Source of the DNA: Gammaproteobacteria bacterium
GTDB lineage: Bacteria > Pseudomonadota > Gammaproteobacteria > Chromatiales > Chromatiaceae
Length of the DNA: 64,000 bases
Assembly: GCA_020445335.1 (NCBI GenBank)
Contig: JAGRGU010000065.1
Location: 18,996-82,995, forward strand
Direction of reading: 5' to 3'
The position numbers and the translations under genes were made by a program. Below the pieces are notes generated by a model, which had not been told where the DNA came from, did not search any database, and saw only the letters and a list, made by a program, of their open reading frames with translations. Shown here piece by piece: positions 1-64,000 of this stretch. Every line of letters begins with the position of its first letter. The stretch's first letter is position 1.

Positions 1-210
1 ACTCCATTCACCATCCAGGAGCTGTTCGGCCCGGCAGGCGCGGTCGACCAGATGATTTTCAATGTCGGTGATGGAGTGATCGGTCCGAAGGGTATCCTTA
101 ACTACCGGGCCAAATTCGACATATTCGGACCGAGAAATCTCTTTATCCAGATATGCAACGGCGGCAATTCTCCGTTTCAGGTCAATGCCACGCTCTACGC
201 TGTGCGCTGA
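1..210 (+). CDS. C-terminal end of an unidentified protein (5'-truncated)
   Basis: Reading frame 1 is open from the window edge to a TGA at 208-210 and gives the last 69 residues of a protein whose start lies outside. The segment alternates hydrophobic and polar residues and is rich in Gly and Asn (QELFGPAG, NVGDGVIGPKG, ending LYAVR), which looks like beta-strand-rich structure. It ends just before a perfect hairpin at 228-258, consistent with a true gene end. I do not recognise the family; a secreted or structural beta-sandwich is only a guess. Confidence 0.6.
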   Translation, partial: TPFTIQELFGPAGAVDQMIFNVGDGVIGPKGILNYRAKFDIFGPRNLFIQICNGGNSPFQVNATLYAVR

Positions 211-227
211 CTCCGATCACGCATGAC

Positions 228-258
228 GGGAAATCGCCGGCACACCCGGCGATTTCCC
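228..258 (+). terminator. Perfect 13-bp hairpin, probable transcription terminator
   Basis: GGGAAATCGCCGG (228-240) and CCGGCGATTTCCC (246-258) are exact inverse complements around a 5-base loop. The hairpin lies 18 bases after the stop of the upstream partial gene. No clean T-tract follows, so it may be a weak intrinsic terminator or an mRNA-stabilising structure. I see nothing else supportable between 259 and the kinase start at 510. Confidence 0.6.
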
Positions 259-509
259 ACCCATTTCATCGAGCAGCGCGGAGACCCTCTCCGGGGAAAT
301 TCGTCCGCTCCCGTCGTTCTCGGATACGCTCGGCTGCCCCGGAAGAGGCCTGCAGGGGCTGCGCTGTCGACGCCGATACCCCATTATCTTAAGAAACAGA
401 CCTGCATGCAGATATACTAGAGGCAGAGGGAGTTTTTTGGGGCAGGGTGGGCCTTTGGCTGGAGCAGAAACAGCAGCACACCAGAACGCAGGGGCATCAC
501 CAGGCATAC

Positions 510-3011
510 ATGGCTTCCGAACTCTCTCTCTTCCTCTCGTTGTTCAACAACCTCTCCGTTTTCATCGTGCTGATCGCAGGATACGGCTATTTGACCGGCT
601 ACCTGGAAAGCTATTCCAGGCAGCGACGGCAGCTGGCGTTGGGGCTTTTTTTCGGCCTCGTCACCATCGTCAGCATGCACGTGAAGATTCCGGTGGCGGA
701 TGGCGTCATCGTCGATCAACGCAACGCCATCATCGCGCTCAGCGGGATGTTCGGTGGCCCGCTGGCCACGCTCGTCAGCGTGCCGATGGCGGCCGCCTTC
801 CGTGCTTATCTGGGCGGCGTCGGCGTCCTCGGCGGCACCATCGGGATATGCCTGGCGGCCATTGCCGGGCTGATGGCCCATCGCTTCCGGGCGAGGATCG
901 ACAGTATCCAGAAGCGCGTCGTCGTTACCTTGTGCATGGTGGTGCTGATCCTGCCCGGTTTTCTGGTGGTGGGGGATCTGGGCGCCGGGTGGGAACTGCT
1001 CAAGCGGGTGGCGCTGCCCTATGGCGCGGCGATCTTCATCGGCATCCTCCTCAGTTCGCTGCTGATGGCGCGCGAGGACAAACGCAGAGTTGATGAGAAC
1101 TCGGCCCAGGAGACGGCCAGCCGCCTTGCGGCGCATGTGGAAAACACGCCACTGGGGGTCATCGAGTGGGATACCGATTTCAGGGTTACCCACTGGAACA
1201 GGGCGGCGGAAGAGATATTCGGTTACAGCAGTGAGGAGGCGATAGGGCGGCACGCCCACGACCTGATCGTCACCTCCGCCACGCGCACGGAGATCGACCA
1301 ACTCTGGCATCAACTGCTCGCGCGGAAGGGGGGCACCCGGAGCATCAATGCGAACAACACCAAGCAGGGGGCGGTTAGAATCTGCGACTGGTACAACACG
1401 CTTTTACTCAACTCCAAGGGAGCCGTCATCGGCGTCGCCTCTCTGGTCAACGATGTAACCGAGCAAAAACAGCTGGAAGAGGAGTTTCGGCTGTTCCGCT
1501 ATACCATCGAGAATTCCGCTGACGCAGTCTTCTGGATCAATACCGAGGGCGGTTTCGACTACGTCAACCTCCAGGCGTGCAATTCGCTCGGTTACACTGC
1601 AGAAGAGCTGATGCAGCTCCATACCTGGGACATCAACGCCGATTTCACCAAAGCGCGTATGGACGAGATCCGGCAGTGGTTCAAGGAGAATCCGTCGCAA
1701 CCTTTTCAGATCGAGATACTGCACAAACGCAAGGATGGAACGACCTTCCCGATCGACGTGGTGAGCAAGTTGTTCATGTTCGGCAAAAAGGAGGTGGTGG
1801 TCGCTTTCACGCGCGACATCAGCGCTCGCAAGGCGGTCGAACTGGAGCTGATCACGCTCCGCAACTACCTCTTCAACATCATCAACTCGATGCCTTCAGC
1901 CATTGTCGGTGTCGACATTGACGGCATGGTGACGCAGTGGAACAAGACAGCTGAGAAGTGCACCGGCGTGGAAGCCGCGGATGCACAGGGCAGGCCGCTT
2001 GCCTCGGTGCTGCCCTGGATGGCGTCCGAAATGGAGAAGATCACCGAAAGCATCCGCTCGCGCCAGGTTATCGAGGACCTGAAAAAGGCCCGCCCGCAGG
2101 GTGACGGTCTCCACTACGAAGACATCACCATCTATCCGCTGATCACCAACGGCGTCATGGGTGCCGTCATCCGCATCGACGATGTGACCGAACAGGTGCG
2201 GCTCGAAGAGATCATGATCCAGAGCGAGAAGATGCTGTCGGTCGGTGGTCTGGCGGCGGGCATGGCGCATGAGATCAACAATCCGCTTGCAGGCATGATT
2301 CAGACCGCCAGTGTGCTGGCGAACCGGCTCGGCGATGCCACCCACATCGAAGCCAATGTGCGCGCCGCGGAAGCGGCCGGCACGGATATGGAGACAATCC
2401 GCAGGTTCATGGAGCTGCGCAATGTGCCGCGTATGCTGAATACCTTGCGGGAATCGGGCAAGCGAATCTCCGTCATCATCGACAACATGCTCAGCTTCGC
2501 GCGCAAGAGCGGCGAAAGCACCTCTTCCCACAACCTCAACGAAGTGCTGGAGAGAACGCTCGATCTGGCGTCGACCGATTACGATCTGAAGAAGCAGTAC
2601 GATTTCAAACAGATCAGGATCAACAGGGAGTATGCCGAGGATCTGGCGCTGGTCCCCTGCGAAGCGGCGAAAATCCAGCAGGTTCTGCTCAATATCCTGC
2701 GCAACGGCGCGCAGGCGATGCAGCAGGCAGGCGCGCAGGATCCGCAGTTCAATCTGCGAACCTACAACAACGAAGCCCGCGACATGGCCTGTGTCGAGAT
2801 TGCGGACAATGGACCGGGGATGGACGAAGAGACCCGCAAGCGCGTCTTCGAACCCTTCTTCACCACCAAGCCGGTCGGTGTCGGCACCGGGTTGGGGCTG
2901 AGTGTCTCCTACTTCATCGTCACCGAGAACCACAGCGGCAAGCTGACGGTTGATTCGCTTCCGGGCCAGGGAGCGACCTTTACCATCTGCCTGCCGCTGG
3001 ACAGAAGCTGA
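510..3011 (+). CDS. Membrane sensor histidine kinase with LytS-type 5TM sensor and three PAS domains
   Basis: An 833-residue sensor kinase. Residues 1-185 form several membrane segments and resemble the 5TMR-LYT sensor of LytS proteins (VADGVIVDQRNAI, GGPLATLVSVP). Three PAS-like domains follow at about 205-320, 325-440 and 450-560, then a dimerisation/phosphoacceptor domain with [12 protein letters not shown] (His587) and an HATPase domain with an N box near residue 727 and [10 protein letters not shown] near 791. There is no receiver domain, and no response regulator lies next to it. An ATG at 447 would add 21 residues, but the hydrophobic N-terminus begins at ATG 510, which has an AGG upstream. 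The PAS3-to-C-terminus part closely resembles the kinase at 32245-34203. The signal sensed is unknown. Confidence 0.88.
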   Translation: MASELSLFLSLFNNLSVFIVLIAGYGYLTGYLESYSRQRRQLALGLFFGLVTIVSMHVKIPVADGVIVDQRNAIIALSGMFGGPLATLVSVPMAAAFRAYLGGVGVLGGTIGICLAAIAGLMAHRFRARIDSIQKRVVVTLCMVVLILPGFLVVGDLGAGWELLKRVALPYGAAIFIGILLSSLLMAREDKRRVDENSAQETASRLAAHVENTPLGVIEWDTDFRVTHWNRAAEEIFGYSSEEAIGRHAHDLIVTSATRTEIDQLWHQLLARKGGTRSINANNTKQGAVRICDWYNTLLLNSKGAVIGVASLVNDVTEQKQLEEEFRLFRYTIENSADAVFWINTEGGFDYVNLQACNSLGYTAEELMQLHTWDINADFTKARMDEIRQWFKENPSQPFQIEILHKRKDGTTFPIDVVSKLFMFGKKEVVVAFTRDISARKAVELELITLRNYLFNIINSMPSAIVGVDIDGMVTQWNKTAEKCTGVEAADAQGRPLASVLPWMASEMEKITESIRSRQVIEDLKKARPQGDGLHYEDITIYPLITNGVMGAVIRIDDVTEQVRLEEIMIQSEKMLSVGGLAAGMAHEINNPLAGMIQTASVLANRLGDATHIEANVRAAEAAGTDMETIRRFMELRNVPRMLNTLRESGKRISVIIDNMLSFARKSGESTSSHNLNEVLERTLDLASTDYDLKKQYDFKQIRINREYAEDLALVPCEAAKIQQVLLNILRNGAQAMQQAGAQDPQFNLRTYNNEARDMACVEIADNGPGMDEETRKRVFEPFFTTKPVGVGTGLGLSVSYFIVTENHSGKLTVDSLPGQGATFTICLPLDRS

Positions 3012-3118
3012 CAAGACGCCTTGGTGGGTCCGATACTGGCGCTCCCCATCCGGCGTGTCCTGAACAAGGTCGCAGCATTTATAATCTCTTCTGAACTTCA
3101 AACCCTGAGGGTGGTGAG

Positions 3119-3367
3119 ATGGAAAAATCGGTGCGTTGGCTTCTCCTTGCGGCAGGCGGCTCAATGCTGATCACCAGTGGCGTGGCGGCGCTGTCGGTTC
3201 TGCAGGGGATGCCCGAAAACGGCTCGTTGAAATCCGGTCAGGTGGTCTATGTCGCGAACGATGGGCGGTGTCAGGCGGGCTGGGTGCTGCGGGTCACGGG
3301 CGGAAGCAGAAGCAAGGGCATCAAGCGGCAGGTGGTGTGTGTGCCAAACCCTGGACAGGTCGAATGA
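3119..3367 (+). CDS. Small exported protein, DUF6719-like
   Basis: An 82-residue protein with an N-terminal signal or anchor helix (about residues 5-30: RWLLLAAGG...VAALSVL) followed by a short basic domain with two Cys. The pattern QVVYVANDGRC...VTGG...RQVVCVPNP resembles, from memory, the small DUF6719 family of exported bacterial proteins. The two Cys of the mature part may form a disulfide in the periplasm. The start has a purine-rich GGTGAG just upstream. Function is unknown. It stands alone, with about 110 bases on the kinase side and 195 bases of unassigned sequence before the Anbu gene end. Confidence 0.65.
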   Translation: MEKSVRWLLLAAGGSMLITSGVAALSVLQGMPENGSLKSGQVVYVANDGRCQAGWVLRVTGGSRSKGIKRQVVCVPNPGQVE

Positions 3368-3562
3368 GGGAGCGGAGGTAACGCGGGGAAGCGTCATGAA
3401 GGGCGGAATCCGGGGTGGCTTCAAGCTTCACTATTGCCACCGTCTCCCCTCCTGCTCAAGGTGTGGCGAGGCTCGCTCTGCAGCCGACTCGAACGCTGTC
3501 GAAACAACGCCTGAAGAGAACGGCTTGAGCCGCTGGAGTATCCACGGAGCGGCTTGCGGAGA

Positions 3563-4387
3563 TCAGGTTATCAGCTGCTGCTGTTGTTGAATCGGCTGTT
3601 GTTGCATCTGTTGCTGCTGGGTGTCGTTACCGGTGGTGCAGCTGGCCGTGCCGTGCTGTTCCCAGGCGAGGTGGGGCAGCGCGTGGAAGGCGTTACGGAT
3701 GCCATCATTCCAGGTGTCCCGTACCTGCGCCATGTAGGGGTTGTCGTTTTCGAAGGTACAGCGGTGGGCCAGCGTCAGCTCGTCGCGCTTGTAAATGCTG
3801 ACCTCGAACGGAGGGCCGACCGTGATATTGGAGCGCGCGGTCGATTCGAGTGAAACCAGCGCCAGACGAGCACCTTCCTCCAGCGTTAGTTGCGGGCTGA
3901 CGATGCGGTCCAGAGAGGGTTTGCCGTACTTGCTTTCGCCGATCTGCAGATAGGGCGTCTCCGGAGATGCGGTGATGTAGTTGCCCTGCGGGTAGACCAG
4001 CATCAGGCCATGCGGTTGTCCGGATATCTGGCCGCCGATCAGCAGCGTGGTTTCGCCGTTGACGCCGGAGGAGGAGAGCGCCGCGCTGTGCTCGCGCTGC
4101 ACCTGGACGCTGACCCTGCCGATATACTCCGCAGCCTCGAACAGATAGCGTGCGGTGGCCAGATTGGGGCTGCCGTCCGGATAATCCACATCCCGTTGGA
4201 TATGGTTCATAACCTCCTGGGTGGTGGCCAGGTTGCCGGCCGAGAGAATCACGAACAGGCGGTCCGGCGCTGGTCGGAACACGTGCATCTTGCTATAGGT
4301 CGTGACGTAGTCGACCCCCGCATTGGTGCGGGAATCGGATGCGAACACCAGCCCTTCTTCGAGGCAGAGTCCCAGACAGTAGGTCAT
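3563..4387 (-). CDS. anbu: Anbu, proteasome-like Ntn-hydrolase peptidase with Gln-rich tail
   Basis: A 274-residue homologue of Anbu (ancestral beta-subunit), the bacterial relative of HslV and proteasome beta subunits. The start is set at 4387 so that Met is followed by Thr2 (MTYCLGLCLEEGLVFASD); Met removal exposes the Thr1 nucleophile, with Asp17 and Lys32 of the mature chain as active-site partners. An upstream in-frame start would bury that Thr. The C-terminus is unusual: after the core the chain runs into runs of Gln (QQQQMQQQPIQQQQQLIT), which I do not recall in typical Anbu of about 240-250 residues. It is divergent, with a 126-bp gap, from the transglutaminase, ATP-grasp and alpha-E genes that are known genomic partners of Anbu. 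The substrate is unknown. Confidence 0.9.
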   Translation of the reverse strand: MTYCLGLCLEEGLVFASDSRTNAGVDYVTTYSKMHVFRPAPDRLFVILSAGNLATTQEVMNHIQRDVDYPDGSPNLATARYLFEAAEYIGRVSVQVQREHSAALSSSGVNGETTLLIGGQISGQPHGLMLVYPQGNYITASPETPYLQIGESKYGKPSLDRIVSPQLTLEEGARLALVSLESTARSNITVGPPFEVSIYKRDELTLAHRCTFENDNPYMAQVRDTWNDGIRNAFHALPHLAWEQHGTASCTTGNDTQQQQMQQQPIQQQQQLIT

Positions 4388-4513
4388 GTTAAAATCCCGT
4401 ATAAACCGTATGCCGCCAAGTATCCACCGAACCTGCGGGAGAGGAAAGAGCAATTTTTGGCACAAAGCTGGCATGCACCCGAAACATATCTCTCAACCCA
4501 TTCGGCAGGAAAC

Positions 4514-7500
4514 ATGTCTATCCGCGTAGCGCTTCACCACAAGACCGAGTACCTCTACGACAGCCCGGTCCAGCTCAGCTCCCACCTTGTCCGGCTGCGC
4601 CCCGCGCCGCATACCAGGACCCCGGTGCACCACTACTCGCTGCGGGTCGAGCCGGCGGAGCATTTCGTCCACTGGCAACAGGATCCATTCGGCAACCATC
4701 TCGCCAGCTTCAATTTTCGTGAGAAGACACGCCGTCTCTGCGTCGAGGTCGATCTGGTGGTCGATCTGGTCACCATCAATCCGTTCGACTTCTTCGTCGA
4801 AGAGTATGCCGAGGATTGGCCGTTCGACTACGAGGCGCAGCTGAAGAAGGATCTCTCCCCTTACCTGGAGATCAAGGAGAACGGTAAACGCCTCGAGCGC
4901 TGGGTGGCTGGGGTGTCGCGCGAACCGCGGCGCACCATCGACATGCTGGTGGAACTCAACCACCGGCTCTCAGAGGAGATCGGCTATGTGATCCGCCTCG
5001 AACCCGGGGTTCAGAGCTGCAAGCAGACACTGAAGCTGGGCAAGGGGTCGTGCCGCGATTCGGCCTGGCTGCTGGTGCAGATTCTGCGCCACCTGGGGCT
5101 GGCGGCGCGCTTCGTCTCCGGCTATCTGGTGCAGCTCGCGCCCGACATGAAGTCGCTCGACGGCCCCTCCGGTCCAGAGCAGGACTTTACCGATCTGCAC
5201 GCCTGGTGCGAGGTGTTCGTGCCGGGCGCCGGCTGGGTCGGGCTCGACCCCACCTCGGGACTGTTCGCCGGGGAGGGCCATATCCCGCTGGCCTGCACGC
5301 CCGACCCCACCACGGCGGCGCCGATCACCGGTGCCTACCTGGGCAAGAAGACGGAGGTGCATTTCGCCTACGAGAACAGGGTCACCCGCGTGCGCGAGGA
5401 TCCGCGCGTGACCAAGCCCTACAGCGACGAACAGTGGGCCGGGATCATGGAGCTCGGTGACCGCGTCGACCAGAAGCTCGGCGCAGGCGACGTGCGCCTG
5501 ACCATGGGCGGTGAGCCGACCTTCGTCTCGATCGACGATATGGATGGCGCCGAGTGGAACACGGCGGCGCTGGGGCGGCACAAGCGGGAACGCGCCGAGG
5601 TGCTGCTGCGCCGTCTCTGGCAGCGGTGGGCAGAGGGCGGTCTGGTGCACCACGCGCAGGGTAAATGGTACCCGGGCGAACCCCTGCCGCGCTGGGCGCT
5701 GAACTGTTACTGGCGTGAGGATGGCAAGCCGATCTGGAAGCGCCCCGAGCTGCTCGCCGACACCCATGCCGGTGGCGACTCGGACGAGGCGTCGGCGCAG
5801 GAGTTCATCACCCGCCTCGCCCGTCGCCTGGGAGTAGCGCCCGGCAATGCCCAGGCAGGTTACGAGGATGGCTGGTACTACCTGTGGAAAGAGGGGCTGC
5901 TGCCGGAGAATGTCGACGTGCTCGACAGCAAGCTCAAGGATCCGCTGGAGCGCAAGCGGCTGCGCCGCGTCTTCGAACAGGGGCTGGACAAGATCGTCGG
6001 CTTTGCGCTGCCGTTGGGTTGGGATCCCACCAGCGAGTGCTGGGCCTCCAATGCGTGGAAGTTCCGGCGAGGCAATATGCACCTGCTGCCGGGCGATTCG
6101 CCGATGGGTCTGCGGCTGCCGCTCGACTCGCTGCTGTGGCAGCCGGAGGCCAGGCGTCAGGCGTTGCACTCGAGGGACCCGTTCGCGCCGCATGATGTGA
6201 TCCCCGATGCTTTCGGCGAGGTGCACGCGCGCTACGCGTCGCTGGTCGCGCCTGAGGCACGACAGTTCGGCATACAGCCGCAGCAGCGCGCCGACGACTA
6301 CACGGACGAGCACGCGCTGTTCGTGCGCACCGCGATCTGCGCCGAGCCGCGCGACGGCGTGCTGCACCTGTTCCTGCCGCCGATGACCCACCTGAGTCAC
6401 TGGCTGGAGCTCGTGGCGGCGATCGAGGCGACCGCCGACGAGCTGGAGCTGCCGCTGGTGCTGGAGGGCTACGAAGCACCCGAGGATGAACGGCTGAAAC
6501 GTTTTTCGGTCACCCCCGATCCGGGCGTGATCGAGGTCAATGTGGCGCCCGAGCGCGACTGGCAGGGGCTGGCCCGGCTTACCGAGGAGCTCTATGCCGA
6601 AGCACGCCAGGCACGGCTGGGGAGCGAGAAGTTCATGCTCGACGGCCGCCATACCGGCACCGGCGGTGGCAATCATGTCACCCTTGGCGGCGGCACGCCG
6701 GCCGACAGTCCGATACTGCGCCGTCCCCATCTGCTCGGCAGCCTGGTGCGCTACTGGCAGAATCACCCGGGCCTCTCCTATCTCTTCTCGGGGCTCTTCA
6801 TCGGGCCCACCTCGCAGGCGCCGCGCGTCGACGAGGCGCGCGACGAGAGTCTCTACGAGCTGGAGATCGCGCTGCAGCAGATGCCGGGAGGCGAGGCGCT
6901 CTCGCCCTGGCTGGTCGATCGGGTGATGCGCAACCTGCTGGTCGACCTGACCGGCAATACCCATCGCTCGGAGTTCTGCATCGACAAACTCTACTCCCCC
7001 GATTCCACCTCCGGCAGGCGCGGTCTGGTGGAGTTTCGCGGCTTCGAGATGCCGCCGCACGAACGCATGAGTTTGGTGCAGATGCTGCTGCTGCGCTCCC
7101 TGATCGTGCATTTCTGGGATCAGCCGTACCAGCAGCAGCCGGTGCGTTGGGGCACCGAGCTGCATGATCGCTTCATGCTGCCGCACTATGTCGAGCGCGA
7201 TCTGAACGACGTCTGCAACGACCTGCAGCGCTGGGGATACGGCTTCGACAGAAGCTGGCTCGACCCCTTCATCGAGTTCCGCTTTCCGCGTTATGGCACC
7301 CTCAACATCGACGACATCGAACTGGAGCTGCGCTTCGCGATCGAGCCCTGGCATGTGCTGGGCGAAGAGGTCACCGCGCAGGGAACGGCACGTTTCGTCG
7401 ACTCCTCGGTCGAGCGCCTGCAGGTCAAAGTGCGCGGTATGACCGGCTCGCGCCACGTCATCGCCTGCAACGGCCGCCGCCTGCCGCTGCGCAGTACCGG

Positions 7501-7828
7501 CGTGCGCGGCGATTTCGTCGCCGGAGTCCGCTTCAAGGCGTGGCAGCCGCCGTCGGGCCTTCACCCGACCATCCCGGCGCAGGCGCCGCTGGTGTTCGAC
7601 ATCATCGACGCCTGGAACCAGCGCGCGCTCGGCGGCTGCACCTATCACGTCGAGCATCCGGGCGGCCGCAACCCCGAGACCTTCCCGGTCAACGCCTACG
7701 AGGCCGAGTCGAGGCGACTGGCACGATTCTGGCAGCATGGACATACGCCCGGTAATAGCATGCCGCCACCGGAAGAGCCGGCCGGCGACTACCCCTACAC
7801 GCTGGATCTGAGGCGCAAGCCGGCGTGA
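4514..7828 (+). CDS. Transglutaminase-like protease fused to DUF2126 domain
   Basis: An 1104-residue protein. Residues 1-290 hold a bacterial transglutaminase N-terminal beta domain and a papain-fold core with a visible triad: Cys180 in GKGSCRDSAW, His229 in DLHAWCEVF and Asp245 in VGLDPTSG. From about residue 325 to the end is a large DUF2126 domain (RLTMGGEPTFVSIDDMDG at its start), possibly a COOH-NH2 ligase-related module. ATG 4514 follows AGGA and matches the family N-terminus (MSIRVALHHKTEY). It is the first gene of a three-gene unit with the ATP-grasp and alpha-E genes. In the literature this set is proposed to make and process a peptide tag together with Anbu; that role is inferred from context. 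Confidence 0.92.
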   Translation: MSIRVALHHKTEYLYDSPVQLSSHLVRLRPAPHTRTPVHHYSLRVEPAEHFVHWQQDPFGNHLASFNFREKTRRLCVEVDLVVDLVTINPFDFFVEEYAEDWPFDYEAQLKKDLSPYLEIKENGKRLERWVAGVSREPRRTIDMLVELNHRLSEEIGYVIRLEPGVQSCKQTLKLGKGSCRDSAWLLVQILRHLGLAARFVSGYLVQLAPDMKSLDGPSGPEQDFTDLHAWCEVFVPGAGWVGLDPTSGLFAGEGHIPLACTPDPTTAAPITGAYLGKKTEVHFAYENRVTRVREDPRVTKPYSDEQWAGIMELGDRVDQKLGAGDVRLTMGGEPTFVSIDDMDGAEWNTAALGRHKRERAEVLLRRLWQRWAEGGLVHHAQGKWYPGEPLPRWALNCYWREDGKPIWKRPELLADTHAGGDSDEASAQEFITRLARRLGVAPGNAQAGYEDGWYYLWKEGLLPENVDVLDSKLKDPLERKRLRRVFEQGLDKIVGFALPLGWDPTSECWASNAWKFRRGNMHLLPGDSPMGLRLPLDSLLWQPEARRQALHSRDPFAPHDVIPDAFGEVHARYASLVAPEARQFGIQPQQRADDYTDEHALFVRTAICAEPRDGVLHLFLPPMTHLSHWLELVAAIEATADELELPLVLEGYEAPEDERLKRFSVTPDPGVIEVNVAPERDWQGLARLTEELYAEARQARLGSEKFMLDGRHTGTGGGNHVTLGGGTPADSPILRRPHLLGSLVRYWQNHPGLSYLFSGLFIGPTSQAPRVDEARDESLYELEIALQQMPGGEALSPWLVDRVMRNLLVDLTGNTHRSEFCIDKLYSPDSTSGRRGLVEFRGFEMPPHERMSLVQMLLLRSLIVHFWDQPYQQQPVRWGTELHDRFMLPHYVERDLNDVCNDLQRWGYGFDRSWLDPFIEFRFPRYGTLNIDDIELELRFAIEPWHVLGEEVTAQGTARFVDSSVERLQVKVRGMTGSRHVIACNGRRLPLRSTGVRGDFVAGVRFKAWQPPSGLHPTIPAQAPLVFDIIDAWNQRALGGCTYHVEHPGGRNPETFPVNAYEAESRRLARFWQHGHTPGNSMPPPEEPAGDYPYTLDLRRKPA

Positions 7829-7856
7829 GTCGAGCTCCCGAACGGAGAGAAACCCG

Positions 7857-9305
7857 ATGGCGATAGATTTCACCACCTACCAGATTCCGACCTATGACGA
7901 GGCGTTGTCGCGCACCAACCGCGCCAGATCCCACGCGGTGCCGCTGCTGCGGGTGCTGCGGGAGATCGGCGAAGAGGATCTCGCGTCGCGCCAGGCGGCC
8001 GCGGAGATGGCGATCAAGGGCATGGGCATCACCTTCACCGTCTACAGCGAGGGCGCCGCGATCGATCGCGCCTGGCCGTTCGATATCATCCCGCGGATCA
8101 TACCCAAACAGGAGTGGGACGGTATTCGCGCCGGACTCCGGCAACGGGTCAAGGCGCTCAACCTCTTCATCGACGATCTCTACCACAAGCAGCAGATCGT
8201 CGAAGACGGGGTTTTCCCGCGCGAAGTGCTGGCCAAGTCGAAGAACTTCCGCCCCCAGTGCGTCGGCATCGACCCGCCACTGGGGATCTGGGCGCATATC
8301 TGCGGCTCGGACCTGGTGCGCGACAGCGACGGCGGCGTCTACGTGCTCGAAGACAATCTGCGCGTCCCCTCCGGCGTCTCCTACATGCTGGAGAACCGCT
8401 TGATCACCAAACGGGTGCTGCCCGAGCTGTTCGACGAGTACGCGCCGCTGCCGGTGGACGACTACCCCTCGCAACTGTTCGATACGCTCAGCGACCTCTG
8501 CCCGTCCCGCGACCGTCAACCCGAGGTGGTGGTGCTGACACCCGGCATCTACAACTCAGCCTACTTCGAGCACGCCTACCTGGCGCAGCAGATGGGATGC
8601 GAACTGGTCGAGGGGAGCGATCTCTTCGTCGACCGCGACGATGTGGTCTACATGCGCACCATCAACGGTCCGCAGCGTGTCGATGTCATCTATCGCCGCA
8701 TCGACGACGAGTTCATGGATCCCGAGGTCTTCAACCGCGAGTCGATACTCGGCGTGCCCGGGCTGATGCGGGCCTGGAAGGCTGGCAACGTGGCGCTGGC
8801 CAACGCGCCCGGTGCCGGTGTTGCCGATGACAAGGTGGTCTACGCATTCGTGCCGGATATCATCAAATACTACCTGAACGAGAAACCGCTGCTGCCGAAC
8901 GTTCCGACCTACCGCTGCATGTACGCAGAGGAGCTGGAGTACGTGCTCGGCCATCTCCATCAGCTGGTGGTCAAACCGGCCAACGAATCGGGGGGGTACG
9001 GTATGTTGATGGGACCCAGCTCCAGCAAGGCGGAGCGTGAGAAGTTCGCGCGGCTGATCAGCGAGGATCCGCGCAACTACATCGCGCAGCCGATGGTCGG
9101 TATCTCGACGGTGCCCACGGTGGTGGGCAAGCATCTCGAGGCCCGCCACGTCGATCTGCGGCCATTCATACTCAGCGGCTCGAAGATCCAGGTCACCGCT
9201 GGCGGCCTGACCCGGGTGGCACTGCGCAAGGGATCGCTGGTAGTCAACTCATCACAAGGCGGCGGCAGCAAGGATACCTGGATCGTCGACACAGGAGGGT
9301 CATGA
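7857..9305 (+). CDS. Circularly permuted ATP-grasp protein
   Basis: A 482-residue member of the circularly permuted ATP-grasp type 2 family (COG2308-like). Recognisable segments are GIDPPLGIWAHICGSD, VLEDNLRVPSGVSYMLENR and VVKPANESGGYGM, the last being the ATP-binding Lys/Gly loop. The family is predicted to form amide bonds by an acyl-phosphate mechanism; the actual product is unknown. It starts 28 bases after the DUF2126 gene behind CGGAGAGAAA, and its stop is one base before the alpha-E start, so the genes are almost certainly co-transcribed. Confidence 0.92.
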   Translation: MAIDFTTYQIPTYDEALSRTNRARSHAVPLLRVLREIGEEDLASRQAAAEMAIKGMGITFTVYSEGAAIDRAWPFDIIPRIIPKQEWDGIRAGLRQRVKALNLFIDDLYHKQQIVEDGVFPREVLAKSKNFRPQCVGIDPPLGIWAHICGSDLVRDSDGGVYVLEDNLRVPSGVSYMLENRLITKRVLPELFDEYAPLPVDDYPSQLFDTLSDLCPSRDRQPEVVVLTPGIYNSAYFEHAYLAQQMGCELVEGSDLFVDRDDVVYMRTINGPQRVDVIYRRIDDEFMDPEVFNRESILGVPGLMRAWKAGNVALANAPGAGVADDKVVYAFVPDIIKYYLNEKPLLPNVPTYRCMYAEELEYVLGHLHQLVVKPANESGGYGMLMGPSSSKAEREKFARLISEDPRNYIAQPMVGISTVPTVVGKHLEARHVDLRPFILSGSKIQVTAGGLTRVALRKGSLVVNSSQGGGSKDTWIVDTGGS

Positions 9306-9306
9306 G

Positions 9307-10260
9307 ATGCTCTCGCGCGTAGCGGAAAACCTCTATTGGATGGCGCGTTATGTCGAGCGCGCGGAAAACACCGCGCGTCTGATCAGCGTCAACTCAAGCC
9401 TGCTGCTCGATCTGCCACGAGGCATCGCACCCGGCTGGTCGCCGCTGATCTCGATCATGGGGTTGAACAGCGAGTTCGACTCGCGTGTCAAGGAGCCGGG
9501 AGAGCGCCAGGTGGTCCGTTTTCTGGTGGGGGATCGTGGCAATTCCGGCTCGATCATCAGCTCGCTCCATCATGCCAGGGAGAACTGCCGCACCGTGCGC
9601 GACATTCTGCCGCGCGAAATATGGGAAAACCTCAACGAGCTCTATCTCTACGCGCAGGAGAGCGTCAATGTAGGCCTGACCAAGCAGGGGCGCTTCGACT
9701 ACCTGCAGCAGATCATCCGCGGATCGGCCACCTTCATCGGCATCATCGCCAGCGTGCAGAGCCGCGACGAGGCGTTCGACTTCCTGCGCATCGGACGCAA
9801 TCTGGAGCGCGCCGACATGACCACGCGCATCATCGACGTCCGTTCAGCCGACCTGTTGCCCGACGACGTTGCCGATCTGCGCCCTTTCGACACCATTCAG
9901 TGGGTCAGTGTGCTCAACTCGCTGTCGGGCTACCAGATGTACCGCCGCCATATGCAGATGCAGGTACGGCGCGCGGCGGTGCTCAAGTTCCTGCTGCAGG
10001 ACAACCGCTTCCCGCGTGCAGTGCGCCACTGCCTGGACGCGGTCGAGGCATGTCTCGTCAATCTGCAGAACAACGAGCCGGTGGTGAAGCAGCTGCGCCT
10101 GCTGGTGAAGAAGGTCGAGCGCGCCAAGGTCGGTCAGCTGGAGCAGACAGCGCTGCACGACTATATCGACGAACTCCAGCTCAGCATCACCAAGGTGCAC
10201 GCCGCGCTGGCCGAGAGCTACTTCCCCAAGCCGCAGCTGCAGCGTCAGTCGGCCGGCTGA
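9307..10260 (+). CDS. Alpha-E domain protein
   Basis: A 317-residue all-alpha protein with the family N-terminus MLSRVAENLYWMARYVERAE and the helix-forming FLRIGRNLERADMTTRIID. Alpha-E proteins are constant partners of circularly permuted ATP-grasp and transglutaminase genes and are thought to help catalysis or scaffolding in peptide ligation. The start is one base after the ATP-grasp stop (TGAGATG), with the GGAGG of the upstream gene's end serving as ribosome-binding site. It is the last gene of the cassette; 428 bases with no clear gene follow. Confidence 0.92.
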   Translation: MLSRVAENLYWMARYVERAENTARLISVNSSLLLDLPRGIAPGWSPLISIMGLNSEFDSRVKEPGERQVVRFLVGDRGNSGSIISSLHHARENCRTVRDILPREIWENLNELYLYAQESVNVGLTKQGRFDYLQQIIRGSATFIGIIASVQSRDEAFDFLRIGRNLERADMTTRIIDVRSADLLPDDVADLRPFDTIQWVSVLNSLSGYQMYRRHMQMQVRRAAVLKFLLQDNRFPRAVRHCLDAVEACLVNLQNNEPVVKQLRLLVKKVERAKVGQLEQTALHDYIDELQLSITKVHAALAESYFPKPQLQRQSAG

Positions 10261-10688
10261 TACGCACTATTGGCAGGCGCGTGCGGGTGGTGCCTTTCTG
10301 CGCCCGCCCGTGCATGCCGTTGCGGCGCGGCTGAGAACCCCTTCGAGCCCTTTTTTCAGTACATCCATGCGATCTCTCCGTATGCCCGCCTCCTTCGAGG
10401 CGCGGCCCCAGGGATATGATCTCCAGCGGCATGCTGGCCACACGGGAGGGGTGTCTGAACATACTCAGGACCCTTCAAGTGTCGTTTTTGCGGCAATCCA
10501 ACCGCAGGCCGGTCGTGTTCAACCCTGGCGCCAGCGTCAGGTATCCCGCCTTATGCAGGGAAGCCCGTTAGCCTGCAGGGGGTGGTCTTCGGCAGCAAGA
10601 TCTACTATTAATTATTCCGACGCCCGCTATGGAGCTTCTCGCCCTCTGTCGGGCTTTGCTATAGCCCCCTCTTGCAAAAGGAGTGTAG
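10261..10688 (+). other. 428-bp intergenic region, no supportable gene
   Basis: Reading frames here lack coding character or ribosome-binding sites. An A/T-rich patch at 10601-10618 could hold a promoter for the DUF2189 gene. A small hairpin (GGGCT/AGCCC around a 7-base loop) sits close to that gene's start, in the stretch about 10650-10670. AAAGGAG just before 10689 is its ribosome-binding site. I see nothing else. Confidence 0.4.
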
Positions 10689-11474
10689 ATGGAAGCCAGA
10701 CCCTATACGGGAAGCACCAGATGGCACGATCTCGTAGTCAACCGCATCGCCATTGGCGAGCCCTTCACCTGGCTGGCGAAGGGATGGAAGGATATGCGGG
10801 AGGCGGGATGGTACAGCATCTTCTATGGCGCCGGCATTCTGCTGATCAGCTTGTTGCTGACGTTTACCCTGTCGGCGACCGACAGCATGTTCCTGCTGCC
10901 GTTCCTGGTGGCCGGATTCTTCATCATCGCCCCATTTCTCGGCATCGGCCTGTATCAGATGAGTGCGCACCTGGAGCGGGGGGAGCCGCTGAAGGCCTGC
11001 AACGCGCTGGAGGCCTGGAAGCGTAATCACACCCAGATCAGCATGATCACCGCCGGCTTCCTGATCATCATGCAGCTCTGGATCGCCACCAACTACGTGC
11101 TGTTTTCGCTGCTCTACGAGGGGATCTCGCCGCCGCTCGACAACTTCTTCGTCAAGGTCTTCCTGTCGGAAAAGGGCCGGACGTTCGCCATGGCGAGCGT
11201 CGTGGCCGGTTTTTTCTACGCCTGGTGCGCCTACATGATCAGTGTGGTAACGGTACCGATGCTGATCGACCGCAAGGTCGACGGATTCACCGCGATCCGC
11301 TTCAGTATCAAGGCGGTGCTCGGGAACATGCCGGCGATGCTGCTGTGGGCGTTCACGATCGTCGTCATCGTCGGCCTCGGCCTGATCACCTACTACGCCG
11401 GACTGATCGTCGCGCTGCCGCTGATCGGCCATGCGAGCTGGCATGCATACCGCTCGCTGGTGCCGTCGGGGTGA
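10689..11474 (+). CDS. DUF2189 integral membrane protein
   Basis: A 261-residue membrane protein of the DUF2189 family. After a short cytoplasmic start comes the typical GEPFTWLAKGWKDMR segment, then about six hydrophobic helices (for example FYGAGILLISLLLTFTL, FLLPFLVAGFFIIAPFLG, MLLWAFTIVVIVGLGLITYY) and a C-terminal GHASWHAYRSLV. ATG 10689 is preceded by a strong AAAGGAG. The role of the family is unknown. It is a single-gene unit, convergent with the QEGLA-motif gene across a 46-base gap. Confidence 0.85.
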   Translation: MEARPYTGSTRWHDLVVNRIAIGEPFTWLAKGWKDMREAGWYSIFYGAGILLISLLLTFTLSATDSMFLLPFLVAGFFIIAPFLGIGLYQMSAHLERGEPLKACNALEAWKRNHTQISMITAGFLIIMQLWIATNYVLFSLLYEGISPPLDNFFVKVFLSEKGRTFAMASVVAGFFYAWCAYMISVVTVPMLIDRKVDGFTAIRFSIKAVLGNMPAMLLWAFTIVVIVGLGLITYYAGLIVALPLIGHASWHAYRSLVPSG

Positions 11475-11520
11475 CGCGGAGTACCTGTCTGTCCGTAGCG
11501 CCGTCGCGGCCCAGGCTGCG

Positions 11521-12807
11521 CTACAGCAGCGAGCCGTAGTCGACCTGCAGCTTGTCGAAGCTGAGGCTGGAGAGGAAGCGCGAGAAGCTCATCCAGGTCG
11601 CCAGACCCCTTAGGTCGGCAAAGTGCGGTGGTGTGAAGTGGGGCGAGGCCACAACCCCCTCGTCCATCAGCAGGCGGTATGTCTTTATATCCTCCAGCGT
11701 GATTTTGCCGCAGAAGAGGACAGGCAGGCTGTCCAGCCGGCCCTCGCTCATCGCCAGGCGCAGGAAGTTGTAGGTCTGGATGAAGCCGCGCATGTAGGCC
11801 AGATCCTTGGTGAACGGCCTGCCGTCGGGCGTGCTGCCGCGGAATACCCTGACCGCAAGTTTGTAGCTCTCATCCCGGGAGAGACCGTTGCCATGCAGAT
11901 AGTCGAACACCTCGACGAAGTCGGCTCCCTGCTCGGCCAGGGTAACAGCCCGCACCCGGTTGATCAGGCGGTAGAGGCGCGAGGGGCTGGAGCGCAGCGT
12001 CAGGATCTCGGTGAGGACGGCGAGACCCTCCTGGGTGGTGGTCGACGAGGGTGGTCCCTTGCCGAGGAAAGTGCACCAGGGTTGCTCGGAGCCGTTCAGC
12101 GTCGTGCCGAGGTGCACCCAGCCTTCGTGTACTTCGAGCACATCGATGTCGAGCTGGTTGAAGCGTGCATCGCTGCGGATCTTGAGGTAGTCCGAGCCGG
12201 CCGCCGCATCGGCCGTCATCTGGTCGTTCAGCAGCACACGGATGCCGGCGTCGGGGAAGGCGGCCAGCAGCCGTTCGTTGAGCATCTCGACCGCACGTTC
12301 GGCGCTGATCTCCTTGGGCGCCTCCGCCATCGATTTGTTGCGCAGCAGGTTGGTCAGGGTCGATTCCATCTCGCTGCCGAGATCGGCCAGGGTGGGATCG
12401 CCGGCATGGAAGACGTCGGAGGCGGAGCCGTAGAGGTCTTCGGAGATCAGGCCGAACTCTCCGCTGCCGCGCGACTCCAGCAGCCGCACTACGCTGCCGT
12501 ACTCGCGGCAGATCCGCCGCATGATGGTGGCGAGGGGGTTTAGTTGTCCCAGCCGGCGCGAAATATCGCGTTCGATGGCGTGGAATTCGCCGCGCTTCGC
12601 TGCAGGATCGAACTCCAGCGGGTTGCTGCGGCTATAGTATTCGGCGTCGACCTGGGGCAGGCACCTGCAGCCGTTCTGGAAAAAGTCGCGGCGCAGCTGT
12701 TCGTTCCATTTGATCGCGTCGAGGATACGGATCGGACGCTGGGCCTCGACGATTCGTTCGGAGAGTTCGCGCACCATCGCCAGGTAGTCAGACGCGAATT
12801 CACTCAT
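11521..12807 (-). CDS. QEGLA-motif DUF1704 protein, HExxxH metallopeptidase homologue (MATCAP-like)
   Basis: A 428-residue protein of the family named flavohemoglobin expression-modulating QEGLA motif protein (DUF1704). It contains HEGWVH (His227, Glu228, His232), an HExxxH zinc motif, and TQEGLAVLTE with Glu260 as a likely third ligand. The same arrangement is found in the eukaryotic tubulin tyrosine carboxypeptidase MATCAP/KIAA0895 group, so a peptidase activity is plausible. The C-terminal half has the conserved LAYMRGFIQTYNFLRLA. It appears to be a single cytoplasmic gene; no flavohemoglobin gene is seen nearby, so the traditional name should not be over-read. The start at 12807 is the first ATG in frame. 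Confidence 0.82.
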   Translation of the reverse strand: MSEFASDYLAMVRELSERIVEAQRPIRILDAIKWNEQLRRDFFQNGCRCLPQVDAEYYSRSNPLEFDPAAKRGEFHAIERDISRRLGQLNPLATIMRRICREYGSVVRLLESRGSGEFGLISEDLYGSASDVFHAGDPTLADLGSEMESTLTNLLRNKSMAEAPKEISAERAVEMLNERLLAAFPDAGIRVLLNDQMTADAAAGSDYLKIRSDARFNQLDIDVLEVHEGWVHLGTTLNGSEQPWCTFLGKGPPSSTTTQEGLAVLTEILTLRSSPSRLYRLINRVRAVTLAEQGADFVEVFDYLHGNGLSRDESYKLAVRVFRGSTPDGRPFTKDLAYMRGFIQTYNFLRLAMSEGRLDSLPVLFCGKITLEDIKTYRLLMDEGVVASPHFTPPHFADLRGLATWMSFSRFLSSLSFDKLQVDYGSLL

Positions 12808-13000
12808 ACCTTGCCCCCGCGGGTGAGTATCGCCTGCGCGGCATTGCCGCTTTATGACGGCGGCCGCAAAACCCCATTATCCAACGCCGCCTGATTTTCG
12901 GCCAGCGCCGCCGATACCAGCCCGTTGCTGCTCTGCAGGGTTGTCGCGCCTGCGCCGGTCATGCTCTCGACGCAGCCAACGCTCTTGCAACCGTTCGCAG

Positions 13001-13951
13001 CTATGCGCCGCTGACGCCGAGCAGCCACAGCCAGGCGCTGATGCTCACCACCGATGCGGCGGTTCCCAGCAGCACGTTACTGGCGGCGGTATCCTCGCCG
13101 CGCTGATACATGCTGGCGAACAGGTAGCTGTTGACGCCGGGCGCCATCGCCGCCATCAGCACCACCGCATTGGTCAGCTCGCTGTCGACGCCGAGCAGGC
13201 GGCAGACGCCCAACGCGATCGCCGGGTGGAGCAGCAACGAGATACCGGCGATGCTGCTCGCTTCGCCGAGCGACGCTTTCAGCGAGTAGCGGGTGAGGGT
13301 GCCGCCGAGCCCGAACAGCGCCGCCGGCAGCGCGGCACGGGCCACGATCTCGACCGACGACAGCAGCGCACCCGGCAGCGCCAGGCCGCTGAGGTTGACC
13401 GCAAAGCCGAGCAGGATGCCGATCATCAGGCTGTTGCGGAACATCGCGCGTACCACCACCTTCATCGTTGCCGAGGGCGACCTGCCGTCGGCACGCAGCA
13501 GCTCCATGCTGGCGATGCCGAGCAGATAGCAGAACGGGGCGTGTATCGAGACCAGCGCGTAGGCGGTGGCCATCGCCGGCGTATCGACGCCCCAGGCGCG
13601 TTCCGAGATCGGCAGTCCCAGCAGCACCAGGTTGGAGAAGAGCGCGCTGAAGCCGACCGCGACCGCGCTCCCCGGCGTGCGGCCGAACAGGCGCCAGGCG
13701 AGGAGGGTCGCGACCGCGAAGCTGACGCTGGAACCGAGGTAGAAGGCGCTCATCAGGCGCCAGTCGTAGGCGCTGCCGAGATCCATGCCGGAGGTGGCGA
13801 GAAACAGCAGACAGGGGACCGCAAAGCGGACCGCGAAGCTCATCAGGCCGCTGATCATGCCGTCGTCGAGCAGGCGGCCGCGGGTCGCCAGGTAACCGGC
13901 AGCGATAACCAGAAAGACGGGCGCGACAATATTGAAGATGGTGGCTAGCAT
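13001..13951 (-). CDS. AEC-family (auxin efflux carrier-like) transporter
   Basis: A 316-residue integral membrane protein with about ten hydrophobic helices in two halves, matching the AEC family (IFNIVAPVFLVIAAGYLATRG at the N-terminus, PGVNSYLFASMYQ near the C-terminus). Bacterial members export or import small organic acids such as malate or malonate; the substrate here cannot be told. A longer frame exists up to 13996, but ATG 13951 gives the family-typical N-terminus directly in the first membrane segment. It is transcribed alone, downstream (same strand) of a 340-bp region without a gene. Confidence 0.85.
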   Translation of the reverse strand: MLATIFNIVAPVFLVIAAGYLATRGRLLDDGMISGLMSFAVRFAVPCLLFLATSGMDLGSAYDWRLMSAFYLGSSVSFAVATLLAWRLFGRTPGSAVAVGFSALFSNLVLLGLPISERAWGVDTPAMATAYALVSIHAPFCYLLGIASMELLRADGRSPSATMKVVVRAMFRNSLMIGILLGFAVNLSGLALPGALLSSVEIVARAALPAALFGLGGTLTRYSLKASLGEASSIAGISLLLHPAIALGVCRLLGVDSELTNAVVLMAAMAPGVNSYLFASMYQRGEDTAASNVLLGTAASVVSISAWLWLLGVSGA

Positions 13952-14291
13952 CGGCCGGTGGATATCCGCATATTGCGGCCCCTCGATGGCGCGCATGGGC
14001 GCCGGCGCTTCGCATCATACCTCACCGGCGGCCCGGAAGCGGTCATCTCCTGGCGAGTCGAATCACTCTCAGCTATGGATCCGTCCTGCGGATGCCGGAG
14101 CAGAGCCCTCCGCAGCGGATCGGGATGACGCACGCCGGTGGCAAAAAAACCGTTTCGTTGACCTGGAACATGCTGCCTGCGAGAGCCTCTTTGGTGCCGC
14201 CATTGACCAAAACCCACGGTACTAGAATCAATACAGGGAAGAGGGAAACTGCGGTAACTCTCCAATGGATTGGGGAGGGGAGGTGTAGTAG
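13952..14291 (+). other. 340-bp divergent intergenic region
   Basis: This lies between the divergent AEC transporter and Gly/Asp-rich genes. No reading frame here has convincing coding features. A TTGACC (14203-14208) and TAGAAT (14223-14228) resemble promoter hexamers, but the 14-base spacer is short. A purine-rich GGGGAGGGGAGG (from about 14274) precedes ATG 14292. Nothing else can be supported. Confidence 0.35.
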
Positions 14292-14534
14292 ATGAATAGA
14301 GTGTATGCAGCGGTAGTGGTGATTTTCCTGGGTACGATCGGCTGCGCGATTGCGCCCTACTATCTGCCGGAAGGCGACGGTGGGGTGTCGCTGGAGTGGG
14401 AGCATGGCTTCGGCACCACACCAGCGGGCGGTGGTGGCAACGCCAGTGACAGTGGCAATGGCTCCGGCGGTGGAGGTGACGGCGGCGACGGCGGTGATGG
14501 CGATGGTGGTGACGGAGGGGGTACTCCGGAATAG
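14292..14534 (+). CDS. Small exported protein with Gly/Asp repeat tail
   Basis: An 80-residue protein with a hydrophobic N-terminal helix (MNRVYAAVVVIFLGTIGCA) that could be a signal peptide or anchor; the single Cys at the end of the helix resembles a weak lipobox. Residues 45-80 are low-complexity Gly/Asp/Ser (GGDGGDGGDGDGGDGGG). The ATG follows a long purine run that should act as a strong ribosome-binding site, which is the main reason to accept it as a gene. I do not recognise a family. The acidic Gly-rich tail could bind calcium or be a flexible spacer; both are guesses. Confidence 0.55.
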   Translation: MNRVYAAVVVIFLGTIGCAIAPYYLPEGDGGVSLEWEHGFGTTPAGGGGNASDSGNGSGGGGDGGDGGDGDGGDGGGTPE

Positions 14535-14613
14535 TCCTGGATTGGTCGCCGCATCCGGCCGTTGATCCGCCGGGTGGCGCTTGTGCTACGGCGATGAGGG
14601 GCGCGGGTGCGCT

Positions 14614-15396
14614 CTATCGCCGGTCGCTCGGGCGCACTCTCCACGCGAAATAGAGCAGCGCGGCGAGTAGTGGCGGGAGCGACAGCAGCTGGCCCATTGT
14701 GAGGGCGGCCGTCGGATCGGTCGCAGCGGCGGGCTGCCAGTACTCGAGCAGGAAGCGGGTCGAGAAATAGAGCAAGCCGAAGAGGAACAGCGGCAACGCC
14801 GATGCAGTGATATCTGGGCGTCGCCGATGGAGTGAATTGAGCAACAGGAAGATCGCCAATGCGGCGAGGGATTCATAGAGTTGCAGCGGATGCCGCGGAA
14901 AACTCTCACCCAGGCGCAGAAAGACGACCCCCCATTCGCCGGCCGTGGCGCGTCCCACCGCCTCAGAGTTGAAAAAGTTTCCGATCCGGGCGCCCACCAG
15001 GATCAGCGGAAGCCCCAGCGACAGCATGCCGCAGCGCGGATAGAAAGGTTGTCGATGGACGCGGCTCCAGAGGTATACCGACACGAGCACTCCGCCGGCG
15101 GCGCCGTGGCTCGACAGTCCGGGTTGCCAGAGCATGAACAGCTGCAACGGGTGCTCGGAAAAAAAGAGCGGGTTATAGAAGAACGCGTGCCCGAGGCGGG
15201 CGCCGACGAACATGCCGACGATGGCGTGGATCATCAGGCTCTCCGGCAAGTTCCGGGGGAGCCGAAGATCTGTCGCGACTATGCGTAACCGGAAGTAGCA
15301 GAGAAGCACTCCCAGCGCCAGAAAAAAGCTGTACCAGTAGATATGGAGATCCCCCAGTTGGAACATCAGGGGATCTATATCGTGCTGGAATGGCAT
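14614..15396 (-). CDS. lgt: Prolipoprotein diacylglyceryl transferase
   Basis: A 260-residue multi-spanning inner-membrane enzyme. It moves diacylglycerol from phosphatidylglycerol to the lipobox Cys of prolipoproteins, the first step of lipoprotein maturation. Recognised by the signature GARIGNFFNSEAVGR, the HGAAGG loop and RHPLQLYESL (Lgt HPxQLYE motif). Its ATG overlaps the TGA of the upstream acyl-ACP synthetase/acyltransferase gene (TGATG), suggesting translational coupling. The last lipoprotein-maturation enzyme, Lnt, is encoded at 56415-57926. Confidence 0.9.
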   Translation of the reverse strand: MPFQHDIDPLMFQLGDLHIYWYSFFLALGVLLCYFRLRIVATDLRLPRNLPESLMIHAIVGMFVGARLGHAFFYNPLFFSEHPLQLFMLWQPGLSSHGAAGGVLVSVYLWSRVHRQPFYPRCGMLSLGLPLILVGARIGNFFNSEAVGRATAGEWGVVFLRLGESFPRHPLQLYESLAALAIFLLLNSLHRRRPDITASALPLFLFGLLYFSTRFLLEYWQPAAATDPTAALTMGQLLSLPPLLAALLYFAWRVRPSDRR

Positions 15397-17885
15397 CAGC
15401 GGCGGATATCGTGGCTGGCCGACCGCTGCCAGCCGACCGCCGCCAGTATCCTGGACCTTACGGCGTCGTTCAGTTGGTCGTAACTGAGGCGGCCCGGCGC
15501 CACCGGCGGCAGGTATTCGACCCGGACCGGCGCCAACGGTCTGGGCAGACGAGCACCTCTGGGAAGCGCGCGCCAGGCACCGCTGATGGCCACCGGCACG
15601 ATCGGTATCCCAAGCTCGCGGCTGAGGATGGCGTAGCCCCTGCGAAACGGCCCCAGAGTGCCGTCGGCGCTGCGGGTTCCCTCAGGGAAGATGATGATGT
15701 TGCTGCCCTGGCGCAGCACTTCGGAGAGACTCTGCAGCGCCTGCTTCATGTCTCGTTCGAGATCGAGCACGATGACGTTGTTGCGCATCGCGACGAAGCG
15801 CAGCCAGAGCCGTTGCACATGCTTCGGTTTGGCGAAGAAGTAGGTCCGCTTCATCGTCGTGTTGTCGAGGAAGGCGGCGACGAACAGACCGTCGAGAAAA
15901 CTCTGGTGGTTGGGCGCCAGAATGCAGGGTCCGTCCGGCAGATTCTGCTCTCCTCCGGCGCTCAGCCGGAAATAGCCGCGCGCCAGCCATGCCAGGGTGT
16001 GGCGCAGTGGGTTGTGGGCGAACCAGCTGCGCGGCAGCCGGACGTCGCTGCGCTGCTTCAGGATGTCGGCCCACTCCTGCACGCTGACACTCAGCCTGGT
16101 CTTCTTCTCGCGCATGAAGGCGGCGATGCGCTCCACCGTGGCGTGGTCGATGAAGGTCTGCTCGCTCACCTTCACGCCGAAACTCTCCTCCAGAAACGCC
16201 TGCAGCCCCACCAGGTCGAGCGAATCCATTGCCAGATCCAGCTCCAGGTGGTCCGCAGCGTAGATCTCGCGCTGCTTCTGCTGCTGCAGAAAAGTCTTGA
16301 TGCTGTGATACTCCGGGTAGTCCGGTTCGTCAGCAGCGCCGTTGCGCACGGCCTTGCCGGCGATCAGCTCGTTGAACAGAAAGCGTTTCAGTTTGCCCAG
16401 GCGGGTCTTGGGCAGCTCCTGGTGCAGCAGGTGCAGCCTCATCACCTTCTTGTAGGGGGTTACCGACTGGTTGTAGGGCACCAACAGCTCTCTCTTGAAG
16501 TGGTTCTCCAGGTCGCCGATGCCCTGCTTCCGGGCGGCGGCGAAGTCGGGCACCAGCACCGCCTGCAGGCTCTCCTGGTGCAGAAAGACGCCGACCTCCG
16601 CGATCAGGTCGCTCAGTGCCGACAGTTTCTCCTCGATTTCTCCTGGGTTGACGTTCTTGCCGTTGGGCAGAACGATGATCTCCTTCTTGCGGCCGGTGAC
16701 GTGCAGGTAGCCATCCTGGTCGAGGTGGCCCAGGTCGCCGGTGTGCAGCCAGCCCCCCCTGAGCACCTCGGCGGTCTCCTGCGGGCGGTTGTAGTAGCCC
16801 TGCATGACGTTGCGGCCGCGGGCGAGGATCTCGCCGTCGACGATGCGCACCTCGTTGCAGGACATCGGTCGCCCCGGTGAGCCGATGCGCCCTTCACCGG
16901 GGCGGGTGAAGGTGATCATCGGCGCCGCCTCTGTCATGCCGAACCCTTCCAGAACCTCGAACCCCAGCGTGGCGAGATCGCGCCAGACCGCTTCGTCCAG
17001 CTTGGCACCGCCACTGACCAGCAGCCGGATATGACCGCCGAAGCGCTGATGCACTTTGGCGAACAGCCGTCTGGATAAGCCTGGTGAGCGCGCCTTGGCG
17101 GCGAGGGAGAAGAGCAGCCGAGGCAGCCTGGCGGCGTTGATCTTCTCCATGATCGATTTGTGGATCAGGCTGTAGAGCCGCGGCACGCCGATCATGATTG
17201 TGACACGTTGGTCATTCAGCGTGCACAGCATATCCTCGGGCGCCATCGACGGCGAGAAGACGCTGGTGCCGCCGGTGTAGAGTGGCGCCATCAGTGAGCC
17301 GAGCAGCGGAAAAATGTGGTGCAGTGGCAGCAGCGCCAGCACCCGTTCCTGCGGCCGGTAGATAGGGACTTCGCCGGACACCGACTCGATATTGGCCAGC
17401 AGATTGTCGCAGGAGAGCATCACCCCCTTGGGACTGCCGGTGGTGCCCGAGGTGTAGATCAGCAGCAGCGTCCGCTCGCGCGGCGGCAACGGCAGCGGGG
17501 AGGGGGTGCCGGGTGAGAGCTCCGCCGCGAGACGCTCCAGAATCAGCAGCTGAGTATCGAGCGGTGCCTTTTCCAGCGCCTGCCGCATCACCGACAGGGT
17601 GCCCTGCGAGCAGAAGATCAGATCGGGGCGGCAGTCGCGCAGGATATAGGCGACATCCTCCGCCGTGCTCATGAAGTCGACCGGAACCAGCGTGCAGCCG
17701 CGCGCCAGTCCGGCGTAGTAGGCGTAGACCCATTCGGGACGGTTCTCGGAGAAGATCAGCACTTTGTCGCAGCCATTCGCCGGGATGCGGGTCGCGTAGG
17801 CGTCCACCCACGCCAGAAGCTGCGCGTAATCGACGCGCTGGTCACCGTGGATCAGGGCGGTATTCTCTCGCTTTGCAAGCAGCAT
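15396..17885 (-). CDS. Acyl-ACP/CoA synthetase - acyl carrier protein - PlsC acyltransferase fusion
   Basis: An 829-residue trifunctional protein. Residues 1-490 are an AMP-forming acyl-adenylating domain (LLLIYTSGTTGSPKGVML, and TGDLGHLDQDGYLHVTGR near its end). Around residues 530-600 is an acyl carrier domain with AMDSLDLVGL, Ser555 being the likely phosphopantetheine site. Residues 640-829 form a PlsC-type lysophospholipid acyltransferase (NHQSFLD near 660, FPEGTR near 731). It presumably activates fatty acids, holds them on its own ACP and transfers them to a lysophospholipid, as E. coli Aas does for recycled lipids, but the domain order differs and an ACP is built in. It overlaps lgt by one base. 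Confidence 0.88.
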   Translation of the reverse strand: MLLAKRENTALIHGDQRVDYAQLLAWVDAYATRIPANGCDKVLIFSENRPEWVYAYYAGLARGCTLVPVDFMSTAEDVAYILRDCRPDLIFCSQGTLSVMRQALEKAPLDTQLLILERLAAELSPGTPSPLPLPPRERTLLLIYTSGTTGSPKGVMLSCDNLLANIESVSGEVPIYRPQERVLALLPLHHIFPLLGSLMAPLYTGGTSVFSPSMAPEDMLCTLNDQRVTIMIGVPRLYSLIHKSIMEKINAARLPRLLFSLAAKARSPGLSRRLFAKVHQRFGGHIRLLVSGGAKLDEAVWRDLATLGFEVLEGFGMTEAAPMITFTRPGEGRIGSPGRPMSCNEVRIVDGEILARGRNVMQGYYNRPQETAEVLRGGWLHTGDLGHLDQDGYLHVTGRKKEIIVLPNGKNVNPGEIEEKLSALSDLIAEVGVFLHQESLQAVLVPDFAAARKQGIGDLENHFKRELLVPYNQSVTPYKKVMRLHLLHQELPKTRLGKLKRFLFNELIAGKAVRNGAADEPDYPEYHSIKTFLQQQKQREIYAADHLELDLAMDSLDLVGLQAFLEESFGVKVSEQTFIDHATVERIAAFMREKKTRLSVSVQEWADILKQRSDVRLPRSWFAHNPLRHTLAWLARGYFRLSAGGEQNLPDGPCILAPNHQSFLDGLFVAAFLDNTTMKRTYFFAKPKHVQRLWLRFVAMRNNVIVLDLERDMKQALQSLSEVLRQGSNIIIFPEGTRSADGTLGPFRRGYAILSRELGIPIVPVAISGAWRALPRGARLPRPLAPVRVEYLPPVAPGRLSYDQLNDAVRSRILAAVGWQRSASHDIRR

Positions 17886-18237
17886 GGTGCGTTACTCGGC
17901 TCCGGTTCGATCTGTGGTCGCGGCTGATGCGCTTGCAGACGGCTGCCGCTCCGGCGCTGTCGTCTGCGGCCTGCATTTTCGCAGTTTACGGCGGCGCCGG
18001 TCGAGCAGCTTGATGAACAAGATCAACGCTGACGGGCGAGGGCGGATACTGGACAGCAGATCCGCAAAAAGTGAGGGAGAGCCATGACGGGAACCGTTTT
18101 TTCCGGGCCGTGCCACGACCGCTCCAGCGGCGGCCATCGGGAAAATCGAAAACTATGTTCAGGGCTCCCCGAGCACCGTAGTGAGTCGAATACCGGCGTC
18201 GCACCTGGCGCCGCCGGGAAGCTCCCGCTCGCCGGCT
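17886..18237 (-). other. 352-bp intergenic region, no gene seen
   Basis: This separates the 73-residue gene from the synthetase/acyltransferase gene, both on the minus strand. It presumably holds the promoter of the latter, but I see no convincing hexamers. Short frames present lack ribosome-binding sites or family features. Confidence 0.3.
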
Positions 18238-18459
18238 TCAGCGGCCCGCCTGGTTGTCCCGGTAGTCGATATCCAGCCAGCATCTGGGCAGGGGTTCGCC
18301 GGAGAGGAACTCCAGCGCAGATTTGTCGAACTTCTCCGGATCCTGCAACTCCTCGCCCGCGTTGTAGCGTCCGACCAGCTGCGGGTGGTTGGGGTTGAAC
18401 AGGTCGCTGAGGCTCAATACCTCGACCATCTTACCGTTGGAACGCAGTTGCAGAAACAT
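18238..18459 (-). CDS. Small conserved cytoplasmic protein of unknown function
   Basis: A 73-residue acidic protein, MFLQLRSNGKMVEVLSLSDL to LPRCWLDIDYRDNQ. It starts behind a near-consensus AAGGAGGTAACG, so it is very likely translated well. The pattern (residual VEVLSLSDLFNP, GEELQDPEKF, SGEPLPRCWLD) looks like a small protein seen in other Gammaproteobacteria, sometimes labelled acetyltransferase without basis; that recollection is uncertain. There are no membrane segments. It is divergent from the hybrid kinase, and its role is unknown. Confidence 0.72.
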   Translation of the reverse strand: MFLQLRSNGKMVEVLSLSDLFNPNHPQLVGRYNAGEELQDPEKFDKSALEFLSGEPLPRCWLDIDYRDNQAGR

Positions 18460-18698
18460 CGTTACCTCCTTGCGACTGGGTTGTCCGCCGTCTCTGGGCG
18501 CTATAACCTCCTATCAATAAATATGGATTGCCCACGGCCCATTGCAAGTGAAAGCGGACGTCTCGGAGCGTACGGCATGGCCTGGTGACAGGCGGCCCCA
18601 ACTGCCGGCGTTCGCCACTGCCTGCTGCAGGTGGTTCGCGACGGTGTCAGGTTTGTTCCATGCCAGCCTGGGTCGATGCCAGTGATCGGAGAGGTCGA

Positions 18699-21119
18699 AT
18701 GAAGCGGATCGTCACCTTGGCGGTGCCCCTGTTGGTCGCCAGCGCCGTGCTGCTGGGCGGCCGCCTGTTCGAATCCTATCTCTCCGAGCGCGCTCACCAG
18801 CACGAGCAGGTTGCCGCCTATGCAACCCTGGGCGCAATCCGCGCCCGCCTCGAGGGGGTCGTGAACCACAACCTGATGCTGGTACAGGGGCTGGTCGCGG
18901 TGATCAGCGGAAATCCCGATCTGACGCAGCAGGAGTATGCCACCTACGCCGCCGCGTTGCTCAACCGCAAGAACCAGCTGCGGAATATCGGTGCCGCACC
19001 CGACCTGGTGGTTTCGATGGTCTACCCGCTGGAGGGCAACGAGGCAGCGCTGGGGCTGGATTATCGGACACACCCCAGGCAGCGGGAGGCCGCTATGCGG
19101 GCGCTGCGGTTGGGCGAGACCGTGATCGCGGGACCGGTCGAGTTGATACAGGGAGGAGAGGGGTTCATCGCGCGCATGCCCGTCTATTACGGCGACAAGG
19201 AAGGGGGGGTGTCGTTGAAGTCCTGGGGGCTGGTATCCGCGGTCATCGACGTTGAGAAGGTCTACCGGGAGGCGGGATTGCTGGCGCGATCGCTCGATCT
19301 GACGGTGGCGATACGCGGAGTGGATTCACTGGGTGATGCCGGTGCGGTCTTTTTCGGCGACGAAGCCCTGTTCCAGGGAGAAGAGACCATCAGGCTGCCG
19401 GTCTCCCTGCCCAGCGGCAGCTGGCAGCTCGCGGCGCGACCCAAGTGGGGATGGGGGAGTTCGGCCCCACTGGCAGCCTGGATCAGGGGGGCTTATATAC
19501 TGGGGGCAGTACTGTCCGCGCTGCTGCTCTTTCTCTGGCAGCGTCAGCTGGCCGAACGCCGGCGAATCTCGCAACTGCTGCGCAGCAATCAGCGCGAACT
19601 GGATGCGATCGTTGAGCACCTGCCGACCGTGCTCTCGGTGAAGGATGCCGGGAGCCTCAGATATCTGCGCTTCAACCGCGCCGGAGAGGAGCTCTACGGC
19701 ATGCGTCGGGATGAGCTGATCGGCAGGCGCGATCTGGAGCTGTTTCCGCGCGAGGATGCCGAGCGCTACGAGGCGTCGGATCGCCAGGCCCTCTCCGCCG
19801 GGGGAGAGATCGAGCATTCGGAGGATCTGGTTGAGACACGCGCCGGCAAGCGCATATTTCGCAGCCGCAAGGTCGCCCTTCAAGATGAGCAGGGGGCGGC
19901 CAGGTACCTGCTCTGCATCGCCGAGGATATCACCGAGAGCAGACGCGCGGAGGCGGACAGGGAGCGGATGCAGAGGGAGCTGCAGCAGGCGCAGAAGATG
20001 GAGGCGCTGGGGCAGTTGACCGGAGGGGTGGCGCATGACTTCAACAACATTCTCGGCATCATGCTCGGCTACGCCGATCTGGCGTTGGCGCAGAGCCAGC
20101 GCGCCGGAGCGGAGCGTATTGCGGGCTTTATGGCGAAGATCGTGACGGCGGGGTTGCGCGCCAAGGAGCTGGTCTCGCAGATGTTGACCTTCAGCAGGGA
20201 GAGCAGCGGAGAGAATCGGGTGCTGCAGCTGGGACCACTGATCGACGAGGATCTGAAACTGTTGCGCGCGACATTTCCGGCGACGATCGATATCCAGTGG
20301 GCGATGGAGGAGAACCTGCCCGCTGCCGTCATGGATCCGGTGCGTCTGAACCAGATGCTGGTCAATCTCTGCATCAATGCCCGGGATGCGATGGGCGCGA
20401 GCGGCCGGCTGTCGATCACGTTGAAACGGGCGCGTGACCTTGCGCGGGAGTGTTCAGCGTGCCACAAGAAGGTCGTGGGTGAGTGGCTCGAACTCGCCGT
20501 TGCGGATACCGGAAGCGGCATCGAGGCGGAGATCATCCCCCGCCTGTTCGAACCGTTCTTCACCACCAAGGGGGTCGGCAAGGGGTCGGGGCTGGGGTTG
20601 TCGGTGGTGCACGGCATCGTTCACGCCTGCGCCGGGCATATTGTCGTCGACTCGTCGCCGGGCAGGGGAACGGTGGTCAGGCTGCTGCTGCCGATGGCTG
20701 CGGAAGCGGAGTCGGTGCTTCCGTCCGGGCTCGAGCATGCGTGCGTGCCGCCGCGGGGTGAGGGCAGGCGTGCGCTGGTGCTGGACGATGAGCGGGATCT
20801 GGCAGTGTATGTCGCCGAACTGCTGCAGGGGCATGGCTTCCAGGTTGAGATCAGCACCGACAGCCACGACGCCCTGGCGCGGTTCGAGGCCGATAGTAAC
20901 GCTTTTTCGCTGCTGGTCACGGACCAGACCATGCCCGGCATGAGCGGCATGGAACTGGTCAGCCGGATTCGCCGGCTGTGCCCCGATCTAGCGGTCATCG
21001 TCTGCTCCGGCTACAGCGAGACGCTGACCGCCGCCGAACTGGATCGGTTGGGTGTGCGCTACCTGCAGAAGCCGGTCGACGCACAGAAGCTTTTACGCAT
21101 TGCCGCTGAACTGGGTTGA
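18699..21119 (+). CDS. CHASE-domain hybrid sensor histidine kinase with receiver domain
   Basis: An 806-residue hybrid kinase. A membrane helix at residues 4-22 and another near 265-285 flank a periplasmic CHASE-type sensor (MVYPLEGNEAALGLDYRTHP, ALRLGETVIAGPVELIQGG). A PAS domain (about 300-420), a phosphoacceptor with TGGVAHDFNNILG (His446), an HATPase domain (GKGSGLGLSVVHG) and a C-terminal receiver with Asp742 in LVTDQTMPGMSG follow. ATG 18699 is preceded by GGAGAGG; an in-frame ATG at 18585 would add 38 residues without hydrophobic character and is rejected. No effector lies nearby, so the phosphotransfer partner is probably encoded elsewhere. Confidence 0.88.
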   Translation: MKRIVTLAVPLLVASAVLLGGRLFESYLSERAHQHEQVAAYATLGAIRARLEGVVNHNLMLVQGLVAVISGNPDLTQQEYATYAAALLNRKNQLRNIGAAPDLVVSMVYPLEGNEAALGLDYRTHPRQREAAMRALRLGETVIAGPVELIQGGEGFIARMPVYYGDKEGGVSLKSWGLVSAVIDVEKVYREAGLLARSLDLTVAIRGVDSLGDAGAVFFGDEALFQGEETIRLPVSLPSGSWQLAARPKWGWGSSAPLAAWIRGAYILGAVLSALLLFLWQRQLAERRRISQLLRSNQRELDAIVEHLPTVLSVKDAGSLRYLRFNRAGEELYGMRRDELIGRRDLELFPREDAERYEASDRQALSAGGEIEHSEDLVETRAGKRIFRSRKVALQDEQGAARYLLCIAEDITESRRAEADRERMQRELQQAQKMEALGQLTGGVAHDFNNILGIMLGYADLALAQSQRAGAERIAGFMAKIVTAGLRAKELVSQMLTFSRESSGENRVLQLGPLIDEDLKLLRATFPATIDIQWAMEENLPAAVMDPVRLNQMLVNLCINARDAMGASGRLSITLKRARDLARECSACHKKVVGEWLELAVADTGSGIEAEIIPRLFEPFFTTKGVGKGSGLGLSVVHGIVHACAGHIVVDSSPGRGTVVRLLLPMAAEAESVLPSGLEHACVPPRGEGRRALVLDDERDLAVYVAELLQGHGFQVEISTDSHDALARFEADSNAFSLLVTDQTMPGMSGMELVSRIRRLCPDLAVIVCSGYSETLTAAELDRLGVRYLQKPVDAQKLLRIAAELG

Positions 21120-21197
21120 GTCGGCATGCTTCGCGTCTGCCGGCGAGCCGTCGGAGAGGGGGCTCGAATCCGCAGGTGCGAGCCTTGCTGCGTCAAG

Positions 21198-21302
21198 TTA
21201 ATCCTCTCTACCTTTTTTTCTCATCGCATTCGAGAAGATCAGAAACAGCGATACCGCCGCCGTAAGCGCGAGTGCAGCCAAGGTCAGATTGTCGATGATC
21301 AT
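21198..21302 (-). CDS. 34-residue single-span membrane protein
   Basis: A very short minus-strand gene: MIIDNLTLAALALTAAVSLF and then LIFSNAMRKKGRED, a hydrophobic helix of about 20 residues with a positively charged cytoplasmic tail. AGGAATTTTACG precedes the ATG at a good spacing. The tail obeys the positive-inside rule. It sits in an A/T-rich patch unlike its neighbours, with TATATAGGA motifs upstream. It resembles small subunit-type or regulatory membrane proteins in shape only; I know no family for it. Confidence 0.55.
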   Translation of the reverse strand: MIIDNLTLAALALTAAVSLFLIFSNAMRKKGRED

Positions 21303-21466
21303 CGTAAAATTCCTATATAAGAAACTACTTAATTACTGATATATAGGATCGATGATTTACGGCAAAAGTTCAATAGAAAGATTTTTATGCAGATATTCAG
21401 GGGTTTATGGGATTTTAAGGTCTCGATCGGGAGCCTTGAAAATCCCCGGTTTTAGCGGGAGGTTAG

Positions 21467-21550
21467 CTTGCCCCCTCTCCCTTTTGGGCCGGGGGCAAGG
21501 TAGGAACGCAATCAGCCCTCCCTCTGACCCTCTCCCATGAGGGGAGAGGG
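21467..21550 (-). terminator. Two consecutive hairpins downstream of gltA
   Basis: CTTGCCCCC (21467-21475) pairs exactly with GGGGGCAAG (21491-21499). CCCTCTCCC (21528-21536) pairs with GGGAGAGGG (21542-21550). They lie 45-130 bases beyond the gltA stop and could end or stabilise its transcript. The CCCTCTCCC...GGGAGAGGG type is common as an interspersed intergenic element in many genomes, so these may be copies of a repeat family. No T-tract follows either one on the minus strand. Confidence 0.5.
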
Positions 21551-21594
21551 AAGAGCCGGCAGGTGGCAACCCGTGGGATCCAGGCGGGCGCCGT

Positions 21595-22899
21595 TCAGCT
21601 GCGCAGCGGATACTGGCGGCCCGGCATGGGTACATAGTCGGTCAGGCCGTTGCCGGTGTAGATCTGGCGCGGACGGTTGATCTGGGCTCCCTCCATATGC
21701 TTCTGCTCCCACCAGTGGGCGATCCAGCCCGGCATGCGGCCGATGGCGAATATCACGGTGAACATATTGGTGGGGATGCCGATCGCACGCAGCAGGATAC
21801 CGCTGTAGAAGTCGACGTTGGGGTAGAGTTTGCGCTCGACAAAGTAGTTGTCCTCCAGGCAAAGGGCCTCGAGCCTGCGGGCGATATCGAGCAGCGGGTC
21901 GGGTCGACCCAGCTTCGGCAGCAGTTTCTCGGCGATCTCGCCCAACAGCTTGGCGCGTGGATCGAAGTTCTTGTAGACCCGGTGACCGAAGCCCATCAGC
22001 TTGACGCCGCTATCCTTCTTTTTCGCCAGCTTGACATACTCCTCTGCTGACATGTTGCCCTTGTGGATCCGGTCCAGCATATCCATCACCGCGACGTTGG
22101 CACCGCCGTGGAGCGGTCCCCAGAGCGCGTTGATGCCGGCCGAACAGGAGGCGAACAGGTTGGCCTGGCTGGAGCCGACCATGCGTACCGTCGAGGTCGA
22201 GCAGTTCTGTTCGTGGTCGGCGTGGAGGATGAAGATCAGGTTCAGCGCGTCACGCACCAGATCGTCGCACTCGAAGTGGTTGTAAGGCATCGAGAACATC
22301 ATATGCAGGAAGTTGGGCACATACTTCAGGTTTGGATCCGGGTAGAGATAAGGCAGTCCGTTGGCGTGGCGATAGGCGAAGGCCGCCAGTGTACGGATCT
22401 TGCTGATCAGTCGGGCGGCTGCGGCGTAGAACTTCTCCTCGTCGTCCAGGTTGAGGAATTCGGGATGAAAGCAGGAGAGCGCGTTGACCATCGAGCCGAG
22501 GATGGCCATCGGCGGCGCCTTGCGCGGATAGCTGTTGAAGACGTGCTTCATCCCTTCGTCGATGTTTGCCTCGTGGGTCAGTTCTTCGGCAAACTCGCGG
22601 TACTCCTCCTCGGAGGGAAGCCGCCCGAAGATCAGCAGCCAGGAGACCTCGATGAAGTTCGGCCCGTGGGCGAACTGCTCGAGCGGTATGCCGCGGTAGC
22701 GCAGGATGCCCTTCTCGCCGTCGATAAAGGTGATGTCGCTTTCACAGCTGCCGGTGTTGACGTAGCCCGGATCCAGCGTGATGTGCCCGGTCTGGGCCCT
22801 GAGTTTACGAATATCGATGCCACGTTCACCTTCGGTGCCGACGACGACGGGATATTCGTACGCGGTACCATCGATGGTAAGGGTTACCTTTTTAGTCAT
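21595..22899 (-). CDS. gltA: Citrate synthase
   Basis: A 434-residue type II (hexameric, NADH-sensitive class) citrate synthase, which condenses oxaloacetate and acetyl-CoA at the entry of the TCA cycle. Recognised by the N-terminal KVTLTIDGTAYEYPV and LDPGYVNTGSCES, the catalytic GFGHRVYKNFDPRAK, and MPGWIAHWWEQ and PRQIYTG near the end. Length matches the family. GAGGCGAAAG precedes ATG 22899. It is a single-gene unit; the stop is followed by the hairpins at 21467-21550. Confidence 0.95.
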   Translation of the reverse strand: MTKKVTLTIDGTAYEYPVVVGTEGERGIDIRKLRAQTGHITLDPGYVNTGSCESDITFIDGEKGILRYRGIPLEQFAHGPNFIEVSWLLIFGRLPSEEEYREFAEELTHEANIDEGMKHVFNSYPRKAPPMAILGSMVNALSCFHPEFLNLDDEEKFYAAAARLISKIRTLAAFAYRHANGLPYLYPDPNLKYVPNFLHMMFSMPYNHFECDDLVRDALNLIFILHADHEQNCSTSTVRMVGSSQANLFASCSAGINALWGPLHGGANVAVMDMLDRIHKGNMSAEEYVKLAKKKDSGVKLMGFGHRVYKNFDPRAKLLGEIAEKLLPKLGRPDPLLDIARRLEALCLEDNYFVERKLYPNVDFYSGILLRAIGIPTNMFTVIFAIGRMPGWIAHWWEQKHMEGAQINRPRQIYTGNGLTDYVPMPGRQYPLRS

Positions 22900-23098
22900 T
22901 CTTTCGCCTCTGTGAATTGTTGCGGGAGTCCGCGTTGCCGATATCCGGCAGGCGCCGGTTTGGGGGCGGTTTGGACGATTCCGCAGTTGAGTTTAGCAAG
23001 CAATGGCGAAACATTGTGCAATAAACGACCTGCGCCCGGGTGCGCCCCCGATTTGCGCCGGCGTGCGGAGGCCGCCGACCCGCTCCCTCCGGTCGGCT

Positions 23099-24208
23099 CT
23101 ATGCCAGGCTCTGGCGCATGAAGTGATTCCAGTAGCGGCGCTGCTGTCGCCAGCGGCTCTTGAGCCTCCTGCAGCGCTGCGCCAGCTCCCCGCTCTCGAT
23201 CGATCTCCGTTTGCACTCCAGCAGCCGCTTGCGGGTGGTGTAGAACTCGCTCATCTTCTCCAGCAGTGAGTCGTACTCGGCCTGCAGCTGGCTGAGCAGC
23301 AGCTCGGCGTTCGGCAGTGCCTCGAAGCGCGATTTCGCCTTGCTCATCTGCAGTGAGGCGCGTGCCCGCTCGATGCGCTCGTCGGCAATGCGCTTGAGGT
23401 TGCCGGTAAGTCCGACCCAGGAGAGGCCCGCGATTGCCCATTTGGTCGGATCGAACTGCCACCAACGGATACCGTTGCGGTAGTCACTGGCGAAACGGTG
23501 GTGGAAGTTGTGGTAGCCCTCGCCGTAGGTGATCAGCGCCAACAGGCCGTTGTCCTTGGCGCTGTTCTGCTCCGAATAGGTCTGGCGGCCCCAGATATGC
23601 GCCAGCGAGTTGATGAAGAAGGTGAAGTGCTGGCTCAGCGTCAGGCGCGCCACACCGGCGAGCAACAGTGTCCCCATGAGATCACCGTGCAGTATCCCGA
23701 GCAGGCCGGTCAGCACGAGGTTGACCCCCCAGGCGAGCGGCCAGTAGTGGCGGTGCTGCCAGACCACGATCGGATCCGTCTGCAGGTCGGCGACGTTGCG
23801 GTAATCGTGGTAGCGGTCGGGCTGGTACTCACGCAGCATCCAGCCGATGTGCGAGTACCAGAAGCCTCTGCCTGCCGAGTAGGGATCGCGTGTGTTGTCG
23901 TCGACGTGGCGATGGTGTTCGCGGTGATCCGACGACCAGTGCAGGATGCTGTTCTGCACCGCCAGCGTGCCGCCGATAGCCAGTAACGCGCGCACCGGCC
24001 AGCGGGCCTCGAAGCTGCGGTGCGACCAGAGTCGATGGTAACCCATGGTGATCGACATTCCGGCGTAACCCAGCAGCAGCAGCGCGATCAGCAGTTGCCA
24101 GCGGTCGAACCCGACCAGAAAGGCGTAGAGTGGAGCGGCGATGCCGGTAATGAGTCCGGTGATCGAAAAGAACGCCAGATTGGTCCACAGTAGTTTGGCT
24201 TGATGCAT
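23099..24208 (-). CDS. Membrane acyl (delta-9-type) fatty acid desaturase
   Basis: A 369-residue di-iron membrane desaturase that introduces a double bond into saturated acyl chains. Three His boxes are visible: HRLWSH, HREHH and HNFHH (in EGYHNFHHRF), with paired membrane segments between them. A C-terminal extension of about 90 residues is predicted helical and strongly charged, unlike short desaturases. The start is placed at ATG 24208; ATGs further upstream lie within or beyond the putative promoter and FabR site, so they are unlikely. The gene is divergent from fabR, consistent with control of unsaturated fatty acid synthesis by FabR. Confidence 0.88.
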   Translation of the reverse strand: MHQAKLLWTNLAFFSITGLITGIAAPLYAFLVGFDRWQLLIALLLLGYAGMSITMGYHRLWSHRSFEARWPVRALLAIGGTLAVQNSILHWSSDHREHHRHVDDNTRDPYSAGRGFWYSHIGWMLREYQPDRYHDYRNVADLQTDPIVVWQHRHYWPLAWGVNLVLTGLLGILHGDLMGTLLLAGVARLTLSQHFTFFINSLAHIWGRQTYSEQNSAKDNGLLALITYGEGYHNFHHRFASDYRNGIRWWQFDPTKWAIAGLSWVGLTGNLKRIADERIERARASLQMSKAKSRFEALPNAELLLSQLQAEYDSLLEKMSEFYTTRKRLLECKRRSIESGELAQRCRRLKSRWRQQRRYWNHFMRQSLA

Positions 24209-24227
24209 GGGGCAGGGTTTGTAATTC

Positions 24228-24245
24228 AGCGTACATGTGTCAGCT
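24228..24245 (-). promoter_or_regulatory. Putative FabR operator of the desaturase gene
   Basis: AGCGTACATGTGTCAGCT fits AGCnnACAnnTGTnnGCT exactly, an 18-base dyad like the FabR/DesT sites I recall (AGCGTACAnnTGTTCGCT). It covers the expected transcription start of the desaturase promoter at 24246-24274, so bound FabR should block transcription. Confidence 0.6.
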
Positions 24246-24274
24246 AAACTAGTACTGTTATTTTGCATAGTCAA
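24246..24274 (-). promoter_or_regulatory. Putative sigma-70 promoter of the desaturase gene
   Basis: On the minus strand TTGACT (24274-24269) and TAGTTT (24251-24246) are separated by exactly 17 bases. Transcription would start near 24239, inside the FabR-like operator, leaving a leader of about 30 bases before ATG 24208. Confidence 0.5.
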
Positions 24275-24291
24275 CAATATTGTTACTATTG

Positions 24292-24309
24292 CGCGTACAC
24301 TTGTTTGTA
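24292..24309 (+). promoter_or_regulatory. Second, weaker FabR-like operator before fabR
   Basis: CGCGTACACTTGTTTGTA keeps the GCGTACA half and the central TGT of the FabR dyad but diverges in the far half. It lies 25 bases before the fabR start and could mediate autoregulation. Confidence 0.35.
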
Positions 24310-24333
24310 ACAAGAGAGCGGATTTCGAGCGGC

Positions 24334-24963
24334 ATGAGTCTGAACAGAGCACAGAAAAAGGAGCAGACGCGGCGCTTGTTGATCAACGCGGCGCTGGCGC
24401 AGCTCAGTGACGAGCGCAGTTTCGGCAGCCTCTCCCTGCGCGAGGTGGCGCGTCAGGCGGGCATCGCGCCCACCTCCTTTTATCGCCATTTTCAGGATAT
24501 GGACGAGTTGGGGCTGACGCTGGTCGACGAGGCTGGATTGACCCTCAGGCAGTTGATGCGCAAGGCGCGCCAGCGCATCGAATCCGGCGGCAGCGCGATT
24601 CAGACCTCCGTCGAGACCTTCATGGAGTACGTCACCAACAATCAGAATATCTTTCGCCTGATCCTGCGTGAGCGCTCCGGCTCTTCGCGCCTCTTCCGTG
24701 CTGCGGTTTCGCGTGAGATCGCCCACTTCTGCGACGAACTGGCGGACTATATCCAGAGCATCACTCCCTGTGACAGGGCCTTCGCGCGGGTCCAGGCAGA
24801 CGCCATGGTGGCGTTGGTATTCAATGCCGGTACCGAAGCGCTCGAGCAGCAGAGCGGGGAGCAGCGCCGGGCACTGACCACGAAGACGGTGGTGCAGTTG
24901 CGGATGGTTGCTGCGGGCAGTCAGACGCTGCGGCAGCAGGGCGCGGCTGTCGGGGGGCGATGA
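24334..24963 (+). CDS. fabR: TetR-family repressor of unsaturated fatty acid genes
   Basis: A 209-residue TetR-type regulator nearly co-linear with E. coli Fab[20 protein letters not shown], then [20 protein letters not shown] and [20 protein letters not shown] form the helix-turn-helix domain, and [19 protein letters not shown] is in the ligand domain. FabR senses the balance of saturated and unsaturated acyl thioesters and represses fabA/fabB or desaturase genes. ATG 24334 gives the FabR-like N-terminus; an earlier ATG at 24280 is in the regulatory region. It is divergent from the desaturase gene with FabR-like dyads between them. Confidence 0.92.
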
Positions 24964-25077
24964 CCTCCGCTCGGATCGGTACGGAGCGGCTTCCTGCGGC
25001 GCCGGTTGCAGGTTGCCTGCCGCTAATGCACGATTGCCACCGCGATAGCGAATCCAACCAGCGCGAGGAGTGAGACG

Positions 25078-25239
25078 ATGGATCTGTTCAATCTGGTATT
25101 CTATGCGGTCATCTGCGGCCTGCTGAGTCTGGCCGCGCCCCGCCTGGGTCGATTTCCTTTGCGCCTCGGTGCCGGCATGCTTGTCGGGGTGGCCGCCGCC
25201 GCTGCGCTCCCCGCGATAAAAGCCGCGCTGGGGTTCTGA
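25078..25239 (+). CDS. 53-residue small membrane protein
   Basis: MDLFNLVFYAVICGLLSLAA opens a first hydrophobic helix; a short basic loop (PRLGRFPLRLG) and a second Ala-rich helix ending AIKAALGF follow. GAGGAGTGAGACG in front of the ATG is a good ribosome-binding site. It is a two-helix hairpin membrane protein of unknown function; similar small proteins occur in other Gammaproteobacteria as far as I recall. It stands 114 bases downstream of fabR and may share its transcript. Confidence 0.65.
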   Translation: MDLFNLVFYAVICGLLSLAAPRLGRFPLRLGAGMLVGVAAAAALPAIKAALGF

Positions 25240-25363
25240 GGTCGGGAACTTCCACGCCTCTATCTGCGCATGGCGGAGCGCGTCTTGCGTGCGTGGCTGC
25301 GGCAGCGGGAAGCGCCGGCAGACAGTTGTAGTGGAGATCGGATTCAGGCAGGAGCGTCGAGTC

Positions 25364-26140
25364 GTGTACAACCTTCCTAACTACCGTTGCCTTCTGCTGC
25401 TGGGGATCGCGCTGTTGCTCTCCGGCTGCCAGAGCGCGCCGGTTCACAAGGTGCACTATCGCCTGCTGGAGTCGGAACCGGCGGGCTTCGCCAGCGGGCG
25501 CGCACTGCTGTTGCCGCTCAACATCGAAGTCAAGGAGATGAGCGCCAGCGGTATCACCGAAGCCGTGCCCGCCTGGAGCGAGGCGGCGAAAGCGAATTTC
25601 CTCCAGGCGCTGAACGCCCGTGGCAGCCGTTTCCTGGGCGCTATCGAACTGGTCGACATGCCGCCGCTGACGGCCGAAGAGCGCGCGCTGCTCGATCAGC
25701 ACATCGCGCTCAACGACGCCGTGGTCGGCAGTGCCATCGGCACCACCGGCGCGCACGCCGGCGCGGCCTGGTCGCACAAGAGCGAGCGATTCGACTACGG
25801 CATCGGCCCGGGTCTGGCATTTCTGGTCGAGAAGAGCGGCGCCGACAAGGCGATTGTTCTGACCGGCGAGGATCTGCACAGCTCGGACGGGCGCAAAGCC
25901 GCGTTCGTGGTACTTGCCGCGCTCGGTGTGGGCATTCCGATGGGTCACGCTGTGACATTGGCAAATGTCATCGATCTTCGCAGCGGGGATATCCTGTGGA
26001 TGGACCTTCACGCCAGTGCCACCGGCACCAGCTATCTGGATCCGGAGCACGTCTCGGAGATACTGGAGGATCTGTTCAAGGATTACCCCGGAGTCGAGCC
26101 ATACCGTGAATGGCTCTCTGGAAGGACGGGGCAGCCGTGA
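25364..26140 (+). CDS. Lipoprotein of unknown function
   Basis: A 258-residue lipoprotein beginning at GTG 25364 behind GGCAGGAG, which gives a compact signal peptide CLLLLGIALLLSGCQS with lipobox LSGC. An in-frame ATG at 25289 would place 25 extra non-hydrophobic residues before the signal and is less likely. The mature part is an alpha/beta-like domain (RALLLPLNIEVKEM, DKAIVLTGEDLHSS, NVIDLRSGDILWMDL). I do not recognise the family. It is followed 16 bases later by another lipoprotein gene (M48 protease) and probably forms one transcription unit with it. Confidence 0.75.
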   Translation: MYNLPNYRCLLLLGIALLLSGCQSAPVHKVHYRLLESEPAGFASGRALLLPLNIEVKEMSASGITEAVPAWSEAAKANFLQALNARGSRFLGAIELVDMPPLTAEERALLDQHIALNDAVVGSAIGTTGAHAGAAWSHKSERFDYGIGPGLAFLVEKSGADKAIVLTGEDLHSSDGRKAAFVVLAALGVGIPMGHAVTLANVIDLRSGDILWMDLHASATGTSYLDPEHVSEILEDLFKDYPGVEPYREWLSGRTGQP

Positions 26141-26156
26141 GCGGGCTAGTCGAACG

Positions 26157-27344
26157 ATGAGGAGGGATGGCGGCGACAGGCGGCTGCATTGCGCCTCACC
26201 AGGGCGCGCCGGCGGCGTCCTGATTCTTGCCTGCGCCCTGTTGTTGGGCGGCTGTCAAAGCTCCGCGGTGCGTACCCTGAATCACGCCGACGATACGCGC
26301 CAGCTGAGCGAGTACGAATCGCGCCGCTGGTACGCCGCGGAGGAGCTCGATCGGCACTGGCGGAACAAGGGCCTGATCTACTCCGATGGCGCGCTGGGCG
26401 ACTATCTGCAGGGCATAGCCGTTGCCCTCTACCCCGAATTCGGGGGTACCCTGAAGCTGCGGGTGCTGGATTCGCCCGACCTGAACGCATTCGCACTTCC
26501 CAACGGCAGCGTCTATCTGAATCTTGGACTGATCGCGAGGATGGAGAACGAAGCGCAACTGGCGACGATCGTTGCGCACGAAGTCTCGCATTTCAAGTTT
26601 CAGCACAGCCTGAAGCAGCGCCATGCCACCGAAGGCGCCGTGGTGGCCGGCTGGGCGGTCACGCTGCTCACCGGCATACCGCTCTCGGGCCAGTTGCTGG
26701 CGCTGGGTGCGATGTCCGGTTATTCGCAGGATGCCGAGCGGGAGGCGGACAGAGAGGGGTTCGCACGGATGGTCGCGCACGGCTATGATCCGGGCTCCGC
26801 TGCGGCGGTGTTCGATATCATGCGTGCCGAGGCCGAAGCACTGGACAGCGATGAGCCGTGGCTCTACGCCAGTCATCCCAAGCTCACGGAACGAATGCAG
26901 ACGATGCAGTCGCTCGCTGTGCAGCAGCCGTCCGCGGGTGGACGCAGAGAGAGCGCGCGCTTCCTCCGTGAAACCGGGGATCTGCGCTCGGTGCTGCTCG
27001 ATAGGTACCTGATCGGACAGAAATACAAGCAGCTGATCCATGTACTTGAGAACGCCGAGATCCGCCCGCGTTATCCCGGGCATGCCGATTTCTACCTTGG
27101 TGAAGCCTACCGTCAGCGCGCCGAGGAGGGAGACGGGGCGCGTGCGTTGGCCGCCTACCATAAGGCGGTCGGGCTGGCACCCGATTTCGCGCCGAGTTAC
27201 CGTGCGCTGGCGCTGATCAGGATGCAGAACGACGAACGCCCGGAAGCACGGCGCCTGTTCAAGCGCTATCTCGAACTCGCTCCCGAGGCGATAGACCGCA
27301 AATACATAGAGATGTATCTGCAGCGCATAGAGGGGGAGTCATGA
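26157..27344 (+). CDS. M48-family metalloprotease lipoprotein with TPR-like C-terminus
   Basis: A 395-residue periplasmic zinc protease. A signal peptide with lipobox LLLGGC is near residues 18-33. The M48 domain carries AHEVSHFKFQH (HExxH) and the downstream EREADREGF helix with the third ligand. The C-terminal 120 residues are helical repeats (YLGEAYRQRAEEGDGARAL, SYRALALIRMQNDERPEARR) of TPR type. It resembles BepA/LoiP-type envelope proteases that check outer-membrane proteins. The start is ATG 26157; its ribosome-binding site is weak, suggesting coupling to the gene before. It overlaps the next lipoprotein gene by 4 bases. Confidence 0.88.
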   Translation: MRRDGGDRRLHCASPGRAGGVLILACALLLGGCQSSAVRTLNHADDTRQLSEYESRRWYAAEELDRHWRNKGLIYSDGALGDYLQGIAVALYPEFGGTLKLRVLDSPDLNAFALPNGSVYLNLGLIARMENEAQLATIVAHEVSHFKFQHSLKQRHATEGAVVAGWAVTLLTGIPLSGQLLALGAMSGYSQDAEREADREGFARMVAHGYDPGSAAAVFDIMRAEAEALDSDEPWLYASHPKLTERMQTMQSLAVQQPSAGGRRESARFLRETGDLRSVLLDRYLIGQKYKQLIHVLENAEIRPRYPGHADFYLGEAYRQRAEEGDGARALAAYHKAVGLAPDFAPSYRALALIRMQNDERPEARRLFKRYLELAPEAIDRKYIEMYLQRIEGES

Positions 27345-27895
27345 CGCGATTATGGTTGTTGCTGCTGTTGCCGCTGCTGCTTTCCGGTTGCCCCGGCGAG
27401 TGGATCCGGGTAGACGACAGCAGACGGAATCACCAGGCGGAGCGTTACACGGTGAGCCTCCCGAGCGGATGGGTGGTGCGAACAATCGGTGACGTGCTGA
27501 CGGTGACGCGTGACGGTCCCAATCTCCAGCGGGTCAGGATCCGGGCGAGCCTGCATGAGGATGCGTTCGACAGCATCGAGCGTAAATCGGACAAAGAGAT
27601 GCTCCCCTCCGAGCTTGCCGATCTGTTCATCGCGGCGCTCAAAGGGGAGGAGAGTGACGGTCTGCCCAGCCTGCAGGTGCTGAGCAACGAACCGGTGACG
27701 GTCGCGGGACGGGACGCTTTCCGGCTGCACGCCGGCTATCGTCTGGAGAGCGGGCTGGAGTATCAGCTGCTGGCCGTCGGTTTTGTCACCGAGAAATATT
27801 TTTACGTTGTCAGCTATACCGCGCCGCGATTGCTCTTCTTCGAACGCAACAAGGATGAATTCGAGCACATCCTCGGCACGCTTGCACCCATCTGA
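27341..27895 (+). CDS. Lipoprotein of unknown function
   Basis: A 184-residue lipoprotein with signal peptide MTRLWLLLLLPLLLSGC and lipobox LSGC. The mature part has a beta-rich pattern (YTVSLPSGWVVRTIGDVLTV, AGYRLESGLEYQLLAVGFV) of the kind seen in small periplasmic domains similar to PsbP/MOG1-type or DUF1795 proteins; that likeness is tentative. The ATG overlaps the TGA of the M48 gene (ATGA), so the two are translationally coupled and may act together in the envelope. Confidence 0.75.
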   Translation: MTRLWLLLLLPLLLSGCPGEWIRVDDSRRNHQAERYTVSLPSGWVVRTIGDVLTVTRDGPNLQRVRIRASLHEDAFDSIERKSDKEMLPSELADLFIAALKGEESDGLPSLQVLSNEPVTVAGRDAFRLHAGYRLESGLEYQLLAVGFVTEKYFYVVSYTAPRLLFFERNKDEFEHILGTLAPI

Positions 27896-27971
27896 GCAAC
27901 GCCGGCAGAGGAGCAGTTCGCGGCTTGATCTGCTATGAGAGTCGACTACTCTCAGCAGCAGGGGGTGGCGC

Positions 27972-29183
27972 ATGGAACTGCTGGGACGAATCAGCGTCGG
28001 CAGCGCGGAAAATTCGCGTTCGATCGAGCTCTACCGGGGCGATCTGGTGGCGCTCCCCGAGGCGCATGCGGTCGATCTTCTGGTGGTATCGGCCTTTCCC
28101 GACGACTATCTTGCGACCGCCGGTTCGCTGATCGGCGCGCTGGCCGCGAACGGGGTCTCGGTCGCCGAGCTCGCAGCGCACAAGGCGCTGGATCTGCGCT
28201 CGGAGCGCTCCTGCTGGCTCTCCGGAGAGATCGCAGGCGGTCGCGGTTTCACGCGTATCCTCTGTTTCGAACCGCTGCGCAGAGGCAGGCCGCCCGAGCT
28301 GGTCGATGATCTGTTCGACAGCCTGGATCAGGTGATGCTGGGCGACTGTCGCGAGGGGCGGGTCGCGATGCCGCTGCTGGCTACGGGCGATATGGCCTGG
28401 CCGAGCGCGGAGATGCTCCCGGCGTTGCTCGACGCAGCGGTGGCAAGGCTGCGCATCGGGTTGCCGCTGCGGGTGTTGAAGATCGTGGAGAGGGAGCCGG
28501 GAAAGGCGGAGCTGCTGCAGCGGCTGTTCAAGGATTACGTGGATGCCCATGGTGGGCACTTCGACGCCAGGCCGCCGCGCCACCCGCGGCCTCCGCCCGC
28601 TGCACCGGAACCGGTGCGCCGCCGGGCCGGGCGGTTGTGGCGCCGATTGACGCGAGACGGTCTGCAGGAACTGGCGCGACGGCTGGGGCGCCTCGGCGGC
28701 GCCGGGCCGGGTGCGGGCTCGGTGATCCTCGGTGGCGGCGCCGATGGACCGCTCGACGGGCGGGACGGTGACTGGGACATATTCGTCAGCTATTCGCGCA
28801 GAGACACTGCGCTGGTAGACAGCTTCGTGGCGATGGTACGGGCGCAGTATCCGGAGGCGCGCATATTTCGCGACTCCGAGTCGATCCGTGCGGGGATGGA
28901 CTGGATCACCCGATTGGCGGAGGCGATCGACGCTTCGCGTAGCGTGGTCGCGCTCTTCTCGCCCGACTACTTCGATTCGACCTGGTGCAAGCGCGAGTTC
29001 AACGCGGCGATAATCCGTGCCGACCAGGGTGACGACGAGCTGCTCTATCCACTTTACCTGCGTGACGACAAGCAGGCTCCCTCACTCTATCTCACCTTCA
29101 ATCTGGTCGATTGCCGCGAGGCCGATGCGCAGAAGATGCTGGGGGCAAGCAGGAAACTGGTGACGCGGCTCAAGCAGCACTGA
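27972..29183 (+). CDS. TIR-domain protein with unfamiliar N-terminal alpha/beta domain
   Basis: A 403-residue cytoplasmic protein in three parts. Residues 1-185 are an alpha/beta domain with VDLLVVSAFPDDYLATAGSL and KIVEREP, reminiscent of macro-type or Rossmann-like ligand-binding domains but not firmly identified. Residues 190-260 are a Pro/Arg-rich linker. Residues about 268-400 form a TIR domain (WDIFVSYSRRDTALVDSF, IFRDSESIRAGMDWI, SPDYFDSTWCKREF) with Glu342 of the WCxxE motif, the catalytic Glu of NAD-cleaving TIRs. It could be an NADase effector in phage defence or a signalling scaffold; both are inferences. It lies 76 bases after the lipoprotein genes and converges with the GGDEF/EAL gene. 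Confidence 0.85.
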   Translation: MELLGRISVGSAENSRSIELYRGDLVALPEAHAVDLLVVSAFPDDYLATAGSLIGALAANGVSVAELAAHKALDLRSERSCWLSGEIAGGRGFTRILCFEPLRRGRPPELVDDLFDSLDQVMLGDCREGRVAMPLLATGDMAWPSAEMLPALLDAAVARLRIGLPLRVLKIVEREPGKAELLQRLFKDYVDAHGGHFDARPPRHPRPPPAAPEPVRRRAGRLWRRLTRDGLQELARRLGRLGGAGPGAGSVILGGGADGPLDGRDGDWDIFVSYSRRDTALVDSFVAMVRAQYPEARIFRDSESIRAGMDWITRLAEAIDASRSVVALFSPDYFDSTWCKREFNAAIIRADQGDDELLYPLYLRDDKQAPSLYLTFNLVDCREADAQKMLGASRKLVTRLKQH

Positions 29184-29198
29184 GGCAGGTGGGAAGGC

Positions 29199-31844
29199 TC
29201 AGATGCGGGACGAATTCAAGCTTGCTATCAGCTCGGGTATCTCTTGCGCGGCGATCGGTCTGCTGAACAGGTAGCCCTGTGCCAGCTCGCAGCCAAGCCG
29301 CTGTAGTATCTCCAGCTGCTGTTCGGTCTCGACGCCTTCGGCCACCACGTTCAGACCGAGATTGCGCCCCATGGTGATCGCGGCGCTGACCAGCTCGCGA
29401 TCCGCAGGATCAGTGGTGATCTCCTGGATGAAACTGCGGTCGATCTTGAGCGTATTGAAGGGGTAGTTGCGCAGGTAGCTGAGTGAGGAGTATCCGGTGC
29501 CGAAGTCATCCATCGAGAAGGTGACGCCCAGAGCGCTCAATTCGGTGAGCAGTGATTCGACAAAGGCGTTGGCGCTCATCAGTACCCCCTCGGTGATCTC
29601 CAACTCCAGCGTTGTGCCGGGCAGGCCGGTGCTGTCGAGCAGCTCTTTCACGAATTCGAAAATGCCGGGATCACGGAACTGACGCGGCGAGAGATTGACC
29701 GCGATCTTGAACGGCGTGATCTGGTTCCACTGCGCGGCCAGCGTCAGTGCGGTGGCGAGTACGTGGCGGCCGACCGCAACGATCTGGCCGTTCTGTTCCA
29801 GGATCGGGATGAACTCGTCGGGCGAGACCTGACCGAGCACCGGGCTGTTCCACCTCAGAAGCGCCTCGGCGCCCACCACTCTGCGCCCACCGATATCGAT
29901 CAGCGGCTGATAGTGGACGTGGAGCTCCTGCCTCTCCAGCGCACCCTGCAGGTGCTCTTCGAGCTGCAGCCGGCGTGACGCGGCCTGATTCATGTCATCG
30001 GTAAAGTAGTGATAGGTGTTGCGACCCTCCTCTTTCGAAAAGTACATCGCCGAATCGGCGTTGCGCAGCAGCGTGGCCGGATCCCTGCCGTCGACCGGGA
30101 AGAGTGCGATACCGAGGCTGGTGGTGAGCAGCAGTTCGCGACCGTCGAGCAGGAAGACCTTGCGGAAGCGCTCGAGAATGTTGGTTGCCACCGGACCGGC
30201 GTCGTCCGCCCTGCTGAGCCCGCCCAGGAGTATCACGAACTCGTCGCCTCCCAGGCGACCGACCGTATCGCCCTCGCGCAGTGATTCACTGAGCCGTGCG
30301 GCAGCCTGCACCAGCAGTTTGTCACCGGTCTCATGACCGAGTGTATCGTTGATCTTCTTGAAGTCATCGAGATCAAGGAACAACACCGCGACCATGGTGT
30401 TCGCGCGCTGCGCCTCTTTGGTCAGTTGCGCCAACCGGTCGAGTACCAGAAAACGGTTGGGCAGGCCGGTGAGGCTGTCGAAATGGGCGTGCCGCAGGAT
30501 CTGCTCCTGCTGCTGCTTCAGCAGCGAGATGTCGACCGCGGCGGTGCGTATGCCGGTCACCCCACCTTTGTCCTGGATGGGCGCCGAGTAGGCGAGTACC
30601 GGAAAGGTCGATCCATCCTTGCGCCTGGCGGTGTACTCGGTGCCCTGGGTGTCGTTGGCACGCTCTTTGATCAGTCTGCCGGCGGTTAGGGTGATCTTGT
30701 CGCCTTCACCCGGCAGCACCATATCGAAAATGGTCAGTTCGCCCAACTCGCTTTCGCGGTAGCCGTAGCTCTGTCGTGCATGGCGGTTGGCGTAGGTGAT
30801 GACCCCCTCGATGTCGGTTTCGCAGACGGTCAGCGGCAGCATGTCGGCCAGCTCGCGGAAACGCCGTTCGCTCTGGCGCAGGGTTTCGGTGGCGTTGATC
30901 GAGCGGAGCGCCTCGCAGCTGTATGAGGCGAGAATCGCACCTATCTCTTTGTCCTCTTCGACGAAAGGGGGTGTCTGCTTGGAGTGCAGCGTCAGCAGGC
31001 CCATGATTTCGCCGTTCTCACGCGGCAGCGGGAACGCAAGCATCGAGCCGTCGCGGTAGCCGTTCCAGCCGCTCGATTTGATGTTGGGTAGTTCACTGAT
31101 CTCCTCGATCAGCAGCGGCCTGCGGCTCTCCAGCACCTGCCTGAAGATCGAGTTCTCGGCCAGCGGAAAGGGAATGAACGGAGCGGCGTGGCCTTCGTCG
31201 AGTACATGGACTCTGCGTAGCCCCGCCTCCTCGACGAAGTAGAGGCTGCCGCCGGAGGCGCACATATGGTCAGCGAACTCGTCAAGGATATGGGTGCTTA
31301 CGCTGATGACGTCGGCGCAGGCCGAGAATCCCCTGGTGGTCTCGACGATCTTGCGCAGCCGGGCGTTGATCGTCTCGAGGTGGGCGTTGGTCTCGTTCAG
31401 TTCGCGGGTGCGTTCCCGCACCAGCTCCTCCAGATGCTCCTGATAGGCTCGGTTTTCGCGCAGCAGGCGGGCGTTGTTGAGCGCCTTGTCGACCGTGTGT
31501 TCGAGGATGTCGAGTCCCCGGATGGGCTTGATGAGGTAGTCGTAGGCGCCCAGGCGCAGCGCTTCCACCGCGTCGCCGATGATGCCGGCGCCGGAGATGA
31601 CGATGATCGGTATCTCCGGCCAGCGGGCCTTGCAGTGCTTGATCAGCTCCAGCCCGGTCATTCTCGGCATGCGCAGATCGGTCAGGATCAGCTCCGGCGT
31701 TGCCTGCTGCAACTGCTCCAGCGCCATCTGGCCATCGGCGGCCGTAAACACCGGGTAGCCGAGATCCTCGAGCTGGTCCTGAAAACTCTGGCGGATGAAC
31801 TCTTCGTCGTCGACAACCAGAATGGGGCTCTGTTGGGGGTTCAT
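29199..31844 (-). CDS. REC-GAF-PAS-GGDEF-EAL cyclic-di-GMP protein
   Basis: An 881-residue response regulator for cyclic-di-GMP turnover. Order: receiver (1-125, Asp56 in LILTDLRMPRMTG), a helical linker, a GAF-like domain (about 180-315), PAS (about 325-445), GGDEF (about 460-620, with intact GRLGGDEF) and EAL (about 630-875, with intact GAEALLRW). Both catalytic signatures are preserved, so it may make, degrade or switch between both activities. It follows the small response regulator on the same strand after 23 bases and is probably co-transcribed with it and the kinase, forming a signalling unit. Start at ATG 31844. Confidence 0.92.
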   Translation of the reverse strand: MNPQQSPILVVDDEEFIRQSFQDQLEDLGYPVFTAADGQMALEQLQQATPELILTDLRMPRMTGLELIKHCKARWPEIPIIVISGAGIIGDAVEALRLGAYDYLIKPIRGLDILEHTVDKALNNARLLRENRAYQEHLEELVRERTRELNETNAHLETINARLRKIVETTRGFSACADVISVSTHILDEFADHMCASGGSLYFVEEAGLRRVHVLDEGHAAPFIPFPLAENSIFRQVLESRRPLLIEEISELPNIKSSGWNGYRDGSMLAFPLPRENGEIMGLLTLHSKQTPPFVEEDKEIGAILASYSCEALRSINATETLRQSERRFRELADMLPLTVCETDIEGVITYANRHARQSYGYRESELGELTIFDMVLPGEGDKITLTAGRLIKERANDTQGTEYTARRKDGSTFPVLAYSAPIQDKGGVTGIRTAAVDISLLKQQQEQILRHAHFDSLTGLPNRFLVLDRLAQLTKEAQRANTMVAVLFLDLDDFKKINDTLGHETGDKLLVQAAARLSESLREGDTVGRLGGDEFVILLGGLSRADDAGPVATNILERFRKVFLLDGRELLLTTSLGIALFPVDGRDPATLLRNADSAMYFSKEEGRNTYHYFTDDMNQAASRRLQLEEHLQGALERQELHVHYQPLIDIGGRRVVGAEALLRWNSPVLGQVSPDEFIPILEQNGQIVAVGRHVLATALTLAAQWNQITPFKIAVNLSPRQFRDPGIFEFVKELLDSTGLPGTTLELEITEGVLMSANAFVESLLTELSALGVTFSMDDFGTGYSSLSYLRNYPFNTLKIDRSFIQEITTDPADRELVSAAITMGRNLGLNVVAEGVETEQQLEILQRLGCELAQGYLFSRPIAAQEIPELIASLNSSRI

Positions 31845-31867
31845 CGGGTTTGTCTCGAGAGGCCCGC

Positions 31868-32245
31868 TCAGTGCGCGTTGGCGCCAATCAGCCGCAATGT
31901 CTCGCTCTCCAGCCTCGCCAGATCGTCGACCGGTTTACGGAAAATCTCGTTGCAGACGTTGGGCTCTGCCTGCAGGTCCTGGGGTACGGTGAATTCGGGC
32001 GAGCCGGTGCAGATCAGGAACACCATGCGTGGATAACGCCGGCAGGCGCTGCGGATGAACTCGTTGCCGTCCATACCGGGCAGGCGGATATCGACAATCG
32101 CCGCATCCGGCTGCCCATTCTCCAGCAGTAGCAACGCTGCTTCGCCGGAGTCGGCTTCGAGCGGATCCCAGGCGCGATCCTCGAAATAGTCGACCAGGCT
32201 CTGGCGCACGATGGGCTCGTCGTCGAGGACCAGAATACTCTGCAT
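31868..32245 (-). CDS. Single-domain response regulator
   Basis: A 125-residue stand-alone receiver: acidic pocket DDE at residues 8-10, phosphoacceptor Asp52 in AIVDIRLPGMDG, a Thr in LICTGS and Lys in FRKPVDD. Its ATG overlaps the TGA of the upstream kinase gene (TGATG); a GTG one codon earlier is also possible. It probably takes phosphate from that kinase and relays it, since it has no output domain, perhaps towards the GGDEF/EAL regulator encoded next. Confidence 0.88.
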   Translation of the reverse strand: MQSILVLDDEPIVRQSLVDYFEDRAWDPLEADSGEAALLLLENGQPDAAIVDIRLPGMDGNEFIRSACRRYPRMVFLICTGSPEFTVPQDLQAEPNVCNEIFRKPVDDLARLESETLRLIGANAH

Positions 32246-34203
32246 CACCGCTCCCTCCGTTTTGACAGGGGCAGCCGCACGATGAATCGGGCCCCCTCGC
32301 CGACGGTCGACTCCACACGCAGATCGCCGCCGTGATTCTCTTTGATGATGAAATAGGAGACGCTCAGGCCAAGCCCGGTGCCCACGCCCAGCGGCTTGGT
32401 GGTGAAGAAGGGCTCGAAGATACGCCTGCGGGTCTTCTCATCTATTCCCGGACCGCTGTCCTCGATTTCGATACGGACCATCTCCTGATCTGTCTGGTAA
32501 CGGGTCCGTAGCGTGAATCGGTGACGCTTGCCCGGGATCTCCTGCATTGCTTCGGCACCGTTGCGCAATATGTTTAGCAGCACCTGCTGTATCTTGGCGC
32601 TTTCGCATGGCACCTGTGGCAGGTCATCGGCGTAGTCGCGCACGATCTCGATCGACTTGAAGTCGTACTGCTGCTTCAGGTTGTAGTCGGTGGCGGCCAG
32701 CTCCAGTGCCCTTTCCAGCAACTGCGACAGGTCGTGCGACGAGGGCGCGGCATCGCTCTTACGAGCGAAGGTGAGCATGTTGTCGACGATTTCGGCAGCC
32801 CGTTGGCCGGAGGCGGTTATGTTCTCGAGCATGCGCGGAATGCCGCGTTGCTGCATATAACTGGCGAGAACCTGCAGATCCAGCCCCAGCGATTCCGCCA
32901 CACCGAGGTTGGCGGGCATGCGGGTACTGCCAAGCCGTTCGCGCATCACATTTGCGGTCTGGATCATCGCCGCCAATGGATTGTTTATTTCGTGCGCCAT
33001 GCCCGCGGCAAGGCCGCCCACCGAAAGCATCTTCTCGCTCTGAATCATCATCTCCTCCATGCGTACCTGGTCGGTGACGTCGTCGAGCCGGATCACCGCG
33101 CCGTCGACGCCGTTGGTGACCAGTGGATAGATGGTGACGCTTTCGAAATGGGTCTCGCCGTTCTGCTGGTGGGCGCGCTTCGGGTCGACCTGCTTGCGGC
33201 GCGAGCGAATGGTGTTGTTGATGCGCTCGAGTTCGTTGGATAGGCGCGGGAAGACCTGCACCAGCGGTTTACCGAGTGCCTGCTCCAGAGGTATACCGGT
33301 GACGCGCCGGGCCTCATTGTTCCACTGCGTGATGCGGCCCTCTATATCGACGCCGATCAGCACCGAGGGCATCGAGTTGATGACGTTGATCAGATAGTTG
33401 CGAAGCTGGGTGACCTCCTCCTGCCGGCGCTTCTGCTCGGAGATGTCCCGCCCCACGCCACGATAGCCCTGGAACCCGCCCGCCTGATTCCAGATCGGCC
33501 TGCCGCTGAGGCTGATGTGGCGCTTGCCGCCATCGCTGCGCCGCCAGAGGATCTCCAGGTCTGAGAAGGGGCGCCTCTCGGTGACGGTCTGCCGATGCTG
33601 TCGCCAGGCCGTCTCATCCAGCTCCTGCCCGGCATAGACCTCCTCGCGGTTACAGCCGAGGATCTGCTCTGGTCTAAGCCCCATCACCTCCTCGACCCGA
33701 CCGGACAGATAGCTGAAGCGGAGATCGGCGCCCATCTCCCAGAACCAATCGGCGGCGATATCGGCGAAGTCGCGGAATCGCGCTTCGCTGATCTCCAGCG
33801 CGCGCTGTGTCGCCTCGCGCGCTGCCGTTTCCCGCTCTCCGGCTTGTTGCCGTGCATGCTCCAGCTGTGCCTCTGCGGCGCCGCGGGCGACCGCGGAGAG
33901 CAGCTGCGCTTGCGCCGGCGGCGCGATGACGCCGAGTACGCCGCCGATCTGCTGATCGAACATGAGCGGCCGGTAGTGACCTTCGGGGAGCTGAGTGCCG
34001 GCGCCGCCCGCGAGTGCGTCGGCACCGTCGACGAGCAGCGCGGCCAGCCCCTCCCGGTGACGTGCTCCGATCACTGCCCGTGGGGAGGCGGCCAGGATCT
34101 CGCCGGCGGGATCGAAGAGGGCGATCGAGCAGTTGCACTGCGCCGCGAGTGAGTCGCAGATCTGAAGCAGCAGTTCGCGCGGAAGGCGCTCTATCGACAC
34201 CAT
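32245..34203 (-). CDS. Cytoplasmic PAS sensor histidine kinase with CdaR-type N-terminal domain
   Basis: A 652-residue soluble kinase. Residues 1-110 resemble the putative sugar-diacid recognition domain of CdaR proteins ([20 protein letters not shown]). PAS domains at about 135-260 and 265-385 follow, then [17 protein letters not shown] with His404, an N box ([16 protein letters not shown]) and [13 protein letters not shown]. No membrane segments are seen. From residue 265 on it is strikingly like the LytS-type kinase at 510-3011, pointing to duplication of a kinase module with different sensors. It is the first gene of a kinase-receiver-GGDEF/EAL unit. Confidence 0.88.
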
Positions 34204-34423
34204 TTCTGCATTACCCCGGTGTTCTCCTGCTCTCTCCGATCGGCGGGAGCCGGCTGTTTCACCGGGCCGCGACGGAAGGCTTGCGGCGCTTCCGTGCTCC
34301 CTTCAAGTGCCCACGTTCGGATACAGAACGGGTGCGCGCTTCGTTTATAGTGTTATCAGCGATTCTAACGTGATTTCCCGTCGCAACGGAAGGTTGCTGC
34401 GGCACACATTTCGCATGCCGAGG

Positions 34424-36106
34424 TCAGCGTTGGCAGGTTTGTGCGCTGACCGCCTCTGCGCGGCGGTAGCCGCGGTACCCGCCACGTCCGGAGATGTCCA
34501 CGCCGTTGAGAAAGTAACTGTCGTCCTGGCGGTGTTCCGGACTCTCGACCCGGTAGCCGAGCAGTCGCGCGAGAAAACGCCCGACATCGTAATGGGTGGC
34601 GGGGCAGGGCAGTTCGGCAGGCAGCGCATCGAGCGCAGTGGGCGTATTGAGCCCGTGGTAGATAAAGGGTACGCGCGCCGAGCCGAACTCGAGCGTGTTG
34701 TGGCCGTAGCCGCCGGTTTCCCCCAGCCGCTGGCCGTGATCCGAGGTGATGACGATCACGGTCGGCCTGTCGGTGCGCTGCGCCAGCAGCTGGATGATCT
34801 CTCCGACCACCCAGTCGAAATAGGCCATCGCATCGTCGTAGCTGGCCTGCATATAGCGGTCGTACTTGCCCCGCGACAGCCCTTTGGCAAAGCGCAGGCG
34901 ATCGGGGGGGACGAAGTTCGCGTAGGGTATGTGTCCGGCGCGCGGATTGAGCGTGAGCATGAACGGCTGCCGCCAGTCGAGCGGCAGTTGCCGCAGCGTG
35001 TTGAGCAGGCGTTGGTCGTAGCTGCCCGGCGCGTTCTCGATATGCTTCAGTTCGCGCCAGATATCCACGGCGCCCAGCGACACCTGAGAGGCGATGGCAT
35101 ACATCTCCTGCGAGGAGAGGAACGCCGTCTGATACCCCTGCGTCTTGGCCAGCCGGTAGAGGTTGCTTCTGCCCGAAGCGATGTGGGTGCGGTTATCCGG
35201 CTCGTACTGCACGTTGAAGAACATCGGGATGGATACATGCGTGGAGACCCCGCTGGAGACCCCTGGCAGCCAGAAGAGGTCGGAAGCACGCGCCAGCGAG
35301 CTGAGGAAGGGGGTGGTGTCGTGCGGATAGCCGTAGAGCCCCATATGCGTGTAGGTGATACTTTCGCCCATGATGATCACCAGGTTGACCTTGTCCCCGG
35401 CGATCGGCGAAGCGACTCGGTCCACCCTGTACGGTGCATACTCTCTGCTGCCGGCGCCACCCTGTTCGAACAGCCGATCCCAGACCGTGTGGTAGGCGAT
35501 GGCGTTGACGCCGTTGCGGAACGCAGTCTTGCCCGGGTCGGGGTCGAAACGCATCGAGTTGTCTTCGGTGTAGGCGTGGATGAAGGGGACCAGCAGCCAG
35601 AAGAGCAGCAACCCGTAGCCCCACTTCTTCCCGGCTGAGAGGCTGAGTGCGGCGCTCTTCGACTGCAGCAGCAGCGTCAGCAACGCCGTCGCAAGGGTGA
35701 TCCCTGCGAGCGGCAGGAACAGGCGTAGCGTGCTGCTGTCGCTCAGCGTGATCCAGACGTCGTTGTCGGTCTGCCGCGACAGCAGCGCCAGCTCGGCGGG
35801 GCCATAAAAGGTGCCTGCCAGCAGGTGGTAGGCGATCTCGCTGAACTGCAGCAGCAGCATCAGCGCGAAGACCCAGAGGTAGGCGTGGCCGGAGCGCCGG
35901 CTCACGCGAAGAAACAGGAAGAAGGCGAAGATGTAGCCGATGTCGTCCTTGCGCCAGAGGATCCCCTGCAGCGCCCCGCTCCAGTGCAGATAGAGCTCGG
36001 CGAGCAGGAACGGGGCGCTAAGCAGCAGCGCCATGGTCAGATTGACCGCGACGCCCGCTGCGAATCTGGTCAGGCGTTGGATTCGGCTCCCCTCGACGGC
36101 GTTCAT
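34424..36106 (-). CDS. Sulfatase-fold membrane transferase (EptA-like) in phosphonate operon
   Basis: A 560-residue inner-membrane protein. Residues 1-195 hold five or so membrane helices. The periplasmic part is an alkaline phosphatase/sulfatase-type domain with metal-site motifs IIMGESITYTHMGLYGY, SSGVSTHVSIPMFF (Thr289, likely nucleophile), and ITSDHGQRLGETGGYGHNTL. It resembles phosphoethanolamine transferases such as EptA/CptA, but the Cys that usually follows the Thr motif is replaced by Met. Its ATG overlaps the stop of the nucleotidyltransferase gene (TGATG). In this operon the natural guess is transfer of an aminoethylphosphonate-bearing group to a surface glycan or lipid. Confidence 0.85.
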   Translation of the reverse strand: MNAVEGSRIQRLTRFAAGVAVNLTMALLLSAPFLLAELYLHWSGALQGILWRKDDIGYIFAFFLFLRVSRRSGHAYLWVFALMLLLQFSEIAYHLLAGTFYGPAELALLSRQTDNDVWITLSDSSTLRLFLPLAGITLATALLTLLLQSKSAALSLSAGKKWGYGLLLFWLLVPFIHAYTEDNSMRFDPDPGKTAFRNGVNAIAYHTVWDRLFEQGGAGSREYAPYRVDRVASPIAGDKVNLVIIMGESITYTHMGLYGYPHDTTPFLSSLARASDLFWLPGVSSGVSTHVSIPMFFNVQYEPDNRTHIASGRSNLYRLAKTQGYQTAFLSSQEMYAIASQVSLGAVDIWRELKHIENAPGSYDQRLLNTLRQLPLDWRQPFMLTLNPRAGHIPYANFVPPDRLRFAKGLSRGKYDRYMQASYDDAMAYFDWVVGEIIQLLAQRTDRPTVIVITSDHGQRLGETGGYGHNTLEFGSARVPFIYHGLNTPTALDALPAELPCPATHYDVGRFLARLLGYRVESPEHRQDDSYFLNGVDISGRGGYRGYRRAEAVSAQTCQR

Positions 36107-36855
36107 CAGGCTTCCGCCTCACGTGCCAGGATCAGGCGCTCGATCCGCTGCGCCCGCCGGTAGTGACTTTCGTCGTCGATCTCCGACCAGAGCAGATCGT
36201 CGATGGCGAGGCAGTGGACCGGGAGGGTGCGCGCGGCGGCGACCAGTGCGTCGGTCTCGTAGTCCAGGTGCAGGTCACCGCCGGCGAAATGGCGGCCGGC
36301 ATATTCGCACATGCGGGTGTAGAGTGGTGCGGAAATTTTGCTGATACCGACCAGCTCGCCGGCCACCAACGGTCCCAGCTGGGCGCGCCGTTTCGACATC
36401 GCCCGCAGTTTTCGGTCGGCGTCGGTCTCGACATAGACTTCGTCGCCGGCATCGGTAGGGCCGGAGAGCAGGATCAGGTTCTCCTCGGGTTGCGTCAGCA
36501 GTGCGGTGAGCGCCCGTTGTTCGTAGATCAGATCAGACTCCAGCAGCAGGAAGCCCTCCTTCACGGCGGCGCGCGCCAGATAGAGCGAGTACATACTCCC
36601 CGAGTCGGCGAAATCGGCGTTGTGAAGGGTGCAGATCAGATCCGGCCGCTCATCGGCCAGCGCGCGGTAGAACTCGGGCTGGTAGCCGGTGACGATGGTG
36701 ATGCGCTCGATGCCGACCCGCCGCAGCCGTTCGATCGAGGTGCCGACGAGCGACTCGCCGCCAAGCGCCAGCGCCCCTTTCGGTCCCTGGTGTCCGATCG
36801 GGCGCAGGCGGGTGCCCATGCCGGCCGCCAGTATCACCGCCTGCCTCAGGCGCAT
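36106..36855 (-). CDS. LicC/PntC-type nucleotidyltransferase, probable CTP:aminoethylphosphonate cytidylyltransferase
   Basis: A 249-residue sugar-phosphate nucleotidyltransferase fold: VILAAGMGTRLRPIGHQGPK (signature LAAGxGTRL...PK), LHNADFADSGSMYSLYLARA, LLLESDLIYEQRAL and WSEIDDESHYRRA. The second half follows LicC (CTP:phosphocholine cytidylyltransferase) better than sugar enzymes. Located after the AEP transaminase gene (10-base overlap) it most likely makes CMP-AEP, the activated donor for phosphonolipids or phosphonoglycans. Specificity is inferred from context; phosphocholine or a sugar phosphate remain possible. Confidence 0.8.
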   Translation of the reverse strand: MRLRQAVILAAGMGTRLRPIGHQGPKGALALGGESLVGTSIERLRRVGIERITIVTGYQPEFYRALADERPDLICTLHNADFADSGSMYSLYLARAAVKEGFLLLESDLIYEQRALTALLTQPEENLILLSGPTDAGDEVYVETDADRKLRAMSKRRAQLGPLVAGELVGISKISAPLYTRMCEYAGRHFAGGDLHLDYETDALVAAARTLPVHCLAIDDLLWSEIDDESHYRRAQRIERLILAREAEA

Positions 36856-37937
36856 AGCAGTCGCTCGAGCGTGGCCAGCAGACGGGCCAGGTCATCGTCG
36901 CGGATGTCGCCCATGGTGCAGATGCGGAACATCTCCTTATAGAGGTCACCCTGGCCGGCGTAGATGATGAAGCCGGCGTCGCGCAGCGCATCGTGCAGCG
37001 CCGGGTAGTCCCAGTCCCGCGGCAGGGCGAAGGATGAGATCATGCTGGAGTAGCTGTCGTCGTCGATGTAGGCGGCGACGCCGAGCGCATCTAGCCGCTC
37101 GCGCAGCTGCCTCGACAGCAGGCGGTAGCGAGCCCGTCGTCCCCGCCAGCCGCCCTGCCGCTCCAGCTCGTCCAGTGCCTGGCGCAGCGCGAAGCAGGCG
37201 TGCACCGCCGGGGTGAAGGGCGAGAAGCCGTCGACCTGCGCCGCCTGGTAACGGAACAGGTCCGTGTAGAGCCCGTCCGCCTGGCTGGTGCCGGTTTCGA
37301 ACAGGCGCTTGCGCGCCATGACGAAAGCGATGCCGACGATGCCGTGCAGGCATTTGTTGCCGGTGGAGGCGACCGCGTCCAGATTGGGGTGGGAGAAGTC
37401 GATCCGTTCGGCGCCGAAACTGGAGACGGCGTCCAGCAGCAGCCGGCACTCGAACTCGGCGCAGAGCGCCAGCAGTGGCTCGAGCTCGTTCAGGCGTCCG
37501 CTGGTGGTCTCGTTGTGCACCGCGACGATGTGGCCGATGTCGATTGCCTGCTCCAGCTTCCGCCGCGCGCGGTCCAGCGCCATCGGCTCGCGCCAGTCGG
37601 CCCGCAGCTCGACGTACGGACGTTTGTGGGCGCCCAGCATGGCGGCAATCCGCTCGCCATAGACGCCGTTGCTCAATACCAGCGTGGTGCTCTCCCGGGG
37701 GGCGAGGCTGTCGATCATCGCCTCCACCGCGCAGGTACCCGACCCGGTCAGCGTGACCGCCTCGAATTCCTCTTCCGCCTCAGCATAGACCCGCGCCAGG
37801 CGCTGCTTGATATCGAGCATGAGCGCGGCGAAATCGGCTTCACGGTGGCACATGTCGTCGTGGAGCAGCGCCTTGCGCACGCTGTCGCTCAGCGTCACCG
37901 GGCCTGGATTCAGCAGTATGGGGGGGCGTCCATTCAT
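36846..37937 (-). CDS. phnW: 2-aminoethylphosphonate transaminase
   Basis: A 363-residue class V PLP aminotransferase of the PhnW type: ILLNPGPVTLSDSVRKALL at the start, TGSGTCAVEAMIDSL, DAVSSFGAERIDF and STGNKCLHGIVG, whose Lys holds PLP. PhnW interconverts phosphonoacetaldehyde and AEP. As no phosphonatase gene is present and PEP mutase is, the biosynthetic direction (aldehyde to AEP) is expected. The ATG at 37937 overlaps the ppd stop by 4 bases (ATGA). An open frame extends upstream to 38195 but lies inside ppd and is not needed. Confidence 0.9.
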   Translation of the reverse strand: MNGRPPILLNPGPVTLSDSVRKALLHDDMCHREADFAALMLDIKQRLARVYAEAEEEFEAVTLTGSGTCAVEAMIDSLAPRESTTLVLSNGVYGERIAAMLGAHKRPYVELRADWREPMALDRARRKLEQAIDIGHIVAVHNETTSGRLNELEPLLALCAEFECRLLLDAVSSFGAERIDFSHPNLDAVASTGNKCLHGIVGIAFVMARKRLFETGTSQADGLYTDLFRYQAAQVDGFSPFTPAVHACFALRQALDELERQGGWRGRRARYRLLSRQLRERLDALGVAAYIDDDSYSSMISSFALPRDWDYPALHDALRDAGFIIYAGQGDLYKEMFRICTMGDIRDDDLARLLATLERLLCA

Positions 37938-39076
37938 CGCCGTATCTCGAGGAAATCGTGCAAACGCCGGGCGACCTCCACTGGCGTGATCGTCGGCCGC
38001 GGCAGATCCTCCGGTACCCCCTGGACCATCGGCGCATGGATGAAAAAGAGCCCGCCGGGCCGATCCCGAAGCCGCCGCGCGAGCGCTTCCGCGCTGTCGA
38101 CCCGGTAACTCTGCGGGTAGCCGCAGGCGGTGGCGATGGCGCAGAAGTCGACCGAGCGCGAAACCGTCGCCTGGCCGCCGGTCGATTCGTGGCAACCGTT
38201 GTCCAGCAGGATATGCGTCAGGTTGTCGGGACGCTGGTATCCGATGGTGCTCATCGCGCCCATGCGCATCAGCGCCGCGCCGTCACCGTCGAGTACCAGC
38301 ACCCGGCGCTCGGGCCGGACCAGCGCCAGCCCCAGGCCGAAACTGGAGGCACAGCCCATGCTCCCCACCATGTAGAGCTGGTTCGGCCGATCGGCCAGTG
38401 CGTAGAGCTCGCGACCGGTATAGCCGGTGGTGGCGATGATCAGCGCCTCCTCGCCGGCGGCGGCCTGTACCGCGCGCAGATAGGCGCTGCGGCGCTCGCT
38501 GGGGGTGCCGACCGGGATTGCCTTGGCTGGCGCGGAGGGCGCCTTTATCTGCGGCTGGCTGCGCAAGCTGCAGGGCGCCACGCTGCCCTTGCGCATCACC
38601 AGCGCATACGGGGTGCCCGACTCCTGCATGTGCGCCACCGCACGTTGCAAGCAGTCGGCTATCCCGCTCTCCTGGTCCGGGAAGTACTCCCAGGGAATTT
38701 GCATCAGCTCGAGCATGGCGGTGGTGATCTCACCCATCAGCTCGTGCTGGGGCTCGTCGGGCACGCCGCCCGGTTCGCCTCGCAGCGTGACGATCAACAG
38801 CAGCGGAATACGGAAGCTGTGGGTCAGCGAGGTCAGAGGATTGACCGCGTTTCCCAGTCCCGAGTTCTGGAACATCGCGATCGAGCGCACGCCGCCGAGC
38901 TGCGCGCCGGCGGCAATCGCGACGGCGTCGCCTTCGTTGGCGGCGGCGATATAGCGCTGCGACGGATCGTCAATGACGTAGTTGATGAAAGGCTTGAGGT
39001 AGGAGCATGGCACGCCGATCCAGAGGCCGAAACCCTGCCCTCTCACCGCGTCGACGAACTTTTCTGCTGAGATCAT
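37934..39076 (-). CDS. ppd: Phosphonopyruvate decarboxylase
   Basis: A 380-residue thiamine-diphosphate enzyme that decarboxylates phosphonopyruvate to phosphonoacetaldehyde, making phosphonate synthesis irreversible. Features: ISAEKFVDAVRGQGFGLWIG, GVPCSYLKPFINYVID, AANEGDAVAIAAGA (catalytic Glu), and the ThDP/Mg motif VLDGDGAALMRMG ... LLDNGCHESTGG. ATG 39076 gives the family-typical N-terminus and lies 16 bases after the pepM stop behind CCGGAG; an upstream ATG at 39121 would overlap pepM. Second gene of the operon. Confidence 0.92.
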   Translation of the reverse strand: MISAEKFVDAVRGQGFGLWIGVPCSYLKPFINYVIDDPSQRYIAAANEGDAVAIAAGAQLGGVRSIAMFQNSGLGNAVNPLTSLTHSFRIPLLLIVTLRGEPGGVPDEPQHELMGEITTAMLELMQIPWEYFPDQESGIADCLQRAVAHMQESGTPYALVMRKGSVAPCSLRSQPQIKAPSAPAKAIPVGTPSERRSAYLRAVQAAAGEEALIIATTGYTGRELYALADRPNQLYMVGSMGCASSFGLGLALVRPERRVLVLDGDGAALMRMGAMSTIGYQRPDNLTHILLDNGCHESTGGQATVSRSVDFCAIATACGYPQSYRVDSAEALARRLRDRPGGLFFIHAPMVQGVPEDLPRPTITPVEVARRLHDFLEIRR

Positions 39077-39092
39077 GGCTCGGGCTCCGGCG

Positions 39093-40706
39093 TCAGAAGT
39101 TGCCGGCCTGGACGACGTCATCGAGGGTGTCGATGTCGAGCCAGTGGCCGGTGGTGTAGAGGCCGCGAACCGCTTGTCCGCGTTCGATCAGGCGGTTGAG
39201 CAGTTCTGGGATTTTTGCCTGCCGCTGACCCGGTTCCCGCAGCATCCGTTCGCTGGCCTGCAGGATTTCGGGGATTGTATCGGCATCGATCTTCAGGAAC
39301 CCCATCCACTCGCCATGGATCTGGTTGCCGGGGAGATCGGCGGCGATCTCAAGCAGGTTGACCGGGGTGGTGAACGACTCCCGGCTATGGGGCGCCGAGC
39401 AGCGCACATAGTCGGCGCTGCGGTGGCGGTTGGCGCTCTCCATCCAGTTGGTGTCGATCGCGACCGCCAGGGGCGCCTCCGATTCGGCCAGCATCTGCGC
39501 GATATATTTGTTGAACAGCACGTCGCCGTAACAGACGATCAGGTCCTGCTCGGGGTCGACGCCGCGCAGACCCTTCAGCAGCGACAACAGCTCACCCGAG
39601 TCGGCGAACTCGTCGTTGTCGATCAGTTTCAGGTTGGGCAGGTCGACCGCCTCCTTGCGGTAGCCGCGGACCACCGAGATGCGTTTTATGCCGGTCGCAT
39701 TGAGCGCCTCGACGATACTCGACAACAGCGGTTTGCCGCCGATGTTGACCATCGTCTTCGGGCGCTGTTCGGTCAGCGGGCCGAGCTCCTTGCCCCGCGA
39801 CGCCGCCAGCACCAGTGCCTGGGTGCCGCGGCTGCGCTGCGGCAGATATTTCTTCTCCGCCTGCTGCAGCTCGGTCGCCCCCTGCAATCGGAACACCTCG
39901 GTCACCGGGACCACGCGGTCTTCGACCGAGAGCAGGTTCTGCTCGTCGGCGAGGGTTCGCGCGGTCGCCTGCATTGCCGCGATCGAGGCGCGCATCAGGT
40001 GATTGGCCCAGATGATCAGCGAAAAGCCGTGGTCACGGAACAGCTCGGTGGGGGTGGCGTAGTATTTGGTCGGCACGATCACCACCGGGGCGCGCGCCCC
40101 CCATTCCTGCTTGAAGGCCAGGATCTCGTCCGGCGTGCTCAGCGCCGAGTGGATCAGGATGGCGTCGGCGCCGGCCGCGTGGTAGGCCTCGGCACGCCTC
40201 AGCGCCTCGCTCAGGCCCCAGCCTGCGATGAACGCCTCGATCCTGGCGACGATAGCGAAGTCGTCGTCGCGCTGCGCATCCTTGCCGGCCTTGATCTTGC
40301 CGCAGAATTCGTCGATATCGGCCAGCGGCTGCGCCTGTCCCCCGATAAAGCTGTTGGTCTTGGGAAAGAGTTTGTCCTCGATGCAGACGGCGGCCACTTC
40401 GCGCTGTTCCAGTTTATTGACCAGCCGACGCATGTTGTTGAAATTACCGTACCCGGTGTCTCCGTCGAGCAGGATCGGGATGCGCGTGGCATCCGACATG
40501 AATTCCAGCATCTCCAGCACCTGGGTCCAGCTCGCCTCGTTGTTGTCGCGTACGCCGAACTGTGCCGAGAGCGAAAGCCCACTACCCCAGATCCCCCTGA
40601 AGCCGGCCTCCTGAGCGATGATGGCGCTGATGCCGTTGTGCGCCTCGCATAGGAATTCAAGATTATCTGAGTTCAGTAACTCTCTGAACTGTAGGGTTTT
40701 TTTCAC
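39093..40706 (-). CDS. pepM: Phosphoenolpyruvate mutase fused to nucleotidyltransferase domain
   Basis: A 537-residue bifunctional protein. Residues 1-295 are PEP mutase, which rearranges PEP to phosphonopyruvate: [32 protein letters not shown] and the diagnostic [11 protein letters not shown]. Residues 310-537 are a nucleotidyltransferase-like domain ([43 protein letters not shown]), whose start [18 protein letters not shown] departs from the usual LAAGxGTRL loop. The start is set at GTG 40706 ([10 protein letters not shown]), matching PEP mutase N-termini. First gene of the AEP operon and its defining enzyme; probably co-expressed with ppd, phnW, the LicC-like gene and the sulfatase-fold gene. 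Confidence 0.92.
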
Positions 40707-40710
40707 AAAC

Positions 40711-40740
40711 TTGGCTTCCGGTTGGGAAAACAAATAATAT
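40711..40740 (+). promoter_or_regulatory. Possible licD promoter in the divergent gap
   Basis: TTGGCT (40711-40716) and TAATAT (40735-40740) are spaced by 18 bases in the only A/T-rich part of the pepM-licD gap. Transcription would start near 40747, about 60 bases before the licD start. The minus strand of the same patch (TATATT) could serve pepM. Confidence 0.4.
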
Positions 40741-40806
40741 ACCAAATTCGGTGCCGGTGCGCCGCGTCAGGATCTGCAAATCAGCGGGAAAACCATTATC
40801 TCCGGG

Positions 40807-41436
40807 TTGAAGAAAATCAAGCGATCGCTCAAGCGGCGGTTGGGTCTGCCCAGTGGGCGCCCGCCTTTCACCGGCAAGCACTACCGGCGTGGACGGACGC
40901 TGCTGCTGGACACGGTCGATATCTTCAATGCCGCCGGCATTCCCTACACGCTTGATGCCGGCACCCTGCTCGGCATCGTGCGCGATGGCGACCTGATCCC
41001 CTGGGACAACGATATCGACCTGATGCTGCCGGCCAGCGCCGTGCCGCAGCTGCGCCGCGTCTACCGGCAGATCTTCCTGCGCGGCTGGAAGGTATCCAGA
41101 ACCTATCGCATGACCTTCGCCAGCGACGCATGGCGGGTGGGCGACCCGCGGGTGGTCAAGCTGCGCAGCTGGAATCCCTGGCTGTTCGGGCCTGGCTCGA
41201 CGCTGCTGGATATCACCATCATCCATCCTCATCAGGGGGCTTACTGGTGGGAGATGGCGAAGCAGGTCTGCCGCGCCGATGCCGGCTATTTCGAACAGGA
41301 GAGCTGGCTGCAGTGGGGCGGGCGCCGGATACGGGTACCGCACGACTACGAAGCCTACCTGGGCGAGCTCTACGGCGACTGGAGAACCCCCGACGCGAAG
41401 TTCCATCACGACCAGTTCGGCACCATCGTCAGATAA
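40807..41436 (+). CDS. licD: LicD-family phospho(no)transferase
   Basis: A 209-residue LicD-type nucleotidyltransferase-fold protein: [20 protein letters not shown] followed by NDIDLMLP gives the conserved GxxR...WDxDxD acidic motif; [14 protein letters not shown] and [13 protein letters not shown] are also typical. LicD enzymes move phosphocholine, or related headgroups, from CDP-type donors to surface sugars. Beside an AEP pathway the likely donor is CMP-AEP. No ATG is available; TTG 40807 is the best start (next TTG 24 bases later) with a poor ribosome-binding site, so the exact start is uncertain. Divergent from pepM. Confidence 0.8.
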
Positions 41437-41610
41437 ACCCGGCGGCACTTGTTGCGCGCGACGTCGGATTTTCGCGATGGCTGGAGGCGATTGCTGCCGA
41501 TGTCGTCGCAAAGATATTTACGCTCGCCAGCGTCTGCGACGCGCTATCATTGCACGCAAATGATGGCGTGCGCCGGATGGCTGAGTGCGCCCGGGCGGAC
41601 AGGTTGTGGG

Positions 41611-41772
41611 ATGAAACGGAAAACGGTCAAGAAGAGATTACGCAAGTGCCTGCAGTGCCGGCACCTGCGTTTTCGCAAAAGCTTTATCTGGAAGCAGTGC
41701 CGCAAGTGCGGCTGCCTGGTGGAGCTGAAAGCCCGTCTTCCCTCCGCCAGCTGTCCCAAGGGGAAGTGGTGA
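41611..41772 (+). CDS. 53-residue Cys-rich (zinc-ribbon-like) protein coupled to potA
   Basis: A very basic small protein: [20 protein letters not shown] ... [11 protein letters not shown] ... ASCPKGKW. Five or six Cys in CxxC-type pairs suggest a zinc-binding knuckle; the ending ASCP.GKW is like a family of short bacterial and phage proteins (DUF6171-like, from memory). Its TGA overlaps the GTG start of potA (GTGA), so it is translationally coupled to the polyamine transporter ATPase. An open frame reaches back to 41449, but ATG 41611 begins the conserved part. Function unknown. Confidence 0.65.
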
Positions 41773-42878
41773 CCGCGAGTCGGACGGAGCGTCGTAAAAT
41801 AGTATCGCTCAGCGGTGTGCGCAAAGCGTTCGGCAATCGGGTCGTGCTGCCCGGGCTCGACCTGGATATCTACCGTGGGGAGTTCGTAACGCTGCTGGGA
41901 CCCTCCGGTTGCGGCAAGACCACGATTCTACGCCTGATCGGCGGCTTCGAGTCGCCCGATGCCGGCAGCATCCTGTTGGACGGAGAGGATATAGCGGCCC
42001 TGGACCCCAGCCAGCGGCCGGTCAATACCGTGTTCCAGAGCTACGCGCTGTTCCCGCACATGAGCGTCTTCGACAACGTTGCCTACGGTCTGCGCGCGGA
42101 GCGGCGGCCGGAAGAGGAGATCGAACGACGTGTCGGCGACATGCTGCGCATGGTCCAGCTCGAGGAGTTGGCGCGGCGCAAGCCCGATCAGCTCTCCGGC
42201 GGGCAGCAGCAGCGCGTCGCCATCGCCCGCGCGCTCGTCAAGGGGCCGCGACTGCTGCTGCTCGACGAGCCGCTCAGCGCGCTCGACTACAAGTTGCGCA
42301 AGCAGATGCAGAACGAGCTGAAGCGGATGCAGCGCGAACTTGGTATCACCTTCCTGTTCATTACCCACGACCAGGAGGAGGCGCTGTCGATGTCGGACCG
42401 CGTGGTGGTGCTGCGCGACGGGGTGATCGAGCAGAGCGGTACGCCGCGCGACGTCTACGAGTCGCCCGCCAACCTCTTCGTGGCCCGTTTCGTCGGCGAG
42501 ATCAACGTCCTCGACGTCAGGGTGATCGCGCAGCTGGAGGGGGGGCGGCTGCTCGCCGAGATCGAGGGGAAGCAGCGCGAATTCGACGCCGGCCAGCACC
42601 GCTTCGCCCCCGGCACGCGACTGCACGCGCTGCTGCGCCCGGAGGATATGCGCCTGCTGCCGGCCGACGACGGCAGCGCTCTGCCCGGCGAGGTGGTCGA
42701 GCGCAACTACAAGGGGATGATGCTGGAGACGCTGATCCGTCTCGACTCCGGCAGGCAGCTGCAGGCATGCGAGTTCTTCGACGAGAGCGATCCCGATTTC
42801 GACTACCTGCTGGGTGAACGGGTGGGCGTGAGCTGGGTGCCTGGCTGGGAGGTGCTGCTGGCCGATGAGGGGGCGTGA
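41769..42878 (+). CDS. potA: Spermidine/putrescine ABC transporter ATPase
   Basis: A 369-residue ATPase of the polyamine importer: Walker [11 protein letters not shown] loop [12 protein letters not shown], signature [15 protein letters not shown], Walker [13 protein letters not shown], and the TOBE-type regulatory C-terminus ([11 protein letters not shown]). GTG 41769 is chosen because it follows AAGGGGAAG and overlaps the stop of the small Cys-rich gene; GTG 41766 is the alternative. The open frame extends to 41130 but that part overlaps licD in another frame. It begins a tightly overlapping potABCD operon. Confidence 0.92.
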
Positions 42879-43731
42879 ACCTTTCCGGATCGCGGTGCTG
42901 CTGCTGATCTGGGGCTGGATAGTGCTGTTCGTGCTGCTCCCTAATCTGCTGGTGGTCGCAACCAGTTTCCTGACCCGCGACGACAGCCGTTTCATCAGCT
43001 GGCAGCTGACGCTGGATAACTACCTGCGGCTGGTGGATCCGGACTACCTCGGTGTATTCGGTCACTCGTTCTACATGGCGCTGGTGACCACCCTGCTCTG
43101 CCTGCTGGTCGGCTACCCGTTCGCCTACCTGCTGAGCCGTCTGCGTCCGTCGCTGAAACCCTACCTGCTGTTTCTGGTGATCGTGCCGTTCTGGACCAAC
43201 TCCCTGGTGCGCACCTACGCGATGAAGCTGCTGATCTCGGTCAATGGCCTGCTGAACAAACTGCTGCTGACGCTCGGCTGGATCGATACGCCGCTACGCA
43301 TGCTCTACAGCGAAGGGGCTGTCATTGCCGGCCTTTTCTACATTTTGCTGCCGTTCATGATCCTGCCGCTCTATGCGGTCTTCGAGCAGCTCCGGCCGGA
43401 GCTACTGGAGGCTTCGCGGGATCTCGGCGCCGGCCGCTGGCGCAGCTTCACGCGGGTGGTGCTGCCGCTGACGCTGCCAGGCATCATCGCCGGTTCGCTG
43501 CTGGTGCTGCTGCCGGCGGTCGGCATGTTTTACGTCGCCGATGTGCTCGGCGGTGCCAAGAACCTGCTCATTGGCAATGTCATCAAGAGCCAGTTTCTCG
43601 ACGCCCGCGACTGGCCTTTCGGTGCCGCGGCAAGTCTGTTGCTGACCGTGGCGATGGCGGTGCTGCTCTATGCCTACTACCTCAGCGTCAACATGATCAG
43701 GCGCCCGGACAACGATGCTGAACTGGCTTAA
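42865..43731 (+). CDS. potB: Spermidine/putrescine ABC transporter permease
   Basis: A 288-residue inner-membrane permease with about six helices ([19 protein letters not shown] at the start, [18 protein letters not shown]) and the EAA loop [20 protein letters not shown] that contacts PotA. The start overlaps potA by 14 bases. Forms the membrane channel with PotC. Confidence 0.92.
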
Positions 43732-44494
43732 GTACGGTTACCTGTCGCTGGTCTACCTGCTGCTCTACCTGCCGATCGGAGTGCTGCTGCTCTACTCCTT
43801 CAATGCGTCGAAAAATCCGTATCGCTGGGGCGGCTTCAGCTGGCACTGGTATGAGCGTCTGTGGCAGAACACGGCGCTGATCGACGCGGCGGCGAACACG
43901 CTGCTGCTGGCCATCAGCGCGGCTACGTTGTCGACGCTGATCGGCACGCTGACCGCGATCGCGCTGCAGCGCTACCGCTTCCGCGGCAAGCGCTTTCTCA
44001 ACGGCATGCTGTTCGTGGTGATGATGTCGCCCGATATCGTGCTGGCGATCTCGCTGCTGGCGCTGTTCATTCTCGTCGGCGTGCAGCTGGGGTTTCTGTC
44101 ACTGTTGCTGGCGCACGTCACCTTCTGCCTGCCGTTCGTGGTGATCACCGTCTACGCCAGGCTGAGCGGCTTTACGCCGCAGATCCTGGAAGCGGCAAGG
44201 GATCTCGGCGCGAGCGAGTTCCGGATGGTGAGGACGGTGTTGCTGCCGGTCATCTCTCCCGCTTTGCTGGCGGGCTGGCTGCTCGGTTTCACGCTCTCGC
44301 TCGACGATGTCGTGGTCAGCATGTTCGTCACCGGACCAACCTTTGAAATATTGCCGCTGCGCATCTATTCGATGGTACGCTTGGGCATCAAACCGGAAGT
44401 CAACGCGTTGGCCAGCGTGTTGCTGCTGCTGTCGCTGGCAGCGCTCGTCGGCTCCCAGTACCTTCTCACCAGGAACGCCCCGCATACGCCATGA
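43715..44494 (+). CDS. potC: Spermidine/putrescine ABC transporter permease
   Basis: A 259-residue permease, partner of PotB: N-terminal LSLVYLLLYLPIGVLLLYSF, EAA loop EAARDLGASEFRMVRTVLLP, and SLDDVVVSMFVTGP typical of PotC. The start overlaps potB by 17 bases and its end overlaps potD by 4. Confidence 0.92.
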   Translation: MLNWLKYGYLSLVYLLLYLPIGVLLLYSFNASKNPYRWGGFSWHWYERLWQNTALIDAAANTLLLAISAATLSTLIGTLTAIALQRYRFRGKRFLNGMLFVVMMSPDIVLAISLLALFILVGVQLGFLSLLLAHVTFCLPFVVITVYARLSGFTPQILEAARDLGASEFRMVRTVLLPVISPALLAGWLLGFTLSLDDVVVSMFVTGPTFEILPLRIYSMVRLGIKPEVNALASVLLLLSLAALVGSQYLLTRNAPHTP

Positions 44495-45537
44495 AACTGT
44501 TCAAACCACTCCTGTTGTGCGCCTGCCTGCTATTGAGCGCAGCTACCGCTGCCGAGGAAAAAGTGCTCTATCTCTATAACTGGTCGGAGTACATGCCCGA
44601 GGAGATACTCGACCGTTTTCAGCGCGAGAGCGGCATCAAGGTGGTCTACAGCACCTATGACAGCAATGAGGCGATGTACGCCAAACTGAGACTGCTGGAC
44701 AGCGACAACAGCTACGACCTGGCGGTGCCCTCGACCTACTATGTCAGCAAGATGCGGCGCGAAGGGCTGCTGGCGAAGATCGACAAGAGCAGGCTGAAGA
44801 ACTATCGCAACCTGGATGAGAAACTGCTCAACCGGCCGTTCGATCCGGACAACGACTTCAGCATCCCCTACCTCTGGGGCAGTACCGGCATCGCCGTCAA
44901 CACCGACCTGGTCGAAGCGGGTGCGGTGAAAGGCTGGCGGGATCTGTGGAAGCCTGAATTCAAAGAGCGCCTGCTGCTGACCAACGACATGCGCGAGGTG
45001 TTCCATATCGCGCTGCGGGTACTCGGATACTCCGGCAACGACAGCGATCCCGCGCATGTCGAGGCGGCCTACCGCGAACTGCTGAAGTTGGTGCCGAACG
45101 TGCGCGCCTATAACTCGGAGGCGCCGCGCATGCCCTACCTGGAGGGCGAGACCGACGCCGGCATGATCTGGAACGGGGAGGCCTTTATGGCCAAGCAGGA
45201 GAACCCGGCGATCGACTATGTCTATCCCGAGGAGGGCGCCATTCTCTGGCTGGACAGTCTGGTGATCCCCAAAAACGCACGCCACACGGCGCACGCGCAC
45301 CAGTTCATCGATTTCATCCTGCAGCCGGATGTCGCCGCGCAGATCAGCGAAGAGATCGGCTACGCTTCACCCAACCGGGCGGCGGTGGCGACGCTGGATG
45401 CCGAGGTGCGCGACAATCGCAGCGTCTATCCGCACGCCGACGATCTCATCAACGCCGAGTTTCAGACTGATATCGGCGATGCGGTCACCGTCTACCAGAA
45501 GTACTGGGAGAAGCTGAAAGCCGGCGCGAAAGAGTAA
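44491..45537 (+). CDS. potD: Periplasmic polyamine-binding protein
   Basis: A 348-residue substrate-binding protein with a Sec signal peptide ([19 protein letters not shown]) and close likeness to E. coli Pot[66 protein letters not shown] and [12 protein letters not shown]. Aspartate and aromatic positions for polyamine binding appear preserved, so spermidine or putrescine is the likely ligand rather than AEP. Start codon overlaps the potC stop (ATGA). Confidence 0.92.
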
Positions 45538-45562
45538 CGACCGCAAGGCCAAGCGACGAACC

Positions 45563-46489
45563 ATGCCGCCCATCGTATCCATCAACAGGGTATCCAAGCG
45601 CTACGCCTCGGGACATCAGGCGTTGACGGATGTCTCGCTGGATATCGCCGAGGGGGAGATCCTGGCGCTGCTAGGTCCCAACGGCGCCGGCAAGACCACG
45701 TTGATCTCGACCATCTGCGGTATCGTCACCGCCAGCTCCGGCACCGTTACCGTCGCCGGGTACGATAATGTCAGCGACTACCGCAAGACCCGCGAGCTGA
45801 TCGGGCTGGTGCCGCAGGAGTTGACGCTGGGCGCCTTCGACACGGTCTGGAACAGCGTCAGCTTCAGCCGCGGCCTGTTCGGCAAGCGTCCCCATCCGGC
45901 ACTGCTCGAAGAGCTGCTCAAGGAGCTCTCGCTGTGGGAGAAGCGCGACAGCATGCTGATGACCCTCTCCGGCGGCATGAAACGGCGCGTACTGATCGCC
46001 AAGGCGCTATCGCACGAGCCGCGGATCCTGTTTCTCGATGAGCCCACCGCTGGGGTCGACGTGGAGCTGCGTAAGGATATGTGGCGGCTGGTGGAGCGGC
46101 TGCGGCAGAGCGGTGTCACGATCATCCTGACCACCCATTATATCGAGGAGGCGGAGGAGATCGCCGACCGGGTCGGGGTGATAGACGGCGGGCGTCTGCT
46201 GCTGGTCGACGACAAGAACCGGCTGATGCACGAGATGGGCAGGAAGCAGCTGGAGATCGAGCTCAAGCAGCCGCTCGCGGCGCTGCCGGCAGGTCTCGAT
46301 CGATGGGATCTTTCGTTGGCCGGCGACGGCTCCCGCCTGATCTATACCTACGACACCCAGGCGCGCAGCACCGGCATCACCGCGCTGCTGCAGGCGATCC
46401 ACGACGCCGGACTGTCGCTGAAGGACCTGAAGTCGAAGCAGAGCTCGCTGGAGGAGATCTTCGTCGACCTGGTGAATATGAAACCATGA
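45563..46489 (+). CDS. ABC-2-type exporter ATPase (YadG-like)
   Basis: A 308-residue ATPase: Walker [10 protein letters not shown], signature [15 protein letters not shown], Walker [13 protein letters not shown] and the His switch [16 protein letters not shown], the pattern of CcmA/YadG-type drug, lipid or polysaccharide exporters. It starts 26 bases after potD and overlaps its own permease gene by 4 bases (ATGA). Exported substrate unknown. Confidence 0.9.
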
Positions 46490-47247
46490 ACTGGCACGCG
46501 GTCAGGGTGATCTACAAGTTCGAGATGCTGCGCGCCTGGCATACGCTGCTGCAGACGATCCTGAGCCCGGTGATCTCGACCTCGCTCTACTTCGTGGTCT
46601 TCGGCGCGGCGATCGGTTCGCGCATCGAACAGGTCGAGGGGGTCAGCTACGGCGCCTTCATCGTGCCCGGCCTGATCATGCTCTCGCTTCTGACGCAGAG
46701 CATCTCGAACGCCTCGTTCGGGATCTACTTCCCGCGTTTCACCGGCACCATCTACGAAGTGCTGTCGGCGCCCATCTCCTTCTACGAGATCCTGCTCGGC
46801 TACGTCGGCGCCGCCGCCAGCAAGTCGCTGATCATCGGTACCATCATCCTCGTCACCGCCGGCTTCTTCGTCGAGCTCCGGATCGCTCACCCGCTTTGGA
46901 TGCTCGCCTTCCTGATTCTGACCTGCGTCTCGTTCAGCCTGCTCGGCTTCATCATCGGTATCTGGGCCGACAGTTTCGAGAAGCTGCAGCTGATTCCGCT
47001 GCTGGTGATCACGCCGTTGGTGTTCCTCGGGGGCAGCTTCTATTCGGTCGAGATGCTGCCACCCGCCTGGCAGACGGTGACGTTGTTCAACCCGGTGCTC
47101 TACCTGATCAGCGGCTTCCGCTGGAGCTTCTTCGAGGTGGCCGACGTCAGCGTCGGCCTGAGCCTGTTCATGATTCTGCTCTTCCTGGCCATCTGCAGTG
47201 CCATCGTCTGGTGGATGTTCAAGAGCGGCTACCGGCTGAAGCAGTGA
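46486..47247 (+). CDS. ABC-2-type exporter permease (YadH-like)
   Basis: A 253-residue permease with six helices and the ABC-2 pattern: [56 protein letters not shown] and [14 protein letters not shown], all close to E. coli YadH. Works with the preceding ATPase as a half-transporter dimer. Converges with argF, with only 6 bases between stop codons. Confidence 0.9.
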
Positions 47248-47253
47248 TCCTTT

Positions 47254-48186
47254 TCAAACCGCACCACAAAGCGTCAGAATCACCGCTTTTTGTGCGTGCA
47301 GACGGTTTTCCGCCTGGTCGAAGACGATCGATTGCGGCCCGTCGATCACCTCGGCGGTCTGTTCGTAGCCGCGCATCGCCGGCAGGCAGTTCATGAATAT
47401 GGCGTCCGCTTTCGCCTGCGCCATCAGCGCGCTGTTCACCTGGTAGGGTCTGAACTTCTCGACCCGCGCTTCCATCTGCTCCCTGGGGATGTGGTAACTC
47501 ATCCAGGAGTCTGTGTAGACCACATCGGCGTCGGCGACGGCGGCTGCCGGGTCATCGGTGACCGCAACGGATCCTCCAGACTCCGAGGCGAAGCGTTCAC
47601 AATCGGCCACGATGTCGGCACGGGGGGAGAACTCGGCGCCCGCGGGCGAACCGACGCTGACATGCATTCCGAGTTTGCTGCCGCCGAACATCAACGAATG
47701 GGTGACGTTGTTGCAACCGTCACCAAGGTAGGCCAGCTTGAGCCCGGCCAAGCTGCCCCGCTTCTCTTCGATCGCCTGCAGGTCGGCGAGAATCTGGCAG
47801 GGGTGGCTGTGGTCGGTCAGCGCATTGATTACCGGCACGGTGGCGAATCTGGCCATCTCCAGCAGATCCTCGTGCTTGAAGAGCCGTGCCATGACGACAT
47901 CGACGAAGCGCGATGCGGCGCGGATGGAGTCGCTAATGCTCTCCTTGCCGCTGCCCATCGGCGAGTTGCCGGTATGGTAGTAGATCGCGTTGCCGCCCAT
48001 CTGCGTCATGCCGGCCTCGAACGAGAGGCGCGTGCGCAGGCTCGGCTTCTCGAAGATCATCAGCAGTGTCTTGCGGTGCATCGCATCCTGGTAGGCTTGC
48101 GGCTGCTCCTTGACCTGTTTTGCCAGGTTCAGAACCTCCCGGATCTCCTCCGGGCTCCAGTTCTGCAATGAGATCAGGTGTTTCAT
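47254..48186 (-). CDS. argF: Ornithine carbamoyltransferase-like enzyme with altered motifs
   Basis: A 310-residue transcarbamoylase: LLMIFEKPSLRTRLSFEAG (carbamoyl-phosphate site, here SLRTR rather than STRTR), HPCQILADLQAIEE, and the SMG-type loop region YTDSWMSYHIPREQ. The C-terminal ornithine motif reads FMNCLPAMRG instead of the usual FMHCLPAHRG. It most likely converts ornithine and carbamoyl phosphate to citrulline for arginine synthesis, but the substitutions leave room for another amine substrate. ATG 48186; an A/T-rich stretch with TATATT lies upstream. It sits downstream of, and next to, the related PyrB-PyrI fusion. Confidence 0.8.
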   Translation of the reverse strand: MKHLISLQNWSPEEIREVLNLAKQVKEQPQAYQDAMHRKTLLMIFEKPSLRTRLSFEAGMTQMGGNAIYYHTGNSPMGSGKESISDSIRAASRFVDVVMARLFKHEDLLEMARFATVPVINALTDHSHPCQILADLQAIEEKRGSLAGLKLAYLGDGCNNVTHSLMFGGSKLGMHVSVGSPAGAEFSPRADIVADCERFASESGGSVAVTDDPAAAVADADVVYTDSWMSYHIPREQMEARVEKFRPYQVNSALMAQAKADAIFMNCLPAMRGYEQTAEVIDGPQSIVFDQAENRLHAQKAVILTLCGAV

Positions 48187-48328
48187 GGGGTGCCTTTGTC
48201 TGCGTCTTGATTCTCTACTCGTGCGACAAAATATACCTTATTTTTCGATAATTTGAGAAAGGCTGTCGTGCCCGGAAGGTTCTGTGGGAGGTGCTCCGGC
48301 TGCCGATCGCTGCCGGCCTTACCGATCG

Positions 48329-49912
48329 CTACAGATCCCAGATGTCGCCGTATTCGTGACGGCGGCCGCAGTAGCGGCAGGTGAATGTCTCGCCGACGCT
48401 GCGGTAGAAGTGCGGCGGTACATGCTGGAAGGCGCCCGGCCAGGTGATGCACTCCGAGTTCTTGCAGGAGATCTCGGCGAAATTGTAGATCTTCGGCGGC
48501 ATCGCCAGCCGGTATTTTGCCTTAACCGAGCGGTTCTCGATCAGATTGACTGTGCAGCCTGGCGAGACCGCGGCCAGTTTCTTCAGTTCGGTGTGGCTGA
48601 TCTCGAGGATATCGGGCAGCGACATGATGCCCTTGAAATCCCTGGGGTCGGCGGTATGGAAGACGCCGTGGGAGCCGCGCACGTTCAGTTTGAGGATGCG
48701 CCGGATCTTATAGATCCGGTCCCAGATCTCCTCCGGCGTCCGCCCTTTGGCAATATGGTCGATGACCGTACCGTCGTCGACCGGCTTGATACCGACCTTG
48801 AAGCGATCCTCGACGCGTGTCTTGCGCGTGACCGGAACCTCTGTGATAAAGGATTCCTCGCGCGGCTCTGGGAGTGGGCTGCTGCCCTCGAAGTCGGCGC
48901 CCAGCCGCCCGGCTACAATCGCCAGTTCGATGATCCGGGTGAAGTAGCCGTTGATGCTCTGACCGTCCCAGCCGTTCAGCGGCATGGTGTCCAGAAACGA
49001 TGGAATCACAGGTTTTTCGCGATGGCGGGGCAGCGGGTGGTAGAAGCGGGTGTTGCGCGGCAGCGCCTCCAGCCAGCGCTGACGGAAGGTGACCGCACGT
49101 CTCAGTTCTGTCTCCCGTTCGCGAATTTCATCGCCCATGCGTTCGAGCTGCAGGCGCGTGAAGTACCAGCAGTTGCTGACATCGCCGGATTCGAGGTACT
49201 CGGCTATGCCCGGCCACTCCCGCACCTCGAAGCCGTTCTCCTCCATGCGGTTCTTGTAGGAGGCTGGCAGCGCGAGCTCTTCCGGCGCCACCAGGTCGAC
49301 CTTGACCGAGCGGAACACCTTGAGCCCGTCGGCCTTGGAGTGAACCGTGCGGCCGTGGAAGAGGTCGCCGATCAACGCGACATGAATCTGCGAGTCGTCC
49401 CAGTTCTGCTGTTCGAGGAAGGTGAACTCGTCGAGAAACTCCTGGGTCGGGTGCTCGTGGCGGCCGTCGCCGGCATTGATGAAGACCGGTTTCTCCCGGC
49501 CGAGGCGCTCCGCATACTCCCCCAGCTGCTCCTCCAGCGCCAGGCAGACACCCTCCATCTTGGTGCGCATGACGAAGATCGAACGACGACCGTAGCCGAA
49601 CAGCATCTTGACGGTGTCGACCAGGCTCTCCGATTTTTTGAAAGAGGAGGAGGAGGCGTCGAAGACATTGGTGGTGATGTTGTGGAACTTGGCGGCGTTT
49701 AAGAACGACTCCTTGGTGCGGGTGGAGTCCTCGAGAAACATCAGGTAGACGCTCAGTTCCGGGTCGCTGATGCGGAATGGGGTGAGATCACCGCCCCGCT
49801 GCCAGACCTCCTTGAGCTCACGGGTCTTGCCGTAGAGGTAGCGTTGCTCGTCGACGCTGAGGTCGGCTGCGGCCGCCAGGGTGCGGCCGCGCAAGGGATT
49901 TGCTCTGCTCAC
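48329..49912 (-). CDS. pyrB: Aspartate carbamoyltransferase, catalytic-regulatory (PyrB-PyrI) fusion
   Basis: A 527-residue protein. Residues 1-340 are the PyrB catalytic chain: FLEDSTRTKESFLNAAKFHN (carbamoyl-phosphate loop), GDGRHEHPTQEFLDEFTFLE, and RFYHPLPRH (aspartate end). Residues 370-527 match the PyrI regulatory chain, ending with a zinc site CKNSEC ... CRYCGRRH. Separate chains are usual in enterobacteria; fused PyrBI proteins are known in a few lineages. It starts pyrimidine synthesis by making carbamoyl aspartate, with built-in nucleotide control. ATG 49912; the following 142-bp gap contains the argF leader. Confidence 0.88.
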   Translation of the reverse strand: MSRANPLRGRTLAAAADLSVDEQRYLYGKTRELKEVWQRGGDLTPFRISDPELSVYLMFLEDSTRTKESFLNAAKFHNITTNVFDASSSSFKKSESLVDTVKMLFGYGRRSIFVMRTKMEGVCLALEEQLGEYAERLGREKPVFINAGDGRHEHPTQEFLDEFTFLEQQNWDDSQIHVALIGDLFHGRTVHSKADGLKVFRSVKVDLVAPEELALPASYKNRMEENGFEVREWPGIAEYLESGDVSNCWYFTRLQLERMGDEIRERETELRRAVTFRQRWLEALPRNTRFYHPLPRHREKPVIPSFLDTMPLNGWDGQSINGYFTRIIELAIVAGRLGADFEGSSPLPEPREESFITEVPVTRKTRVEDRFKVGIKPVDDGTVIDHIAKGRTPEEIWDRIYKIRRILKLNVRGSHGVFHTADPRDFKGIMSLPDILEISHTELKKLAAVSPGCTVNLIENRSVKAKYRLAMPPKIYNFAEISCKNSECITWPGAFQHVPPHFYRSVGETFTCRYCGRRHEYGDIWDL

Positions 49913-49930
49913 CTGCAGACTGCTCCTGCT

Positions 49931-50968
49931 TTATACCCGCTCGTCGCCATCTGCATCCGCCGGCTCGTCAGCAGGTTCGTCACCGGGGGCCGCATCATCG
50001 CTCGCTGCAACCTCTTCGCCGGCCGGCTGTTGCTCCGATTCGTCACCGAGACTGAGCACCTTCTCTTTGTTGCGATTGTCCCGCAGCTCCTCGAACACCG
50101 AGTATGCTCCCGCGGTTACGGTTTTAGAAGTGGCGTCGAGTTCGTTGGCCAGCTCCTGCACGCTGCGTACGACGCTCATCAGGCGGTCACCCGACTTGGA
50201 CATCGAGAAGGTGTTGTTCTTGCGCTCCTCCTTGATCTGCTCCTGCAGCTCGCCGATCTGATGTTGCATTTCGCCGCGCTCCTTGTGCAGCGCGCCGATC
50301 TCCTGGGTCAGACGGTCGGACTCCTGCTGCTGCTCCTGCTCCAATTGTTCGATCTGATCGCGGTGTTTGCGGCTCATCTCGCCGACGGTTGCCTCGTGCT
50401 TCTGTTCCAGCAGCTGAATCGCCTTCTGCTGCTCTTCGCGTACCAGCGCCAGCGCCTGGGTGTGTTCTGCGCGCATCATCTCCAGGGTTTCGGCCGCCTC
50501 GGTCTTGGTGCGTTGCAGGTCGTCGGCATGCTCCCGCCGGATCTCGCTCATCTTCCGGTCGTTGTCCTGCTGCAGCTCGCGGGTGCCGTTCAGATTGCTT
50601 TCGTTGAGCGCCTTGATCAGGTTGCCATGCTGCAGATTGGCCTGCTCGACCTCCTGCAGGTAGCCCTCTTTCAGCGACTCCACCAGCCGCTGATGAGCCT
50701 CGCCCGCCTGTTGGGTCTGGCTCTGGTGTTCCTGCTTGAGTTTGTCGACATCGTTGCTGGCGGCCTTGTTCAGTACCCGGATCTGCTCATCGTGTTCGCT
50801 CTTGACGCCCGAGAGCACTGTGGAGTGCGTCTCCTCTGCCTGCGCCAATGCCTCCTGTTTCCGCTTCGACTCGCGGTGCGCGCCGAGCAGAAAGCCGACC
50901 AGTGCGCCAACGAAAATCAGTGCCAGGAGGAACAGTACCACGGGGGCGGTCATTGCTGAGAAATCCAT
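49931..50968 (-). CDS. Membrane-anchored coiled-coil protein
   Basis: A 345-residue protein with one N-terminal membrane helix (VVLFLLALIFVGALVGFLLG), then about 230 residues of almost uninterrupted charged heptads (many QL, EQ and KE pairs), a short Ser/Gly region (MSKSGDRLMSVVRSVQELAN) and an acidic Asp/Glu/Ala tail. The coiled coil probably lies in the cytoplasm. Family unknown to me; it could be a polar or granule-associated scaffold, given the adjacent phasin gene. An alternative start is ATG 50953. Confidence 0.7.
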   Translation of the reverse strand: MDFSAMTAPVVLFLLALIFVGALVGFLLGAHRESKRKQEALAQAEETHSTVLSGVKSEHDEQIRVLNKAASNDVDKLKQEHQSQTQQAGEAHQRLVESLKEGYLQEVEQANLQHGNLIKALNESNLNGTRELQQDNDRKMSEIRREHADDLQRTKTEAAETLEMMRAEHTQALALVREEQQKAIQLLEQKHEATVGEMSRKHRDQIEQLEQEQQQESDRLTQEIGALHKERGEMQHQIGELQEQIKEERKNNTFSMSKSGDRLMSVVRSVQELANELDATSKTVTAGAYSVFEELRDNRNKEKVLSLGDESEQQPAGEEVAASDDAAPGDEPADEPADADGDERV

Positions 50969-51183
50969 CGGAGATACCTTAGGTTCGGGTTAATGGATGA
51001 GGCGCCATCGGTTCTCGGCAGCTGCATGGAGGCTACGATTGCGTCAGCATGCGGCGTCAGGCTTGCCTCGACCGGCCTAGCATAATGCGTTGCGGGCCTC
51101 TCATCCACCGTTGCCGCCAGGGTGGTCGAGGAGTCGCTTTTTCCGGTTCTCGGATGCGGCCTGGACGGCACGGAAAAAAAATG

Positions 51184-51212
51184 TTGCACCGCACAAAAAA
51201 GGTTGCTATGCT
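51184..51212 (+). promoter_or_regulatory. Sigma-70-like promoter of the phasin gene
   Basis: TTGCAC (51184-51189) and TATGCT (51207-51212) are separated by exactly 17 bases. Transcription would start near 51219, about 45 bases before the phasin ATG at 51264, which has TGAGGAAG as ribosome-binding site. Confidence 0.6.
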
Positions 51213-51263
51213 GCACTGCAACAATACGAAGTTCGTATTCCAACCCACTGTGAGGAAGAAACC

Positions 51264-51617
51264 ATGTACCAGGAAATTTTCAGCACCTACAACACCCAGG
51301 CCGAAAAGCTGATCGTGCCGATGCAGCAGCTGGCCAAGCTCTCCCTGAGCAACTACGAGAAGATGGCTGCGCTGCAGTTCGAGATCGCGCAGAGCTACGT
51401 CGATCTTGGCATCGAGCAGATGAACGCCATTCTTGAAGTCAAGGATCCCGAGTCGCTGCAGGCTTTCGTCTCCAAACAGGCTGATGTCGCCCGCAATGTC
51501 GGCGAGAAGATGATCGCCGATGCCAAGGCTGTCGCCGAACTGGGTAACGAGTTCAACGCCGAGACCCAGAAACTGGCCCGTGAAAGCATGAACGCGGTTG
51601 TTTCGCAGGCTGCCTGA
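51264..51617 (+). CDS. Phasin-family granule-associated protein
   Basis: A 117-residue helical protein with the phasin pattern: EKLIVPMQQLAKLSLSNYEK, EIAQSYVDLGIEQMNAIL, and FVSKQADVARNVGEKMIADA. Phasins coat polyhydroxyalkanoate granules and modulate their size. ATG 51264 has a strong ribosome-binding site, and the gene has its own promoter-like sequence and a terminator hairpin at 51645-51677. Nearby granule synthesis genes (phaC) are not present in the window. Confidence 0.88.
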   Translation: MYQEIFSTYNTQAEKLIVPMQQLAKLSLSNYEKMAALQFEIAQSYVDLGIEQMNAILEVKDPESLQAFVSKQADVARNVGEKMIADAKAVAELGNEFNAETQKLARESMNAVVSQAA

Positions 51618-51644
51618 TCCCAGTCAGCCGGTTGTGCTTCGAAA

Positions 51645-51677
51645 GGGTCATCATCCATCGGGTGGTGGCCCTTTTTT
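51645..51677 (+). terminator. Intrinsic terminator after the phasin gene
   Basis: GGGTCATCATCC (51645-51656) pairs, with G-T wobbles, with GGGTGGTGGCCC (51660-51671) around a 3-base loop, followed directly by six T (51672-51677) and flanked upstream by AAA. This is a textbook rho-independent terminator; the downstream gene may need partial read-through or its own promoter. Confidence 0.85.
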
Positions 51678-51702
51678 ACTAACAGGATAGCGAGGTCTCT
51701 CC

Positions 51703-52191
51703 ATGTACATGCTCTACCCCCTCCCCAACCCAACGCTGGCGGAGAATCCGCTGGAGACGATGAGCCGCTGGCAGCAGAGCTGGCTCGACAATGGTCTCGG
51801 TTTTGTCGGTTACTGGCAGGCCTGGTTGCAGGACGCGCAGACGCTGCAGAGCGTTTTGCTCGGCGAATACGTTGGCTGGTGCGAGCGTTTCGCACCTTTC
51901 AGCCTGCCGCTGGGCGTAGCGGACCCCTTCCTACAGGTGGAGCCGGTCGCCACTCTGCCCGAGGCGGCGGAAGTTATCTCCGCGGTCGATGACCTGACCC
52001 GCATTCAGGGGATCGGCAAGGTGCTTCAGGAGCGGCTGAACGCCGCGGGAATCCGCTGTTTCCAACAGATCGTCGATTGGGATGCGAACGATATCGCGCA
52101 GGTCGAGGAAGAGGTGCTCGGCAGCCGCTTCAGCGGCCGTGTCGAGCGTGATCAGTGGCAGCTCCAGGCCGAGGCACTGCTGCAAGGTTGA
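51703..52191 (+). CDS. Protein with C-terminal helix-hairpin-helix domain
   Basis: A 162-residue protein. Residues 1-90 are rich in Trp and Leu (LYPLPNPTLAENPLETMSRW, YWQAWLQDAQTLQSVLLGEY), the kind of amphipathic helix seen in phasin-like or small granule proteins. Residues 100-160 carry DLTRIQGIGKVLQERLNAAG and DIAQVEEEVLGSRFSGRV, a helix-hairpin-helix fold of the ribosomal-S13/LigA-like type that usually binds DNA or protein. It follows the phasin gene after its terminator. Could tether granules to the nucleoid; unproven. Confidence 0.75.
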   Translation: MYMLYPLPNPTLAENPLETMSRWQQSWLDNGLGFVGYWQAWLQDAQTLQSVLLGEYVGWCERFAPFSLPLGVADPFLQVEPVATLPEAAEVISAVDDLTRIQGIGKVLQERLNAAGIRCFQQIVDWDANDIAQVEEEVLGSRFSGRVERDQWQLQAEALLQG

Positions 52192-52649
52192 GGCTGTTGC
52201 GGCGGTAGCGCCCGCTTGTGGCGCTCCGCTTCGACAAAGGTTCAGGTATCAGCACGGGGGCATCCCGCTGCCGCTCGCTGTTGCTGCGCAAAAGAATCGT
52301 CATCTACACCGTATCCGGCGCGTTGAAGCGGGTCCATATGCCGGATCGTGCGCGATTCTGTCAGCACCCTGTTCTCTCCTGCCGCCGCCTGAGTGACTGC
52401 GACGAGTAGTCATTGTCCGGCAGCATCTTCTTTTCGACCGGCTCCGACACCCCCTTGCGGCTGCGCCGGTTCCACGCCTTCCAGCCGATGGTCTGGCGAC
52501 GCTCCTTCATGCGCTGAATGGTGGAAAGTTGTTCCCCCTGCTGTCATATGCCGGTTGTGAAGATTGCTGTAGGCGGTGTTTCCGCAGCAACTGGAAATGC
52601 GTGTGATTTGCCTGTAAGCTACCGCCCCCCTTGAGATTTCATTCGAACC
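52192..52649 (+). other. 458-bp region between the HhH gene and miaB
   Basis: No plus-strand frame has a ribosome-binding site or family features. A short minus-strand frame at 52361-52510 is listed separately as a weak candidate. Part of a longer minus-strand frame (52410-53492) overlaps miaB as a shadow and is rejected. Confidence 0.3.
52361..52510 (-). CDS. Candidate 49-residue basic protein (weak)
   Basis: MKERRQTIGWKAWNRRSRKG then VSEPVEKKMLPDNDYSSQSL, a strongly basic then acidic small protein ending at TGA 52361. It lies in the gap before miaB. Trp/Arg/Lys-rich composition and the two-part charge look unlike random reading, but no clear ribosome-binding site precedes the ATG and I know no family. 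Confidence 0.35.
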   Translation of the reverse strand: MKERRQTIGWKAWNRRSRKGVSEPVEKKMLPDNDYSSQSLRRRQERTGC

Positions 52650-53978
52650 ATGTCCGGAAAAGTATATATCAAGACCTTCGGTTGTCAGATGAACGAGTAC
52701 GACACCGCGAAGATGGCCGATCTGCTGCGCGAATCGCATGGCCTGGCATTGACCGAGCATGCCGAAGAGGCCGACCTGCTGTTGCTGAACACCTGCTCGA
52801 TCCGCGAAAAAGCGCAGGAGAAGGTCTTCTCGCAGCTCGGGAGGTGGCGTCCCTGGAAGGCGGCGCGGCCGGATCTGGTGATCGGGGTCGGCGGCTGCGT
52901 GGCCAGCCAGGAGGGTGAGGCGATACGCAGTCGTGCGCCCTACGTCGATCTGGTGTTCGGGCCGCAGACGCTGCACCGGCTGCCGCAGATGCTGGACGAG
53001 AGCCGCCGCCGCAGGGCGCCGGTCGTCGACGTCTCCTTTCCGGAGATCGAGAAGTTCGACCGGCTGCCGGAGCCGCGCGCTGAGGGTCCCAGCGCCTACG
53101 TCTCGGTGATGGAGGGGTGCTCCAAATACTGCACCTACTGCGTCGTGCCCTACACCCGCGGCGAGGAGATCAGCCGGCCGTTCGACGATGTCATAGCCGA
53201 AGTGGCGGCGCTGGCGGCGCAGGGGGTGCGTGAGGTCAATCTGCTGGGGCAGAACGTCAACGCCTACCGTGGCGCGACCCACGACGGTGGCAGCGCAGAT
53301 CTGGCGCTGCTGATCCAGTATGTTGCGGCGATCGACGGCATCGACCGCATCCGCTTCACCACCTCGCATCCGCTCGAGTTCAGCGACAGCCTGATCGACG
53401 TCTACGCCGAAGTGCCGGAGCTGGTGAGTCATCTCCATCTGCCTGTACAGAGCGGCTCCGACCGCATCCTGGCACTGATGAAACGCGGGCACACCGCGTT
53501 CGACTACAAGGCCAAGATCCGCAGGCTGCGCGAGCGGCGTCCCGGCATCAGCCTCTCCTCGGACTTCATCGTCGGCTTCCCGGGAGAGACGGAGGAGGAT
53601 TTCGAGCGCACGATGGCGCTGATCGAGACAGTCGGCTTCGACAACTCGTTCAGCTTCATCTTCAGCGCCCGCCCGGGGACGCCGGCAGCGGAGATGGCGG
53701 ACGACCTGCCGCTGGCGCTGAAGCAGGCACGGCTGGAGCGGCTGCAGCGGCGCATTTCGGAGATGGCCGGCGAGATCAGCCGGGCGATGGTAGGAGGCGT
53801 GGAGCGGGTGCTGGTGGAGCGCAGCTCACGCAAGGACAGGCGGCAGCTGGCGGGGCGCACGGAGAACAACCGGGTGGTCAATTTCGACGGTCCCGAGAGC
53901 CTGATCGGAGAGTTCGTGAACCTGCAGATAACCGAAGCGCTGCCCAACTCCCTGCGCGGCAGGCTGAACTCCAATTGA
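52650..53978 (+). CDS. miaB: tRNA-2-methylthio-N6-dimethylallyladenosine synthase
   Basis: A 442-residue radical-SAM methylthiotransferase acting on i6A37 of tRNAs. N-terminal cluster Cys residues lie in [23 protein letters not shown] and [11 protein letters not shown]; the radical-SAM site is [15 protein letters not shown]; the TRAM RNA-binding domain is at the C-terminus ([10 protein letters not shown]...FVNLQITEA). Length and order match MiaB. First gene of the conserved miaB-phoH-ybeY-corC-lnt set, although phoH has its own promoter-like TATAAT. Confidence 0.95.
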
Positions 53979-54043
53979 GCTTTTTCGCACGCGGTGGCGA
54001 CGCACCGTTGGCGATCCGAATAGCTTGTGACGGAGGCAGCGGC

Positions 54044-54049
54044 TATAAT
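54044..54049 (+). promoter_or_regulatory. Consensus -10 element directly before phoH
   Basis: TATAAT is a perfect -10 hexamer ending nine bases before GTG 54058 and 15 before ATG 54064. A good -35 is not seen at 17 bases; TTGTGA lies 13 bases upstream. No ribosome-binding site follows, so the transcript could be leaderless. Confidence 0.4.
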
Positions 54050-54057
54050 CGCTGCTG

Positions 54058-55067
<1,010 letters not shown>

Positions 55068-55071
<4 letters not shown>

Positions 55072-55532
55072 GCCTGTCCCTCGATCTGCAAATCGTGACC
55101 GAGGATGACAATCTGCCGGACGAGGCGTCGCTGCGCCGCTGGGCGGAGGCGGCGCTTGAAGGGCGCCGCGAGCGTGCAGAGATCACCATCCGCCTCGTGG
55201 GCGAAGCCGAGGGTCGGGCGCTTAACCGGCAGTTCAGGGGCGGAAAGCGGGCCACCAATGTACTCTCCTTTCCCTATCACGCACCGGCGGTGGTGGTCTC
55301 CGAACTGCTGGGCGACCTGGTCATCTGTGCGCCGGTGGTGAAGGCCGAAGCGGCGGAGCAGGGCAAGGCGCCGATGGCGCACTGGGCACACATGGTGGTG
55401 CATGGGGTTCTCCACCTGTTGGGATATGACCATCAGCGCGAGGATGAAGCGGGAGAGATGGAGAGGGTCGAAACCGCGCTCATGTCGCAGCTGGGGTTTC
55501 CGGACCCCTACCGGGAACAGACTCAATCATGA
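55068..55532 (+). CDS. ybeY: Endoribonuclease YbeY
   Basis: A 154-residue zinc endoribonuclease needed for 16S rRNA 3'-end maturation and ribosome quality control. The zinc site [11 protein letters not shown] is intact; the core [17 protein letters not shown] also matches. GTG 55068 overlaps the phoH stop by 4 bases, and its end overlaps corC by 4. Confidence 0.94.
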
Positions 55533-56401
55533 GCAAGAGAAAGGGCGATAAAAAGCAGAAATCCGTTTTCACCCGCTGGGTCGCAGGTGTTTCGCACCGC
55601 TTGAGGCAGATCCCGGAGGATCGTTCGCAGCTGATCCAGCTGTTGCGCGAAGCCAATCGGCAGCACCTGCTCGACAGCGACGCGCTGTCGATGATCGAAG
55701 GGGTGCTGCAGGTGGCCGAGCTGCGTGTGCGCGACATCATGATTCCGCGGGCCAATATGACGGTGATCGATCGCGATGATCCGTTCGAGACCTTCCTGCC
55801 TAAGGTCGTTGAGTCTGCGCACTCCCGCTTTCCGGTGATCGGCGAGGATCGCGGTGAGGTGGTCGGTATCCTGCTGGCAAAGGACTTGCTCGCCTACGCC
55901 GAAAAGAGAGAGCGCAAACAGTTCGATATCCGCGACCTGCTGCGCTCGGCTGTGTTCGTGCCTGAGAGCAAGCGTCTCAACGTGCTGCTGAAGGAGTTTC
56001 GCGCCACGCGCAACCATATGGCGATCGTGGTCGACGAGTTCGGTGCCGCGGCGGGGCTGGTGACCATCGAGGACGTACTGGAACAGATCGTAGGTGAGAT
56101 AGAGGATGAGCACGACTTCGAAGACGAGGCCGCGATTCTGAAACTTGGTGAGCGTGACTACACGGCCAAGGCGCATACCGCAGTCGAGGAGTTCAACGAC
56201 TACTTCGGCAGTGAGTTCCCCAGCGACGAATTCGAGACGCTCGCCGGCCTGGTCAGCAATGCGCTCGGGCATCTGCCGCAGCGGGGCGAGACGGTCGATA
56301 TCGGCCATTTTCGATTCAAGGTGATACGCGCGGACAGCCGGCGTATACACCTGCTCAGCATTCGGCTGAAGAAAGAGGCAGCCGTCGCTGACGCGGGTTG
56401 A
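55529..56401 (+). CDS. corC: CorC/HlyC-family CBS-domain protein (YbeX)
   Basis: A 290-residue protein with two CBS domains ([40 protein letters not shown]) and a C-terminal CorC_HlyC domain ([20 protein letters not shown]). Cytoplasmic, without membrane helices, so of the YbeX type linked to Mg/Co handling and ribosome biology. Overlaps ybeY by 4 bases and is followed by lnt after 13. Confidence 0.92.
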
Positions 56402-56414
56402 GCTGGGCGGCGGC

Positions 56415-57926
56415 GTGATCGATTCGCTCGCTGCACCCTGGCGTCTTTTCATCGCACTCTGTGCAGGGGCCTCGGTGGTTCTTGCCTTCGCACCCTTCTC
56501 ACTCTCCTGGATGGCCTATCTCGGGTTCGGCCTGCTGTTTCTGCTCTGGTCGGGCGCATCACCGAAGGCGGCATTCGTCGAGGGGTGGTTTTTCGGTCTG
56601 GGTCTTCTTGGGGTAGGTGTCTTCTGGATGCACATAAGCATCGACCAGTTCGGTAACGTCGGTACCGCGCTGGCGGTTGTGATCACCCTGTTGTTCGTTG
56701 CGTTGATGGCACTCTACTTCGGTGCGGCCGGGTGGCTGGCTCGCAGATTGGCATCCGCTGCCGCGGGGTCCGCAGCAGAGGGATTGCTGTTGCTGGCGCT
56801 GGGTTGGACGCTTTTCGAGTGGCTGCGTGGATGGTTGCTGGGCGGCTTTCCCTGGCTGGCGCTCGGTTATTCGCAGCTGGATACACCGCTCGCAGGATGG
56901 GCGCCCCTGATTGGCGTTTATGGTGTCGGTCTGGCCGTCGTTGTCAGCGTTGCTGCGTTGATCGGCATGTCACGCCCGGGGAGGGGAACACGTCTTGCGT
57001 GGCTGCTGGTGTTGCTGCTGATATGGGGCGGAGGTCGGATGTTGACCCACAGGCAGTGGGTGGAACCGGCTGGCGAGCCCATTTCGGTGGCGATCATCCA
57101 GGGCAATATAGAGCAGGCGCAGAAGTGGCTGCCGTCGATATTGCGACCGACGCTGACACACTACACACAGGCGAGCCGGGAGCAGTGGGGCACGGCGTTG
57201 ATCATCTGGCCGGAGACCGCGGTTCCCGCGTTTTCCTCCCAGGTCGAAGAGTCCTTTCTGGCGCCGCTTTCTGAAGAGGCTGCCGAACATGGCAGCAGCC
57301 TGCTGTTGGGGATCGTCGAACGTGGCGACAACGGCAGTTACTACAACGCGATGCTTTCGCTGGGCGAGAGCAGGGGCGCCTATTACAAGCGCCACCTGGT
57401 TCCGTTTGGTGAATTCATGCCGTTCAAGGGGCTGCTCAAGCCTCTGATCGACTGGCTGCAGATACCCATGTCGGATTTTTCCGCCGGCGGTAGTGGGGCG
57501 CCCCTATTGCGTCTGGCCGGCCACCAGGCCGGCATCTCGATCTGCTACGAGGATGCTTTTGGCGAGGAGGTGATCCGGGCGCTGCCGGAAGCGCGTTTTC
57601 TGGTGAATGCCAGCAACGACGCCTGGTTCGGTGATTCGCTGGCGCTGCCGCAACATCTGCAGATCGCTCGCATGCGGGCGCTGGAGAGCGGCCGGTATCT
57701 GCTGCGCTCCACCAATACCGGCATCTCCGCGATCATCGCGCCCAACGGTTCTATCGCCGCTCGTTCGCCCGCCTTCGAGCGCCATCTCCTGCGTGGCGAG
57801 ATCACCCCGCTGCAGGGTGTGACGCCCTACGCGCGCTGGGGCAACGTGCCGGTTATCGGCATGGTGGTGTTGCTGTTTTGCGCTTTGCTGCTGCGTCGGT
57901 ACCGGTTGCGCAACCGGCGCGACTAA
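56415..57926 (+). CDS. lnt: Apolipoprotein N-acyltransferase
   Basis: A 503-residue inner-membrane enzyme that N-acylates the Cys of diacylated lipoproteins. The first 220 residues hold several membrane helices; the periplasmic carbon-nitrogen hydrolase domain has Glu in IIWPETAVPAF, Lys in YYKRHLVPFGEFMPF region and Cys in SICYEDAFGEEV, the Glu-Lys-Cys triad. A final helix (VIGMVVLLFCALLL) anchors the C-terminus. GTG 56415 begins behind GGCGGC. Its stop overlaps, in the opposite direction, that of rnd. Confidence 0.93.
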   Translation: MIDSLAAPWRLFIALCAGASVVLAFAPFSLSWMAYLGFGLLFLLWSGASPKAAFVEGWFFGLGLLGVGVFWMHISIDQFGNVGTALAVVITLLFVALMALYFGAAGWLARRLASAAAGSAAEGLLLLALGWTLFEWLRGWLLGGFPWLALGYSQLDTPLAGWAPLIGVYGVGLAVVVSVAALIGMSRPGRGTRLAWLLVLLLIWGGGRMLTHRQWVEPAGEPISVAIIQGNIEQAQKWLPSILRPTLTHYTQASREQWGTALIIWPETAVPAFSSQVEESFLAPLSEEAAEHGSSLLLGIVERGDNGSYYNAMLSLGESRGAYYKRHLVPFGEFMPFKGLLKPLIDWLQIPMSDFSAGGSGAPLLRLAGHQAGISICYEDAFGEEVIRALPEARFLVNASNDAWFGDSLALPQHLQIARMRALESGRYLLRSTNTGISAIIAPNGSIAARSPAFERHLLRGEITPLQGVTPYARWGNVPVIGMVVLLFCALLLRRYRLRNRRD

Positions 57927-59086
57927 TCCCGTATCGCGCTTTTCACGAGGACGAGTCTGCCGTTCTCAAGACGCGGTTCTAGCACTCCATTCAGTACCGA
58001 GAGCAGCGCGTCACCGGCGATTTTGCGTCGCCAGCCACGCAGTAGATCGATGTCGCGCGAGCCCGCCGTCAACCGTTCCAAGTCCTGCCGCGAAGCGAGC
58101 AGCGCCGGGGTGGTGCGCTGTTGCTCGGCGAGCAGCCGCAGTGCGCTCATCAGCAGATCAACGATCGCCTCCTGATTTGCGCTGATACGTTTGGATGGTC
58201 GACTCTGGCTCGGCCACTCCGAGCTCGGCAATGCCCTGGACTCCGCGATCAGTTCCAGCCAGCGCGCGCCGCTGCGCTTCAGCTGCCCCGGCTCCAGACC
58301 GCGAATTCGGCTCAACGCCTCCAGCGATTGGGGCGCCTGACGGGCCAGGTCGATCAGTGGATCGTCCTGCAATATCCAGCGACGCGGCCGGTCCGCGGCC
58401 AAAGCCTGTTTTTCGCGCCAGGCGGCAAGCACCTGTAACGTCGCCAGTTGTGCGCCTTTCAGCCGCTGGCGCCCTTTGACCTTCTCCCAGACAGTGTCGG
58501 GGTCGATGCGGTAGGTCGCGGGATCGGCGAGTGCGGCGAACTCTTCCGCCAGCCAGTCGATGCGTCCGAGTCGCTCCAGCTCACCCTTGAGCGCGAGATA
58601 GACGCGGCCAAGATAGATGACGTCGTCCAACGCGTAGCGCAACTGCCCCTGGCGCAGCGGCCGAAGCGACCAATCGGTGCGGGTGTGGCTCTTCGCCAGG
58701 TCGACACCGAGTTGCTTCTGCACCAGGGCCGCGTAGCCGACCTGCTCGCCGAGTCCGAGCAGGGTCGCGGCCAGCTGCGTATCGAACAACGGCGCGGGGA
58801 GCCGCTGCCAGAGCAGGTAGAAAATCTCGAGGTCCTGGCGGCCGGCGTGAAAAACCTTGGTGCCGGAGGAATTCAGCAGCAGGCGCTCGAGCGGTGCCAG
58901 ATCCTCCAGCTTTAGCGGGTCGATGCAGGCGGCGATCTCGCCGTCGCAGAGCTGCAGCAGGCAGAGCTTAGGGTGGTAGCTCTTCTCGCGTACGAATTCG
59001 GTATCCACGGCAAGCCAGGGGCTGCCGGCGAGCTGCTCGCAGAGTTGCTCCAGCGCATCTGCGGTATCCACGTAGAGTTCTTGCAT
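57923..59086 (-). CDS. rnd: Ribonuclease D
   Basis: A 387-residue 3'-5' exoribonuclease for tRNA 3'-end processing. DEDDy motifs are visible: AVDTEFVREKSYHPKLCLLQ, FHAGRQDLEIFYLL, and LRYALDDVIYL; HRDC helices follow (LAAWREKQALAADRPRRWIL). ATG 59086 is preceded by CAGGAACAGG; the open frame goes on to 59503 but that part is not conserved. Its stop TAG overlaps lnt's TAA by three bases, convergently. Confidence 0.92.
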   Translation of the reverse strand: MQELYVDTADALEQLCEQLAGSPWLAVDTEFVREKSYHPKLCLLQLCDGEIAACIDPLKLEDLAPLERLLLNSSGTKVFHAGRQDLEIFYLLWQRLPAPLFDTQLAATLLGLGEQVGYAALVQKQLGVDLAKSHTRTDWSLRPLRQGQLRYALDDVIYLGRVYLALKGELERLGRIDWLAEEFAALADPATYRIDPDTVWEKVKGRQRLKGAQLATLQVLAAWREKQALAADRPRRWILQDDPLIDLARQAPQSLEALSRIRGLEPGQLKRSGARWLELIAESRALPSSEWPSQSRPSKRISANQEAIVDLLMSALRLLAEQQRTTPALLASRQDLERLTAGSRDIDLLRGWRRKIAGDALLSVLNGVLEPRLENGRLVLVKSAIRD

Positions 59087-59216
59087 CCTGTTCCTGCCGC
59101 TGCTGTCGGGCGTGGAAGAATAACACTCTCGGCAACAGTTTTTCCTCTCCTGTGCAGGCGGTATGATGCGCGGTGCGCCAGCCCGGCGCGGAAGTTTTTG
59201 TTGCGGAGTGTTTGCT

Positions 59217-59732
59217 TTGGGCAGACTGCTCAATCTTTTCGTCGATATCTGCCTGCTGCGGGCCGGACCGCAACAGCTGCCGGCCTCGCCTTTTCTGCTG
59301 TGGCTGACCGCGCTGCTGTCGCTGGTCAGTGGTGCGTTGGTGATCGTCAATACCTTCGGCAGCCTGGCTGTCGCCGCAATGGCACAGCTGGTCGATATGC
59401 TGCTGCTGCTGGGATTGTTGCGTCTCTCGTTGCTGCTGTTCAACCGTTCCGCCAGGTTTCTGCAGGCTGCTACGGCGCTGCTGGGCACCTCGTTGCTGAT
59501 CAATCTGCTGGCGATGCCGTTACAGCTGCTGATCCAACCCGATCCGTCGGCTTCGTTTCTCGCTGAGCTGGGCGTGCTTTTCTATCTTGCCGTCGTTATC
59601 TGGGCGCTGGTGATCATTGGGCATATCTTCCGCTGTGCGCTCGAGATACGTCTGATCATGGGCGTGGCCATCGCGCTGGGCTACTTTCTGAGTGTCAGCG
59701 CGCTGGTGCAGAGCCTGCTTCCGGTGACCTGA
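59217..59732 (+). CDS. Integral membrane protein of unknown function, upstream of mpl
   Basis: About 171 residues and five or six strongly hydrophobic helices (FLLWLTALLSLVSGALVIVN, LVDMLLLLGLLRLSLLLF, LFYLAVVIWALVIIGHIFRC). TTG 59217 is chosen because GCGGAG lies 8 bases upstream and it gives MGRLLNLFVDICLLRAGPQQ, which looks like a natural N-terminus; GTG 59208 and ATG 59163 are alternatives. No known domain. It ends one base before the mpl start, so the two are likely co-expressed. Confidence 0.7.
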   Translation: MGRLLNLFVDICLLRAGPQQLPASPFLLWLTALLSLVSGALVIVNTFGSLAVAAMAQLVDMLLLLGLLRLSLLLFNRSARFLQAATALLGTSLLINLLAMPLQLLIQPDPSASFLAELGVLFYLAVVIWALVIIGHIFRCALEIRLIMGVAIALGYFLSVSALVQSLLPVT

Positions 59733-59733
59733 C

Positions 59734-61110
59734 ATGCATCTTCACATTCTGGGCATCTGCGGTACTTTCATGGGTGGAATCGCGCTTCTCGCGCGTGCGC
59801 TCGGTCACCAGGTGAGCGGCTCCGACGCCAACGTCTATCCGCCGATGAGCAGCCAGCTGGAAGCGTCGGGGATCAAACTGGTCGAAGGGTACAGCCCTGA
59901 AAATCTTCAGCCGGCGCCCGATTGCGTGCTGGTCGGCAACGCCATGTCGCGCGGCAATCCGGCGGTGGAGTATCTGCTCGATCGTGGGCTGCGCTACCAG
60001 TCGGGACCGCAGTGGCTGGCCGAGCAGGTGCTTTCCGACCGCTGGGTGTTGGCGGTTTCCGGTACCCACGGCAAGACAAGCACCGCCAGTCTGCTGGCCT
60101 GGCTGCTGGAGTATGCGGGATTGTCGCCGGGGTTCCTGATCGGCGGTGTTCCGGAGAATTTCGGCTGCTCGGCGAGGCTGGGGGAGTCGCCGTTTTTCGT
60201 CATCGAGGCGGATGAGTACGATACGGCTTTCTTCGACAAGCGTTCCAAGTTCATCCACTATCGTCCACGCACGCTGGTGATCAACAACCTCGAGTTCGAT
60301 CATGCCGACATTTTCGACGATCTGGCGATGATTCAGCGACAGTTTCACCATCTGCTGCGCACCGTACCCGGCAGTGGCCTGATCATCGCGCCTGCCGGAT
60401 CGGCGGCGATCGGGCAGGTGCTGGAGATGGGATGCTGGACGCGTTTGGAGCGGTTCACGGCCGGAACGGGGGAAGCGGACTGGAGCGCAGCGGAGATCGA
60501 AAAGGGCGGGGGCGCCTTCACGCTGCTGCAGCAGCGGCAGCGGGTTGGACGGGCCGAGTGGCAGTTGAGCGGTCTGCACAATGTCGAGAACGCACTGGCT
60601 GCGGTGGCCGCGGCGCGACATGCAGGTGTGCCGCCGCACTGCTCGATCGAGGCGTTGCCAGCTTTTCGCAATGTAAAACGACGCATGGAGTTGCGTGGCG
60701 AGCAGGGCGGGGTGCGGGTCTACGATGACTTCGCTCACCATCCCACGGCGATTGCCACCACCTTGCAGGGGTTGCGTGCCAAAGTGGGCGATTCGGTGCG
60801 TATCTTTGCCGTGCTGGAGCCCAGGTCGAACACCATGCGAATGGGCGTGCAGGCGCAACGGCTGCCGTCTGCGCTGGCGGCGGCCGACCATGCAATGATC
60901 TATGTATCGAAAGGCCTGGAGTGGCGACCCGAAACGGTATTTGCACCGCTTGGAAACGCCTGCGAGCTGTTCGGCGACGTCGAGCAGTTGCTGCACAGCC
61001 TGGTTGCGCAGACGCTGGCCGGCGACCATGTGGTGATCATGAGCAACGGTGGTTTCGAGGGGATACATCAGCGGTTGCTCGATCTCCTGAGGATGCGTGA
61101 GAATGGCTGA
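59734..61110 (+). CDS. mpl: UDP-MurNAc:L-Ala-gamma-D-Glu-mDAP ligase
   Basis: A 458-residue Mur-type ligase that reattaches the recycled tripeptide to UDP-MurNAc. N-terminal [23 protein letters not shown] loop [36 protein letters not shown] and [10 protein letters not shown] are clearly Mpl. Works in cell-wall recycling. ATG 59734 is one base after the upstream stop; it overlaps ubiX by 8 bases. Confidence 0.95.
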
Positions 61111-61717
61111 CGGCAACCAACCCGTGGCGCTGGCGATTACGGGCGCCTCCGGCTGCCAGTATGGATTGCGACTGCTCGAGGCGCTGCTCGCAGCCGAGCG
61201 TACGGTCTATCTGATGGTCTCCAAGGCGGCGCAGGTGGTGATCTCGATCGAAAGCGACCTGAAGCTGCCGTCGCAGCCCGCAACAATGGAGTCGTTGCTG
61301 TGCGAGCGCTTCGGCGCCGCTGAAGGCCAGTTGCGGGTTTTCGGCCGTGAACAGTGGACCGCGCCGGTTGCGAGTGGCTCGGGTGCGCCGGCGGCGATGG
61401 TGGTGGCGCCCTGCTCCACCGGTACGCTGTCGGCGATCGCCTGCGGCGCCAGCAACAACCTCATTGAGCGGGCCGCCGACGTAGTGATCAAGGAGCGCAG
61501 GCAGCTGATACTGATGCCACGGGAGACGCCACTCTCGGCGATTCATCTGGAGCATATGCTCAAGCTGGCGCGCCTGGGTGTGACGATAATGCCGGCGGCT
61601 CCAGGCTTTTACCATCGTCCGCAGCAAGTGGCCGATCTGGTTGATTTCATGGTGGCGCGAGTGCTCGACCATCTGCGCATTCCGCATCGACTGGCACGTC
61701 GCTGGGGTGAGGAGTGA
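61103..61717 (+). CDS. ubiX: Flavin prenyltransferase UbiX
   Basis: A 204-residue flavoprotein that makes prenylated FMN for the UbiD decarboxylase of ubiquinone synthesis. Motifs: [58 protein letters not shown] and [23 protein letters not shown] 61103 overlaps mpl; GTG 61097 is an alternative with GAGG five bases closer. Converges with the DedA-PAP2 gene. Confidence 0.94.
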
Positions 61718-61726
61718 GGTCTGGAA

Positions 61727-63721
61727 TTACTCGCTTGGCGCAGGTAAGTGCAGCAGCAGGGTGCCGTTGGCGGTGAGTCGCTGTTTCATCGAGGCAGGCA
61801 GATCCGCGCGCAGTTGTTCAAACGCCTGTGCGGAATCTATTCGTGATGTGGCGTAGGCCAGCAGGTTCAACAACTCGCTTTTGAGTTGTTCGTTGACGAC
61901 GCCGACCCAAAGGGGCGCCCCGTCTTCTGCGAGATGCCTGTCGGCTGGCCAGAAACGCAGCACCAGTCGTCGATCTGGTGGCAACAGGCGAACAAGGCTG
62001 AGGGTCTCGTGTCGGCCGGCATGCACCTGTGGCAGCAGCGGCAGTTGACTCAGCGGCAGCGCGGGAGAGAACAACCTGATCGCCGCCTGCCAGTCGAATG
62101 CGGGCGCGGGCTGCCAGCCCGCGTGTCTCAGCCCGGCGGCCAACCGTGTCAGCGATCCCGCAAACTGCAGCCTAAGTGGATGCTCCAGGCGCCCCCGGGT
62201 GTCCTGCCTTAACGCGGGCAGTCCCCGCCATCCCCCGGACCACCATTCAGCTTCGGGGATCGCGATCGTCTGGCGAGGCGGCGCATATAGCGCCACATTT
62301 TCGTCGTGATCGAACTTCAGGTGTATTAGGGTTGCGCAGAGAAGGAGAGCCAGAGTGAGCAGTGCCAGCGGCCGCGGACGTGGTGAAGGCGCGACATGCC
62401 GACTGTAGGCGATGCCGAGTCCGGCCAGCCAGGCAACGCCTAGCGCAATGCTCGCCAGGACATCCGCAAGCCAGTGCATGCCGAGATAGAGGCGCGACAG
62501 CGCCACCCCGGATACCAGCATGCCAGCCAGGCTATAGGGCAGCCAGCGCCAGCGTGGATCGAGACCTCGCGCGATCAGCACCGCCAGGAAGCCGAAAGCG
62601 ATGGTCGCCCACAGGGTATGACCGCTGGGAAAGGCGAAACTGTCGCCTGTGGCCGGTGCGAGCAGCGGACGCGGTATCCGTAGGACCAGCTTGATCAGGG
62701 GGGCGGCGAGCAAGGCGAAGCCGGTCGCGACCAGCCAATAGAGCGCGGCTCGCCGCTGCCGCATCAGCAACAGCCAGGCGAGCACCATGCTCACCAGCAG
62801 CGCCAGCGACTTGGCGTCGGCCAGCGCGGTAATGGAGACGAACAGGTGGTCGCCCCAGGGCGAACGCAGGCTCTGCAGCGTATTGAGCACCGTTTCATTT
62901 ATGCCGCTTGAGGCGCCCGGGTCGGCGAGCGTCCAGCCGGTGACCAGCGCGAATAGCAGCGCCATCAGCAACAGTACCGTTGCCAGGATCGATACGCCAC
63001 GCGCTTCCGGATGTTGCGGGTCGATGAGCGCTTCAGCGGTGCTGCGGACCAGCGGATGGCGCTCGCCCCACTGCAGAGCCAGGTTCAGCAGGCGCCCTGC
63101 ACGGGGTTGCAGATAGCTGAATGTGCGGTGGATGATCCAGTAGGCGAACCAGCCGAGAGCGACCAGTAACAGCAGCACGATGACGAGCCTGAGCGCGACT
63201 TCGGAGGCGAGTTTCAGCGAACTGCCGAAAACGACGCCCGGCAGCAGGTAGGCGGGCGCCCAGGCCAGTGCCGAAAGGACGTTGGCGACGGCGAAGCGGC
63301 CCGGCGACATGCCCATCATGCCGGCGACCAGCGGTATGACCGCGCGCACAGGTCCGAAAAAGCGTCCGATGGCGACGCTTTTGCCGCCATACTTCTCGAA
63401 AAACTCGATCCCTCTGGCGAGGCTTTGCGGGTAGCGGGTGAATGGCCAGACAGCACGCAGGCGATCGCGATAGTGGCGGCCGAACCAGAAGCTGAGACCG
63501 TCGCCCGCCACCGCGCCGGCGACGGCCCAGGCCATCGCGGTGCCGAAATCGATCGCCCCGGCAGCGATCAGCGCGCCGATGCCGAACATGATCGCGACAC
63601 CGGGAACGATCATGCCGACAAGTGCCAGCGATTCCGCCATCGCCACACTGAAGAGCAGTGCGCCGGACCAGAGCGGATGCAGTTGGACCCAGTCGAGCAG
63701 TTGTTGAAAAAGCTCGGTCAT
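61727..63721 (-). CDS. DedA - PAP2 phosphatase - LssY C-terminal domain fusion
   Basis: A 664-residue membrane protein. Residues 1-205 are DedA/SNARE-associated (GVAIMFGIGALIAAGAIDFG, IGRFFGPVRAVIPLVAGMM). Residues 280-460 are a PAP2 lipid phosphatase with KLVLRIPRP, FPSGHTLWAT and SRLYLGMHWLAD. The last 190 residues are an LssY-type periplasmic domain. Probably recycles undecaprenyl or phospholipid phosphates, DedA moving the lipid and PAP2 removing phosphate. ATG 63721 starts at the first DedA helix; the frame further up to 63868 is rejected. Lies 22 bases after the hemL end. Confidence 0.88.
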   Translation of the reverse strand: MTELFQQLLDWVQLHPLWSGALLFSVAMAESLALVGMIVPGVAIMFGIGALIAAGAIDFGTAMAWAVAGAVAGDGLSFWFGRHYRDRLRAVWPFTRYPQSLARGIEFFEKYGGKSVAIGRFFGPVRAVIPLVAGMMGMSPGRFAVANVLSALAWAPAYLLPGVVFGSSLKLASEVALRLVIVLLLLVALGWFAYWIIHRTFSYLQPRAGRLLNLALQWGERHPLVRSTAEALIDPQHPEARGVSILATVLLLMALLFALVTGWTLADPGASSGINETVLNTLQSLRSPWGDHLFVSITALADAKSLALLVSMVLAWLLLMRQRRAALYWLVATGFALLAAPLIKLVLRIPRPLLAPATGDSFAFPSGHTLWATIAFGFLAVLIARGLDPRWRWLPYSLAGMLVSGVALSRLYLGMHWLADVLASIALGVAWLAGLGIAYSRHVAPSPRPRPLALLTLALLLCATLIHLKFDHDENVALYAPPRQTIAIPEAEWWSGGWRGLPALRQDTRGRLEHPLRLQFAGSLTRLAAGLRHAGWQPAPAFDWQAAIRLFSPALPLSQLPLLPQVHAGRHETLSLVRLLPPDRRLVLRFWPADRHLAEDGAPLWVGVVNEQLKSELLNLLAYATSRIDSAQAFEQLRADLPASMKQRLTANGTLLLHLPAPSE

Positions 63722-63743
63722 GCCAGGGCCTGCCGCGGTCGAT

Positions 63744-64000
63744 TCAAGCCAGCGCCGCGAACGACTCCGTGGCTGCGGCGACGGTGGCGTCGATCTCCGC
63801 CTCGCCATGGGCTGCCGAGACGAAGCCTGCTTCGTAGGCGGAGGGTGCGAGATAGACCCCACGCTCAAGCATGGCGTGGAAGAAGTGCTGGAAACGCTGC
63901 TGGTCGCAGGCGGTGGCCTGGCGATAGTCGGTCACCTTGGTGGCGTCGGTGAAAAAGAGCCCGAACATGCCGCCGACCTGGTTGCTGGTCAGCGCGATTC
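63744..64000 (-). CDS. hemL: Glutamate-1-semialdehyde aminotransferase, C-terminal part
   Basis: The last 85 residues of HemL, running off the window edge. It reads [16 protein letters not shown], then [20 protein letters not shown] and [17 protein letters not shown], as in HemL of heme and tetrapyrrole synthesis. Stop TGA at 63746-63744. The catalytic Lys lies outside the window. Confidence 0.9.

Follow-up and report, generated by a model that had tools for sequence, protein, structure and literature searches.

Gene content and conservation of the phosphonate unit

The window, the whole stretch of 64,000 nucleotides that was analysed, belongs to C128, one contig of the draft genome G000 (3.66 Mb). 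From position 40745 to 34424 its minus strand carries five successive overlapping genes in the order PepM-Ppd-AEPT-PntC-EptX, and a gene of the LicD family lies on the opposite strand:

40807 to 41436, plus strand: LicD-family transferase, divergent from pepM, candidate user of CMP-AEP (PF04991, E 7.5e-17; fukutin-related protein 6kaj, E 5e-8)
39093 to 40745, minus strand: PEP mutase (PepM) fused to a MobA-like nucleotidyltransferase domain (TIGR02320, 385.5 bits, cut-off 319.55; PF12804; PDB 1m1b, E 1e-129)
37934 to 39121, minus strand: phosphonopyruvate decarboxylase (Ppd; TIGR03297, 435.9 bits, cut-off 312.5)
36846 to 37940, minus strand: 2-aminoethylphosphonate (AEP) transaminase (AEPT), PhnW-like (TIGR03301, 354.5 bits, just below the cut-off of 360.8)
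36106 to 36855, minus strand: PntC-like cytidylyltransferase, expected maker of CMP-AEP (best PDB match 6pd1, nucleotidyl transferase/aminotransferase, E 6e-49, residues 3-236 of 249)
34424 to 36106, minus strand: EptX, an intact ORF of 560 amino acids (PF00884; AlphaFold2 model; Foldseek and VIA matches to MCR-1, EptA and EptC)

We take 6pd1 to be the PntC of T. denticola, which fits the Pnt work of Rice et al. The genes by which a Pnt cluster was recognised, namely PepM with the motif EDKxxxxxNS, Ppd, AEP transaminase and PntC, are all present in the window, and the profile and PDB matches that identified them bear out the first-pass annotation, made from the letters alone, in placing an EptA-like gene within a phosphonate operon. 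The EDKxxxxxNS motif is described as the mark of true PEP mutases (PMC6697681). The unit resembles the Pnt pathway presented there (Rice et al. 2019) in its PepM-nucleotidyltransferase fusion, Ppd, transaminase, separate PntC and LicD-like gene, but differs in the addition of a periplasmic transferase, EptX; the main text of that paper contains no mention of sulfatase, EptA or alkaline phosphatase. The LicD protein of the window has no hydrophobic membrane segment by hydropathy, and its predicted structure (pLDDT 48) was set aside.

Three further genes of the window were noted. A TIR-domain protein (27972-29183, plus strand; PF13676) has no Pfam match in its N-terminal part, and its TIR part is weakly matched in PADLOC by PDC-S66 and SAVED_TIR. 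On the minus strand, 11521-12807 encodes a protein with an almost complete MATCAP domain (PF08014, E 7e-131), which takes its name from a microtubule-associated tyrosine carboxypeptidase. At 48329-49912, also on the minus strand, an aspartate carbamoyltransferase N-terminal domain is fused to PyrI-type regulatory domains and adjoins a separate gene of the OTCase family. A tRNA-Gly called by ARAGORN at 43429-43525 (plus strand) lies inside the potB frame and is probably spurious, and a search of the window against Rfam gave no match at the gathering score.

The whole block LicD-PepM-Ppd-AEPT-PntC-EptX was found in the same order and orientation at a second locus, L085, on a contig of genome G001 (HKST-UBA179). 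Protein identities between the two loci are 74% for LicD, 77% for PepM, 69% for Ppd, 71% for AEPT, 63% for PntC and 60% for EptX. The flanks differ: L085 gave no match to the PotA, PotD, sensor kinase, GGDEF-EAL and TIR proteins of the window, and the first four genes were for this reason left out of the unit. At L085 the gene downstream of EptX (11863-12555, minus strand) has no Pfam match and, read from its translation, a PEP-CTERM-like tail; a chain-length-like ORF (19935-21545) likewise has no Pfam match. The linkage is thus based on two genomes, both drafts and of one genus.

Translational coupling of eptX to the nucleotidyltransferase gene had been put forward as a sign of its donor. In the window the eptX start does overlap the stop of the upstream PntC-like gene by one base (TGATG), whereas 38 nucleotides separate the two genes in L085. 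The coupling is therefore not conserved, and the coupled start was discarded as weak evidence for the donor.

Fold, active site and family of EptX

EptX matched PF00884 (Sulfatase) with 121 bits and is predicted to be a periplasmic sulfatase-fold phospho- or phosphonyl-ethanolamine transferase with five transmembrane (TM) helices and the nucleophile Thr289, belonging to a family other than EptA. Scanning with a sequence pattern, in which each of 84,980 species was represented by one genome, yielded 73 stretches, among them 39 relatives. The family alignment (A2) comprises the EptX of the window and 29 of the 39 relatives (30 rows); outside it were left short frames (L104, L105, L107, L116 and L121), near-duplicates (L114, L118 and L119, the last of which is short as well) and distant sequences (L122 and L123).

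The AlphaFold2 model built from A2 had a mean pLDDT of 88.1 and a pTM of 0.89. Model and hydropathy together gave five hydrophobic helices (residues 8-42, 53-68, 73-97, 124-150 and 160-180), flanked by positive charges on the inner side. Short helices at 103-111 and 116-122 lie on the periplasmic side, and a further helix (195-216) precedes the C-terminal domain; as modelled, this layout is that of MCR-1 and EptA. The structural comparison with EptA and CptA/EptC that the first-pass annotation had proposed returned the same fold: the top Foldseek matches were MCR-1 (9nww, E 1.3e-15) and EptA (5fgn), and the best VIA match was E. coli EptC (Z 31.2, rmsd 3.5 Å over 320 residues), other phosphoethanolamine (PEtn) transferases scoring Z 27-30, with MCR-1 and EptA at about 28. 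Superposition on MCR-1 over the whole length was poor (TM-score 0.43-0.45, rmsd 15.8 Å), although the catalytic domain alone fits well. Since sulfatases also score up to Z 27.6 and whole-length superposition is poor, the fold alone does not name the reaction of EptX.

Scores from Z 27.6 downward for sulfatases, and of 24.9 for the phosphonate monoester hydrolase 4uph, bear on a hydrolytic role, in which EptX would remove or recycle AEP or PEtn as the phosphonate monoester hydrolases of the superfamily do. They reflect the shared superfamily fold only, while PEtn transferases come first among the structural matches (Z 28-31) and among the profile matches alike, and the TM architecture and Thr nucleophile of EptX match the transferases; we regard hydrolysis as very improbable.

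Thr289 stands at the nucleophile position and E248, H392, D456, H457 and H469 are the metal and phosphate residues, these roles being transferred from EptA and MCR-1. T289, H392, D456 and H457 are present in all 30 rows of A2, E248 in 29 and H469 in 28, in agreement with the earlier description of nucleophile and metal motifs as intact. The same description had singled out Met295, in the motif SIPMFFN, as a substituted neighbour of the active site where a Cys is commonly found. EptA paralogues do have Cys at both 285 and 295 (EptX numbering) in eight of eight aligned cases; a ninth paralogue row, par_L002, is plain sulfatase-like, has neither Cys and was not counted among the EptA paralogues. 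A review of PEtn transferases (PMC10525099), however, describes the two cysteines (Cys276-Cys286 in N. meningitidis EptA) as a disulfide, DB1, that is conserved among lipid A enzymes of class I, and gives E. coli EptC as free of disulfides. EptX, with S285 and M295, lacks the DB1 pair of class I EptA and MCR, and Cys occurs at neither position in any of the 30 rows of A2, where residue 295 is L in 9, T in 6, S in 6, M in 5, F in 2, A in 1 and R in 1. The distant Porphyromonas-group sequence L123, outside A2, has Cys at 285 only. Met295 is not a special substitution, because the comparison had been made with the wrong class, and its candidacy as a specificity switch was rejected, Met (5 of 30 rows) being usual in the EptX family.

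With EptA and MCR the protein shares an N-terminal TM region, a periplasmic sulfatase-fold domain, the Thr nucleophile and the zinc-site residues. It differs in being only about 17-20% identical in structural alignments, in lacking the DB1 cysteines and any match to PF08019 (EptA_B_N) at E 0.001, in scoring 53.4 bits on NF028537 (cut-off 500) and in forming its own deep branch. EptC/CptA, the best VIA match, resembles EptX in having no disulfides, yet on NF007933 (cut-off 404) the EptX of the window scored 52.1 bits and that of L085 65.7. By sequence comparison, EptX is not an EptA but a member of a separate family, several members of which lie near LPS or sugar-transferase genes.

Family members from Neisseria, Pasteurellaceae and Vibrio are homologous to EptX over the catalytic domain (for example, query residues 166-552 and 227-544) and share its tree. 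They are, however, only 20-22% identical overall to EptX in A2 and lack Y93, Q112 and N387. No NCBIfam model names them and no phosphonate genes were found in their fetched flanks, where the neighbours are helicase-like, purH/purD and Kdo transferase genes. They may be Lpt3/Lpt6-like heptose PEtn transferases, L117 and L120 perhaps being Lpt3.

In the tree, the EptX proteins of the window and of L085 form a clade with support of 100/100. Its stem, with 1.57 changes per column, is longer than any other inner branch of the family, and no single family member stands out as closest to the clade. Residues common to these two sequences were compared with the other 28 rows of A2:

N387: H in 27 and N in 1 of the other rows; H also in 8 of 8 EptA paralogues
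Y93: H in 26 of 28
Y101: I in 27 of 28
Q112: E in 22 of 28, K in 5 of 28
D116: E in 25 of 28, D in 3 of 28
D425: N in 24 of 28
R460: L in 21 of 28

The other row with Asn387 is L098, from an alphaproteobacterium (34% identical over the best segment), on a 5.4-kb contig that holds none of the queried phosphonate genes. No statement on the role of H387 in EptA was found in two papers searched. For MCR-1, ten residues near bound phosphatidylethanolamine (PE) are described as tested (M105, N108, T112, E116, E246, T285, K333, H395, H466 and H478); E116A is among six mutants that abolish activity and T112A lowers it (PMC12658134). EptX residue 112 aligns with MCR-1 T112, and residue 116 with E116 or its neighbour, a pocket comparison drawn from alignments only and uncertain by one residue. 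Judging from two sequences and their alignment, a change of donor could be reflected at sites such as 112 and 116 rather than at Met295. We propose that operon-type EptX was recruited to the phosphonate operon from a separate family of envelope transferases and has since changed strongly.

Distribution of EptX and of pepM regions

Of the 210 genomes that cover the host's taxonomic family, 2 have PepM (E up to 1e-70) and 12 have EptX-family genes (E up to 1e-25). The two genomes with PepM are exactly the two with operon-type EptX; the other ten EptX-family matches are 32-36% identical and lie in genomes without PepM. A third genome of the same genus, G002, gave no match to PepM, LicD or EptX. 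The link to phosphonate metabolism drawn by the first-pass annotation is thus upheld by the conserved block at L085, where the flanks are different, and by the PepM-matched presence in 210 genomes, while its own two arguments proved weak.

Outside these genomes, the comparison set comprised 51 other PepM regions from 47 genomes, of which 31 came from a class sample (369 genomes; 27 of the regions over the PepM cut-off) and 20 from a phylum sample (398 genomes; all over the cut-off). Several of the regions end at contig ends, the shortest measuring 3.1, 3.6 and 4.0 kb. A profile search (E up to 0.001) for EptX-like genes in the 51 regions matched only a convergent YejM-type gene at L078 (182-2056; PF11893 and PF00884), and a general association of PepM with EptX was accordingly rejected. 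Whole-genome searches of 31 PepM-positive genomes with the A2 profile (E up to 1e-5) gave some match in 16, the best outside G000 and G001 being 3.4e-50. Only two matches outside G000 and G001 lay at short range on the pepM contig: the YejM-type gene in G267 and one gene in G379. The latter, EptA/EptB-type by Pfam and adjoining an LptF/LptG gene, was not counted as linked to pepM, from which it lies about 13 kb away with an integrase-core gene between. Among plasmid sequences only partial matches of less than 60% identity came up, and in none of the 273 records was 80% of the query covered.

L078 is also the closest sister operon among the 51 regions (PepM 70% and PntC 57% identical). At the place of the LicD gene of the window it has a CDP-glycerol glycerophosphotransferase-type gene (6974-8044; PF04464), divergent from pepM, which by its family would again be a step using a CMP-activated donor. 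LicD-like motifs were found in 4 of the 51 regions (L054, L057, L058 and L148). A DGELAR-type motif of CDP-alcohol phosphatidyltransferases occurs in seven (L061, L063, L066, L073, L074, L141 and L142), the ORFs concerned being candidate phosphonolipid synthases on the strength of this regular-expression match.

That the sister operon at L078 lacks EptX, and that only two genomes carry the linkage, would suit a passenger, that is, a surface-modifying gene carried with the phosphonate genes in a transferred island without any step in common. Against this, gene order and orientation are kept at 60% protein identity despite different flanks, the genes of the window overlap, and dN (0.33) compared with dS (about 1.5, near saturation) indicates purifying selection on EptX. 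We therefore consider a passenger unlikely.

Phosphonate genes were found at only one of the 39 loci of EptX relatives, L085. Six loci (L089, L090, L092, L094, L095 and L099) have glnE- and ilvE-like genes nearby, and at another two (L088 and L091) sugar-transferase genes are close; the neighbour query genes were identified by Pfam as GlnE, class IV aminotransferase, ELM1 and group 1 glycosyltransferase. The remaining loci gave none of the queried genes besides stray nucleotidyltransferase-domain and ABC-type matches. The Vibrio member adjoins a Kdo transferase gene and a Kdo/WaaP kinase gene. The settings of several relatives suggest that the background of the family is that of LPS-core enzymes.

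Possible donor of EptX and its proposed part in surface phosphonate attachment

By homology, PepM, Ppd and the transaminase would turn PEP into AEP in the cytosol, and PntC would convert this to CMP-AEP. A lipid donor is the rule for the PEtn-transferase fold. CMP-AEP is unlikely to be the direct donor of EptX, since it is cytosolic and the catalytic domain of EptX is predicted to be periplasmic. LicD, the sole candidate in the unit for a CMP-dependent transferase, may instead put AEP on a lipid carrier. The AEP-lipid would then be flipped, whereupon EptX would load AEP onto Thr289 at the zinc site and pass it on. The acceptor would lie on the outer face and, as the fold and the setting of the relatives suggest, most likely be the LPS core or another envelope glycan.

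The lipid step falls to LicD alone, because no additional CDP-alcohol phosphatidyltransferase tracks with the operon: G000 has four such genes and G001 and G002 three each, and an operon-specific enzyme of this type as AEP-lipid synthase is unsupported in the genus. LicD matches number one in G000, one in G001 and none in G002. The LicD of the window scored 54.8 bits (cut-off 225) on NF045866, the model for LicD-type diacylglycerol cholinephosphotransferases, a match that may lend slight support to the making of an AEP-lipid.

A relay of AEP from LicD to EptX is favoured by the conservation of the block in G001 with different flanks, by the matched presence of PepM, and by the absence of PepM, LicD and EptX from G002. 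The fold matches, the five helices, the long, fully supported branch, the changes H387N, H93Y, E112Q and E116D, and the purifying selection point the same way, as does the fact that the genome of the window also has a distinct EptA (G000:C8), in which both cysteines are present. The reading is weakened by the ability of these bacteria to make PE, by linkage in two draft genomes only and by the 51 other PepM regions without an EptX-like gene. It is weakened also in that LicD by itself may complete the pathway, with a glycan as acceptor, as it does in the Lic-1 pathway. The reading that we prefer makes EptX the last, periplasmic component of a surface AEP-tailoring operon, moving lipid-borne AEP to a surface acceptor; we give it slightly less than even odds. 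We would be somewhat more tentative in calling it the first enzyme with the PEtn-transferase fold to transfer AEP in the periplasm, acting with LicD in a two-step relay through a Thr289 intermediate that would connect the cytosolic Pnt pathway with surface chemistry of the EptA type.

Ordinary PEtn transfer is the main rival to the AEP relay, because PE is available. In this case EptX would use PE and LicD would add AEP to the same glycan, resulting in a mixed zwitterionic surface. EptX has the fold and the catalytic residues of PEtn transferases, psd, for PE synthesis, is present in all three genomes (G000, G001 and G002), and the settings of the relatives suggest LPS-core enzymes. Plain PEtn transfer accounts less readily for the operon-specific changes at mostly conserved positions, of which two fall within the aligned PE site or adjoin it, for the long separate branch of operon-type EptX and for the tracking of PepM by EptX, and we hold it possible but somewhat less probable than the relay. 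As to the earlier proposal of a phosphonate-linked donor rather than PE, the link to phosphonates stands, whereas the donor itself is something that we infer, psd being found in each of the three genomes.

The first-pass annotation had spoken of a new donor class for this fold; among PEtn-transferase-like enzymes a headgroup other than that of PE would not be the first. PptA is described as PEtn-transferase-like and as moving a non-PEtn headgroup too, though it acts on pilin. Pilin is reported to receive phosphocholine from PptA in addition to PEtn, the donor being still unidentified in the accounts given (PMC10525099, PMC10434233).

The kind of enzyme is known; what is new is its place in a phosphonate operon, its long branch and its altered conserved sites. 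The word phosphonate is absent from the 2023 review of PEtn transferases in 11 classes (PMC10525099), and no paper in the open-access literature was found to join pepM phosphonate biosynthesis with a phosphoethanolamine transferase, although print beyond open access may differ. Aminoethylphosphonate terms and phosphoethanolamine transferase occur together in an Acinetobacter genome paper and in a Salmonella egg-white study. In the abstract of Rice et al. (PMC6697681) the attachment of phosphonates to the bacterial surface after CMP activation is called "enigmatic". EptX is a concrete candidate for this last step. If true, the AEP reading would widen the range of headgroups handled by a fold that confers polymyxin resistance elsewhere; if the donor is only PE, EptX would still represent a branch of PEtn transferases tied to phosphonate decoration.
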